Positions 1 through 64,000 of a stretch of 64,000 nt of DNA are shown piece after piece; positions within the stretch are counted from its first letter, which is position 1, and every line of letters begins with the position of its first letter. The notes under the pieces were generated by a model that saw only the letters and a program-made list of their open reading frames with translations, ran no database searches and had not been told where the DNA came from. Where the stretch lies: assembly GCA_019096195.1 (NCBI GenBank), contig JAGTXK010000022.1, positions 124,001-188,000 on the forward strand. Reading direction: 5' to 3'. Source of the DNA: Boletus sp. NGJ (lineage: Eukaryota; Basidiomycota; Agaricomycetes; Boletales; Boletaceae). Both the position numbers and the translations under genes were made by a program.

Positions 1-589
1 TGTTCCTTATACCACCATTGACGACGATGTCTATCAAGGGTGTCACATTCTGCAAGGTGCGAAGTGGATAGTGTTGGCGTTGGTAGTGGCTTTGGCTGAT
101 CATTCTGTGCAGGTTCGGTGATCCTGGCTAATATCTGGTAAGGGACATCAGCCCGCGAATGTGCACGTACGATGACAATGGCCCTATGGCAAGGCAATAT
201 CGCACGACGAAAAAAAAAGTATCGCACCACCGAGGTGTTCATACCAGAACGGTTCTTGCAAGGAGATGGTACACTGAAACGAGGACAATATTGCCTGAAT
301 GTTTGGATCGGACGTTGGATCTGGTGCGTGGACGCCCACGCTCGTTCAAGCGGCTCTGACGACGTGGTGCACAGAACTCAGGGAGGCATGTCGCGGACGC
401 ATCGCTATGGTCTGCGATGGCGTGCATACCGGCGTTGTTTCACGATTGAAAAGGACGGTGGGACCCGAGAATGTAACATGGATGATGGGGTTGTTGGTGT
501 GCGTCACGTTCCGCTTGGAGAGTGAGGGTGTTGACGCTGACGCGATTGTGCCAGACGTTCGTTCCCTATTTCCGTGTCGGTGCTGTCCT
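1..589. other. No gene recognised
   Basis: No reading frame here matches a family I know. On the minus strand below position 130 one frame reads as a plausible hydrophilic segment ending near QWWYKE, which could be the edge of a gene lying left of the window. It is too short to call. Confidence 0.3.
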
Positions 590-1463
590 ACTAGCCCCAC
601 TTCCTCCCAACATTCCTTCCTGCTTCCATGCAGTCGCGGACAGTCACGCCCGCCATGCCTGCACCTACAACTTCCATCCGACCGTTCAAACGCTTCAGAT
701 GCAAGCACCCTCTTCAGCTCTTCCATCCGTTGTAGGTGACCGACAGCATACAACGGTACGGATTCTATACTCCAGAGGATCTATGCGTCTTGTCTTGCAG
801 GTCTCCCAATTCATAAGGTGTATCTTGGCTCGATTGCGGCTTCTTTGGTGTATGGGCACGACCAAGCAGAACAGATCCATGTCCATGTTCTTCCGCCTCC
901 CACAAGGCAGGAGAGACGGCACGCACACTAACCTTGCGAGAGTCTGCGGTTTGTACACCGTGAACCTGAGCGCTCCCGAAGATGCGTGCGAACGTTGCGC
1001 CGAATCTCTTGGTTAAAAAGGCGTCTACCGATTCGTCATCAATTCCTGAGGGTCTGTTTCCCTGCCGAAAGCGTTCCGAAAGGATCGAAGAGAGGAATAT
1101 GTGACCAAGGTGCGGGCTTATTTGGAGCGGCGGAACGCCTGTGATACGATCGTCGACGATGTCAAGTCCAGAAGATGGATCTATTTCCATGCGCCATAAG
1201 CAACACTGCGGAATCTGAGCTTAATAACTCGCTGATTCAAGGACGCTGAGAGCATCGGCTCGTAGTAGTCGCGGGCCTGCTTCAAAGACGACATTTGCCT
1301 CTTCTTTTGAGTTCCAGAAGGACTTGTGTAGTTGAACCTTGACTCTCTCCGAACGTACGCAGCCCCCGAAACATGTACCCTTGTGATGCGTGCGGCCGGA
1401 GATAGGTGAAACCGAAAGGCCAGTTAAACCATCACCAAGTACTGCTATAGATTCAGGTTGCAT
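590..1463 (-). pseudogene. Decayed protoporphyrinogen oxidase (HEM14/PPOX) copy
   Basis: Pieces of the FAD-dependent enzyme that makes protoporphyrin IX in mitochondrial haem synthesis lie in the right order on the minus strand. The N-terminal dinucleotide-binding start (SIAVLGDGLTGLS, family GGG changed to GDG) is near 1463-1425, followed by VRSERV and EAGPR. A second block, 1190-765, has the conserved DESVDAFLTKRFG and FARIFGSA segments and SVRAVSPALWEAEE. The C-terminal block near 753-600 has VGHLQRMEELKRVLAS, then, one frame over, VVGAGMAGVTVRDCMEAGR and a stop. About 250 central residues that should lie between the last two blocks are absent, part of the FAD-binding N-terminus is lost and the frame shifts. 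This is a relic; a working copy must exist elsewhere. The identification rests on my memory of fungal PPOX motifs. Confidence 0.8.
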
Positions 1464-1599
1464 TGTGAAGGGATGGGCAACATGCATTTTATCGTTGGGA
1501 ATGGGAAATGCATGGTGGTTACTACCTTGGACTTGTGCCGTGGTTGTTTGGTTGTATTCCTGCTACAGTAAGTGTTGGGTTCTGGCTTCTAGCCAAGGA

Positions 1600-2680
1600 A
1601 GGATGCTAGTGGCATCATGGGGAGGATTGGTATGCGTGAGTCAAATCATGAATCGACTCACACATACCAATGCAACACCATGGCTGGGCTGAGGGAGTAT
1701 GGGAAATGGTAGGGCGGTAACGCTGCCATTAGTGTAAGCAGAGTATTGGGAAGAAGCTGCCGAGCTCGCATAGGTCGACTCCTGTGCGAAGGCGAATGCA
1801 TCGATGCCGTTCGATGCCTCATAGTAATGAAGGGGAGCCGGGTGGGCAGGAAGCCTTTATGTCGAAGGGTAGTCCCGCAGGTTCGGGGGCAAAGGCAGCG
1901 TATGAACCTGCCGACTCGGAGTTGTGAGGGTTGGCAGTATGAAACTGGATCCGAATCGGTCAAATTTGTTTCGGGTCTACTTGGCTTGACGTTGGGTGAA
2001 AGTTTTGATGCAATGCCATGGCAGGACTATCCTGGACTATCGGGAATGCCAATGCAGAAATACCGTGGTGAGTGTAGTTGTTCTGCGATGCGACCGACGA
2101 GTTTGCATCAATCACGTTCACGGCCAGCCTGAGGTCGTATGGATTGTTATTCGATGACTGCCATAACAAGCGTCCGGTGCGGGATAGTACTTGTTGTCCA
2201 AGGGCTGTAGCATGGATGAAGGTGGAGACGTAACGGTCGGATACGCATAGGCGGAGCTGTATTTGGAAGAGTAAGATGCTCCATGATTGCTCGAAATCGG
2301 TTTTTTCTTTTGGGGGGAGGGAACGGGAGAACGAGCTGTAAGGGCGATGACCTTGCCCAGCGATCCACCTGATCGGAAGTCTTGGGTGCAGCCTCGCCTT
2401 GAGCGGCTGGGGTTCGTTTTCATAATTATGACACCTTACGCGGCGTTTCAAGAGTGCAGAAGTGCAGTTCGAACTGTAGTTGGAGGGTTTTCCGGAGACG
2501 GAGGGCAGCGCAGATCTGCCACCGGGAGTGTTTGAAGAGGCGGGATCTATCCCTGCTACGGTAGCCACAGCAGTGGGTTCTATGGGCTGCACTTACGGCT
2601 CGTTTTGGCAGGGAATTGTTCATTTTTGCCTTGGACAGGTATATGGCCTTGCATTAGAACTAGAGGGGGGGGGAAGATGA
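1600..2680 (-). other. Low-complexity coding-like stretch, possible remnant or multi-exon gene
   Basis: Minus-strand frames show Ser/Tyr/Pro/Ala-rich segments of the kind found in disordered regions of fungal regulators: SYSSKYSSAYAYPTVTSPP (about 2290-2235), NNNPYDLRLAVNVIDANSS (about 2155-2100) and STYASSAASSQYSAYTNGSV (about 1775-1715). They lie in different frames, which could mean introns or decay. I see no DNA-binding or catalytic domain, so no product is assigned. It could be part of a transcription-factor gene or its relic. Confidence 0.35.
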
Positions 2681-3051
2681 ATATCTCTATCCACAGTGGA
2701 AATGTTACGATAGCCTCACTGGGAGTTCTAAGACCCCTCAGGTGAAGAGTGAGGAACTGTTCCTCGCTCTTCACGAGATATTTCCGCTACAGTACGCTAA
2801 GTAGTGGGTTCTGGGTCGGGTCGTCGAAAACACCATTTTGTTCGCTGGTGTTGATGTAGACTGTAGTAACCATGTTATTACTTGTACATGTTTGCCTCTT
2901 CTTGTTAGGCTCAGCGTCAAGATCTATCGCCCTCCATCGGGTACCGATATAACCTGACGAACCCTCCACCTTTAAGGTTTCCTGCTCGTTGAACGAGCGT
3001 TTCATTTCACGTGTATTTATGTACTTGAAATTTATCAAAGTCTCAAACTTG

Positions 3052-3472
3052 TTCGACCAACTCCATCATGGCAGCAGCAAGCTGTAACACAATGTGCCAT
3101 TTTCAAAACAGGCGGCCTACTTCCGCACGAACTGGTGCCAAACACTTGCGTTCGAGGCTTCGGGGCCCTTCCATGGTCAACTACTACCCAAAAGACATCG
3201 ACCTCTGCATGTCCAAGTTTGCGAAGGAGTGGCCAGAATTGGAGTTGGTCAACTTTGCAGAGGCACAAGAGACTGTGGGACGCGGACATGAAGAGAGCCA
3301 GGGGGAAGGGTGCACCCGCAAAGGCGAAAGACAAAAGTTTGTTCAAACTCGGATGTCATTCGGAATGTTACTAAAGTCGTCGTTTCTTAGGTCACAGTCG
3401 CCGGACACAAAGGAGACGGTAACCGGTTTGAAGCGAAATATGTGGATTACATTACGTGCCATCGCACAGTCC
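3052..3472 (+). pseudogene. Broken duplicate of mitoribosomal mS33 gene
   Basis: This is an inverted copy of the mS33 gene found at 8760-9146. Similarity starts about 15 bp before the start codon (ATG at 3068) and runs about 80 bp past the stop. Near the N-terminus 30 bp are missing between two CAC triplets, and one extra base lies in the GCAGCA run just after the ATG. The core reads ARTGAKHLRSRLRGPSMVNYYP, as in the parent. After NFAEAQ a one-base insertion (CAAGAGA against CAAAGA) throws the frame. The parent's intron is still present at about 3339-3392 with GT, TACTAA and AG intact. The copy therefore arose by DNA duplication, not from spliced mRNA. Confidence 0.88.
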
Positions 3473-3553
3473 AACTTGAAGTCGGTCTAGTAAGTACTAG
3501 CAAAGTCACCGCTACAAAGTCTACCCGATTGGTACCCGAAAAAGGAAACGAGA

Positions 3554-6416
3554 CTAATGGGACGCAATGAACGGAAACCAGGGATGGATGTCGGGATCCC
3601 AGGTCAGCACGGACATATCCCACTCGTTTGCCTCTGACATGGACGCGGGAAGCTTCTCCAGACTCTGACACACGTCGCGTAAGCCTCGTATGGACTGGCG
3701 TATCAGTCAGCGATGGTGGTGAATACTGGACATTGCAGGGAGGTGGGACGAGACATACCTGCTTGCGTTCCTCGACCCAAGGTCCTGTCCAACCCCCTGT
3801 GAAAGTGACCAATTCCCCCAAGAGCATGCGAGCGAGTTGAATCTGTCCCACGGGGGAGTAATCACAATCCTTGTCACACCAAAAAAATCATTAGCACATC
3901 CACCTCCAACACGAACCGGGACCGTGACATCATACCTGCTGGATCGCCGAACAAGCAGCAGTAAACTTGAGAAAATTGGGATGACCGACTGGTGGCTGGT
4001 CGATATCGTCGTATTCGTCTATGAACGCCCATTTATACCGACGAAGACAGTTGAGTCGCATGCGCTGCCACGACGTCCCAAGCTTTTTCAACGAGACCTA
4101 GCATCCGCGTCGTGTCAAGCTGACAGAACGACCGATAAAACTGAGAGTACGCACAGAGAAGATAGCCCACGACATCGCTTGTAAAGCCGTCAGGAAAATG
4201 GATTGAAACCGATGCTCATCGGACGCGGGCGATCCTGATCGACGGGGATAATGTATCAACACAAGCACCAGAGAATCAGTGTCTCTTACCTTGCAATCCT
4301 AGTATGAGTTCATCCATACACGAGAGCTGCAACTCCAGGACCTGAGTAGCGTACCAATAGGCAAACACACGCTCCTCTGCAGAGTAGAGCGATAGCTGTG
4401 CCCCAGAATAGATGACTTCGCGGATGACCGACAGCCTTTGCAACAAGACAGCGGTGCACAGCTGGGGTAAGGGGTCTGGTTCCTGCTGGAAATGTGGTCA
4501 GATACATCAACACGAACACCACTGATGGTACACACCCAGGGCTCGAGGTTATTTTGAATATCTATAAACAGTGCATAAAGTGCGTGCCAGTCGAACAGCG
4601 ACTTCATGCAAAATCTACGCCGCCGTGCAGGGTTATACCACAACGCCTTGATATAGCCGAGCTCAAGCTAGTCGGAGACGCGGATCTGAGAACAAGAATC
4701 AGGGTACGGCAGGCATTGCACGCACCTCTATAATCGAGCGCTCTAGATGTGCCAACGGGGACGTTTGCGGACCTTTCCAACGGCGGCCAACCATATGAAC
4801 AAATGAATCATAAGATACCCCGCAGTTCTCCATAAAAAAGCAATCCACGATGTGTTTTTGTGTGTATTTGTTCAATACCAGTCCGTCCTCAAAGAGGGTC
4901 GACTGGAAATGTGTTGCTCAGGAGCGAACGGAACATGTTCAGAAGGTGTCAGTACCTGGCATGCGGACCGGATATATGGTAGACGTCGATCTGGTTTCGA
5001 TAACCATACTTGGATGTGGCCCATGATCTAAGAGTAATGTGAGCTAAATGGTACCCGATCGATGCAATCCCCACGACCTTCCAGCTTGTAAGATTTGATA
5101 CGCTTGCCAAGGTGCTGAGCTGATCCAGGGAGTCTAGAAGCCCTACCAGTTTGTTCCACACGGTGTCCTGGTCGGGCAGCCCGATGACATGGAGTGGTAT
5201 AAACGAGACAAGAACTCGGGGAAATTGAGGATCGAAAGCACGAGGTACCGGGGAATCGGGTCTGGGGTCTGGAAGCGGCGTTCGTCGTATTCTTTGTACT
5301 AGTTCACGTGCAGCATTGATGAGGGGACAAAAACGGTGGTATTCCTTCGACAATTGGGCCGATAAGAGCTCAATGAGTGTCTGATACGACGTCAGCGAAG
5401 TGAACAAGTGACAAATATCGAGGTTTGAACCTTGCGTAGTACGAGCCGATCACGGAGTGCATCCTTCCAAGTCGACGACGCTACGCAAATTAGTCGATAT
5501 CAATATTGCGCTGGTGGAAATTACCTTCGAAAGAACGGTCTAACCAGGTACAAGCATGTTCTAATTTGGCCTGAATATAGCTCACGGGTAGGGCCTCCGC
5601 CAAGGGTACGTCGCACTTTTCGCTTTGCCAGTCCTCCGTCTGTTAAACCGGCACAAGCCAAAAATGAGGGTGCAACATATGAAAGCTCGTCATGAGACGG
5701 ACATCATACACATTCCCCTTGTTGAGTTCTCTCCACGAAAGATCGCACGATTTGAGCAAGCCATACACATAGGCTCTGAGAACAATAGTGACGAGCTCGA
5801 GAGGCCGCCTGTGATCAGCCTCCCCAACTTGATCTGCCGGTGTCAATTCCGGGTCAGTTTCTCTCAGTGCATGGACATGCAAAAACGAGTATATGGTTTG
5901 GGAAAGCGTGTAGCCAATATGCCATTCCATCTGTGGCACGATAGGCCATGAATAACCAGGCATAGGACATATACATTTATCTGATCATTCACCTCGCAGG
6001 CAAAGGAGCGATCTATTACCCAGCACACCTCTTCCGGGGACAGGGGCTCTAGGGGGTCGAAGACCGGGCGTGTTTGGTCCATGAGTGCTAGGCCGCTGTC
6101 AAACCGAGGTTCTCCAATCTTTTAAATAATTTGCTCGGTCCTGAGCCAGTGCGTAATTCTAAAAGGTAAGCTACCTACTTCGAAGGCTGCCATTGCGTCC
6201 TGTAGAGTAAAGTCTTTCGCTAGGACGAGCCCCCCAGGAGGGATATCTTGAGGCGCCAAGGTGAATGAGACGAGATACAGGGAGTCATGTTGAGATTTTA
6301 CCTGCGGCTGCGTCGGCGAACATCTGGGTGACATCGTAAAAAGAGTCTCCGCCTGGCAAACCCATGTCGACTTGGAAATCCATGGCTGTCGTCCATGTCT
6401 CGTCCGGTGAAGACAT
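3554..6416 (-). CDS. NAA35: N-alpha-acetyltransferase 35, NatC auxiliary subunit (Mak10)
   Basis: Non-catalytic anchor subunit of the cytosolic NatC complex, which acetylates N-terminal Met of Met-Leu/Ile/Phe-type proteins at the ribosome. The start at 6416 reads MSSPDETWTTAMDFQVD. Exon 1 ends at 6302, the first intron is 6247-6301, and the splice joins to DIPPGGLVLAKDFTLQDAM. Next come the family signature AFE-IGEPRFDSGLALMD, then LEPLSPEEVCWVIDRSF and MEWHIGYTLSQTIY (LEGHSLAQT in human NAA35). Further conserved parts are the middle domain around 5407-4950 and FAYWYATQVLELQLSCMDEL near 4380-4310. The last exon ends EWDMSVLTWDPDIHPWFPF with TAG at 3554. About ten exons with short introns; not every internal splice was resolved. 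Divergent with the Trp-tRNA synthetase gene. Confidence 0.88.
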
Positions 6417-6506
6417 AAGTTGTCAATGAAGAAAAGAATTCAACGGGCGTCAGGATGTCAAGGTTTCATGAAACAAGCCAGTCAAACGGAGTTTCAAACA
6501 CTAGTA
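6417..6506. promoter_or_regulatory. Divergent promoter between NAA35 and mitochondrial TrpRS
   Basis: Only 90 bp separate the two start codons, so both promoters must share this space or reach into the neighbouring coding sequence. If TrpRS used the upstream in-frame ATG at 6426 the gap would be about 10 bp. No TATA box is visible. Confidence 0.5.
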
Positions 6507-7896
<1,390 letters not shown>

Positions 7897-7950
7897 CTTG
7901 TTGTCGGTTGTTTATGATAATGACTTTGTCTTTCCCCTAAACACTTGAAA

Positions 7951-8672
7951 ATGCAGCAAGCAGATGCTGAGTCGAGCAGTGGTATTAATCACCACGCCCG
8001 GGCGCTGTCCAAAGGACAGGAGCGAAAGGCGGTCGATTTTCTAGAGTACTCGTTCCAAGACATCGAGAGCTCGTTCAAAAAACGGTGTGCGCTGATCTCT
8101 CGGATGCCACTGAGCGGTCGTATCTTATTACCACCTCACCCAGCTCTGAGCCATCTCTCAGTAAACTACCGACATTGTCAGCCTACCTTGACGCCATGCA
8201 GCACCTCTTGGAGTTCATCCTGCGAATACCGCCCATAGACCCTTCTACATCGCTGCGAACCGCATTCTTACTCCGTCTTACGAATGACGTGATGAACTCG
8301 GTACCAGGCTACCCACCGGATATGAATGATCTACAACAACTTCTCGACTTTCTGGACGACCTGGATGAGGCATGGTTAGCTGTGCTGAACTCTCAGGTCT
8401 GGGATCCATCGTCGGGAACCAGCGTGGATCTCGTTGTCCCCATGGACATGATCGAGCCAAACCGACCCATTCGCTCGACGCCTGTGAGTCAAACGGAGCG
8501 AACGAGGTTAAACAGTTTGCTCGTTACAGGTACTGCAGGGCTGGAGGAGTGGCTGTCCAGGTTAGCCACGTCCGGCGACAACTACCAGCTAGCACTGGAA
8601 AGGGGTGGTTTCATGCAGGGATTTAATGACTTGTTTTCAAAAACCCTTTCTGAAATGGGGAGTTTGTCGTAG
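7951..8672 (+). CDS. Conserved-looking protein of unknown function
   Basis: I do not recognise the family. From ATG 7951 the frame reads MQQADAESSSGINHHARALS and a helical segment to FKKR near 8083. From there the frame one base over continues open for about 195 residues to the TAG at 8670-8672, with a helical region rich in Leu and acidic residues (DLQQLLDFLDDLDEAWLAVL) and a basic/Ser-Thr linker. The switch falls at an AAAAAA run (about 8077-8082); one more A would join the frames, and no GT-AG intron fits. It could be a sequencing slip, a real frameshift, or an upstream start that is not used. It lies 54 bp after TrpRS and about 90 bp before the mS33 stop, so transcription units are packed tightly. 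Confidence 0.6.
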
Positions 8673-8759
8673 CCCTTGTTGAGTCTGGGTGTAGAATAAA
8701 AGCAAAGGCTGCGTGTGCGATGGCACGTAATATAATCCACATATTTCGCTCCAAACCGG

Positions 8760-9146
8760 TTACCGTCTCCTTTGTGTCCGGCGACTCTGGCCTAAGAAAC
8801 GACGACTTTAGTAACATTCCGAATGACATCCGAGTTTGAACAAACTTTTGTCTTTCGCCTTTGCGGGTGCACCCTTCCCCCTGGCTCTCTTCATGTCCAC
8901 GTCCCACAGTCTTTGTGCCTCTGCAAAGTTGACCAACTCCAATTCTGGCCACTCCTTCGCAAACTTGGACATGCAGAGGTCGATGTCTTTTGGGTAGTAG
9001 TTGACCATGGAAGGGCCCCGAAGCCTCGAACGCAAGTGTTTGGCACCGGTTCGTGCGGAAGTAGGGTTGTAGGCTGTTTTGAAAATGGCACATTGTGCCT
9101 TCGCCAATGCAGCCAATCGACTGGGTGTTACAGCTGCTGCTGCCAT
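8760..9146 (-). CDS. RSM27: Mitochondrial small ribosomal subunit protein mS33
   Basis: Component of the mitoribosomal 37S/28S head. Exon 1 (9146-8846) starts MAAAAVTPSRLAALAKAQC and has the family core YNPTSARTGAKHLRSRLRGP followed by SMVNYYP. It ends in a Lys-rich stretch, KGAPAKAKDK. Without splicing the frame ends in an unlikely Cys-containing tail (GCHSECY). A 54-bp intron (8845-8792) has GT, a perfect TACTAA branch site and TTTCTTAG. Removing it joins a 32-nt exon that adds SQSRRTQRRR and a stop at 8760, the basic end typical of this family. The product is 110 aa. The ATG at 9146 was chosen because upstream in-frame sequence looks like leader and similarity to the duplicate begins just before this ATG. 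Divergent with the endonuclease III gene, 115 bp apart. Confidence 0.9.
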
Positions 9147-9261
9147 GATGGAGTTGGTCGAGACAAAGCCTTCTGATCCTAATACAACCAAACAGCCGCT
9201 GCACAGGTAATACCTTGGACTTACACGAACACGTCGACGAAAGAAACGGCACGCTTGACTC

Positions 9262-10916
9262 ATGTGTGCAGCGAGGCGAACGACCTCGACGCGGTTGACG
9301 AGGCTGGCAGCGAAAGCGAGCCCGTATCATAGTGCGGTGACGCTCTACGAAGCTCCGAGTCAAGCCAACTTCGATCCGGAGGCCCAAGCTCAGGCTGGGC
9401 CGTCCACCCCACGACGATCGACTCGCGTCAAACAAGAGCTAGCGGATCCAGAGACGTCCGGGTTCTCGGACGTGCCGTGCTCCGCCAAGCTTGAAGCCCA
9501 AAGTACGCTCGCAAAGAAGACAAGGGCCAACCTGCGGCGGAAACCTGTCAAAACCGAAATTCCGAACTCGGAGGCCGACGGCGACGCGTCTCGAAGGCCA
9601 CCCAAGAAGCCTACGAGCAAGCCCAAAGTCATTCCGCAGGCGTTGGACGTCCCGCACCCCGCTCCGGCCAGGTGGGCGGATGTCTACGCCGCGATCAAGG
9701 AAATGCGTTCGCGCGTCGTGGCGCCGGTGGATACGATGGGATGTGATCAAGCTCAGTTGAGAGAACAGGATCCCAAGGTGGGTTTGAATGTCGGGTTTCC
9801 CACTACACACCCATCGTCGTATATCCTTCTCGTCTTTTGGTGTCACCCAGATGGCATAACTCGCTCAAAGTGACGCCCTAGATATTGATCTTCTTTGATC
9901 TTTTTCATTTTACCAGAATCAACGTTTCGCGACGCTCGTCTCTTTGATGCTCTCCTCGCAAACCAAGGACGAAGTGACTGACGCGGCGGTCGGGAAACTA
10001 CGGACCGCACTGGGTGGATCGCTTTCCGTCCAAGCAGCGTTGGAAGCAGATGAAACCGTCGTCTCCGACGCTATCGCCAAAGTAGGGTTTTGGAGGCGAA
10101 AGACGCAGTGCGTAAATATTTGTTCTGAAGGAATCACCCTTGTCTAACGATGATCTGTCCTTTTTTTTTTTTCTGAAACAAGATACATCAAACAAACCGC
10201 TCAGCGATTACAGGACGATTTCGACTCCGACGTCCCCAAGACGGTGGAGGAACTCTGTTCGCTCCCCGGGGTGGGTCCCAAGATGGCGTTTCTAGCGCTT
10301 CAAGTAGCGTGGAAGTTGTACGTCGTTTTCGCCATGCGCGACACAAACCGACCCGAGTCTCACCGCATTCCTTGGTCGCATCCACCACACGTAGAAATGT
10401 CGGGATCGGAGTCGACGTCCACGTCCACCGGATCACAAACCGGTTAGGGTGGCACAATCGACCGACAAAGAATCCCGAAGAGACGAGGTGACGTCCCCTT
10501 TCCCTATGAAGCGCCTCCATTCTCAAACCTGGAACGCGCACCGCAGACTCAACCTTCAAGAGTGGCTCCCAAAAACGTTGCATGGCGAGATTAACCACAT
10601 GCTCGTCGGGTTCGGACAGGTGAGAACGACACGACATGATTTTTCTTTCGGGAATTGTCGTATGGGATGCGACTTGGGACTGACGAGACGCCACTAGACC
10701 ATCTGCCTGCCTGTCGGTCCGAAATGTGGTGATTGTACGCTGAGCAAAGGGGATCTGTGCCCGAGCGCACATAGCACCAGGACCAAGACGTCCAAAGCTG
10801 CTGCTCGAAAAAGGTCGTCAGAGGAGGATGCCGAAGAGGCCTCCGGACCGAAGATCGAGATCGAGATTGAAACACCGGGGGACCGAGAGGCGGATTTTGA
10901 CAATGATGAGGAGTAG
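9262..10916 (+). CDS. NTG1: Endonuclease III homologue, DNA glycosylase/AP lyase
   Basis: Bifunctional base-excision enzyme removing oxidised pyrimidines in nucleus and mitochondria. Six exons: 9262-9777, 9917-10107, 10183-10314, 10395-10487, 10547-10619, 10698-10916. They total 1224 nt, 407 aa. Residues 1-145 are a basic, Pro/Lys-rich extension likely carrying targeting signals. The catalytic fold starts at WADVYAAIKEMRSRV and has LMLSSQTKDEVT. The helix-hairpin-helix LPGVGPKMA (about residues 264-272) holds the nucleophilic Lys. VDVHVHR (about 286-292) holds the catalytic Asp. The C-terminal iron-sulfur loop is C-x6-C-x2-C-x7-C (CLPVGPKCGDC to GDLC), two residues longer in the last gap than the bacterial C-x5-C. 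The protein ends in an acidic tail. Confidence 0.94.
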
Positions 10917-11184
10917 TCATCCCGCGTCAAGGGGGGAACATAGTCACTGAAAACGGCCTCTCGATCGCATGTGGCCCTTGTTCTTCGCCAGAAGAACCAC
11001 AGTGGGTACATAGTACAATCACATATAACGTTGGGGAAGTTCGTCGTGTGATTCTTAACCGAAACTGTGTATTGTCGTAGCTGCACAGACAAATCTACTT
11101 GTGCAAAGCAATACACGCCCAGTCTTCCAAGTCTATTCTTTCATCAAGTTACTTAACCATTCGGAGTCGACTGACCAAACAATT

Positions 11185-13287
11185 TCACGACAGGTTCATT
11201 GCCATATCCCAGAATCCCCTTTCCAGACTAATACACCTCTTCCAAATGGCCAACCACTCCGCGTACCGAGTGGGCGATGGTGGATCTAAAGCCGCCCGAG
11301 CTTCGATCGTTTCTTCAATAGGTGCATTGTGTTAGGATTGTTGGATCATGTGAGAGGCACAGAGGAAATAGAGGAACATGCGCACCAAGACCAGCATCGA
11401 CCGCGTCCTGATAGTTCTTTCCAGCGTAATCCTCCATCCACCCGAGGTACGGATTGCCTTCCCACTTGACCCACGAATCCGGTTTCGCAGCTTCTTTCTT
11501 GAGCCAGAGACCGACTTCGCCGTACCCTAGGAGGCATGCGGCAAGTGCCATCAAGAGGTTTGTCGCATCACCTGGGTACAGCGTTGAGTTAACAAATACA
11601 AGGCTCGTTCGATACCTACGCACCTTGTAAACCCATGCTGATGAGATAAGCTCCATACGCCGTCGTTGCCGGGGACTCGGGTGTCGTCTCCAATTCTTCC
11701 AGAGTGACATCAAACTTGGCGCAATAGGAAATGTGCATGCTGCTCTCTGTCTCGATTTGAAGCATGACCTTGGCCGCAGAGGAAATGGAAGCGAAGTCAT
11801 CAGACTTAGTTGCTAGTAGCCTACAGGTTCTATGTCGACACGATTGTCAAAGCACCGACAAGTGACCTACGCATATGCTCTCGCATAATGCTTCAGGTAA
11901 AGATAATCTTGCCTAAGGGAAGGTAAGGATCGACGCATACACAAGTGACGTAGGAAAGCGCGCGTACTTGATAAAGTGGATAAACGATGGTCTGCTGAGA
12001 GTGCCGTTGGCTAGTTGAACCACGAAATCGTGTTGGACGTATGTTTTCCATAGGTTGGCTGTGCTCTGAATAAACTTGTGTGTCAGTGGGTATGGGTATC
12101 CGGGAGTCCGCCTGCGGAGAACGTTCCAGCCAGCATGCAGCCCACGAGAACCAGATGCCTACGGTTGAACAACGAGCCTCGACACTGAGTGGAGGTGGTT
12201 CAAAGGGCCGTATCCTTTGCCAATTGGCGAAGCGGTCTCGATACCGAGATACGTGAACGAAGTCGCTTGCGCAGTTGCTTCTTCCACTGCAAAATATGAG
12301 AGAGAAATCCTGCAGACGTGATTGGCGAGAATCCTTCACCTGTCATTCCGTTTCCGAGGGCACATGCTAGCGCCGCACTCAGTGTACACCCTGTCCCATG
12401 GGTACTCTTCGATTGTAAGCGCGGTCGAGGGTATAACGTGATGATCTTGACGTCACGTTGACAAAGCACGTCTACGATGAGATCCGTGACCCCTGTCGTC
12501 TTGTCCTTTTGGAGGATTTCCGTGTTTTCTCTCGGGAGGAACGCAGGTCTGACGTTCAAGGTGGTGCCATCGGGGACTTGAACGTTACGGAGGTCATTCG
12601 TCGAAACAAGGACGTGTCCGCCCTTGAGCAGTACGGCTTCGGACCCAAACGTGACTAGATTCTGTGCCGCCACGAGCATGTCGTCAAGCGAAGCAATCTT
12701 GCAAGGCAAAGATCGTTCTTTGAGTAGAAGCTCCGCCTCCGCTTGGTTCGGTGTGATAACTTTCGACAGAGGGATTAATTCTTCTATTATAACGTTGACA
12801 GCGTCCGGCTGCAACAAGACATGTCCGGACGTCGAGACACAGACAGGATCACAGACGAGAGGGATACCACCGTGCGATTTAAAATGTTCTTTGAGCGTCG
12901 ACGTGATCGCCTTGACGTTTTCGGCAGTAAACAACATTCCGGTCTTGATGGTACGCACATCTATGTCATCGAGGACGGACCGTAACTAACGGAGTGTATC
13001 TGAGACACGAAGTCGGTTGGGGCAGGAGGGACACAAACCTGTTGTACGACGAATTCCGGTGGTGCGCCATGTACCGCCTGAACGCCAGTTGTGTTCTGGG
13101 CTGTCAATGCCGTCACAACGCTGGTACCATAGCACCCATGGGCTGCAAAGGTCCTGAGATCCGCCTTTTCGGTAATGTTCAGTAGTGGAATCGAGGAAGA
13201 CTTCTATTGACATAGTACCTGGATGCCTGCGCCTCCACTGGAATCTGAGCCAGCTATTGTCAAGACAGCTGTCACGTTCGCTGACAT
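11185..13287 (-). CDS. THI20: Bifunctional HMP-P kinase / TENA-type aminopyrimidine hydrolase
   Basis: Thiamine biosynthesis and salvage: the N-terminal ThiD-like domain phosphorylates hydroxymethylpyrimidine and its phosphate, and the C-terminal TENA/THI-4 domain hydrolyses thiamine breakdown products. Exon 1 (13287-13219) gives MSANVTAVLTIAGSDSSGGA; exon 2 (13164-13039) gives ADLRTFAAHGCYGTSVVTAL; exon 3 starts at 12985. The anion-hole region STHGTGCTLSAALA closes the kinase domain. After SPIGKGYGPLNHLHS the TENA domain follows: PYPLTHKFIQSTANLWKTYV, FIHFIKQDYLYLKHYARAYA, LMALAACLLGYGEVG, and near the end FWDMAMNLS with TGA at 11185. This yeast-like fusion is the usual fungal layout. Introns are about 53 bp. 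Divergent with RPA34. Confidence 0.95.
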
Positions 13288-13419
13288 CGTCCCTGAACGT
13301 AACCGTGTAAAAGCGTATGTGATTCCGTTGTTTGTTTCTAAAGCTCTTCCAAACACCCAAAACAGGTCATGAACGCCTTTCCTGCTTTGCCAAGCGGACT
13401 CTGGACAGTTTAGAACACA
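13288..13419. promoter_or_regulatory. Divergent promoter between THI20 and RPA34
   Basis: The 132 bp between the two start codons must hold both promoters. I see no TATA box, and no thiamine riboswitch signature next to THI20. Confidence 0.4.
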
Positions 13420-14342
13420 ATGTCCTCGTCATCCGATCTCGAGACCAGCATCGCCCAGCAAATCATCAGGAAAAAGACGAAATCGACCAAGAAAGGGACC
13501 AAACCGTCTACCGTCGTCGCTGCAGACCACGGGAGAAACGAGGGAGACGACCCTCATTGGGCATATGAACCTCCCGGAGGCGCCGTGTTGCTCGACCACA
13601 CCGTTGATGTCCGGGAGTTCGAGTGGGACGCGATCAAGGACGACGAAGACACCGAGATTTGGCTCATCCGAGCCCCAGATTCGGTATGCAGTAACGCTTT
13701 CCATCCGTTTCATCTTCAAAACATTCATGGACTGGTAGATCAAAGCGAAACATTTAAACGGACTCGAGATAGACCCTCCCTCTTTATCACAGACTACCCG
13801 CGTCGGGTCTCTCACGAGAAAGACCACATCATATGATGTCTGGTCAATCGGTGACGACGACGCAGAAGTTGCAGGGGGTGAAGAACTCCGAGGACTCTCC
13901 TGTTTACTCCCCCGAAAGAGAAAAAAGGGAAAATTATATATCGGTAAAAAAAAATCATTTTTTCATTCATGATTGCCCTATTCGCTCATACGTACCGTCA
14001 GCTCCAAAGCTTGTATCACACCATATTGTTATTTCTGCTCAACCTCCGATTGCTACCGCCCCAGAGTACCAGCCCGTCGTGTACCAAAATACACCCCGTG
14101 CATCTTATCCAAAGGACATGCTCAAGCATTCTTTCGTACCTTACGGCGCACGATCTGAGCAATCTCGGTCGGGGGATATGTCGATAGACGTTGATGGCGG
14201 CGAAACCGCAGTGGGCAAACTTCCTGACATGGTACCCTCACCCAAAGAGAAACTAACGAAATCAAAAGAATCAAAAGGAAAGAAGCGTAAAGTCGAAGGG
14301 GAGTCGCCCAAAAAGTCAAAAAAGCATAAAGCAAATGCTTAG
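13420..14342 (+). CDS. RPA34: RNA polymerase I subunit RPA34 (A34.5/CAST family)
   Basis: Forms the A49-A34.5 heterodimer of Pol I that promotes initiation, elongation and cleavage on rDNA. Three exons: 13420-13683, 13739-13943, 14002-14342; total 810 nt, 269 aa. The N-terminus is Lys/Ser-rich. The dimerisation region starts YEPPGGAVLLDHTVDVREFE, then IWLIRAPDS joined by splicing to IKAKHLNGLEIDPP. SYDVWSIGDDDAEVAGGEEL and LSCLLPRKRKKGKLYI follow. After the second splice come APKLVSHHIVISAQPP and YPKDMLKHSFVPYGA, which are typical of the basidiomycete family. The last 40 residues are a Lys-rich tail, as expected for A34.5. Exon 2 ends beside a run of A in the second intron. Confidence 0.85.
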
Positions 14343-14619
14343 ATACCATCCCGCCTTCTACTACCACGACATCATTCGAATGGAAATGAATTGGTGGATG
14401 TGGTACATTGTTAAACTCTAGATTGTGATCTTTAAAGCATGCTGATTGGTGAACTTATAAACGTAGGACTGATGAGGACAAACATCACGGGAAATAGGAT
14501 GACCACCATAGACAGGAATTAAATGGGCTGCGCGATACTATGATGCGACCACAACTCTTTCATCGAGCATGGGTCTGGTGTCTCCATTAATATAAAGGCG
14601 CAGTGGGTTGAGAGTTTGA

Positions 14620-15955
14620 AAGTGCTTTCATGTCGCACTCCCCCCTTGCTACTCACTGCTTCCCTAGCCGAAAAACAAGATAAAGGACCGGGTGAAAGTG
14701 AAGAAGGAAAGGAAACTCTCGTACGATGTTCACCGGCGCAGAAGGTCAACGTTCCTCCTGCAATTCGGGGAGTTGTTGTGCCTGGCTTGCCGTCTTCAAT
14801 CAACCAAAAGACGTTATAGAAGAAACCCGCAAGTTCGAGGGTGCAGAGAATGTGGAATGGCTAGCGAATACCGTTGGGGCTGAAGACATCAACGGATATG
14901 TTCTTCCTTTCCTTTGTTCATTTCAGGGCACTTACGGGCCGAGTCTAGCACATGTGTTGTTTGCATCATCCAGCCTTGCGCAAGATGCCGTCAGTAAGCT
15001 CCACGGCTCATGTTTTCAAACGTGGCCGTATACCGCGTCGTTCGCAACCTTCCCTTCGACGTCACCCAACAGGATTTACGAGCTATCTTTCTCCTATACG
15101 GCCCCACCCATTCGATCCATATTCCATTAGCAGAAGTCGACGATGTCAAGGCCAAGGACGATGCGGAAACCAAAGGACCTTCCAAAAGACCTCGATCCAA
15201 TGGGTTTGCATTCGTTTGAATGTTGAGCAAGAACAATGCTGAGTCCGCGTTGGAAAGTGTAACGGAGTAAAAGTCAAGGGGATGGGAGACGGTAGAGGAA
15301 CCCAAATGAATCGGGAGTAGGGGGAAAAGAGCGGGTGATTGCGGAGACTGGACACTTAGCGAGGTGAAATGGGTGAAGGGGAACTCGCGACCCACATCGA
15401 CTAGGGGTTCAACGTTTCAACTCGGAGGTCAAAAGGGGTATCCGGGAAGACCTCAGCCCCGATGAAGTCACCTCGCCTGCTGAAGTTGACGACCGAGACA
15501 GCAAGGACGACGTCAAAACAGAGTATGACATCGAGTCGAAGAAACGCAAGGCCAAGGTATTGCGACTTACGAGGGTCAAGCATGCAGAGATTGCACGCCA
15601 ATCAGACCGTGTCGACCCTGTCACCGGGTAAGGTCGCAGTCGCGGTCACGGTTTCATTGATGCGTGGGCAAACAATGACGCGGACATTGGTGTGCTTTTT
15701 GATAGATGGTGGAAGGAGGAGCTTGCAGATCTCGTCACAAAGGAGAAAGGAAGAAAGCCCAGACGAGGCTAGGATGAAGCGGATGAATGAGATGGAGACC
15801 TCGTTAAATCCCAGCAGGGGAACCCTTATTGTGGAGTTTTCCATCGAGAATATCCAAGTTGTGCAGCACCGAATAGCGCAAAAGGAGAAACTGGTGAATC
15901 ACTCTTTCGGCAGCAGTGGAGCTGCTACCAGACCCGAGAAGGTCCAAATCACATA
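14620..15955 (+). pseudogene. Decayed NOP4/RBM28-type nucleolar RNA-binding protein
   Basis: Fragments of the multi-RRM ribosome-biogenesis factor Nop4 lie in order. GLPSSINQKTL then FEGAENVEWLANTVG match the second RRM. ASSSLAQDAVSKLHG follows. VVRNLPFDVTQQDLRAIFL and YGPTHSIHIP (about 15031-15129) give the next RRM. This RRM ends GFAFV followed by TGA where the family has Trp, and further stops follow. RRM4 and its linker, expected next, are missing. The C-terminal parts REDLSPDE, KHAEIARQSDRVDPVTG, GFIDAWANNDADIGVLFD with RWWKEELADL, and TLIVEFSIENIQVVQHR appear in three different frames up to about 15890. Several stops, shifts and a large internal deletion make this a relic. The functional gene must be elsewhere. 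Confidence 0.82.
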
Positions 15956-15998
15956 ATGCCCGAGAGCCCGCCCCAAATAGTACGGAAGAAAACGCCGC

Positions 15999-16485
15999 GT
16001 ATCATCTGAGCAAAGCAAGCTCATCAAAACAGTGCAGACGAAGGAAGAGTCGGTAAAACCGGGGAGGATGGTTGGGTCCGTGATCAACCGGAAGAGACGG
16101 GCGCGCAAAGGCTGGTAAGAGTGCTCGGTAGTAACGGCTTTGTCTGTAGTTTGATTCACTCACCGTGCAATATGTTCGTCACGTTGGAAAGGTTCGAACC
16201 CCTTCAAGTTGAAGTTGCCCGACACACAGCTCATTGAGGTCACTACAAACATCACTCAAACGTGCCTATGCTAAGGCACTACATAGCACTCGGTTTGATT
16301 GAACATTCATACGAACGTCAGCTGCCAAAGTTATTCTTTTTTGTCCTCCAAGCAGTCTGAGTCTGATCCGGTTTCATTATCTCGGACTTGAGATCAAGAA
16401 ATATAAAACTCACGTCCTTTGCTCTCGTTCCGTCATCATTGCGACAGTCAGGACTCTGGCTAGATCACCCACTTTTTGGACACTG
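15999..16485 (-). repeat. Diverged direct repeat A, left of the Crinkler-like gene
   Basis: About 490 bp that reappear, diverged, at 19220-19785. Shared landmarks in the same order include GAGCAAAG, CCGTGATCA, TTTGATTCACT, GGAAAG-TTCGAA, GTCCTCCAAGCAGT / GCCCTCCAAGCAGT, AAAACTCAC, GCTCTCGTTCCG, CAGGACTCTGG and ATCACCCACTT. On the minus strand this copy has an open stretch with RLFRLITDPTILPGFTDSSF and YYLGRALGHYVIW that looks once-coding. I cannot name that protein. Confidence 0.65.
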
Positions 16486-16747
16486 AGCGGGGGTTAACTA
16501 GGTCACGCTGAGACTCTTCTTCGTGTGACATTCAACTTCAAGTCGAGCAGCCCCTATGCGTGACGCCTTACTCTTCTAGTACCCACCACCCTACTATGAG
16601 TACTGGTTGTGAGTAGTAACTATCCTGTTCACTCCTCTTGTCGGTGACATCCGTCCCGTTTTCGTGGTGCACATCTATAGATGGTAAATCGTTTCCTGAA
16701 CTTGTGCCTCGATTGTACTGATTGAGGTTCCGTCACAAGCTGCGCAA

Positions 16748-19118
16748 ATGGCCTGGTCTGCGCCATACCAGGGAAAGTATCATGAGATCTTGTTGAAGAA
16801 TATCAATGCCATGGAACGTCGAGCGGATTATTCTACTACCGCCACGCTTATCCAGAGCTCTGGCACAGGAAAATCTCGTATGGTCGACGAGCAGGCTAAC
16901 CTGGTCTTCACGATCCCGTTCAATGTTCGTAATCCTGCAGAGCGTTGGGGTGAACATGCCCATGTTGGCCTTGTACACAGTGCTAATTGCTGTCTGAATT
17001 GTCAGCCGGGGCACATCCACCCGAAGATACTGAAGTTCGGAGGTACCTCTGCAGAAATTCGGTGCTCAGAAGCACGACAGTGGCTATGGATCGCACCACT
17101 TTGTTCTTCGGACACCTACTTTCACAAGTCGCCAATGAAGTGCAACAAGTCTTCTCGGTAGACAAGAATTGTCTCCAAATTGCCTTGCACGCCGCTGGAG
17201 GACATATCTGTCAGAGGGCCAGAAGCGAACTCTGCTATACGAGAATGTCATAGAGGCATGCAAAAATTGGCAGGTCAGTATGTTGAATGTTTACTTGTTG
17301 TTTCTGAACTCATCATGATCATGTTTGCCCACTTAGGGTAGCAGCAACATCTCACTACTCGCAGAAACACAGTTAAGACAGTTGCTGTCAGTCTTGGCGA
17401 CTTTTTGCAATTATCCGAAATCGGATGATATCAAAGTTATGTTATACTTCGACGAAGCACACGAGCTCAACTACTCCATTCCAGATGACAAGGATGGAAA
17501 AACAATGTATGATGTCGTGCGGTCAAGTTTGAATCACTTCAGAAGCTCCCCTGTTTTTACCATATTTCTTTCCACCCAATTGTCTCTGACATTGGTGGTC
17601 CTTCTGCTGTGGCAGGTCGGTTCGCTCGGCAGCAAGCTACAAAAAAACCTAATGCTGTAATCACGGAGACACCATTCGACTGCCACCCGAGTTTCCCACT
17701 CAAACGTGAAGAATTCAAGTTGGAGGATCTTGGGAACCTCCGCTTTCTGGCACGCTTTGGGAGGCCATTGTATGAGATCCAGTTCATTAGGCTTCACTTT
17801 CGTTAATCTCGGTGTTGTAGGTCTGGACTATGTTGGAACGAGTAGAGGCAGCCATCATCGACGATCTCGTCGACAAAGCCGTGAGTCTAGCACGCGCGAA
17901 ACTCGTTTTCGACAAGATCTTCAAGGTCAAACACTCCAACACAGCAATGCTTGCGATTTTAGATGTCTTGATCGCAATCGACTTTGAGCCAAGCTGGGAC
18001 ACCGCACACCAGACACAAATGGACATGGTTGCGAGTCACATGAGGACCGTTTTCTCCGTTCCAGATCATCGCCTCTACATCCACTCCGGATATCCATCCG
18101 AACCTTTCCTTGCGGAGGCTGCTTTACGTCAAATGTACCTCTACATGGAAGATTCGCCAAGTACGATGATCTCCATCCTGAAGAAGAATCTCGATCTTGG
18201 TCTGATTAACCTCGGTCGGAGGGGTGAGATCGTCATGCGGGTCCTTCTCATGAAGGCATACATAGAAAGCCATTGTCGCTGAGCAAGTCGAGAAAGGTAG
18301 CCAGGATCCGCAGCCGAACTTCAGCAATGGTTGTAGCTTCCTCCAGTTTTTGAAAGCCTTGTTTGCGGACGGGTACCATGACCGGATCCTAAAGGCTACT
18401 CCGGAGAACGGGGTCGAGGAACGTACTCTCGAAGATGCCTTTAAACATGCAGTTGTGCGGTTCACACATTTCGTCAAAGCGTTCGATGACACTGTTGTGA
18501 AAACACAAGAAATGGAAGCCGGTTTCATTAGGGGTTCGGCATTCATATGTTACAACTGCCGAAAGAGGTCGACATCTTTTTATCGTCCCAATTTTACTTG
18601 ACAAACATGACATGGTGGCAGAGTCCTCGATGTCTGCACTGCTCATACAGGTGAAAGTGCAGAAAAGGGCGGGCGGCACCGGTGCCTACACCATGGACCA
18701 GAAGACGCTCGACTTCTTCCCGGATGATTCTACCCAGAAATCTTTAAGGCCGTACGTGACACTTGTCGCTGAGCTAGGCGTCGATGTTACTTCGACATCC
18801 GATACCTTGGACACTGGCCATAGCGCACCCCGCGCCTCCGCTGGCATTTCATCCGTGCAAGAGGCAGAGCACCCGAAGTACAGCCTTCGAGCTGACGGGT
18901 GTACTAATAAGACCTGGAACGTTATCCGCTATGACGAGCATGCAGACTACATGCGCGTCTTGGGCAGAGATGATCATTTGAACGACCACCCGAGAAAAAA
19001 CAAGGAGTCGCTGCAAGTCGTTCGCCAAATGCTGCCACTCTGGTATGAAGATGTAGCATGGTTCTCCGACGACGAGCCAAGTGCGACAGCGGTGCCGATG
19101 GATGTCGAGGATCCGTAG
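16748..19118 (+). pseudogene. Crinkler-like P-loop NTPase with C-terminal nuclease domain, broken
   Basis: Member of the large basidiomycete family of Crinkler-like proteins that join a P-loop NTPase to a PD-(D/E)XK-type nuclease domain. Visible parts in order: start MAWSAPYQGKYHEIL, Walker A within SSGTGKSRMVDE (about 16855-16890), the following VFTIPFNVR, Walker B VMLYFDEAHELN (about 17430-17470), the sensor-like LSTQLS near 17570, a helical middle region (about 17830-18280), and the nuclease-like core with SALLIQVKVQK near 18630-18665. It appears broken, with a small number of interruptions beyond those introns could explain. In the family these proteins are linked to effectors, intragenomic conflict or transposon-like spread; no function is inferred for this copy. 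Direct repeats flank it. Confidence 0.7.
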
Positions 19119-19219
19119 TTCGTGGGTGGTAGATTGCAAGGTTGCGGTTGTATCGTCTTTGTCAGGTCCAATGATTGCAGCATTGAGTTTGTATTGTATT
19201 GTATTTTACTGTAACGGCG

Positions 19220-19785
19220 AGTATTGTCATTTGAGCAAAGTAAGCTTGAAGAATTGGTGAAATTTTAGAGTGGGCCCGTGATCAGCAGGAAATGACGGCG
19301 TGGTAGGTGAAGCAATATTTCGTGGTTTCGTCTATACTTTGATTCACTGACCATGCTGGAAAGATTCGAATACCAAACGCCCAACACGCAACTCAATTTC
19401 CCCGCTATCCTGCCATGATCATATTGCGGAATCTTTTTCGCCCTCCAAGCAGTATCATCCGGTTTCATCCTCATGCATACAAACTTCTCGGACCTGAAAC
19501 CAAAGAAATGTAAAACTCACATCCTTAGCTCTCGTTCCGCCACTGCAACCCCTTTGTACCTGTTGACAATGGACATGACATCTTTCAGTCCCAGAGTGTG
19601 GCCAATCACAGGTGCGTCTCGTTTTCGAAACCACCTTCGTGCCAGCGTTTATTGGAAGTAAGTACATGTTACCAATAGGCACTTCATCCGGTTTTGGACG
19701 TCGGCTTGTGGGCATCGTACATACCAGTGAGTCATTGCAACAGCCAGGACTCTGGTCAATATCACCCACTTCTTAGACCGGGCCC
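19220..19785 (-). repeat. Diverged direct repeat B, right of the Crinkler-like gene
   Basis: Partner of the repeat at 15999-16485, same orientation, with extra sequence in the middle (about 19530-19720). The open stretch seen in copy A is more eroded here; only LPRRHFLLITGPL remains of the RLFRLITDP segment. Together the pair brackets the 2.4-kb Crinkler-like gene. Confidence 0.6.
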
Positions 19786-20502
19786 GAGCAGCAAAGATCA
19801 AACATCCACTGCGCGCAGAACTCAATATCGCCATCGAAACCGTAGAGCAAGGTAAAGAAGCAGATCGATGTTATCATTCAAGAGTCGGGATAAGGGATGC
19901 CGCTCTGTAGTTGTGGACGTGGACGTGAATAACACAGGGGTGAGGGAACATCGGGTTTGTCGAGGTTGAAGGTGGGTATGTCATGCACACACATAAAATA
20001 AAAATCGATGATGCGAGCTCGTGCATTTCGCAGCAGAATTCATGCGGTATTAGTATGAGACGAAGGTGTTCGGGATACTCGATGTGGCCATGGTGGTCCT
20101 TCCTTGCGTGTGCAAACGTGAGTCCTGGGCATGATTAAGCACTCCTGCGTCTCCCAGTCCGCATGACACTTTTGTAACAGAGAAAATCGAGACGGTCGTC
20201 ATGATGAAGCCGAAGTGGGTGGAAGATAAAGATCGAGGTAAAGTGCCCCACATGTTTCGGTTTCCCTTGCGCGTGACATGTGGACCAGTCGATATTCGCG
20301 CAAGCTCTGTTTCCGCCAGACCGAATGTCATTAAGCTCGAGGTGGAAAATATTTTTCCATGCCAGCTGAGCAGATAGTACAATGTAACGAGCAAGCATGT
20401 AGTTGCAAAGTAGAGTACACGTGAAGGTGAAGGTGAGCGATGAACATGAAGAATAAGATTTAAGGTTAAAATCATAACGAATGCATCCGCCAACAAGACA
20501 AG
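19786..20502. other. No gene recognised
   Basis: About 700 bp between repeat B and the ADA3 stop codon. A 148-codon open frame on the minus strand (20050-20496) has no recognisable domain and sits where the ADA3 3' untranslated region should be. I see nothing else. Confidence 0.4.
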
Positions 20503-22751
20503 TCATCCCACATCCATTTCATCTTCCTGCGTAGCATTCTGATGTGTAGTAGTCCGTGGGCCACTATCGATACCGTTCAGCTGAAGTGACCTCTGTCCAT
20601 CGTGTTTAGCAGCCTCCAATCCTTCGTAGACGCTCTTCTTGGGGAGGCCCCAGATCCGACCCGGGTATGTCTGCTCCTTCTCGTCGAAGACACCTCCAAC
20701 CATCGTGACCCACTGCTGTCTCGTCTCGACCATTTGCTTCAGTTGATCTGGAACCATCAAATGAAGATCGTCATCGGGGCCAAGGCCAAGCGCGGAGGGC
20801 GGCGGTTTCGGTAACTCGACAGAAGTACCGCCACCATTCATGCTTCCGTTGACTTCAGGAGTCTTTTTCTTCTTTTTTCCAAGTTTTGGGGCGTCCTTTT
20901 TCTGGAGTTTATTGTAAAGGGCAACAATGCTCTTATCAAGGGAGTCTCGTAGTTCCAAGTATTCTTGATACCCGAGGCGGTCTTTGGCAATGCTTGCCAA
21001 GCGTTCCTTCCGTTGCTTGTTTATGGTTACCACCGCTCGGAGTTCGCTTTGTGCATGGCGGAGCGCCGTGGCGATCGGATCATCTACCCTGGCGGAGTAG
21101 TCGGGCTGGAAGAGTCTCGGGTCAGATAAAGGAAATTGTGCAGTGTACATCCATATAATTTACCGGCTCCGCCAACAAACCATGAAACCGCATCGTGTCT
21201 TGGATTCGTTCCTCAAGATCGGCGACGTTCACCTTCTCTCGTCTAGCCGCAGCAGCCCCAGTACCACCTGGTCGTCCCTCCATGGCATCCTCGGCTGCCT
21301 TCACACCCTTCCATGACGTGGTAGCATCCTGCATGGGGAGCAGGGCACTGATCAACCGTTCCGTGAGTGGGCCATGACTTCGCTCCTCAGCCGAAAGATC
21401 AGATTCCAAGAGTGTCGAAGGATCCCATTTCGGCAGAGCTGAACCATCGTTTGTTCGGTGAGGTGCGAGTCCAGGTAATGGCCCACCATAATGTTCAGTG
21501 TCCATTTCCTCCCATAGGTCCAAATAATGGCGTCCAAGTTTGGGCATGATATATGGTTCCACGTCGTCCCCTGCGAACTCAAGGTAGCCGATATCTTCTT
21601 CCTTAATCCCTCGTATCCAAGGTTCGATGCTCGTGTAGAACGTATTGACGGGAATTTGTGACGGTTGCTTCAGTTTGCTGAAATCCTCCATAACATGTAT
21701 TGGCTGACTGGGTCCAGGCACAGGTGCAGGGGGTATAGGAGGACGCGCAGGGAACAATTGCACAGGCGGTGGGACGTTGAAATCGGGCAAGTGTAGTGAC
21801 TAAAGTTCTGTCAGCGTCGCTCCCAACCATGGACACAGAGGACTCGCCTTGGCATGATTTAATGCAGAACCTACGACCTTGGGTTTAGGTGGTAAAGCCG
21901 ATGGGGCGTGGGTTGTTGGCACCGTCTTGATAGCCTTTCCGGTATCTGTCGAACTCGTAGGTTAATTCTGTGCTGCAATCATCGGGATTATTCATGCCAC
22001 ACCTTCCAAATCACTATCGTCTTCCCGTTTGCGCTTTTTCTTTTTCTGCTTCAAGTCAGCGGGTAGTCTGAGTCCGCGTTCATGAGGGTGTTAGAGTGAA
22101 CCACACTAGTGAGGTGCTTACGGTCGACGAGGGTCCTGTGACGCCTTGACAGATGACAGGGCTGATGTCGGTAACAAGGAGGGTCTGGCCTTGGCAGAGC
22201 CATTAATTATAGTGGTAGGATAGCCTTGTTCTTCTGCGTCCAAGAGCGGTGTGACTGCGATGGTCAAGACATCCAACGGAAAATGACCAATGCCACAGAG
22301 GTATTGCGTCACATGCGCATATGACACGATACAATGTGCCGCGTGGACGCAGGACGCAATACGTATTTTTTTCGCGCAGATTCAACCGTTCCGTATTCCA
22401 GTAACAGATCAGTTATATGATACGAGAGGACCGATAAGGCGAGTAAGGAGACGGGATCAGTGCCATCGCGCGAACAAGGTGCAAAGACGTACAGCCGTGC
22501 TCTCGGTTAACTTTGTCTATTGCCTTTGCTTTCCCCTTTGCCTTCTCCTTTGCTCGCCGCATGAACTCCTCGATCGTTTTAAGGTCATCACCTGCCTTCT
22601 TCGCGCGCTCAAGTGTCTTCTGACGGAGGAGTTTTAGCTCGGAATGGAGGAATTCGAGTTCGTCTATCGGGGGCACGGCTTCGGACTGGTTTTTGAACAA
22701 CGAAGACCGAACGACAGTGGGCAAAGTATAAGATAGTAGCTTGGACGACAT
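20503..22751 (-). CDS. NGG1: SAGA/ADA complex subunit Ada3 (Ngg1)
   Basis: Links Gcn5 and Ada2 in the histone acetyltransferase module of SAGA and ADA, in the nucleus. The N-terminus from 22751 (MSSKLLSYTLPTVVRSSLFK) leads into a coiled-coil-like Lys/Glu-rich stretch (about residues 30-80). A low-complexity linker over 22330-21800 follows. The conserved region starts FYTSIEPWIRGIKEEDIGYL and EPYIMPKLGRHYLDLWEEMD, then HGPLTERLISALLP, VKAAEDAMEGRPGG and VADLEERIQDTMRFHGLL. After a short intron near 21150-21090 come DDPIATALRHAQSELRAVV, LQKKDAPKLGKKKKK, ALGLGPDD, VPDQLKQMVETRQQWV and NPGRIWGLP-like YPGRIWGLPKKSVYEGL, the family's C-terminal signature. It ends DEMDVG at 20503. Several introns in the N-terminal half were not resolved. 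Confidence 0.9.
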
Positions 22752-23011
22752 GGCAGCAGCTCGGAGGACAGCGGCACTGCGAACGTGGGATTGTGTGTTC
22801 GGAGCGAGGACTGGAGACCCCAGAGGGAGTGAGTCGGACGTCCGACGCGATGAGGGCGGGCTGTTGGGATGTCAGATTGCAAGGAGCTGCCAGGTGAGAA
22901 CAAGCCAATGCCAGCACTACGTTCAGTCAGTGTATCATGAGCGTCCGTTTGTTGTTGATTATGTAATACACATATTCCCACACGTCGAGCACAGCGACGA
23001 CGACGAGGACG

Positions 23012-24859
23012 ATGAATGGTTCACCTCAGGACAAACCACCACCACTGCCATCCAAGGAGCCTTTTGTCATTGACGAGGACATCGAGCTCGGTGACTTGCA
23101 CAATACCCCCGAGCCACTCTCTCCCAAAAATGGTCTCGTCGAACGGTACGAAGACCTCGACGGGGACGATCCGGACCAAGTAGACGACGGGAACACGGCG
23201 CTCTTGGGCGCAGAGGGGAGAACCAGAGGCACAGAGCGGTTGGACACTTCCTGGTGGGGACAAGTGGGCAGTCTCGTCCTCGAGGTCCGTGTCCGTTTCC
23301 AACGCAATTAAAGAGCAATCGCGTGACGAGACAGCATAGAGCGCACCGACCTTGTTACTCACTACTGTCAGCCTTTTATTCACCGGTGAACTTTTGGACC
23401 ACGTGTCGGTAAGTCCAACCTATGCATGGCCTATCGGAGAATGGACCAACACTTGAACAGCGTTGGAAAGCCATGAGGACGATTGGCGAGCTCATCATGA
23501 TAGTTCCTGTGATCATGAACCTGAAGGGAAATCTTGAAATGAATCTCTCTGCAAGGTTGGGGACTGCTGCAAATATGGGCGAACTCGACGATCCCAAACG
23601 GCGCCGCAAAATCATCATTGGAAATATGGCTCTTCTCCAAGTCCAGGCAACCGTGGTGGCATGTGTAGCTGCTTCTGTGGCCGTTCTCTTAGCCTTTTTT
23701 GTGCCAAATCCTCTTCCCCCTGCATCCTCACAGGATGCAGCGCTCAATAATACAATACACCTCGTCTCGAGAGCAACCCGTCCTTTGCCTATAAACACAG
23801 GACTACCCAGGTCTGGACTCGTTGAGTAGGCGCTGAAGTACTTCGCTCCATCCCTTGACCTCATCCATCCGTTAGATTTGTCATGGTCGCAGCATCTTCC
23901 ATGCTTTCCGCCTGCATGGCAAGCATTATTCTTGGATCATTCATGTGTTTTCTTGTTGTGTTATGTCGCCATTACGGGCGTGACCCAGGTTTGCATCACC
24001 ATTGCAGGCCCTCCTCCCCGTTCTGATTGGACATCCTCAGACAATATAGCTCCACCAGTCGCATCATTTCTTGGAGATTTGGTGACGCTGTCTCTCCTAG
24101 GGGGCATCAGCTTCGTTTTGATCAACTACGTCAACACGGTATTGCCTCTTATAATTGTAATATTTCTCACATGTTCCGCAGCAGCATGTGCTGTTGTCGT
24201 GCGAGGGAACAGCGTGGTTAAAGATCTCATATGGCAGGGTTGGACACCCCTTTTTGGTGCCATGGTCATCAGCAGTGGGACCGGCATCGTGCTCGATATA
24301 TTCGCCTCCAGGTATCCAGGATTTCCTCTGCTCGCTGTCGTAATTAGTGGTGAGTTCTCTTCTCGCGTCGGTACCCACATTACTGAACTCTTTCCAGGTT
24401 TGCCAGGAAGTGTGGGCTCCATATTTATCTCGCGTCTTTCGACTTCGCTACACGCTGCTGCATCCCACATCTCATATTTCAGAGATACTGGCCCATCATC
24501 ACGACTCGTCATGATCACGCTCATCCTGGCGACGATACCCATAGAAATCATCTTTCTTGCAATACTTCAGATTTTCGGGTGGCTCCATCTACCTATCTTA
24601 TTTACCGTCTTCTCCCTCGCCTTCTTCTGCTGTGCAGTAAGTGCTCTGTTTATTCCTGTTCTCAGACTCATTCTAAATGATATGGCAGGTTTGGATATCC
24701 CTCATCGTCGCACAACTGCTCACACACTACCTATGGTCCAAGGGGCTGGATCCTGACATGTACGCGTTACCCATTCACTCTGCGCTGATGGACTTGATAG
24801 GACAGTTGCTCCTGGTGTTATGTTTTGTGCTGGTGTCTTTCGTAGGCGTACCATTATAA
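23012..24859 (+). CDS. SLC41/MgtE-type divalent cation transporter
   Basis: Membrane Mg2+ (or related divalent cation) transporter with two MgtE-like repeats. The start MNGSPQDKPPPLPSKEP opens an acidic cytosolic N-terminus to about residue 90. The first repeat has IGELIMIVPVIMNLKGNLEM and NLSARLGTAANMGELD, the family signature, then IIIGNMALLQVQATVVACVA. The second has DNIAPPVASFLGDLVTLSLL, then hydrophobic helices, FGAMVISSGTGIVLDIF, and LPGSVGSIFISRLSTSLHA. It ends in two helices with a stop at 24857-24859. At least four introns are needed (about 23280-23350, 23815-23880, 23975-24010, 24350-24400, 24635-24690). Roughly ten membrane segments. It starts 260 bp from ADA3 (divergent) and is convergent with the deacetylase gene. 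Confidence 0.85.
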
Positions 24860-25078
24860 ATGTAAGGTCGCCCGGTTTTGACCCCGTCGATTACTCGACC
24901 ACTCGATGGTATATCACCCAAGTTGTTGATGTTCGCGTTGTCTTCTTGTAACTTCTAGTTACTAGTACCATTGTGACGAGGTTGATGTGATATCCCTAAC
25001 CTAAGTTACACGAGTACATTGTATAGACCAAACATATTACACCAAAAGACAGCTTCGATCGCAGAAAAAACCTCGTAG

Positions 25079-27103
25079 TCAAGATACATCAACGTCGAGG
25101 TCTATCGGTGTCATTGGTTCCTGCCCCGACTCAGCCTCCGCGCCAGCATCGAAATCCACATCCGTCAAATCCTTCTCCTTCTCCGTCGCTCCCTCCGTTT
25201 CTTTGTCTTTTTCTTTTTCTTTTGCTTTTTCGTTTTTCCTTTTCCTTTTCCTTTTCCTTTTCCTTGTCCGTCCCCGCTCTTGCCCTCGGCTTACGTGTTT
25301 TCCTGCTTCTCGGCTTCGCAACCTTGACCGTCGACGCCACCCCATTTTCATCTCCATCCACCTCCCCGTCACCTTTCACGGTGATAGCGCTTGCCCGACT
25401 CCTCCCCCGACCCCGCGTCCGTTTCCCCGCCCCACGCGATCGACGCGCAGGGATTGAAGTCCGCCTCTCGCTGATTGACGGACATGGCTCTTGGTCCACG
25501 TCGTTCTCCCCATCAAAATACTCATTCCTCGCCGTCGTCCGATCACTCCGTCTCTCCCCAGCCAACGCCGTCCCCCGTTCTTCGTCCTTCTCTTCTTGCG
25601 TTTTTTCCTCACCTGCGAGGAGCCCTTCGAGATCGGGTGGTATGTCCTGCATCGCCACGCTCGGTGCGCCCTGCAGGTATCTGAGCTTGCTACGGATGCC
25701 GATCGTGATTTTCTGCAAGGACGCAGGTGAATTTTGGTTCTCGACGCGACCGGTCAGTGGAGGATGGAGTTTCCATTGAGAGTCTCGGAAAAAGGGATCA
25801 TAGACCGTTGCCGGAAGCTCGTCAGGGATCTCAGCGCCGACGAGTACGGCCGTCTCGTACGTCCAGCACCGACTGACATTTTTGATGGTATACCCGCCCC
25901 CGCCTACGACCAACAACGGCACGTTGAATTTGCGCACAAAGTTGACGCATTCGCCGTGTGCTGCGATGGACAAATTGAATGCGCCTAGTCTGTCACAGCC
26001 CAAGGAATCTGCACCACATTGGAGGACGATTGCGGTCGGGCGGAAGGCGGTGACGGTATCGTCGATGACGGTTTTGAACACTGTGAGATACATCTCGTCG
26101 TCGATCCCGTCTTGAAGTGGAACGTTGAGGCAAAAGTGTTTGCCCAGGTTGGCGCCGTTGTCATCGAGCTTACCTGTCCCAGGAAAGAATTCACCGGTGT
26201 ACTTGTGAAATGACGCGGTCATGACGCGATTTGAGTGGTAGAATGCGAGCTCCACGCCATCACCGTGGTGAATATCGATGTCGATGTAGAGCACCCTTGG
26301 ATGATATCTAGGACAGTGGTTGAAGCTCTGTGACACACTAGGAGTTGCTCTTCCTACCTAAGAAGCTCCAGTATCGCCAGCACGATGTCGTTCACGTAGC
26401 AGAAACCGCTTGCTTCCCCCCGCTTTGCATGGTGGAGGCCACCTGACCAATTGATCGCAGTGTCGCAAGCGCCAGCACAAAGTTTTCGTGCACCGGCAAG
26501 TGACGCGCCGGCGTACATACGGCAGAAATCGTACATGTCAGAAAATATAGGACAATCTTCGACACAATTGAACGTGTCGATCAGATGTCTCATGTCGTTT
26601 TGATTACCCGGAGTCACCCTATATGACTTATGCTCACAGGTACTACATGCGATCAAACGCTGGAACGCTCACCTCGACAAAAAATCAATATAGTCATGAT
26701 CGTGGTACATTTCGAGCTCTTCCTGCGTCGCGGGGCGCGGGTTATATATGTGGTGGATCTGTTTGTCCAAACCATAACCCATGACGAGCGCATTCGTGAG
26801 CGTCAGTCGATGCGGTTTCATGGGGTGTCGCTCCTAAACAAGAACATTCATGACCGCCGATCCAAGCACGACGAAGGGCATCTGCGCACCCCATAATGAT
26901 ATTCGCCAATGCCTTTTGGAAAAAAGTAGGAAACTATTGGACGCGAATGCGGCTTTTCTTTCATTTCAAGCTTCGATACGTCATCTCGACCAGCATCGAC
27001 TTACGTTCACGTATTCAGTGATGGGTTGGGCGGTTCCGAGAGCACCTCGGTCGTCGAAGTAGGTAGAGGCCGAGAAGGTCGTGGATTGAGCACTTCGAAC
27101 CAT
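25079..27103 (-). CDS. HOS2: Class I histone deacetylase (Hos2/Rpd3 type)
   Basis: Zn-dependent lysine deacetylase acting on histones. The first exon, start at 27103, reads [20 protein letters not shown]. Then [19 protein letters not shown] and [20 protein letters not shown] (about 26820-26670), [37 protein letters not shown] (26440-26385), and after an intron [19 protein letters not shown] with the metal Asp-x-His. [28 protein letters not shown] and [10 protein letters not shown] complete the pocket. DCP followed by SDMYDFC favours a Hos2-like assignment over Rpd3. The C-terminal 150 residues are charged and repetitive. Two frames compete at the end: one stops at 25131, the other, ending [11 protein letters not shown] at 25079, looks more like the family; the change falls near the repeat at 25228-25262. 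Confidence 0.9.
25228..25262. repeat. CCTTTT hexamer microsatellite inside HDAC coding region
   Basis: Five near-perfect CCTTTT units on the plus strand, continuing into imperfect CTTTTT units. On the coding (minus) strand they encode a Lys-Glu run. A length change not divisible by three here would explain the two rival C-terminal frames of the deacetylase. Confidence 0.8.
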
Positions 27104-27477
27104 ATCGGCGATGACCTAGATCGGCAAGAAATTTGCTCAAAATGTGAGTCGCGAAGTACACGTCGTCGGCTTTGACAATCGGAAGTCGTGTTGTGGGTCA
27201 ATACTGCAGGATCGAGTCCTGGGACAGAAAGCCTGTATGAGCAGCTATTTGGATGGATGGTCGCCACAGAAAGCTTTCTGGACGTTCATAACTTACCTTG
27301 CAATGTTCTTTAACCAACTCGGTTGGAGATTGAGGTAGTATAGTAGTGGTGAGTGAGAGGAGATGCAAGAAGAGAGTACTACTAGTAGTCGTAATCCGGT
27401 CCAGGTACAGCTTATGTAATTAAACGGTTAGGAAGCGCGAGCGTCTAAGTTGCTCCGAGTCGTTGCCTTCCGCGTCC
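27104..27477. promoter_or_regulatory. Divergent intergenic region, HDAC and PER1
   Basis: 374 bp between the HDAC start codon and the PER1 start codon. It contains pyrimidine stretches and CTACTACTAGTAGTCG near 27385 but no TATA box I can support. Confidence 0.35.
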
Positions 27478-28527
27478 ATGAAGTTGTTCTTGTTCTCTGC
27501 ATGTGTTCTGGTACTTTTAGCGAGCACGGCTCTTGGATCTTCAGGAGACAGATCTTCAGAGTTCCAGAACTGTGTCTCGACGTGCTATGGTGATCATTGT
27601 CACCCATGGACGACTCTCCCGCTCGACCTGCGCTTGACGCGCTGGACGTGCACAGACGACTGTAAATACCAATGCATGCATATGCTGACCGACAAGGCTA
27701 TCAGTCTTGGTCAAGAAATTCAACAGTACCACGGGAAATGGCCGTTCTGGCGCTTCCTCGGCATGCAAGAACCTGCCTCGGTCGCGTTCTCCCTCTTGAA
27801 CATGTGGTTTCATCTGCAAGGTGCTCGCCAAGTCCGCCGAAAGATACCTGCGAGTCATCCATTCAGAGGATACTATCTTACCTGGGCGTACGTGAGCGTC
27901 AATGCGTGGATATGGTCAACAGTGTTTCATACGAGGGGTGAGGAACTTCTGTCAGGCGCTTTTCTGTCTGACAAGGACATAGATTTACCGTTCACTGAGA
28001 AGCTTGACTATTTCTCGGCTGCACTGGCCATCCTCTATGCGCTCTATCTTACAGTCATCCGCGTAGCAAACTTGTATACTCAGCCCTCCAAACCCGAAAA
28101 CAACGGACACTCGCTCCTGCACTTCGGATGGTCTGCATTGTGCATCATTGTCTATCTGTCGCACGTCACGTATCTAAGTGCACTTCCTCGATTCGACTAT
28201 ACATACAACATGGCCTTCAACCTCGTCCTCGGGATCGCTCACAACATCTTGTGGTTGTGGTATTCCCTCCCTGTTCCGTTTCCCCAACGATTTCCTTACG
28301 CACCCAAGATATACTATCCGCGGCATACCTACAAAGCAGGGATATTTGTGCTTCTAACTACGGCCGCAACCGCGCTCGAGCTATTTGACTTTCCACCCCT
28401 GGGCCGTGTCCTCGATCCACATGCTCTTTGGCACCTGAGTACAGCTCCCATTGCCAAGTTCTGGTATGACTTCCTGGTCGAAGACTCCCAAAATGATGGC
28501 TGGCGGCCAAGTCAAAAGTATGGATGA
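27478..28527 (+). CDS. PER1: Per1-like GPI-anchor remodelling protein
   Basis: ER membrane protein of the PER1/PGAP3 family, which acts in lipid remodelling of GPI anchors and belongs to the CREST hydrolase superfamily. Uninterrupted frame of 349 codons, the only clearly intronless housekeeping gene here. Signal peptide MKLFLFSACVLVLLASTALG, then a lumenal Cys-rich part (NCVSTCYGDHC, RWTCTDDCKYQCMH). The W-PFWRFLGMQEPASV segment follows, with HLQGARQVRRKIP. The catalytic His/Asp features of the family are NAWIWSTVFHTRG and DKDIDLPFTEKLDYFSA. After several helices comes LDPHALWHLSTAPIAKFWYD near the C-terminus with the last conserved His residues. About seven membrane segments. ATG 27478 places the signal peptide exactly at the start. 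Confidence 0.95.
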   Translation: MKLFLFSACVLVLLASTALGSSGDRSSEFQNCVSTCYGDHCHPWTTLPLDLRLTRWTCTDDCKYQCMHMLTDKAISLGQEIQQYHGKWPFWRFLGMQEPASVAFSLLNMWFHLQGARQVRRKIPASHPFRGYYLTWAYVSVNAWIWSTVFHTRGEELLSGAFLSDKDIDLPFTEKLDYFSAALAILYALYLTVIRVANLYTQPSKPENNGHSLLHFGWSALCIIVYLSHVTYLSALPRFDYTYNMAFNLVLGIAHNILWLWYSLPVPFPQRFPYAPKIYYPRHTYKAGIFVLLTTAATALELFDFPPLGRVLDPHALWHLSTAPIAKFWYDFLVEDSQNDGWRPSQKYG

Positions 28528-28698
28528 CACGATAATTAGACGTTTCTACAGTTCACTAACTAAATACATCCTAGTTGACAGAATTCGATTGTCTCCGCTG
28601 TCTGCACGAGACAGCTTCGTCAAATACGAGACTACGCTAGCATCCCAGATCTACGTTTACGCTCAACGATCAGCAACGAGACTGCCCCAAAAAATATA

Positions 28699-29349
28699 TC
28701 AGCATTTCCTCCCGAGATATAACTCTGAAAAAGACGGACCTATAATAGCGTCCACTGAGTCGATGACCGAATTGTCGATCTCCAAGTATGCGTATTGCGA
28801 TATCATCCCTACCAAGAGGTGTCGCTTGTGCTGGTGAAACGTTGCAAGGGGACGTTTGATCTTCACCCCTTCTTCGGCGCTATGAAGCTATTATGCGTGT
28901 CACTCGAGCATCCCAACCCCAGCCATGTTCATCTTACTCACCTCCAATTGCTTATCCGTCACGGTCCATGCGAATATGTTTCCCTCGCCATCATCAAATT
29001 GCCATCGACTACAATCAGTAATTCCCATGAGCGTTCCACGACGAAACCATCAAAATAAATGCGAGAATGGTTCCCACCTTTCCCCTGGCTTTGTCCCATC
29101 GACTTTCTTGATCCACTGCCCCTCAGGTTCGAACTCCCCGCCATACAAGCTCACTGCAACAGGCTTGTCTGCATCGCTTCGAATGCTCCCGGTGAGCTCA
29201 TACATGCCCATACGTGGATCGAGTCTCCGCACAGTTGTCAGATGGGGCTCCCATTCGGGCGTCTGGATATCATAGTAGATGGCGTCGGTTTCATTGGACA
29301 CGGTCGTATTGAGCAAATACGCCGTCGTGAACGTGAGTATCTGGGACAT
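28699..29349 (-). CDS. DUF6593 family protein
   Basis: Small basidiomycete-specific protein of unknown function. The start at 29349 reads MSQILTFTTAYLLNTTVS, then IYYDIQTPEWEPHLTTVRRL, a segment with VAVSLYGGEFEPEGQWIKKV and GERWEPFSH (exon end near 29060). The next exon gives a Trp-rich strand pattern, RWQFDDGEGNIFAWTVTDKQ, and the last part includes TFHQHKRHLLVGMISQYAYL before the stop at 28699. The alternating strands and the late D-x2-G-x3-F-x-W pattern fit DUF6593, which resembles tubby-like beta barrels. Two or three introns are implied; the last splice is not certain. Confidence 0.65.
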
Positions 29350-30471
29350 GGAAACGGTGGACGGCGCCCTCAGGTATCTTCTTTGAGGGATACGGGAGAA
29401 CGGTGGGGGAGAGGCGGATGCGGAATGAAGCAGCGCTGCGCTCTGACGGGATCCCACTTCGATCGCAGCGCGTTATATACATGTCGGACGATATTAAAAA
29501 GGGATAGCGCTACGCGGGATAGGTCCCGCGGAGGGACGTTCATACCCACACCAGCCTTGGTTCCAATACATCCCGTCCTCATGGCCGTTCGCACACTCCA
29601 TGCAGCAGATGGAACGGGCTGAACCACAGTGTTAGTCCGCCCTCACTGTCCCCACTGCTCCCGCGAGTCGGACACACAGAAATAGTCCCTGTGAATGGCC
29701 ACTGTGAGAAAAGCTGAATGGTTTTCCCTCAGTGGCGACATTTTGTACCGCCAGACATTGGACAGTATCTTCTGGTTTATCAGGCTATCCGCGGGGTTCG
29801 GACGTGAATACATTACATCCAATGATTGAACGATTACTCGTCCCCTGTGGCTACGCTCGATTGGAGTGACATGCTCGGAAACTATCCGTTCCAACGTGTT
29901 TCATTTTGAATAATGTGTCCGTTGGCCATGGAGGTTCGGTTTACCGTTTCTGCTTCCGTTTCGTTCGATGTGCCGAGCCTGCGTTGTCTCAAGTCTGTCT
30001 ACATAAACATTCAAGACACAGCAAGTGCAATTCGTGCAAGTGGCATGGGCTCATTCAGCTTGCGTGCTTTACACGCACCAGTGATTTACCATTCAAGACC
30101 GCAATCTGAAGTGGTCCCATACCGGAACCTCTCTCTCTGTGAAAGAATGCCACCGGAGAAGATAGCGCAGGGAACTCTACCACAGATCCCAAGACTACTC
30201 GGTCGACGTACCGGGGACAGTGTACAACCGTATTGGCAGCGACGTTTTCTTTCCCACTCCAGTTCGACAGGCGAGCGCGAGAGAAACACACGTCCAGGCA
30301 TCCCATGTATAAGTAAGTGTCGACATCATCCCGTTGCAAGTCGTACATACATACAATCCTATACAATCACATGAAGGCATAGAGGAACGGTGGCCCGATG
30401 GTGATGCTTTTGAGGTATTCGAAGGTATTCATAGTATTTTCTTGCGGGAAAACTAGAATGACCCGATCAGA
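29350..30471. other. No gene recognised
   Basis: About 1.1 kb between the DUF6593 gene and the permease stop. The longest open frame, 29913-30374 on the plus strand, shows no domain and ordinary-looking random composition. I see nothing I can name. Confidence 0.4.
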
Positions 30472-33069
30472 TCAGATCAGTTTAATATCCCTTGTTCGTT
30501 TGGGGGTCCTGAGAGCACGTACCAAGGTCACGACGGTGCCATCTTTGAGTGCCTCTTTGCGCGGCACGAGCTCGTACCCGAACACTTTCGGTAACAGAAT
30601 ACGCCATCCAACCCAATAGCCGACGCCGACTAACATCACGCCGATGCCAACGAGGCAGTACCTGCCATTTGTCACAACATCATTAGTCCCAGGCTCAGCG
30701 TGTGATGTTTACCCTTGAAGTGAACGAGGGATGCGACGCACAAGTAGTATGGCAGAGGAGGCGTGTCTCCGACGCCATTGGATGGAGGCACGAACGGTGC
30801 GACCATGACTGTCAGCCGTTGCAGATAAGTGTCGTGATGAAACCCATGTGAGACGACGCTTACGAGCCACCGCTACGACGAGATAGAACACTGCTAGAGG
30901 CCACCAGACTGAGACAGCGTGTGTCAACGCAAGTTTCTCTCAGCCCAAAACCGTCCTACCCTTGAATGGCCTGTGAATATCTGGCCTCTTCCAACGCAAC
31001 CAGAAGAGACCCTGCGTGAGGGTTGTTATACAAAAATCAGGTATTCGGAGCAAGGAGGGAGGACAACTTACGATGACAACGAAGAAGCTAATGATCTGAC
31101 TAGGGTATCCTTCAACGTCCAAGATAAAGGGATATGCGACATTCATAGGCGGCCCAAGAATTACGATAACCTACACTCACGGTCCACTCAGCATGTCTCT
31201 CACAGATAATTAAAACTGTACTCACCGAAGGGATCAGATGGATAACGAGCCCGGGTAAAGGTGCCTTTCCCGTCGGCCAGTTTGACGCCCAGAACTTGTT
31301 ACCGAATGGGAGAGGGATACCCTCCTTGGCAAGCTCTATCGCAAGTGAAACCACGTGGCATGATCAATTTCAATTTCGATAATAGTACGGGACGACAAGC
31401 GTACTTACCCTGGTTGACGCGGGCGGCAGCAAACGTCTGTCCATGTTTATGAGCATCAACGAAAATAGTCGAAGGAATCAGCAAATACACTAGTGATGAC
31501 GTTCTAAGGCAATATTAGTACAGGGTACTTAATGTCAAAATGTCAGGACTTACTCCGAGCGCACTGCATCGTCAGAGTCAACCACCGGCAAGGCCAGCAA
31601 GCAAAGTCAACGTCGGGAAACGAGACGGGAACACGGGAACACGAAACCTACCTGAGAGCAACAAAGACACTCAACGCACGCTCCGCCGCGGTTCCGAACA
31701 CATTCTTGAAAAACAAAGCAGCCACAGTCACACCGGAAGACTCGATCTGGGCCTATCACCAACAGTGGTTGCATCGATCGACGCATGGAGAATGGATATG
31801 ATCTACACACCTTGGTCGCCGCGCTGAAATACGCGACATTGGCAAGGATATAGAGAGCGGCACAGATCCCCAGTCCGAGGGGTCCGGCAATCTTGAGCGT
31901 CCGCACCGGATTTCGGACATTGTTGAGCACGTAATTGACATTCGACCAACCGGCGTATGCGTACAGGACCTTGAAGGTCGCTGTCGCATACTATACATCG
32001 TCGTTAACACCGATGCCTATTATCGATGGGAAACACTCACGTCACCACCGCTGTGTGAGCTGCCAGCGAACGCGTTGACAAAGTTTGCTTGGGGATTGGT
32101 GATGTGGGTCTTGCCTGACAACACTACCCAGCCGGTTATCACGATGAAGATGAGAATAATCAATTTGAAAACCGTCAGCAACTGAAATACTATGTCGTTA
32201 GAAGGTATGCAAAACCAAAAGTATGGAATTATCGTACATTCATGAGATATACGCCAGTGCGTGGCGTAAAAGCATGAAGAAGGGTCACGAAAGTGATCAC
32301 TAAGGACGATGTTTGACGAGTGCCCTATATGATGGGGGTTTAAAGCACACCTCCAAGAGCGATGCCACGTTCAGACCAATTCGTCGCGACCTCTCCTGCT
32401 GAGATAAGGATGCTAGTAGAACGAAGTTATGACACACACGACGCAGAGAATGAGCCGCTCACTTGCTCGCAAAGACCTACCGCCCAAGGTCAAGGCCATC
32501 AGACACGGAATTACATCTAGCTTGGCACTTACAATACACCCACTCGCAGTGAATCCAAGTAAAATGGCATTCGAAGCGAATATCACCGTAGCGAGATATT
32601 TCGGTCTTCGATAGACCGCCTCCAAGTATACTTTTTCACCACCACTCCGGGGATACATGGTCCCAAACTCGAGCCAGATGAACAAGCCACAAAAGGAGAG
32701 AGCGAATCCGAGGACCCAGAGCATGAGGGACGCTCCGACGGAGCCTACCCCGCTCAGAATGGAGGATGGGGTCGAGAAGATGCCTGTACCGATGATACGT
32801 CCGACGATAAGGAGGGTGCATGAGGTGACGCCGAGATGACGGCCAAGCCCCCCAGCAGTGTCTACACAACAACAGTGATTGAACCAAGACGAAGAAGAGC
32901 CGCAAAAAAAGAGAACCGACGCACCTTCCTCAAAAGAGAGTCCACCAGGACCGACATCGACGAGCGTGACTTCCTGTTTGGGTTGCTTCTCGCCGACATC
33001 GTGGTCAAAACTAGCCTCGTCACTAGGTTCCGTCTTCCGAAAGCGCGTCCAAAGGCTCCCAGGCATCAT
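30472..33069 (-). CDS. MUP1-like amino-acid permease, copy 1
   Basis: APC-superfamily transporter of the LAT-like fungal group that includes yeast methionine permease Mup1; plasma membrane uptake of amino acids. Starts MMPGSLWTRFRKTEPSDEAS with an acidic cytosolic N-terminus. After the first intron come GRHLGVTSCTLLIVGRIIG and TGIFSTPSSILSGVGSVGAS (helix 1 signature), LWVLGFALSFCGLFIWLEFG and TMYPRSGGEKVYLE. Later exons give ATATFKVLYAYAGWSNVNYV with NNVRNPVRTLKIAGPLG, ALFFKNVFGTAAERALSVFV, NVAYPFILDVEGYPSQIISF, and the last helices with YELVPRKEALKDGTVVTL near 30510. About 12 membrane segments and ten short introns. Paralogue of 35466-38041 in the same orientation. Substrate specificity cannot be read from sequence. 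Confidence 0.88.
32420..32890 (-). repeat. Near-identical tract shared with 37401-37871
   Basis: Across about 470 bp covering the second and third exons of the permease and the introns between them, I count only a handful of differences from the matching part of copy 2. Just left of the tract (32330-32400 against 37310-37390) differences rise to roughly one base in five. The sharp change points to recent gene conversion. Confidence 0.8.
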
Positions 33070-34060
33070 CGGGACAATAAGGAAAGATGTACCGTGGCGA
33101 GAGTTCGAATTTCGGGAGCATGGCGGGTTTAAGTAGCTGCTGATAACTGAGAAGCTTATAATGCCTCCATGGTAGCGATACGACGGATACGGGGATGATG
33201 CAAGGCAATGTCGAAATGTCGCTCTTCACATGTCGCATGATCATCCATCAAGGACAGAAGAAGAATGGGGAGAGCCTTGTCAGTGCTTGAAGATAAAGGA
33301 AACTGTAAATTAGATAGAAGATCAGACTCGATTCATCAATTGGATGTTCAGTTTTTAAAACATAGATGAAACATTCGAACACGTACAGAGCGTGAACTTG
33401 CTCGGACGCGTTTCGTACTAGCTTGCCGCCGCTCTCAGCTTTTCAATTGCAGGTGACGTTATAGTGTATTCTACTTTTGGTAAGTACTAAGTCGACTTAG
33501 ACTCCCGGGCCAATCACCCCCAAAACAATCTCTACAACATCGTCTACAGTAATGACGGAACAAGGTGCTCTGGCAATCCTCGAACTGAACGATCTATGGA
33601 ACTGGCATGATACGAGACAGATCCAAGCATCAGGAAAGAACAAGGTGACAAATTTCAAGTCGCCCCTCCTAAACTTTTGTACTTCCCAATTGTGAAATCG
33701 CAATGATTCGGTGGTGACACTGGTGAGGTGCTGGATCATTTCTGGAAACAACTCGGGACTTGTGATGGAAAACTGATGGAAAATGGTCAGTCAAAAAACT
33801 TGTGTGTACAGGCTCACTTTCATTTGTCACTGTTGGGGAATACCGACCGCCCATTAGGGTAAACATGCGCAAGCCAAGCTCGGCCTCGGGCGGCATTAGA
33901 TTCAGATTATACATCTGAGTCGTCCATTTGCAATAGTGCGATAGTATATAGCTCGGCCTGTTCTGAGGGGATACAATAATAAAAGTCGTCGTCCCCGGCC
34001 CTCACAAGGGGCTCCGTCTGTGTGTTCTAAGTCACCCCGCGCCTTTCTCGTCTTACGACA
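33070..34060 (-). other. Possible small multi-exon gene of unknown function
   Basis: Between permease copy 1 and the relic copy, minus-strand frames include NLMPPEAELGLRMFTLMGGR (about 33905-33845), then ITSPELFPEMIQHLTSVTTE near 33765-33700, separated by an intron-like gap. They read like exons but match no family I know. The part at 33070-33300 resembles the upstream region of permease copy 2 (about 38045-38235), including the CGCATGATC / CGCCTGATC and CCATCAAG landmarks, so it is probably duplicated promoter sequence. Confidence 0.35.
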
Positions 34061-34068
34061 GTCACAGT

Positions 34069-34219
34069 CGAAAATCTGAAGGAGGAGTATTTCGTGTCGG
34101 CGCAGAAGTCTTTCGAGGTGTTGTTTCGGGGATTTCTGAGATACCAAACCAAAAACATCAACGTCAAGCCTGTGTTAGACATGGCAGCCGAGTTCTTTAC
34201 TCAACTTTTGGTGTCGCGT
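34069..34219 (+). other. Orphan exon-like segment
   Basis: An open plus-strand segment is bounded by a good acceptor (CTTACGACAG) and a good donor (GTGAGTAAA). It reads VTVENLKEEYFVSAQKSFEV, LFRGFLRYQTKNINVKPVLD and MAAEFFTQLLVSR, a convincing helical protein. No partner exon was found on either side. It looks like one exon of a conserved gene carried here by duplication; the source gene is not recognised. Confidence 0.45.
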
Positions 34220-34439
34220 GTGAGTAAAACTGCCTTGAATCGCTTTTAGACATTTGACGATCATCCGGTAGTCATGAACTCAGAAGGGGGTTTTTGAAAA
34301 CAAAAACAAGAACTCTTAAACCATTGGTGCGTATATATTCATCTTGGAGCCATACCATCCTCTTTATCGTCACACCGTAGTAGCGGAACAAGGTACTCGT
34401 GCTATACCTCTGGTTGTTCTTCAGAGATTTCAACCAAGT

Positions 34440-34940
34440 CGCTTACCTGCTCGCAAAGCCCTATCGGCCAAGGCGAAGGTCATCAGACCCAAAACGATAT
34501 CCAGCTTGACACTTACAATACTTTAAGTACACCTTTTCATCACCAATCCAGGAATATTTGGCCCTAGACTCGAGCCAGATGAGTAAGGCACAAAAGGGAG
34601 AGAACGAATCCGAGGACCTAAAACATGAGCGACACCCCGACCTCGCTCGAAATCAAGGTTGGCGATGAGAAGATGCCGGTACCGATGATACATCCGACGA
34701 TGAGAATGGTGAGGTGAGACCGGGATGACGTCCAAACTCTCCGGTAGTGTCTACGCAAAACAGGCATTGAACAGTTGCAAAAGAGTCAACTGACTCGCCC
34801 TCCTCAAAAGAATGGGCCATCGGGGCGACGTCGACGACCGACGTGACTTCTTGGACGGGTTGCTTTTCATCGATATTATGGTTTGAACTATCATCATCAC
34901 TCTTCGTGTTCGAAAAATACGTCCAAAGGGTCGCAGACAT
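34440..34940 (-). pseudogene. Truncated third copy of the MUP1-like permease
   Basis: A third, diverged 5' part of the permease sits between the two full copies, same strand. It starts MSATLWTYFSNTKSDDDSSN with DEKQPVQEVTSVVDVAPM and SFEEGESV, matching the N-terminal exon, then GRHPGLTSPFSSSDVSSV in a shifted frame. The exon that follows the acceptor is largely deleted: intron sequence near 34525 runs into AAGTACACCTTTTCATCACC. Nothing downstream of the third exon remains. It is older than the two full copies share between themselves. Confidence 0.8.
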
Positions 34941-35465
34941 GATGGGGACATGGGAGAAAAAACACCATTCTTATAGGCAGAGACCTGAATTCCAGGAATG
35001 CGTCGGGTGTAAATGAGCGCGTTCATTACTGAGACATGTGGAATTGTTCATCCAACCTTCCGGGTCCTATTCACTACTCGACGGATGACCGGAAGACGCG
35101 TGAGGTTCGACCTTGCCTTGCATACTAACATAGTAATGCCCATATTTGCCCAGTGTGAGTTAGTCAACTGAGGCTGATGCAAATCATTCAACCTATCGTT
35201 CGAGCTAGTTTTTCATTCGAGCGAATCACTCTGAGCAAATTACTGTATGGCAAGCAAATGCATTCGATCGTTCGGAGATGCAGTGATGCAGCGTGACTAA
35301 GACTAATATCAGTAACCCTAGAAACCCCCTCGTTTCGTCTCATATCCGAGGATACTTCGTATTCTGTATTCTAGATATCAGATAACGATCAAACGAAGGC
35401 GGACGGCCATCATTCGAGGAACCAGTATTCATGGGATCTTCCTGCGCGAAAACTGGAATGACCGA
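34941..35465. other. Intergenic between permease relic and copy 2
   Basis: About 520 bp without a recognisable frame. It contains CATTCGAGCGAATCA and CATTCGATCGTTCG, short inverted motifs near 35210-35275, of unknown meaning. Left of copy 2's stop, GATCAGATCAGTTTAATGTC matches the end of copy 1, so the 3' flank was duplicated too. Confidence 0.35.
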
Positions 35466-38041
35466 TCAGATCAGTTTAATGTCGTTTCTTCGTCGAGCGG
35501 TCGGAGAGCTACGTACCAAGGTCACGACCGTGCCGTCTTCGAGTACCTCTTTGCGCGGTACGAGCTCGTACCCGAATACGCTTGGCAACAGGACGCGCCA
35601 CCCGGCCCAATAGCCGACCCCGACTAACATCACACCGATGCCAACGAGGCAGTACCTGTCATTTGCCACAATATTATCAGTCCCAGGCTCAGCGTCTAAT
35701 GTCCATCCTCGGAGTGAACGAGGGATGTGACGCACAAGTAATATGGTAGAGGAGGCGTGTCTCCGACGCCGTTGGCAGGAGGCAGGAATGGTGCGATGAT
35801 GACTGCCAGACAATATATCTAAGTGTCATGATGGAGCCCATGGGTGACATCGCTCACGGAACACCGCTGCGGCGAAGTAGAACACTGCTATAGGCCACCA
35901 GACTGAGGCAACATGCATCAGCAGCAGCTTCTCTCAGTGCAGAACCTACCTACCCTTGAATGGTCTGCGGATATCTGGCCTTTTCCAACGCAACCAGAAG
36001 AGACCCTATTTGAGGGTTGTCCTACGTGAAAATGATTTTAAAGCGAGGGCGGACAGCGTACGATGACGATGAAGAAGTTAATAATCTGCTGAGGGTATCC
36101 TTCGACATCCAATATGAAGGGATACGCGACGTTCATAGGCGGCGCAAGAATTACGATAACCTTCACGCGCAGTTCGCTCGGTACGTTCCTCACAGATAAC
36201 CAAGACTGGGTACTCACCGAAGGGATCAAGTGAATGATGAGCCCAGGTAGAGGTGACTTTCCTGTGGGCCAGTTTGACGCCCAGAACCTGTTACCGAATG
36301 GGAGAGGAATACCCTCTTTGGCGAGTTCTGTTGGGGGTGAAGCCACGTGCCGTAAAGAATTTCAAGATTAGCATGGGTCCCTACCTTGATTAACGCGGGC
36401 AGCAGCAAACGTCTATCCATGTTTATCGGGATCAACGAGAACAGTCAAAAAGATCTGCACGTACGATGGTGATGACGTTCTAAGGCAACATTAGTACAGG
36501 TTACGTTACCCAATGCCATACACTCACTCCGAGCGCACTGCATCGTCGAATTCGGCCACCGGCAAGGTCAGCAAGTAAAGTCAATGAGTTCGGGAAGAAA
36601 AATGGGAACACAACACAGAAACACGAAACCTACCTGAGAGCAACAAAGACACTCAACGCACGCTCCGCCGCGGTTCCGAACACATTCTTGAAAAACAAAG
36701 CAGCCACAGTCACCCCGGAAGACTCGATCTGGGCCTATCACCAACAACATTTGCACTCCACCTCAGGAATGGATTTGGTCGACGTACCTTGGTCGATGCG
36801 CTGAAATACGCAATATTGGCAAGGAGATAGAGCGCGGCGCAGATACCCAGTCCGAGGGGTCCGGCAATCTTAAGCGTCCGCACCGGATTTCGGACATTGT
36901 TGAGCACGTAATTGACATTCGACCAACCGGCGTATGCATTGAGGACTTTGAAGGTCGCTGTCGCATACTGCACGTCGTGGTTGGCACCGATGCCTATCAA
37001 CGTACGATGGAAAACACTCACATCGCCACTGCTGTGGGAGCTACCAGCAAATGCGTTGACAAAGTTGGCTTGGGAATCGGCGATGTGGGTCTTGCCTGAC
37101 AACACGACCCAGCCTGTTATCACGACAAAAATGAGAATGACAATCTTGAAGATCGTCAACAACTGAGAAACTGTGTCGTTACAATGTATGCAAAGACCGA
37201 AAACACGATTATATGCGCACGTTCATGAGACATACACCAATACGTGGCGTCAGACCGTGAAGAAGGGTCACAAAAGCGATCACTAAGGATGATATTTAAC
37301 CAGTGCTCGTATTAGATGGGAGTCTCAGTCGTACCTCCAAGAGCAATGCCACGTTCAGACCAATTCGTTGCGACCATTCCCGCCGAAACAAGAATACTAG
37401 AGCGACGTTAGGCCACACACGACGCAGAGAATGAGCCGCTCACTTGCTCGCAAAGACCTACCGCCCAAGGTCAAGGCCATCAGACACGGAATTACATCTA
37501 GCTTGGCACTTACAATACACCCACTCGCAGTGAATCCAAGTAAAATGGCATTCGAAGCGAATATCACCGTAGCGAGATATTTCGGTCTTCGATAGACCGC
37601 CTCCAAGTATACTTTTTCACCACCACTCCGGGGATACATGGTCCCAAACTCGAGCCAGATGAACAAGCCACAAAAGGAGAGAACGAATCCGAGGACCCAG
37701 AGCATGAGGGACGCTCCGACGGAGCCTACCCCGCTCAGAATGGAGGATGGGGTTGAGAAGATGCCTGTACCGATGATACGTCCGACGATAAGGAGGGTGC
37801 ATGAGGTGACGCCGAGATGACGGCCAAGCCCCCCAGCAGTGTCTACGCAACAACAGTGATTGAACCAAGACGAAGAAGAGCCGCAAAAAGAGCGAACCGA
37901 CACACCTTCCTCAAAAGAGAGTCCACCAGGACCAACATCGACGGCCGGCTTGGCTTCCTGTTCGGGTTGCTTCTCGTCAAAACTAGGCTCGTCACTCTCC
38001 GTCTTCCGAAAGCGCGTCCAAAGGCTCCCGCTGGCAGACAT
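35466..38041 (-). CDS. MUP1-like amino-acid permease, copy 2
   Basis: Tandem paralogue of the permease at 30472-33069, same exon layout and similar length. Starts MSASGSLWTRFRKTESDEPS; the acidic N-terminus is shortened (FDEKQPEQEAKPAVDVGPGG). The transport core is present: VGRIIGTGIFSTPSSILSG, LSFCGLFIWLEFGTMYPRSG, ATATFKVLNAYAGWSNVNYV, NVRNPVRTLKIAGPLGLGIC, NVAYPFILDVEGYPQQIINF and the end VPRKEVLEDGTVVTL. I found no clear break, though every splice was not checked. Outside the near-identical tract the two genes differ at many positions in exons and introns, so the duplication itself is not recent. Confidence 0.85.
37401..37871 (-). repeat. Near-identical tract shared with 32420-32890
   Basis: Second member of the conversion tract pair. 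Introns inside the tract are as similar as the exons, which selection on protein alone would not produce. A second, shorter run of near identity lies at about 36640-36745 against 31660-31765. Confidence 0.8.
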
Positions 38042-38505
38042 TGTGGGGACGATGCAAAAGATTGACTGTTTGGTCAGGAACTTTGGGATCCGAGTTTCGA
38101 ATGCGTGGTGGATTCAAGCTCTGAGAGTGCTCATCATTGTACGGCTCTAGAGTGGCGATAAGGCGAACAAGGGCCTGATGCCAAGTTAAGATCAAAATAT
38201 CGTCGTTCTTCGCGTGTCGCCTGATCACCATCCATCAAGTACTGGAGGGCCGTATTTGAGCCTGGGTCTCAGGATAGAGTGTGCAGGTGAACACATAACG
38301 AAAGCGGATGCAAATGGCTATGGCAGAGTTGCCGACATGTCATCCCGCTCAAGCGGCTGACGCCAATGACCATGGCTGCACAATCAATTGCGCCATTCCT
38401 TTCCACGTAGCATCATCTACACATCATGCGGCGCACAAGGACCTCGAAACATGCTGAGCGGATGACATTGATGGGACATGCCAGCTACTATGAAACCAAA
38501 AGGCT
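38042..38505. other. Intergenic, permease copy 2 promoter and PRPP synthetase 3' flank
   Basis: The right end of copy 2 and the 3' end of the next gene face the same way. The first 190 bp resemble the upstream region of permease copy 1; the rest shows nothing I can name. Confidence 0.35.
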
Positions 38506-39850
38506 CTAGTTTACTATATCCAAACCTCTGCCATCCGCCCAATCGCCAAATAACAAACTGATACTTTCTCCGTTGTGTGTTCTGCGAATACTCTCCGCGA
38601 TCGTAGAGGTGATATCTATCGTGATGAGCTTTGGACACTGCACTTGATGTTGTTTTTGAGGTGTCGTATTGGTAACCTAGCCTCGCCTCAATGCGTTGCA
38701 CGTATGAAGACCCACATAAATGTACATACCACAATGTGTTCTAATGGAAGGCTTTGCAGGTTTTCTATGTCCGCTTCCGCAAACAAACCTAGACCATCAA
38801 GTACTTAGAATCGCGATCGCATCAACGATAGGCACTCACCATGAGATATTAACGCGTGGATAGTCTTCGCACCCTTATCTTTCAACGTCCGGACCGCTAG
38901 CTCTAGCGTGTGTCCGGTATCAATCATATCATCCACCAAAATAGCAACCTATCAGCGCAAGCGCAATAAGGAAGCCTCACATATATGGCAACGCCGGAAT
39001 ATAACAGGGGACGTGGACAAACCTTGTCTCGTACATCGCCCACCAACAATTCCATTCGCTCAGGCGCATTCTCGGACTTGCCATCCCGCTTTTTATGAAT
39101 CAAGGCAAACTCGACGCCAAGTTTGTCTGCAATTGCCGTGACCCTAGGATGCTGTATATAAGGCCCACGCAGAACAGCCCAAGCCACCTTTGTGACGTAC
39201 CTTTTTGCGCCACCGGCATCAGGACTGACGATAATACTGTCATCCCACCCGTCAATGCGTGTCTTGATGTATGATATCATCAAAGGCTCCGAAAAGAGGT
39301 TGTCTACAGGTATGTCGAAGAAACCTTGTATCTGGCTCGCATGCAAATCCATCGTGATGACATGGTCGCAGCCCGCAACGGCCAACATGTTGGCGACAAG
39401 CTTGGCCGTGATCGGCGCGCGCGACTTGTCCTTCTTGTCCATACGCGCATAGGGAAAACAGGGGATAACGGCGGTGATACGACGTGCCGAGGCGGTCTTG
39501 CAGGCAGAGATGAGGACGAGAAGTTCCATCAGGTTATCGTTGACGTCGCGACACCCCGACTGGATGATGAACACATCTTCTTCGCGGATGGACTCGGCTA
39601 TTTTGACGTTGATCTCGCCGTTTGAAAATTTCTGGGGCATGCATGGAGTGAGGGATACTCCAAGCCTGTAGATGGGGGATTAACAGTCCGTGGACTGCAT
39701 GGCACCGCCATGGAAAGGTGCAGCTCACCGCTCGGCCACGGATTGGGCGAGCTCTGGGTGACTGTTGCCTGGCTGCTGCGTCAGTTGTGGGTCGAGGATG
39801 GCTGGATGAGACTTGCCCGCAAGTACTCGGATGGAGTTTCCGTGGTACAT
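38506..39850 (-). CDS. PRS: Ribose-phosphate pyrophosphokinase
   Basis: Makes PRPP from ribose 5-phosphate and ATP for purine, pyrimidine, His and Trp synthesis; cytosolic. Exon 1 from 39850 gives [20 protein letters not shown], then [57 protein letters not shown] and [39 protein letters not shown] is the metal/ATP region, followed by [11 protein letters not shown]. The PRPP-binding loop [14 protein letters not shown] is near 38945-38905. Later exons give [49 protein letters not shown] and the stop at 38506. The long exon plus about five short introns was assembled by family fit. It resembles the Prs2/3/4 group of yeast. Confidence 0.93.
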
Positions 39851-39943
39851 AGCTTCGATTACTTACGACCCCTGCACAACGAAAAAAAAAATTATGATCT
39901 TGATAGCTGATATTTGCCCATGACACAACAATGCCAAATATAA

Positions 39944-41737
39944 TTACACAGCCACTACAGGTCGGATCGTAACGTTTTCGACCACATATTCCGTATCCGC
40001 GTAGCCTAAAAGCTGAGGGATGCGTGCGCTAGGGAACAAGCCCGTCAAACGTGCGGCCATAGTCAAAATAACACCGACGCACCTGTTCAAACCCTTGATC
40101 CGCGAAATCTGCACAGAATTGTAATTCGCGAGTCCCCGTCCAACTTCCTTCACGTCCCACGCATCGCTCTCCTCCTCCCCCTCCTCCGTCGTATGAAAAT
40201 CATCATCCATAATAGTTTGTGCGTCCGATGCAAGGTCGTCAGCTATGGACGAAGACGAGCTTGATCGTGAGAGCGATGCGATCACGTTTTCGGGCTCTTG
40301 AGGATCGGGAAGTGTCGTCTTCCCTCCTGACATCCCCTCCGCAGGGCTCCGAACGAGGATACGCACAGCCTGTCCCGATGCGAACGATCCACGGACGCCA
40401 AGCACACCGGCTGGAAGTAACCGCCCTCCGGATTCTCGACGCGACAGCACCACATACGCCCCACTGTCGATGATGACACCCCCAGCGGGGTACAGAGTAT
40501 GACTCGTCCAGCCTTTCAAATCCCGCATCGGTACTGCAGAGGGCTTGAATACTGTGTGCGGTGGCCGTCGTAAACTCAACGTCGCATTGACACGCTCAAG
40601 GTCCATCGCCTGGAGTCTTGGCACTGGACTCGCCGTGCCTGACGCTGGGGCGAGCTGGAACCGAAGTTGGGTATAGTAATCGATGATATCCATGACCGCC
40701 GAGGGCTGTTTGCTGGACGTGATGACCGTCGTGACACCAGCACCCGTCGCGATTTCGGCCGCGATAAGCTTCGTTTCCATACCACCAGTACCTAGACTAG
40801 AGCCTAACGTAGACGTGCTTACTGCCACACAAATCAGAATCCAAGACATGCAAAATTGATGCGCGATAACGACCTTGAGCTCTGATGTCTGCGACAGACG
40901 TCACAACATCGATCTTTCTCGCCGCTGGATCTTTTCGCGGGTTCGCTGTGTATAGCCCGTCGACATCGGTGAGGAGGAAGAGATAATCCGCGTGGATCAT
41001 AGACGACGTGATCGCAGAAAGCGTGTCGTTGTCACCAAATTTTATTTCCTGCGTCACGTTCAACTAGCCAGCATCAAAAGAAATAAAGAACGCCAACGCA
41101 CGCTGACAGAGATCGTGTCATTTTCGTTCACGATGGGCACTACGCCCATACTCAAGAGCTCCCTGATCGTATGCACCGCATTCAAGTATCGCGTCCGCTG
41201 CCAGAAACGCGTCTCAGTCACGGGAACAACCAATCAAAATACACGAGAGTGCGCACGTCCGAAATATCACCCCGCGTGAGCAAAATCTGCGCGGTCCGCT
41301 GATCAAATTGACCAAACAAGTTATCCCAGAGCGCGATGAGTCGTCCTTGACCGATCGCCGAAAGTGCCTTTGCGCTACCCGGGTGAGCAAAACAAAAGGA
41401 AACGCGTGCCAAGAGCACAAGAGAGTGATGCGACTGACTTGTTTCTTGGAGAGGCTTTTGGGGCGTTGGGGAATCGCCATCGTGCGTAGACCGACGCCGA
41501 TGGCGCCCGAGCTGACGAGGACGACTTTGTGACCTAGGCTACGGAGGTGAACGACGGTCTCGACGACGGAGGACAAGATCGACAGGAGAGGTTGGTGCGT
41601 CTCTTCATGGACGATGGACGACGTGCCTACAGAGTAAACTGATTAGAAACGATGGAGAAATCCGATCCAACAATCAAATCACCGAGTTTGATGACTATCG
41701 TGTTGGAGAGTGTGCGTTGCTTGGATGGGCGCATCAT
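39944..41737 (-). CDS. PRO1: Glutamate 5-kinase with PUA domain
   Basis: First step of proline synthesis, phosphorylating glutamate; cytosolic. Starts [19 protein letters not shown], the kinase glycine loop, completed by splicing to TSSIV. Then [16 protein letters not shown] (about 41540-41495), [61 protein letters not shown] and [14 protein letters not shown], typical amino-acid kinase elements. [20 protein letters not shown] is the second nucleotide motif. From about 40470 the PUA-like domain follows: [34 protein letters not shown] Ser/Asp-rich insert (about 40320-40150) interrupts it, and it ends [17 protein letters not shown]. Fungal PRO1 often has the PUA domain; the acidic insert is longer than I expect. 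Two or more introns in the 5' half. Confidence 0.93.
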
Positions 41738-42245
41738 TGCTTCGTCTAATAGATTCCAGCTGGGTTGAAGCGCTGATTTACCGGGCTGTTGGAGATCAAC
41801 CATCGAGCATGTCAAGAAGTTTGATGTAGTTTGTATCTCAAGATTAGTTTGCCGCTTATCAGATGGCCGTTGACTAGTAGGGAGGGATTGATCCAACTAC
41901 TTGTAGTGCTAGTGATGGTCCGTCACGATATTGTACATGAACACTAACATACTCACTCCCCCTTATTCGACGGCGATGCGAAGGAATGCGCCAGGTGGAA
42001 ATCAGCCTCCTCCCAGGGGTCACAGCTGAACTCGATAGTTCGCCAAATGGTCACACCCCGGTATAACTTCCTTTAAAACGAACAATGCTTGCGAAGCCAG
42101 TTCCTTTAGGGGACTATGCGCGGGTCGCCGGTTTGCAATAATAGCTTTCCATCCCAAGCATTCCTGGGAAAAAGGAAAACATTGTATCAGTATTCAGAAT
42201 TCGTATAAACCAGGAACATGCCACCTGCCTTTGTACAGAGGCAGG
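41738..42245. other. No gene recognised
   Basis: About 500 bp upstream of PRO1. It should hold the PRO1 promoter; I see no TATA box and no further coding signal. Confidence 0.35.
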
Positions 42246-42743
42246 TCAGTTCATATCTCCCTCTCGAACCCGGCGTCGAGCGGGTAACATCCAGGTCTGC
42301 CAATCGCCCGTTTGCCGCATCATCCCTCGAGATGATTGGAAGACCCAAAAGGTCACCCGAGGTGGTTGGCTGGTTACAACGAGCCGCAATTCGCTCTTAC
42401 TCGCCACAAGAGCTTGGAGAAGCCTCCAGACATCTTTGCATTCATCAAGGGCGACTATAACCAGAGGCTCCTGACCCCACAGCCCTGCTACGCGAGATGT
42501 GAATCCACCGAGTTGCTCGGCGTTGTTCCGCACTGCACCACGTCGCGACACCTCGATGGAATGAATGACGGACGACCTACAAAGCAGGGTCAACATCATC
42601 AAACCATACGAAATGTGATCATACACTAAAACAGATTGACGGCCACGCCTGTATCTTTTCGCAAAGGATATGTCAGACCGGGTCAGACATATGAATAGTC
42701 CTTGTCTCGGGCACATAGTGCTGACATCGATCGGAGTATTCAA
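42246..42743 (-). pseudogene. Fragment of a NACHT-type NTPase
   Basis: One segment matches the Walker B region of the NACHT/NLR-like NTPases that are abundant in basidiomycetes: EPLVIVALDECKDVWRLLQA then SKSELRLVVTSQP, where the family usually has VIDALDEC and LVTSRP. Walker A and the repeat domain expected on the two sides are missing within the window. A stand-alone fragment with no start or partner domains. Confidence 0.6.
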
Positions 42744-43389
42744 TACCCCTCACAGAGCTTGAAAGTTTGTCGACTCGTAGATACTTGATACTTTGCTCGG
42801 AAACTGGCTCTTGTGGTCTCAGATTGGACTATGTCTTTCTGCTGTGATCCAGATGCTGAATGAACTCAGCAGATGTCTGTCGTGAAGAAGAAAATAAAAT
42901 CATCCTTTGCGCGATTCGAAAAAAGGTCGACAATCTCCGAGAGTGTGCCGTATCCTGTGCACAGAATGTCGCGAGTTGGTCTAACGGGGATGATACCCTC
43001 ATCGCAAACTGAGCTCCTGCAACCGAGATATGACGAGCACTCTCAAGTCGCAGGGTGAGGCTACATGTGACAACGAGGACAAGTTTCGCCGACGCGGACT
43101 GCTTGCCTGATCGTCACAACCCTGCAGAACCATGCTCAGCCACATCACAAATATTGTCAAACTCCACTAATTAATGCTCGATAAGGTAATAGCGAGCCGC
43201 GGCCCCCTTATCGACGCGGCAATACCCGCTACGACGTCGTTCGTGCTTGTCATGCGCGTCGAAGCACACGACCGTCGTCCGACGATATCGTCCCTCCTAC
43301 GGTAGCCGGATATATACTCTCTTACGATTCTATTTCCATTGATAGCAGAATATATTCAGTTCCAAAACTGAACCCCAGTTAACTTGAAG
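42744..43389. other. No gene recognised
   Basis: About 650 bp between the NACHT fragment and the Plavaka 3' end. Base composition changes from balanced to AT-rich near 43300, which may mark the left edge of the mobile region. No frame of interest. Confidence 0.4.
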
Positions 43390-43605
43390 TGAGCTTCTTG
43401 GTTGATGGTAAAGTAGGTGAAAGTGTCTTATTCATTTGGACCACCCAACTGGACTCATTCTGACATGTAAGCTTGTTTGTACAAGGTGTTCCATTACAGA
43501 GCACCATACCCCTTGTGCTCATATATGTCATTGTTGTTGTTGTTGCTCTTGTTGTTGCTCTTGTTGTTGCTCTTGTCATTGCTCTCATTGTTGCTCTCAT
43601 TGTTG

Positions 43606-43636
<31 letters not shown>

Positions 43637-46600
43637 CCTTGCCCTTATCCTCACCATCTTCCCCATTCTCGCCCTCACCACCTCCATCTCCCTCGTCATC
43701 TTCCTCATCCTCGTCCACTGTGACTTCCTTCTCTTCATCTTCAGAATCTTTGTCTTGATTGTCTTCTACTGTCCCTCCTTTCCTTTCCTTTTGAATAGAC
43801 CTGCCATCTGACTGAAGGAAGTCGTCCCAATCCTGTGTGACTGTGTGATTGACACCACCCCCATGATACCTCATAAACATGTTGCAATCAATGAAACTAT
43901 ACATAAAATTAGTCGTATTGATAGATTACAATTCCCATGTACTTACATATTCACATCGATTGATGCCCAATCCTCATTGCCTTCTGATTCTTGCTGTGCA
44001 ATTGAGGGCCCAACAAGCAGCTCACTTGTCCAACACTCTGAGAAACTTGGAATGAGGTGAGCTCCTCAGATTACTACATCTGGGTCCAGGAATCCAAATG
44101 CATCTATGTCATCCTCAGGTAGGAATCCGATGCAAGGGAGAGAGTGAGAGTGAAAAATGGAAGAGGTTGGAAGATGCCCAAACCAGTGGACAAATAAGAC
44201 ATTATTACACTGTGCTTCATCAGAATGTGGATGCTCGCCATAACACCATATGTTGACATGGAAAATTTTCAGTATGCATGTGTACCAGTATGGATGTTGA
44301 TTTGAGTCAGTCTCATGTGACAGCACCATGATGTCAGCATGTGTTCGAGGATTAATGACATCTTCATCACACTGTAGGTTGTAGATTGTGTAGTTGACAG
44401 ACAATGTCTTGTGTTCGTAAAATGAGTTCCATACGATGAGAAGATCATCTTGCACAGCATCAGTGAAGTGGACAATCTCCCCATCCCATTCTCCAGGGTA
44501 ATAAATGTGATGCAAGAGATGGTCTTTAGCTTGTCTATGAAGTCCTAAATGAACGTCAGTTCGACTTGAGACCATCAGATGGTAAGTGTCATATACCTTG
44601 GTTGCCCAATTGTCCTGCAGTGATCCGAGCCAGGCCGTGATGTTGGTAGGTGTCCATTCTGACTCAGCAATGGTGTAATGGTCAGATGGCGAAGATTGCC
44701 TTTGCTTCCCCTTCTTCTTCTTCCCAGTTCCCAGTGCCATGTTATTGCGTCCATCACTGGAATCCCCTTTCTCGAGCTCCTTGAGCATGAGTGCAATAAA
44801 TCACTGACATGCCTCGAGCTTGCTCATACTCGAGAGAGTTGTCGCCTTGGTCTTTGAGGTTCGTGTATAGCAGCACTTCAGATGCCAGTGCTCCAATTCA
44901 CCCTGGAACAAATTAGTACTTTATTTTGGATAAACGAGAGAAGCTTACTGGTTGTGTCAAGTAGTTGTCTGTAGTACCTCGATCTTGAATTGTATCTGCA
45001 TAATCCCCCAGTGCGTGATACTTGTATGTTTGCAAGTTCAGCTTCTTGCACTTGCGTTCGGTCGATTTCTGGGAAACTGGAGCACCACTCTTGCTTGCAA
45101 GTGCTGCAACTCGTCGGCCATGCGCAGCCATTTCTCGAGGGAGTTCAAGTGTAATATAAGCTTTGCAGGTTGTATTCAGAAACTTACGTACTGCTCGGCT
45201 GAGTGATTTCGTGGTCGCATTGAAGAAGTTGAGGGTATCGGTGGTGTGTAGACGTAGCTTGGCATAAGCATGCCATGTTGCGAGCTTGAAAAGGAGTTCT
45301 TGCACAATCGAGCCATGCAGATGGGGCAGGAGACCATCAAAAACGGGTATTGTGCACTTAGAAACCATGAGTTTCATGCGATTTTGTTCAACTTGAGACT
45401 CACCTGTAACAGGTCCTTGAAATCTCTTGCAGCCAATTGTTTCATAGATGATGTGTTTGTAACAAATCGCCGGATTGTTCCACGTCCAAACATTGGAATA
45501 GCATGATACCTAGGAATCAAGATTAGTTTGTAATAGCCCAGAGCAAAGAACATATCTTTTATCCATTTCCTGAATCATATCCCCCCCTTGTACGATTAGT
45601 ATCCATAGCAGATGTGTGAATATCCCCTTCCATGCACCACCCTCAAATTCATGTAGCTGATTAATCACTAGAAGATCAAAAAAGTTAGTTCTGAAATCCA
45701 GGAGGCGATTAGAGGATGTATTCTTAGAATGTCAGTGTATTTGCAGAATCATGGTGACGAAATGGACATACAATAGTAGGAACATATGACCCCTCGTCGA
45801 GTAGGGCCTGAACTTGCGCACCATCAATTCTGATGTCCCTTCTTGAAAATGAACTCGTGTGCTCTGTTGATCCGTTGTTGCTGGTGAACCGTATTGATCC
45901 GGGGTTGGCGCTTGTGGCGCTTCATATCACGGTCCATTCCCATCTTGCTAAGATCAGATTTTTCCACTAGACAACGAGGGCATGGCATCGTTCCAAGGAA
46001 CTTTATCCCGGATATCAATACCCTAGTCGACCATAATTTAGATAGACAGACATGATAACGAAATCGGGTACTTCTCTGGGTAATCTGCTGAATAAGAAAA
46101 AAAAACGGGGGTACACCTGCTAGGTAACTCCATCAGCACATCAAATAACGATGCCATTGTGATATGCATCCATGAACTTATTGTCAAGTAGTAGATTCCA
46201 TATCGACTGGAACAATTCCCACTTGCAGTGCATAAGAATGTCCTGCTGTGCCGAATTTCCACAGATCTCACAGTAGATATCCTAAAAGTTGTTGGGAAGC
46301 TGATATAAAGCTAAGTATGAGTATAGAAAAGCAAGAGTAAATACATACCTTCGGAATATATGCCAGATGGTGACATGCAGCTGCTGAGGGTTTGCTGTGC
46401 AAATATTTGGATTGGTTGCCGAACGAGAGATAAAAGGGCCACATTGAGTTGTTGCCAAACTGGGTCACCTGCATGGAATCAGACCAGATCATAATGGATG
46501 TGACTATGCATTCCATGTCATCATCAGGTTTGTGTGGGAGTGTGTTGATCTCTTCATGAGCATGTAGCATCTTAGGTAAAGAATATGCCTCCAAGAAAAC

Positions 46601-47780
46601 ATCAACAGTTTTGTCTTCATGAACTTTCCATTGCTGACTGAAGGGTGTCATATTGAACAACAACCCAGTTTCACTCTGAAAAGTGTTAGTGATTATATTA
46701 ACAATATTGTGGTGCCAAATGCCATTGATCTTCATCCAATGTGCATTGAATTCAGAGGGAGATGGCACATTGTGCCTTGGAAGCTTGATCTCTACAGTAG
46801 ATTTGCACCAACCATAATCCGAGTGGAACAGGTTTGCTTTTGAGTCAAGGAAGTTATCCAGCTGCTTGGTCTCATGAGTGAATGAGAATTTTTTGAGTTC
46901 TTCTGTCTTGTAATGTGGATTTTGCTGAAGTCATGCAAAGCAATTGGCCTCAATGCCAGACTTGAGATATGAACCAGAGTAATTCCATGCTAGATAGATG
47001 CCAGATGTTGAATTTGAAAAAGGTGCAAAAATCTCATCTGGAGAGAGGTGAGCATGGCTAGGAATGCCAAGAAAATCTCCTCTAGCATCTCCCTCAATAG
47101 AAGGACCATTTTGAAAATCCAGAGCATCACAGGCATTCTCTAGACTGTGCGGTGGATTATAGGTTGGCTTGCTAGGAGAGATGCAATACAAGCCCAAGCT
47201 GTCTGGCTCAGTAGTAAAAGGAACAGAATGAGGGGGAGATGAGGTGTGAGGTGTTTCATTTTCAGAAGTACTTGAAGGACAAGGGGAAACACAGGATTGA
47301 CCAGTGTGTAGGGCACATTGTTGATGTGCTGAGAGCAGCATGTGTGCAAGATGGGTTGCACTGCCTGGCAGATAGTCCTTGAAATGAGGTGGCATGCAAA
47401 TTCACCTACCTGATCGGCTGAATATAGCAGGTGCTGACTCCATGGGTGGCGGAAGCTATTCGGAAATGAAAGTATATCATAGTACTTGAGAAAATAGAGA
47501 CTTACTTCATGATTGCTGGCAAAATCCTCATGTTCAAAAGTGTCATCTTGAGAATGAACACTTTGTTCTGCTATCAGAGACTCGGGAGCATGAGAGATAC
47601 TCAGAGAAGAGGAAAGGAACCTTTTTCCTTCGTGATTACCTGACTCTGAGTGACTTGGCTTGTGCTTGTGCTCATAGACAGCAGTAGATAGTGCAATGTT
47701 GTCAGTGCACAGTGCACCATGTGCCAAGAGCTGCTTGTGTGAGCCAAAAGACACAGTGCAACCTAGGCAGATAGACATGT
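43390..47780 (-). mobile_element. Plavaka-type DNA transposon, transposase gene
   Basis: Large multi-exon transposase of the Plavaka group, a fungal DNA transposon family distantly tied to CACTA/KDZ-like elements. N-terminus from 47778: MSICLGCTVSFGSHKQLLAH, a degenerate C2H2 finger. Then a Ser/Pro-rich linker, AWNYSGSYLKSGIEANCFA near 46990-46930, and the catalytic region: MIWSDSMQVTQFGNNSMWPF, YLSFGNQSKYLHSKPSAAAC, FFSYSADYPEK, FLGTMPCPRCLVEKSDLSKM. From about 45660 come EFEGGAWKGIF, FGRGTIRRFV, FDGLLPHLHGSIVQELLFKL, ATWHAYAKLRLHTTDTLNFF and KLNLQTYKYHALGDYADTIQ. The C-terminal part ends in an acidic Gly/Glu/Asn repeat region. Exons are separated by short introns; I saw no certain break but did not resolve all junctions. 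Terminal inverted repeats were not identified. Confidence 0.82.
43528..43645. repeat. TTGTTGCTC and CTCACC tandem tracts in transposase C-terminus
   Basis: The plus strand shows TTG repeats, then TTGTTGCTC / ATTGTTGCTCTC units, then at least six CTCACC units. On the coding (minus) strand these give a Gly-Glu run followed by Asn-Asn-Glu-Ser and Asn-Lys-Ser-Asn units and an Asn run. The length is likely variable between strains. Confidence 0.85.
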
Positions 47781-48020
47781 TAGAGTAGAAATGATGAAAA
47801 ATGCACTCACCATTTTATAGAGTTGCAACAAGTGAGTAGGCTCAGGTGCATTTGTGTTAATTCACCTAGAAAATGTGGTCAGAATGCATATTTGTACATT
47901 GAACTTACCTTTTGACTTGTCTCATGATTCAAGACCTGGAGGTGTGATGTGACTGTCACATACTATATTAGTTGATGTGGGCGGGACTTTAAAGCTTCAC
48001 ACTTTGATCCACTTATCATC
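47781..48020. promoter_or_regulatory. Divergent region between Plavaka transposase and DUF6698 gene
   Basis: 240 bp between the two divergent starts. It contains GTGATGTGACTGTCACAT near 47946-47963, a nearly perfect inverted repeat that could bind a dimeric protein such as the transposase. Confidence 0.45.
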
Positions 48021-50160
48021 ATGTCTGATAATCGCAACACTCATTCTTATTTCCCCCACCTCTAATGATGATCGTGAATGGATGCGGTTTGTTGATAGAT
48101 GAGCCAGATCCAGGCAAATTGCAAGACAGACACAGATAGCCTTGACGATGCCGAGTCTGTGATAGTCAGGTATGTGAGATAAGCTCTAATCTGCCTTGAG
48201 GTTGTTATCTATAGCTCTAAAATGTCATAGCTCTAAAATGTCACACAAAGGCAATAAGCAGTAGGCACATATTTTCATGAGATGTGTGAGATTTGATTTC
48301 TCCATTAGAACCAATAATGTATCTTCTGAGTGAAAGCGATGCTTGGGAGCTGCACAGTGGATCTCACATGCACTTCGACATGTACTGCAACCTCGAGGAG
48401 ACTATACGCGTATCCCAGATCGTTAAGGATGCTGAACAAAATGAAGATGACAACTCGAACGATGAAAACAACATCCACCTCAAGACCATATACAAAAGGA
48501 TTGTAGAAACACTGTGAGTACTCTATATGTGCATATATGCACCTCTATTGCGCCTCTTGGACTCATTATGACCTATAGGGAATGCAAATACAATCCTGCA
48601 CCATATGAGCATCTACCAATACCTACAGTAGGAGACCCCTTATCTCATGGATCTCATTTGCAACAAGGATCACCAGACGCGGGTTGCAGCTCATTCGTGA
48701 GGTAAGTAGTGCCTTCCATTACAGCCCCATGACAACCTCACAGTTGGTCAGATGCAGAATACTATCAACTGTACATGTTCTGATGATGCAAGTCATCTCT
48801 GCCCCGTGATCAGGTCTTATGTGGTGCCTGACCCTGAGAGGAAGGCACTTGATCCTCCCAGTACAGCCCAGTACAACCAAGGACAGACTTGGTTTCAACC
48901 ATTCTGAGCTGGCCCACCTTCTGTGTACCCATCTGCCATCTAGAAGGGATGTTGGATGATCCAGTTGAGTAAGCACCAATCCAAGCACTGAACATTCAAT
49001 ATATGCTAACAGTACATCATAACAGGACCAGGAAGAGAATCACATGTGGGAATATCAAGGTTACTGCATAGAAAAACCCAGCATTCCTTTATGAGGGGGA
49101 CATCACAGGGAAGAACTTCAACCCTGAGGACGTCGCTTTCGGTTTCATGCGCGGATACCTGGTTGAACAAGTAAGTAATATATAGTCCTTGTACAGTTTG
49201 CTCATTCTCATATAGGTTATGAAACATATCTTCACGTCACCATCGTCAGCCCTCTCCACTTTGAAGATCCACAACACATGCTCGAGCAATAGTAAACTCC
49301 ATAACATGAGGCAGGTCAAAGCCAATCATATTGCATATGCTGCAACACATGTGAGTCTTTCATTTCTTATGACTCTACTAGTATTAACCTATACATGATT
49401 AGGCTCATTTTAGCATCTGTTCACAAGCCAAGTTCGTGGACCTCGATGTGGACTTCAAGCTACCTGACTTTTACTACAAGATTGCACAACATTTATTGTA
49501 GATGAAATCTCTGAAGATTGGTCCAATGACCTCTATGCGCACTACAATAAGTGAGTCAGCTATTCTCAATGAATGGCTGCTGACAATATTGTGCTAGGCT
49601 CTTGTTCGGAAATCCATGTGGGCTCAGATGTGCTATGGATGATGCTGATGAGCCCTCTGATGAAGATGACATCACAATTATGAAGAAACAGATGGCCAAC
49701 AAGGCTAGTGATTTGTCCTCTCGGTTTAGAATGTCCACAGCAGTCGAGGAGCCCATGTTATCTGCTCACCACATGGATTTCAACATGGATGACTTGTATG
49801 ACAATCCCAGAGCGGTCATGGAAGGTGTTTCTGCAGCTCATCATGCCAATGCTACACCCTCTCGATCCAGATTGTCCACAGCAGTTGTGGCAACCACACA
49901 TGTGACTAGCGACACAGAGGTTGATGCAGACCGTGCATGACAATGCCAGTCAAGACCTGGATTGTGCGCAGGAACCCACCACCCCCAGTTCTTGTAAACA
50001 TATCTAAGAAGCCTTGGGAGCCATACAGGTTCTGCATGGCACAACACTGCCCTGGTGGCACATACCCCCAAGGCAAAGTCAAAGGTGATTGAGTACAATG
50101 TCGACAATGACAACAGCCCATTGACTGACATTGAGAAAGATGCAAGTGCCAGCAAGAAAT
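48021..50160 (+). CDS. DUF6698 family protein, probably interrupted
   Basis: Basidiomycete protein family of unknown function that is common in repeat-rich regions. From ATG 48021 (MSDNRNTHSYFP) several short exons follow. Parts that fit the family: a helical N-terminus (LLSESDAWELHSGSHMHFD), FLYEGDITGKNFNPEDVAFG, FMRGYLVEQVMKHIFTSPSS, NHIAYAATHAHFSICSQAKF, DVDFKLPDFYYKIAQHLL, EISEDWSNDLYAHYNKL and LLFGNPCGLRCAMDDAD. The family usually has IAYAAVQ and a Trp-rich end near WYEHYNNLLFG. After about 49930 the tail includes stops. A one-base shift after HLL near 49500 is not explained by a clean intron, so this copy may be inactive. AT-rich like the Plavaka part beside it. Confidence 0.6.
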
Positions 50161-50851
50161 GAAAGAAGCATAGCAAGCCATCTGTGCTGGTCAGGAAGTC
50201 CAATCACCCACACAAGTAACTCCAATTGCAGTTTTCAGCCTGAGCTCCAAGTCTTCACTATGTTTTGCACCTGCTTTCCATTCCATTTGCGACATTCTGG
50301 ACTCCTATGCCTCGTTTTGATCATCCCCATTCCCCTCACACCACACTATTACCCCATCATCATCGCCAGTTTCTTGATAGGCTCATCATACAACACTGTC
50401 GGGTAGATTCATGCAGTGTTGATCATATATGTATAGATACATTCCAGCGGAACATCAAGAAATAGATCAGTTGTCATACAATATATTACAACTATGTAAT
50501 CTGAGTGAATATTGTGGCTGTTGAATGATATTGAGCCTCAGCATGACAACATTTACAATGAAAGTCATTGATTCTGCAGCAGTTGACCAAAAACTGAGTT
50601 TTTGCGTATTTGGATATATTCATACTAAGACTTTGATGGGCACACTGAGATCGATGGGTATTATATCCAAATATATTTGTGTCTCGAGATTTGACAAATT
50701 TTGTGATGCAATAGAAAACGAACACCAATCACGCACTCACTTATGGTTGGTTGGAAGTATTTGTTATTAGTCAGTGGCTACCTCAATTATTTAGAGAGTT
50801 CCTTTGCTGCATTCCATTGTTCCCCATTGTTTACTTTCTTCCTCAACATAG
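50161..50851. other. Spacer with no recognised gene
   Basis: AT-rich spacer between the DUF6698 tail and the first recognised kinase exon. It must hold the kinase gene's promoter and possibly a first exon near 50740-50840, since the kinase frame starts right after an acceptor (CAACATAG at about 50851). Confidence 0.35.
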
Positions 50852-52972
50852 GTGGACTCGTATCTAACCCTACACAGGGGGCCAGACAGTTTGACACACC
50901 AGGCCATGGACATTCACATCCACCAAGATCTGAGCAAGAATATTGTGAATTACGATCAGGATTCTCTTCTTTTCTTTCCTTACATCTCCATCCCTTCTAT
51001 TCTTCTGGGTGATGGTCAGACTACCTGCACAGCTATTGACGACATCTACACCATGATGCAGAATGTCAAATTGTACGACACCAATTCCTCCAAGTGGAAT
51101 ATAGAGGAACCATCTTGTGCTCAGCCAGCAGAACAAATAATACCAGACTTTTTCAATCAAGTAAGTGAATGAACTGTATGACCATGAGAAGATCATTCAT
51201 CATCAAGAAATAGGTTCTTTCAGCTGTATATGCCAGGACTAAGGCATATGGTTGCCAGACAGCCTGGCACCGACACTCAGCAACACTAATTGAAGGCATT
51301 CGCAAACCAGACATCATCCTTGTTCCCACCATGGTACCTGAATGAGTCACCTTCCAAGATATCTACAGTTATTGCAAGCTGAAATACACATTCAAGAAAG
51401 GCCTTAATTCTCAATCATTGTTTCAGCTAACTAAGATCACTGGCTTCATCACAGCGGCCCAAGTCAATTGCCAATTTTTTGTTGCTTTGTCCCTTTGTGG
51501 CAGAACCTTGACACTGGCCTTCTTCGCCCAGGGCTGCACTGTTTTCTCCAAAGCACTCAACATTGACCAGCATCCTCGCAAATTTCTAACCATTCTCATC
51601 AGAATCTCTTTGGCCAATTGCACTTGGAATGGATTTGACAACTACCTGCAAGTTGGCACGAAACCTCACACCTACATCCTTCATGAACTGGGAGATTTCT
51701 TTGATGTGGAGGTTCAAGATCTGTTGCTCTTCGCAGCTAATGCCATGCATGGGAGGGGAATAAAGGTATCTCTTTGCAAAGCAAGGTTGGGAAGCTATAG
51801 CGGGGAGGAACTATGATGTATCCTTAAATTGTCTTGGCTGCCAGTATGCTGCACCACTAATATAGAGATTAGTCAGTTAATGAAGACATATGAGTCAAAT
51901 GACCTTTCAGAGGAGGAGGAGAAGTTGTTTGGAGAAATGGACAAATATTCTGTCTTTCACAATTCCATAAAGCCATTCAATCAAGCTCAAGATGAAGGCA
52001 TGATGAATTGGGACTACCAACGACATTTGCCTGGCATTTCGATAATCCTGGATGTATTCCAACCACTAGCCAACAACCCTAAACCAAATTATCTTCTTAG
52101 AGAAGAAGGATACTACAGTCCAGTTCACGAGCCAAACATGCGCTTTGACACCACTATCAATATCCTAGAAAGGTTTGATGTCCCAGTGTGGGATGATAAT
52201 AATCAAGTCCTTCAGATGCTTGTCCATAAAAAAGAAGGAAAGAAGTGGGCTCCAATGCCATTGTATTAGGAACCTCGTGAATATATAATGGTTTTGTCCT
52301 ACACTTGTGGAACTTCCCTGATATGGTTTTCATGTCGACATGAATTTGTGAATGGTATGATGGGCGCTCTTGTAGGTAAGAGTGACTGCATTCAATCTAT
52401 GTCTAGAGTGGCTGATTGTTTTTATTTCATAGGTCACTTCAATGGCTTTAGAAAGGATATCTTACACTGTGATGTTAGCGATGGCAATGTGTTGTATGAG
52501 GTTGAAGGCACTGCACCTGAACACATTGTTCCTGACTGGCCTAAAGATGAAGGCCAGTATCCCAAATGTGCAGGCATGTTAGGAGATTGGGGGTATGCTG
52601 AGGACCTTTGTGCGGCCCCAGCAGAGAGGGTAGGATGTCTTATGGTGAGTATGCTGCAATTGAGACTTGGATTCTATCTGACGTACTGGTTACATAGGGT
52701 ACTATTCCATTCATGGCCAGTAATCTATTGTCGGTGTCAGGTATACAGGGCAAGACATGTCACCAGGTCTGCCATGACCTGGAATCCCTTTTCTGGGTCA
52801 TTTGGATTACCTGCATCTGTTATGAATCCTTTTGGAAACAATCCACAAGGCTCGACAGCTCGCAGGCTATACTGGTCCTGGCTTAATGAATAAGGTTAGG
52901 AGTCATCATCCATACTATGCCAACCCTACAATGACCAGAGTGGTCAAGGCAATGAGTTGTTGGAGCAGAATA
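50852..52972 (+). CDS. FunK1-type fungal protein kinase
   Basis: Member of the FunK1 family, kinase-like proteins expanded in Agaricomycetes. The N-terminal domain has DIHIHQDLSKNIVNYDQDSL, TAIDDIYTMMQNVKLYDTN and KAYGCQTAWHRHSATLIEGI. The N-lobe follows (about 51420-51820). The catalytic loop is ILHCDVSDGNVLYE near 52460-52500, with the Asp expected in H-x-D-x-S-x2-N. The C-lobe reads GMLGDWGYAEDLCAAPAERV, VYRARHVTRSAMTWNPFSGS in one frame and GLMNKVRSHHPYYANPTMTR near the end, stop near 52972. In most family members the metal motif is DWD or DWG; here DWG. At least one in-frame TGA (about 51345) lies in the N-terminal part and would need an intron. AT-rich; lies directly beside the LTR of the next element. 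Confidence 0.68.
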
Positions 52973-52979
52973 TAAATGG

Positions 52980-53294
52980 ATTAGACTGGGAATTCCAGTC
53001 ATCAAAGTGCTACCTTATATATGTACAGGGATGGTGCACAGACCAAGCTGTGCATGTGATAAATTACTACATATAGTAAGATGGAGATTAAAGGGGCTGT
53101 ATGAGAAGAGCGGAAATTAAAAGGTTGTGGATCACATGAGATATGATGTCATCTGACATCATAGGTTCTAGACCATGTTATGTGATTGTTCCCACAGTCA
53201 CATGCACAGTTACGTGACTTGAGAAGAAAAAGGTTGATGAAGTGAAAAAGTAAGCATTGAAGTGAAAAGTTTGAAATTATTGTATATTATAACA
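52980..53294 (-). repeat. 3' LTR of the minus-strand Ty3-type element
   Basis: Next to the purine tract AAAAAGGGGG (minus strand, about 53307-53298) the sequence TGTTATAATATAC starts an LTR-like stretch running left. It has a TATA box (ATATATAAGG, minus strand, near 53010-53020). The far edge is estimated; no second copy lies in the window to compare. Confidence 0.55.
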
Positions 53295-56200
53295 CTACCC
53301 CCTTTTTAGGACTCGAATTCCAGGCAAGTTGTAGTTTTCTTGTTTTCAGTGAAGTTTTCATAAGGAGTGAATAAAGAAGCAAATGCAGTGATAGATAGTC
53401 CTCAAAGTTTGCGTGGAGTGGAGGGATATAAATGATGGAAATCTTTAACTGCATCCGGTGCAGTGATGATGATGTCTTCAGATTCTCAAGTACAATCCAT
53501 TTCATCATAACCCTTCCAATGCACTAAATATTCTAGTTTGCCTTTCTTCCATCTAGAAGTGGCAATGAAGTCAACTTTGAACTGTTCTTCCCTTTCTTCA
53601 TCAATCTCAATCGCATCTGGTCGAGATTTAGGCTGTCCAGGCAGCATGTCTCTATAAGGTTTAACATGAGAGATGTTCACAGTAGGATGGATGTGAACAG
53701 AATTGGGGAGTTTAAGTATTACAGCGTTAGGAAGGACTTGGGTGATCATATAAGGTCCTATCCATTTTTGGGTCAATTTCTTTGCCATATACGAAAGTTT
53801 TAATTTATTGGTTGACAGCCAGACTTGCTGACCAATAGAATATTCAGGTGCTGTTGATCGTTTTTTATTGGAAGAGGTGATCATCCTCTTGCATGTCGCT
53901 TCTAGCACTTCTTCTATCTCCTTATGGTTGCAACCGATCTCTTCCACGAAGCCTGTGAGATTCCCTTTGAGACCCATGCAAGGTGCATAGTTTCTAGTGA
54001 CTTTAAAGGGTATTTCTCCTGTGGCTGTAGTCATGGTATTGTTATGCAAGAATTGCACAAGTTTGATCCAATCTACCCATTTGCATTGCTTTTTTCCAGC
54101 ATAAGTGCAGAGATATTGCTCAAGATCTCTGTTTACACGCTCTGTTTGTCCGTCTGTTTGCGGATGATATGCTGTAGAAATCTTTTGTTTAATCCCAAGT
54201 AACTTGCAAAGCTCTTGGATAAATGCAGACACAAATTGGGGTCCTCAATTGGATACGAGAGTTGAGGGGAGTCCATGTATAGACCAGACATGGTCTCAGA
54301 ATAGAATAGCTAAGTCCTTCGATAAACATGTATCATATGTAGGTATAAATACAACTTCTTTAGAAAATTGATCAACGATAACACAGATGGCTGTAAACAA
54401 ATGTGAAGATGGTAAACCTGTTATGAAGTCTACTAATAAATCTTCCTATGGTCTTTTTGCCGCAGGTAAAGGAATAATTTTACCTGCTGGTGCTTTTTGC
54501 TTACCTTTCATGAGGGTGCACACTTGGCAGTGATCTACATATTCTTTGATGTCCTTTGTGACTCCTGGCCACAAGAAATATCTAGAGAGTGTATGTATAG
54601 TTTTGGAATGTCCTCCGTGCCCAGTGATGGGTAAGTCATGACATAAAGTTATGAGTTCTGTATGTAAGGATTCTGGAATGAAGATTTTGTCTTTTTCATT
54701 TTTGAATGTATTTAGATCTGAGTAAAAAAGGAAATTATTGATAGCATCGATGTTATATTTTTTAGATTCTTTTTGTATTTTTGTAAAGAAATTGGAAGAT
54801 AAAGAAATATTGTTTATAAAGATAGAGGGAGGAAGAACAGTAACATTTTGGTTGTGATCAATCACAGCGTCACTGTGATCAGGTCATCTGGATAGAGCAT
54901 CAGCTCTTCCATTTGATGATCCAGGTTTGTAAACAAAAAAAGTAATTGAACTCTTGAAGTAAAGCGTGCCAGCATGCTTGTCAACCACTAAGTGTTTGTG
55001 GTTTCTTCCAATATTCAAGGTTCTTGTGGTCGGTCCAGATTTCGAATCTTTCACGACCGATAAGATAATGATGCCACTCTTCCAGTGCCTGAATTACTGC
55101 AAGTAATTCTTTATCATAAATGGGATAATTGTGCTCTGCACTATCGAAAGAATGTGAAATAAAGGCGATAGATCACCAATTACTGTCTTTGCATAATATT
55201 GAGAGCACTGCTCCCGTTGTGATGTCTGATGCATCGGTTTCCATGCGTACTTCTTGATCACAGTTAGGATATGCGAGAAGTGGTGCTTCCGTGAATTTTC
55301 TTTTTAATGATTTGAAAGCTTGCTGTTGATTGGGTCCTCCATTTGAATGGAACGTCTTTTTTGGTAAGATCATTCAAGGGACATGCAATTTCTGCGAAGC
55401 CTTCTATGAATCTCCTATAATAATTACAGAGTCTGAGGAATCCTGGAGTTGTTTTAGTCTAGTAGGTACCGGCCAATCCATAACCCCTGCTACTTTCTTT
55501 GACTGCATCTCTACCCTCTTTTTAGATACAACCATTCCTAGGAAGTCTACTTTGTCCACAGAGAAGGTACACTTTTCAGGTTTTACGTAAAGGTCATTCT
55601 TGCATAAGCAATGTAGAACTTCCTTTACAACTTCTTCATGCTGTTCTTTTGACTTCCCAGAAGTAAATATCATATAATTGTTGATATAGATAACTACTAC
55701 TACATACATGTCATTAAAGATATCGTTCATCATCATTTGGAAGGTGGGGGGAGAGTTTGTGAGTCCAAAATACATTACTGTAGGTTCGTAGGCACCAATA
55801 GGCATTACAAACACTGCTTTCCATTCATCACCTTTTTTGATGTGTACGTTGTTGTATCCCCATCGGAGATCCATGGCCGTAAACATGTCCACATTCTTGA
55901 GCCTGTCAATTAATTGTGGAATTAAAGGGAGAGGATAGGAATTCTGATAGTTCCTTCATTTAAATATCGGTAATCCATTACTATTTGTTTTTTACCATCC
56001 TTTTTTGGAATAAAGAAGACCAGAGATGTTTGTGAGGATTTAGAAGGTTTGATATATCCCTTCTTGACTTCTTTCTTAATGAACACCCTGACTTCTTCCA
56101 TTTCAATGTCTGAAAGGGGAATGACACGTCCTTTCTTTGGAGAGAAATCTTCCTTGAGATCTATGGCATGATCCCAATGCTTCCTTAAGGGTATTCATTG

Positions 56201-57087
56201 AGATTCTTATTCAGAGAAAACATCTAAAAACTTGTGATAAGTTAGTGGAACTTTTTCTTTTAGTCCTTCTTTAATGGTACATAAATTAACTGGAGAATAC
56301 GAAGAAGATGGTCCGAGTCCCATAACTTTACAGTAGGAGGTACAGAGAGGAAAGGAAATTGTCTGTTTTACCCAATTGATATCGGAATTATGGCGGTAAA
56401 GCCAGTCATACCTGATGATCATTTGGTGGGTTCCTAATTTAGATATATAGGCATCAATGACTTCGTAATGTCCTTGTACTTCCACAATTAATGTTACTGC
56501 ATGATGAATCGGGCCGATAGCTCCTTCCGATCCATCTGCATTATATATTTTTATCAGGTTTCCAATGTCATAAAAAGGGATGCCATGACGGTTAACATAG
56601 TCTTGGTCAATAAAAGTATGCAATGCTCCCAAATCCAAGAGGGATTTGAACTGGTAATGTGACCACTGTCTGTTAACGTTGCATGACATTACAGTTTCAA
56701 GTAAGAATTCACCACTGTATGATAATATCGATGCTTGGTTCAATGTGACTTTAGTGAGTTTATATATAGATGATATTTTTTGTTGTTTGACAAGGGAATT
56801 AAGCACACTTAAATCCGGTGCCATGCTTGAATGAGACACCCTTGTGGAATGTATTGATAATTTATGTAAGACAGAAGAGAGATCTGAGATAGGAAAGTCT
56901 GTATCTGTACAATTTGTAAAAGAAGAAGAAGAGCATTGTTCTTGCTGCTGAGTTCCCTCAACACTCATTGGTGTTGTCCATTCAAAGCCTCGGCTGCTCA
57001 TGCCTTGGCTTCCACCTCGAACTTATCTCTGTAATGCGCTTCGGCTTCCTTCAAAATGTATGACCTTGATGCTACACTTGCTACTGC
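53294..57087 (-). mobile_element. Ty3-type LTR retrotransposon (chromovirus), AT-rich, broken
   Basis: Fossil of the Ty3/gypsy (Metaviridae-like) group, with parts in chromovirus order on the minus strand. Gag C-terminal remnant (to 57002), aspartic protease region (57001-56207, with LLDLGALHTFID), reverse transcriptase (about 56200-55400), RNase H (about 55370-55000), integrase with zinc-binding start and HPQTDGQTERVNRDLEQYLC (54865-53600), and a C-terminal chromodomain (LEYLVHWKGYD). The upstream gag portion is missing because the next element is inserted there. It is broken, with several interruptions. Age cannot be measured from LTRs in this window; it is older than the element inserted in it. 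Confidence 0.85.
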
Positions 57088-57990
57088 TGTAGTGACAGGA
57101 GGAGAGGGGATGAAACGAATTAGACGTTTTCTCCTTTATTTACGTAGTTAGCTAACACTTCGACGATCCCACGAACGCCTTACGTAGTTACCATTATACC
57201 TAGACCTTACGTCTAGACCATACGCCACACACTAGTCAGCCTACGTCACAACCCTATACCCATAGAACAGGCTAGACCCCACTACGTCACTCTACGTCAT
57301 AGAGAACATTCCAGTAGGTTCCACGACCGGCCCTAAGCTGGTCCGTGCTCACGAGTAGGTAGTATATAAGTAGCGTCACAACGCTTGTATTAGCTAGTCT
57401 TGGAATTCCTCTTCTCTCGCTCGGATTACGCCCTTCGCGTCCCGTGTGATATTGAGGTCTTTTCCTTTCAAATTCCAAGACTATTCCTCGTCCCCGGGCT
57501 CTTCGCCTCCGGACACTTCCTCCCTTCTCCACCCCTACTGTTTTGCCTAGTCGGAGCAAACTTTTTGCCCCCTAGTACCGCTCCCGCTTCTCTGACTCTC
57601 GACACTCCCCGCATCTGACCCTCAGAGGAACCGAGGGCCTCCGTTAGCGATAAGCGTAATACCGGACCTATATGGCGGTTGCTAGCGCGGAACTCCCCCT
57701 CAGCTGCAGGGAACGAAACAAGGAGTTAGGGTCTCGTTTCTCACTCCCTCCATCCACTTCCGAACGTGTGGGCTCGTCGCCGCCGTTCACCCCTATACCG
57801 GACCTCAGGTTTGAGGAACCCGCTCGTACACGTGACGTACGCGAGTAAAGCACTCGGCGAAACGCTTGCATATACGCTCGTCCGGCGTCACAAATAAGGA
57901 TAAAGTTGCTGTCGGGCATAGTGCACTAGCCCCACTTCTCTGGTGGTTGCCGACCAGAGCGTACGCTGGTGCTACGATAGTGGACCCGGG
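57088..57990 (+). repeat. 5' LTR of the GC-rich Ty3-type element
   Basis: The segment starts at the junction with the older element and carries a TATA box (TATATAAGTA near 57363) with a likely transcription start region downstream. GATGAAACGAATT near 57109 matches TAATGAAACGAACT at the window's right end, the start of the 3' copy. The right edge is an estimate. Confidence 0.55.
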
Positions 57991-60900
57991 TTCGCGTGAT
58001 TACCCGTAACGTCACGTAGGTGTGATAACCCCATTTATCTCGACTTTGGGGCGTGCACCACCTCTCTGTAGTAAGAGAGTTATCCTCCGGTTCCTATCGC
58101 TCGACTCTCCCATTTCCTGACGGTGCGCGGTCTTTCCCGCCGTTATTTTTTGCAGATCTGCCTTCAGACACCCCCCGCACGTACAACGTGTTCAGACGCC
58201 GCTACGTCTGGGCGCACCCCGACTACTCATTTGTAGTCCACACCAGTCCTCACCACCTACTCCACGCACGACCACCGCCACCGAACAATCACCCGACTTG
58301 CTCAGCTCGCCGGACTTACGACGAGATGAGCCACGCACCCCTCCCAACAGCCGTACTCGCGCCCCGCGTCCGCCGCCCCGGCCCCGGGCAGCTTCAGGGA
58401 CCTGGCCAACCGGGCGGCAGCCCAGGGCCTGCCTACCCTCCAGTTGGTCCAGCCTACCCCACCAGCAATGCCTCGATCCCCCCTACCGCAGGCCCCTCAG
58501 TCCCCTACCCGCCAAGAGGACACAGCGCAGTACCTCCTGCACCAATCCGTCCTGCGCTACAACCTGTGGCGCCAAGCGTTCGCGGCCGACGCCGCAGCGG
58601 CTGGACCGCCCCCTCCAATCGAGCTGCCGAGAGTGGACCCTCCCGCAGCCGCACACGCAGTCCCCTCCCCGAGCTCACGGTATCCGAGGTCCAGCATCCC
58701 TTCTCCAGGGAGGACTCCCCGGCTGGTCCCACCGCAGGGCCCAGCTCCCTCGCGCCCGCTCCCCTCGCCCCCGCAGCCGAGCTCGCCCTCCCACTCGAGT
58801 TCACCTGGGATCCCGCGGCCCGCCGCACGTGGCTTTCCCCCCGACCTCCCCGAGGATAGGGAAGAGCCTGGCCGCTAAACCCGAGCACTACGACGGGAAC
58901 AAGGAGAAGTTCGTGCAATGGTGGAGGACCGTCACCCTCTACCTGAACGGCTTCGAGAGCATGCCGACCGACCGGCAGAAAAATCCTCATCACCCTGTCG
59001 TACATGCGAGGTGACAATGCCGCTGGGCGGTTCTCAGACCTTCTGGTGGAAGGTGACGCATACGCAGCCGTCAACTTCGAGTTTTTCGTGGAAAAGCTCA
59101 AGAAGACGTTCCAACCCGCCGGTCTCGTTCGACTGGCTGAACAGAAAGCTGTTCTCCCTTCGCCAAGGGAAGGACACCGTGGAGGACTACTTCACGCGAC
59201 TGTATCCAGCTGGCCATCGAGGCCAAGTTCGACGTGAGGATTAACGGGCGGACGATCGTCAACCAGATTCGACACCAAGCCCGGAACGAGCTGGTTGAGT
59301 ACGTCGAGAGGTACAAGCCAGACCTCATCGACTCCACCGACGTCCGTGAGTGGGAGACCGCCTCTGGTGCGGGCAGAGGAGGTACTCGGCGCCATCGCGG
59401 AGCGCAAGAGAACCTCCAACGTCTACGCCACCGGCCCCACCTATAACCCCCGTTTCATCCCGCGTCCCCGCTCCTACGCACCGCCCGCCGCTCCCCCTGC
59501 CTACTCGCCCGCCCCCCTCGGCGCCCGCTACGCGCCCGCACCCTCAGCAAACCGGGACCTTCCCCGGACAAGGCGCTCCTATGGAGCTAGACAAGGCACG
59601 CGCAGCTGGACTGTGCCGAAAATGCAGGAAACCCTGGCCCTGCGCCGACCACCCGCCCCGCCCTCGCCCTCAAGCGAGGAGCATAACGGTAAACGGCCAG
59701 GAGGTTTCCCCGAGATGTTTGCGACAATCAGGAGCATGATGGACTCCGCAGAGGCTCCCCAGGAGGAGCAAGTAGTATACGCGCCCGATGTACAAAGCGA
59801 CTCGGGTTTTCAGTCTGTACAGTAGATACCAGTCGACCTGCTGTACCACCACCTAAGTCATTGCGCAATAACATGTTCTCCGTTTTAAGCATTGACGAGA
59901 CTGAAGACGAAAGTAAGGAGCGCGTAAACCTACCGGGCACTCCGCCCGTAAAACAAGTAACCATCATGCCGCGAAAGGTAAAATTCGCGCCGTCCGTAAA
60001 GCGAGACGACGGCCCGAATGATGCGGACACCATCCCTCGCAAACATCCCAAGGAGGCACGAAAGGAAGAGATGTCCTCTCGTTCCTGGCTGAACACGTTG
60101 GACCCCTGGTCTATACGTTGGATGAAGGCACAAGTGGAGAACACGGATGTTGAGCGTAGCATCCACCACTTGAAGTCCTTCGTCCACGACAGCAGGACGA
60201 TCGAAGTATCTCGGGACCTCGTGCAGGATCTCCGAAAACTTTCCGACGAAGATGCGTACTGGGTCCTCCACGACCTACAGCACGCTCCGAAATTCCGGAA
60301 AGCATCCCCCCGATCGACGAAAGCGAAACTCGCTGGAAATCCCCGTCAAAGTGACCTTCGCGAACCGACAGACCGCCAACGTCAAGGCACTGATCGACTC
60401 GGGCTGCACCGGGTCATCCATCCACGAGAACTTCGTAGCCGAAAAGGGGCTAAAAACACACTCCCTCCCCCGTCCCCTCACCGTCTACAACGCCGACGGC
60501 ACGCCAAATGCCGGAGGCAAGGTAGAAAAATTCGTGATCCTAGAACTCCAGGTGAACGACCACAAGGAACAATTGGCCCTCGCAGTAACCAACCTCGGGC
60601 CTAACACCATATTCCTTGGACACGACTGGCTGAAATCACACAACCCAGCCATCAACTGGAAGACAGGGAGAATCTCCTTCCGATGTAAAGGGGATCACGT
60701 ACCAACAACGTAGACGAGGAGGAGGACGAGATGGACGTAGATTACCAGCCTTCCCAAGGCGACCGCTTGTTCAAACTCGATGTCGTAGAGTACCTGAGCA
60801 ATCGAAACGTCGCCACCGAGGTAGCCATTAAAGACTACGTCCAGAAAAAGAAAAAGACCTTCGAGGAAGCCGCCCCGAAGTACGTCCACGAGTATCAAGG

Positions 60901-63900
60901 ACGTCTTCGACAAAGAAAGCTTCGATGCGCTGCCCCCGAGACGCCCTTGGGACCACGCCATCGAGCTCCTCCCCGGGAACCACGAGGTGGACTGCAAGGT
61001 CTACCCCCTCAACCCCGGCGAGCAAAAAGAACTCGACTCCTTCCTCGAGGAGAACCTTAAATCCGGGAGGATACGACCCTCCAAATCACCCTTCGCGTCG
61101 GCCTTCTTCTTCATCAAGAAGAAAGATGGACGCCTCCGCCCTGTACAAGATTACCACAAGCTAAACGCGGTAACAAAACGAAACGCTACCCGCTCCCGCT
61201 CATAAGCGAACTGGTCGACAAACTCAAGTCGGCCAAATACTACACAAAGTTCGACGTGAGATGGGGGTACAACAATGTACGAATGGCAGAAGGGATGACG
61301 AATGGAAGGCCGCCTTCCGAACAAACCGCGGGCTATTCGAGCCCCTCGTGATGTTCTTCGGACTCACCAACTCCCCAGCGACGTTCCAAACGATGATGAA
61401 CGCGCTGTTCAGACAGCTGGTGGACCGAGGCGTAGTGGTCGTCTACATAGACGATATCATGATATTCACGAGACGCTCGAAGAACACCGCAAGGTAGTAC
61501 GAGAAGTGCTACAAATCCTCCGGGACGCCCACCTCTACCTGCGCCACGACAAATGCGACTTCGAAGTCCAAGAAACCGAATTCCTCGGGCTCATCGTCGC
61601 ACAAGACAAGGTGAAGATGGACGAGAAGAAAGGTGGAAGCCATCAAGAGCTGGCCACGTCCCCACCTCGAAGAAAACACTCGAGGTTTCCTCGGATTCCT
61701 CAACTTCTACCGACGGTTCGTCAAGAACTTCGCAATGATAGCGCGCCCCCTCAACGCGCTCACGTCGGTAAAGAAAGACTTCGAGTGGACGACGGCCTGC
61801 CAAGAGGCCTTCCAAACCCTCAAGGACACCATCTCCTCCGCCCCGGCGCTCGCCATGCCCACCGACACCGACCCCTACCGCATCGAAACCGACGGCTCGG
61901 GCATCGGCATCGGCGCCATCCTCTCCCAAAGACACGACGGCATATGGCACCCCGTCGCATTCATCTCCCGTTCCCTCAACGACGCCGAGAGGAACTACCA
62001 CGCCGCCGACCTCGAGATGCTAGCCATCATGTTCGCCCTCAACGAAGTGGCGACAATACCTCCTCGAGGCAGCCCACCCAATCGAGATCTGGACGGATCA
62101 CAAGAACCTCGAGTTCTTCCGCAAACCCCAGGATCTCACCCGCCGCCAGGCCAGGTGGCAACAAGTCCTACAAGAATACCATGTAGTAATCAGCCACCGA
62201 CCTGGCAAAACCAACCCCGCGGATCCTCTGTCCCGGAGGCCAGACTTTGAAAAGGGGGTGACATCCGACAACACCGCACAAACCTTACTCCCCGACGCCC
62301 TTTTTTCGCCCCCACCATCACCCACCTCCACGACAGTCTCACTCAAAGCCGTCGCACCAGCGAGCACGCTCTCAAGAATCACGAAACTGCAATACAAACT
62401 TGAGCAGTTCGCCAAAGAAGGCCTAGAGAAAGAAAGACTCCCCCTGGACCCGCAAGGACGGACTCGTCCACTGGAAATCGCTCGTTTACGTGCCAAACGA
62501 CGCGAAACTCCGAGAGGACATCCTCATCGCCAACCATGATCATCCGATCGCCGGCCACCCCGGCATCCGGCGCACTCGCGATCTGATCATGAGCGAATAC
62601 TACTGGCCCTCGCTTCGACGCGACGTGGAGTCATACGTCAAAGGGTGTGACACATGCCAAAAGGTTAAAGCCAAAACCTCGGCAATCAACACACCACTCC
62701 ACCCGAATGAGATCCCATCATCCCCCTGGGAAATCATCTCCGTCGACCTGATCGGCCCCCTCCCCAATCAGATGGCAAGAACGCCATTCTGGTTATCGTC
62801 GACTCGTTTCTCGAAAATGATCCACCTAGCCCCGGTGATGGACACCATCACGTCACAAGGAGTCGCGACAATCTTCCGCGACCAAGTCTTCAAACTCCAC
62901 GGTGTCCCCCGCAAAGTGATCTCCGATCGAGGAACCCAATTCGTGTCGTCGTTCATGCGCGACCTCTACTCGCTTCTCAACATCGAAGCAACCCGTCTAC
63001 CGCTTACCACCCCCAGACCGACGGCCAGACGGAACGCGTCAACCGAGAAGTCGAGAAGTACCTGCGCATCTACGTAAACCATCGCCAAACCGACTGGGCC
63101 GAATGGCTACCCCTAGCCGAGTTCGCCCACAACTCGCAAACCACCAGCGCAACCGGCGTCTCACCCTTCCTGCTCAACTACGGGCAACAACCACTCATAC
63201 CCAACAAACGAGTGGAAGTAAGGAACGAGTCCGCCGCCGCCTTCGCCGAAACAATGAAAACCCACCACAACTCGGCCAAGGACGCGCTAGAGAAAGCGGC
63301 AGAGGCGATGAAGAAGGCGCACGACAAGCGCGCATCCCCCGCCGTCGAATACACCGTCGGACAACAGGTTCTACTCGAAGGAACTCACATCCGAACCGAC
63401 CGACCCGACCAAGAAATTCGACGACAAACGACACGGCCCGTTCAAGGTGAAGCGTAAGGTAGGCGAGGCCTCCTACGAAGCTAGACCTCCCGCGAACGTG
63501 GAAAGGGATCCACCCCGTCTTCCACGAAGTCGCTCCTTACGCCCTACCACCCGGGCACCTCCCCCTCCCAGACGAAACCGAAACCACCCCCCCCGGTTAT
63601 CGTCCAACAACAAGAAGAGTACGAAGTGGAGCACGTCGCCGACTCACGTAAGCGACGCGGCAAAACCGAGTACCTCGTACAGTGGAAAGGGTACCCCCGC
63701 GAAGAACGCACTTGGGAACCAAAACGGAACGTCTCAAACGCCCCACAGGCGATCGAGAAGTTCCACCGCAGAAAACCCCACCGCCATCCGCACGCTCGCC
63801 GACAACGAGTGCGACTGCCCAACGTGCGCCTTCCCCGGAACCCCCCTATTCGACGACCCATCCTTCCGCTCGTACGCGGCCTCCTCAACCGCCTCCCCGA

Positions 63901-64000
63901 CCACCTCTTCGAGATCCCCGACCCCACAGCGACGTCAAGCTCACCGGTATCATCATCGACCGGGAGTTCGATGGCTAAAAAGGGGGTAATGAAACGAACT
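57088..64000 (+). mobile_element. Ty3-type LTR retrotransposon (chromovirus), GC-rich, broken, runs off window
   Basis: Second Ty3/gypsy chromovirus, on the plus strand, inserted in the gag part of the previous element. Parts in order: 5' LTR (from about 57088), Pro-rich gag (about 58050-59830), protease (ALIDSGCTGSS near 60390), reverse transcriptase (about 60970-61500), RNase H (about 61630-62100), integrase (about 62490-63200) and chromodomain (TEYLVQWKGYP near 63668-63700). A purine tract AAAAAGGGGG lies at about 63976-63986, followed by the first bases of the 3' LTR. It is broken, with several interruptions. The base composition is clearly richer in G and C than the older element. It is younger than its host element; LTR age needs sequence beyond the window. 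Confidence 0.88.

Follow-up and report, generated by a model that had tools for sequence, protein, structure and literature searches.

A probable two-gene Plavaka element pairing a transposase with DUF6698, and its FunK1 neighbour, in Boletus sp. NGJ

A Plavaka transposase gene on the minus strand is found beside a DUF6698 gene and a FunK1 kinase gene on the plus strand in a 64,000-bp stretch of the Boletus sp. NGJ genome (contig JAGTXK010000022.1, positions 124,001–188,000; hereafter the window), which raises the question of whether these genes move together, as a preliminary description had proposed. All three genes named there were shown to be present by Pfam matches: PF18759 (Plavaka) with a core at 46268–46768 on the minus strand (E 3.6e-13, 49.9 bits, cut-off 26.3), PF20414 (DUF6698) with a plus-strand gene model spliced by eye (E 3.9e-40), and PF17667 (FunK1) with a plus-strand gene at about 50.85–52.85 kb in two parts (E 2.1e-10 and 2.2e-17) or in a single frame (E 5.9e-9). 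Near 47.7 kb, the N-terminal part of the transposase contains a zinc-finger-like CxxC...H...C motif. Apparent stops affect the family-matched stretches of all three genes, as read from genomic DNA in which introns are possible; the main exon of the window transposase has one such stop in frame, and the DUF6698 copy shows both an in-frame stop and a break in the reading frame.

The transposase and DUF6698 genes, arranged head to head, are the contents of an interval with the inverted ends CATCAC...GTGATG, flanked by CA on both sides (Table 1). Positions 43143 and 50708 are also the limits of similarity to a copy on C114. The right end (50690–50708) separates DUF6698 from FunK1: the DUF6698 family match ends 1.35 kb inside it, and the FunK1 family match starts 626 bp past it. 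The composition edge that had been noticed near 43.3 kb corresponds to the left end at 43143, and the block is AT-rich as described (41–47% GC compared to about 50% leftward). We consider it probable (about 85%) that 43143–50708 represents a Plavaka-type cut-and-paste DNA transposon with two genes, with DUF6698 as an element-encoded helper and FunK1 as an outside neighbour.

Table 1. Features of the window around the Plavaka element (window positions).
Feature	Coordinates	Strand	Basis
Plavaka element, complete, 7566 bp, two divergent genes	43143..50708		Inverted ends and flanks
Target-site duplication, left copy, 2-bp, CA	43141..43142		Flank reading
Left terminal inverted repeat CATCACAAATATTGTCAAA	43143..43161	+	17/19 bases identical to right repeat
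Plavaka transposase gene, several exons, approximate limits	43497..47778	-	Pfam; exon similarity to other loci
DUF6698 gene, several exons, approximate limits	48290..50160	+	Pfam; frames; spliced alignment
Right terminal inverted repeat, inward CATCACAAAATTTGTCAAA	50690..50708	-	Also caught by genome-wide end pattern
Target-site duplication, right copy, 2-bp, CA	50709..50710		Flank reading
FunK1 kinase gene, outside element, left limit approximate	50852..52817	+	Pfam; breakpoint
Ty3/gypsy-like retroelement fragment, separate from element, right limit approximate	52818..57100	-	Reverse transcriptase, Tf2-1 SH3, chromodomain

All loci compared come from one genome, that of Boletus sp. NGJ, and the counts include duplicated sites (the window and C119). 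DUF6698-paired Plavaka transposases were designated group 1. A group-1 transposase was found within 5 kb of 23 of the 50 DUF6698 loci, in divergent orientation in 22 of these 23 (p 1e-12 under an expectation of 1/4), and the divergent two-gene layout is repeated at many loci, which belong to separate families, each with duplications of its own. An inward end was present 1.05–1.74 kb beyond DUF6698 at 13 of the 50 loci (DUF6698 controls: 2, 1 and 0 of 50). The genome-wide end pattern gave 61 matches, compared to 4 for the reversed control, and yielded seven inward end pairs no more than 15 kb apart; all seven contained DUF6698 and five contained both genes, while the remaining two (C107 and C121) began within a transposase exon. 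These five of seven pairs are an independent test of enclosure. Besides, nine two-ended elements were characterized; they were mostly found by inspection around known gene pairs, so the presence of both genes inside them does not test enclosure independently. Six of the nine showed a 2-bp duplication (p 4e-6 at 1/16 each; on the plus strand, CA in the window, CA in C114 495082–509903, GC in C114 268779–276307, TA in C109, GA in C101 and TA in C94), and no matching 2-bp duplication was found for those on C65, C17 and C133. Transposase and DUF6698 proteins from six loci were shown to co-diverge (r 0.907, 1/720 permutations). The pattern for DUF6698 is that of a gene resident in the element rather than of an occasional capture, which makes its earlier description as host-type cargo doubtful.

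CACTA/EnSpm elements encode two proteins, TNPA and TNPD; one is the transposase, and the other binds subterminal repeats. The Boletus elements likewise encode two proteins, one of them a transposase, and some copies have motifs that recur close to the two ends (a clear excess of end repeats in C109, C94 and C114 268779–276307, a weak one in C65 and C133, and a confounded signal in the window and in C114 495082), but CATCAC ends instead of CACTA and duplications of 2 instead of 3 bp set them apart from CACTA/EnSpm; no kinship of DUF6698 to TNPA was found, in searches not specially directed at it. In the available text of Kojima 2025 (PMC12730594), Plavaka and EnSpm are placed in one clade, CMCT, and PlavakaB is described as having 5'-CATCA..TGATG-3' ends and a target-site duplication of 2 or 3 bp. 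The window element agrees with PlavakaB in its PF18759 transposase (the 49.9-bit core), in its CATCA..TGATG ends (at 43143 and 50708) and in its 2-bp duplication (CA/CA), and differs in having a divergent DUF6698 partner (DUF6532 in group 2, see below). That text gives TET/JBP as an extra gene of some Plavaka elements and does not name DUF6698 or DUF6532; in the literature searched, DUF6698 was not found named and DUF6532 was found only within one list. Like TET/JBP-bearing KDZ and Plavaka elements, the Boletus elements are fungal DNA transposons that carry an additional gene, but none of the 23 TET_JBP matches in the genome was located in the nine two-ended elements, and TET/JBP was rejected as a hidden third gene; 4 of the 23 TET_JBP loci were within 10 kb of group 1 and none within 10 kb of group 2. 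A transposase of the KDZ type (Kyakuja/Dileera/Zisupton) was not recognized among four transposase ORFs scanned against Pfam, one of which matched Plavaka and three of which had no match. Nuwa/Harbinger elements, which combine a transposase with a Myb/SANT protein according to the same available text (PMC12730594), have a similar two-gene layout with an accessory protein but differ in transposase and partner family.

PF18759 loci left over after removal of group 1 were treated as group 2, which is not a tree-based group. A group-2 transposase and DUF6532 were found within 5 kb of each other at 15 of 27 loci, divergent in all 15. Equating groups 1 and 2 with Kojima's PlavakaA and PlavakaB was dropped because the DUF6532-paired group has CATCA ends too. 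Among four group-2 loci inspected, convincing ends were not found at C133 and C6; a TGT..ACA end pair at C133 373975–377603 (12 bp, without a duplication) was set aside as possible chance. PF20149 (DUF6532) was matched by two of eight DUF6698 members in the same region, both below the curated cut-off (E 1.6e-4 and 0.0068), none of four DUF6532 members matched DUF6698, and a profile comparison of DUF6698 and DUF6532 was negative (E 0.91). On this evidence, Plavaka elements appear to encode DUF6698 and DUF6532 as putative second proteins. Tentatively, and at slightly less than even odds, the two may be branches of one family of transposon-encoded partners, each matched to its own Plavaka group, in a previously undescribed obligate two-protein transposition system.

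In the two-gene element, the stretch between the genes would serve as a two-way promoter, the transposase would cut at the element ends, and DUF6698 would act as a helper, most likely a TNPA-like component of the transposition complex with affinity for the transposase or for these ends. We infer this helper role, since a partial structure model of DUF6698 gave no usable fold (mean pLDDT 40, pTM 0.27) and PDB profile searches revealed no solved relative (best E 0.6 and 0.06). Between families, sequence comparison indicates that DUF6698 has been under purifying selection (17 of 120 pairs passed the filter, and several deep pairs include copies without a nearby group-1 transposase, on C42, C24 and C32); the three youngest pairs show relaxed selection (0.55–0.95). 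A rather unlikely alternative is that DUF6698 belongs to the element as an anti-silencer that would counter DNA methylation or chromatin silencing, in analogy to the role proposed for TET/JBP in fungal transposons in the available text of Kojima 2025 (PMC12730594). The window and its duplicate C119 differ by 334 transitions compared to 25 transversions, many at CpG, a sign of methylation-linked decay that is consistent with such a role. However, DUF6698 showed no match to Pfam dioxygenase families, and one partner family per transposase group together with co-divergence fits a physical partner better, although co-inheritance alone would also give co-divergence.

If DUF6698 were instead a family of host genes located where repeats are abundant, the pairing would result from repeat clustering, and no group-1 transposase lies within 10 kb of 22 of the 50 DUF6698 loci (likewise, 15 of the 42 transposase loci are more than 10 kb from any DUF6698; some of these loci, but not all, are near contig ends). 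This explanation is very improbable in view of the constant orientation, the constant distance to an inward end and the co-divergence, none of which has a comparable counterpart for FunK1, and it is contradicted by the five gene pairs enclosed by the genome-wide end pattern; it may still apply to some of the 22 DUF6698 loci that stand alone.

DUF6698 and DUF6532 are expanded in mushroom genomes. As second Plavaka genes, these two uncharacterised families would gain a home and a testable role, and gene counts, expansion studies and lineage-specific lists of Agaricomycetes with DUF6698/DUF6532 would partly count transposons. If the reading as two branches of partners is true, many mushroom genes annotated with DUF6698 or DUF6532 would be transposon genes, not host genes. 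Plavaka, which the available text of the Marasmius oreades annotation (PMC8290104) defines by the pfam18759 domain, would shift from a one-gene definition to a two-gene system with group-specific partners.

That transposase, DUF6698 and FunK1 move as one cargo-bearing Plavaka is the least credible explanation: the three genes are also side by side at C119, but this is the same insertion duplicated, the right end at 50708 leaves FunK1 outside, and no FunK1 match was found in any of the nine two-ended elements. The left flank common to the window and C119 (no mismatches over 37884–46940, one microsatellite length difference) and the identical CA/CA site rule out that C112 and C119 are two independent insertions, and they are counted as one. 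The window stretch at 21–30 kb has no copy in C119, which points either to segmental duplication or to a conversion tract. Only two of 25 FunK1 loci were within 10 kb of a group-1 transposase, namely the window and C119, which represent one duplicated site; an inward end 1.05–1.74 kb beyond the gene was found at none of the 25, and genome-wide neighbour counts showed no pairing of FunK1 with the transposase comparable to that of DUF6698. The proposed unit is thus retained for the transposase and DUF6698, which have common ends, duplications and recurrence, and abandoned for FunK1. FunK1 would have been copied with the element once, through duplication of the whole stretch, and the retroelement would have broken the window FunK1 after that duplication. 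Similarity of FunK1 to the C119 copy ends at 52817, and the Ty3/gypsy-like fragment, for which an LTR pair was sought and none found, breaks the gene at 52817/8. The low GC content continues to 57 kb, across this separate fragment.

At its left end (43143) the window element was shown to read CATCACAAATATTGTCAAA, and at its right end (50708), read inwards, CATCACAAAATTTGTCAAA. These ends are inverted repeats alike at 17 of 19 bases, are flanked on both sides by CA, and enclose a Plavaka transposase on the minus strand and a DUF6698 gene on the plus strand. A diverged copy on C114 (C-numbers denote contigs of the same Boletus genome) aligned to the window in nine pieces with 64–80% identity; the similarity was confined to 43143–50708, with nothing further out, and the copy was found to have its own CA/CA duplication, as read on the plus strand. 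The three genes, including a FunK1 kinase, and the AT-rich block with a composition step reported in the preliminary description agreed with the Pfam matches and with a GC drop at 43 kb from about 0.50 to 0.41–0.47. The low GC reaches 57 kb, running on through a Ty3/gypsy-like fragment, in which no LTR pair was found and whose left limit, 52818, was set where similarity to the C119 duplicate ends.

The genome searched comprised 32.8 Mb in 141 contigs, the window being C112:124001–188000, and gave at least 131 Plavaka, 116 DUF6698 and 41 FunK1 matches, merged into at least 68, 50 and 25 loci, respectively. Group 1, the DUF6698-paired transposases, was a set of 42 merged loci from searches with two transposase exons of the window element's group; the at least 50 PF18759 loci left after group 1 was taken out formed group 2. 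Among the matches listed, DUF6698 was found within 5 kb of the group-1 transposase at 22 of 42 loci, all 22 divergent, and within 10 kb at 27 (26 divergent). Counted from DUF6698, a transposase of group 1 was present within 5 kb at 23 of the 50 loci listed, 22 of them in divergent orientation (uniform expectation, 0.74), and within 10 kb at 28, of which 25 were divergent. These figures count the window and C119 separately, although the two represent a single duplicated site. For group 2, DUF6698 lay within 10 kb at 3 of 50 loci, none divergent (Fisher p 1.4e-9; among the matches listed). Of 23 TET_JBP loci, 4 had a group-1 transposase within 10 kb vs 0.63 expected, and the TET_JBP matches C37:103360 and C42:27654 sit 2–3 kb from DUF6698 loci.

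The proposal that FunK1 moves with the other two genes as one unit was not supported, since the right end precedes FunK1, whose family match starts 626 bp outside it, and the sole group-1 recurrence among the FunK1 loci listed, on C119, lies within the same duplicated stretch (window 37884–52817, C119:180210–196096). The two sequences showed no mismatch over 37884–46940; from there on they differed by 5.4% in the rest of the element and by 7.0% over the FunK1 stretch. Beyond 46940 there were 334 transitions vs 25 transversions; 90 differences were at CpG with agreeing neighbours, and CpG made up 102 of 2375 unchanged C. Judged from these substitutions, the boundary inside the transposase is apparently a conversion or duplication boundary, accompanied by methylation-like decay. 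The C119 DUF6698 contains an insertion of about 1.03 kb (C119:184130–185161, opposite window 48828–48832) with a TGAC short repeat at its edges. At C133 230709, a FunK1 locus stands in tandem with a group-2 transposase less than 5 kb away. FunK1 pairs in opposite orientation were seen at C22:61634–65936 and C22:420255–424889, on a contig with no Plavaka among the matches listed.

The end motif CATCASMAAAWDTK occurred 61 times in the genome vs 4 for the reversed control. Seven of the 61 had the form CATCACCAAAATTG, four of them by position inside transposase exons (C21, C37, C121 and C107). Inward-facing pairs of ends at most 15 kb apart numbered seven genome-wide; DUF6698 was present in all seven, together with a whole group-1 match in five, and the remaining two (C107, C121) begin within a transposase exon. 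FunK1, TET_JBP and DUF6532 were not found in these seven among the matches listed. An inward-facing end was located 1.05–1.74 kb 3′ of DUF6698 at 13 of the 50 loci listed (2, 1 and 0 of 50 for three control placements) and at the matching distance from FunK1 at 0 of the 25 loci listed; an outward-facing end upstream of FunK1 was found at two loci, by position the window and C119.

Both ends were read in nine group-1 elements, six of which showed a 2-bp duplication (p 4e-6). Each contained a single transposase of group 1 and a single DUF6698 locus, with no FunK1 or TET_JBP match among those listed, but because most were found by inspecting around known pairs, this enclosure is a description and not a test. 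The C101 and C109 elements have the first 40 bases of the left end in common, yet their sites and duplications differ. Nested in a C114 Plavaka copy is an inverted-repeat element of 236 bp (C114:509013–509248), possibly a non-autonomous relative, whose ends carry CATCAGGAAAACTG; the CATCAGGAAAACTG motif also occurs at C109:604241, just outside the C109 element.

Features of the window and of Plavaka elements in the genome
Feature	Location	Strand	Details
Plavaka core (PF18759)	window 46268–46768	-	E 3.6e-13 (Pfam)
DUF6698 gene (PF20414)	window, about 48.3–50.2 kb	+	E 3.9e-40
FunK1 gene (PF17667)	window, about 50.85–52.85 kb	+	two parts, E 2.1e-10 and 2.2e-17
Ty3/gypsy-like fragment	window, 52818 to about 57 kb		reverse transcriptase, Tf2-1 SH3, chromodomain
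Two-ended group-1 element	window		CA duplication
Two-ended group-1 element	C114 495082–509903		CA duplication
Two-ended group-1 element	C114 268779–276307		GC duplication
Two-ended group-1 element	C65 279610–287106		no 2-bp duplication
Two-ended group-1 element	C109 604490–612351		TA duplication
Two-ended group-1 element	C94 123009–130238		TA duplication
Two-ended group-1 element	C133 347561–355074		no 2-bp duplication
Two-ended group-1 element	C17 144342–152775		no 2-bp duplication
Two-ended group-1 element	C101 642065–652582		GA duplication
Group-2 element	C31 147671–154217		ends 16/16 bases, CA/CA
Group-2 element	C114 303591–310489		ends 15/16 bases, TG/TG
DUF6532 head to head with group 2	C31, C114, C133, C48, C6, C7, C21, C39, C82, C112, C122, C81
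CxxC...H...C motif regions	window, both C114 copies, C94, C133, C65 279–287 kb

DUF6532 gave 54 matches at 27 loci genome-wide, 15 of which had a group-2 transposase within 5 kb (expected 0.5), all 15 divergent; two of these pairs (C81 1693187 and C122) are apparent copies of one stretch. Counted from the transposases, 17 of the 50 group-2 loci listed had DUF6532 within 10 kb and 33 had none. One DUF6532 locus was near a group-1 transposase (C81), and among the matches listed DUF6698 was near group 2 once and near group 1 23 times. The choice of partner family is thus specific to the transposase group (Fisher p 6e-9). CATCA ends enclosing both genes, with 2-bp duplications, were found at two of four group-2 loci read; none were found at the other two, C133 and C6. 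Kinship between DUF6698 and DUF6532 is only hinted at by their sequences. Among the matches listed, 22 DUF6698 loci had no group-1 transposase within 10 kb, and DUF6532 loci without a transposase of their own group within 10 kb were seen at C107, C114:555576, C124, C133:406019, C3, C4, C41 and C97; such unpaired genes may be broken elements, contig ends, host-resident copies or neighbours of undetected transposases.

For the six loci with both proteins read, transposase and DUF6698 identities covaried (r 0.907), the window's DUF6698 being represented by its C119 counterpart; in permutations of the pairings 1 of 720 was as high, namely the true pairing itself. Three intron positions each recur in at least 10 of 25 DUF6698 loci aligned by the splicing script, the remaining spliced alignments being noisier. 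No stop was present in the aligned domain of 12 of the 16 copies used for dN/dS, the script itself avoiding stops. Filtering for more than 100 codons and pN below 0.35 kept 17 of 120 pairs. The dN/dS was 0.07–0.27 in seven deeper pairs with a computable ratio; seven pairs were saturated at synonymous sites (pS 0.76–0.91 vs pN 0.21–0.32), and the three most recent pairs gave 0.95, 0.73 and 0.55. Both copies are divergently paired in C94/C33 (0.17); in C71b/C74 (0.07) one has a divergent and the other a convergent neighbour, and the rest of the seven include copies (C42, C24, C32) that had no group-1 transposase within 10 kb. This pattern fits a DUF6698 that would be selected during element spread and released once inserted.

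Of 11 regions scanned, 6 had an N-terminal CxxC...H...C motif next to the transposase; the pattern also matches a few unrelated frames. Repeated 8-mers in the last 400 bases of each side outnumbered those of all 200 shuffles in five elements (the window, C109, C94 and the two C114 copies); C65 was equalled or exceeded by 2 of 200 shuffles and C133 by 7 of 200. The window excess is a microsatellite at 43.5–43.7 kb, that of C114 495082 is a GAAGAG run, and the C65 ends were no richer than its middle (24 vs 27). A clear end-repeat excess was present in C109, with 11 copies of two motifs all within the outer 420 bases, C94 and C114 268779. CACTA elements possess subterminal repeats, which the end repeats of these three elements resemble. 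The transposase would act at the element ends, and DUF6698 would serve as a helper matched to its transposase; the main rival explanation is an anti-silencing role for DUF6698.

PlavakaB elements have CATCA..TGATG ends with 2–3 bp duplications, and some Plavaka have TET/JBP as an additional gene (Kojima, 2025; PMC12730594); in one M. oreades paper autonomous Plavaka are defined by PF18759 alone (PMC8290104). In the literature searched, no mention of DUF6698 was found and DUF6532 was mentioned once, as a list item (PMC8955403); within that scope only, Plavaka pairing with DUF6698 or DUF6532 was absent.

Elsewhere in the window, a direct duplication of about 2.6 kb (30425–33060 vs 35425–38029; 84% identity) and an inverted repeat of about 380 bp (3088–3468 vs 8714–9097; 96% identity) were detected. 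A GC-rich block close to the contig end (58163–64000) was found to have copies at C124 (81%, covering 58163–63997) and C65 (92%, covering 61112–64000).
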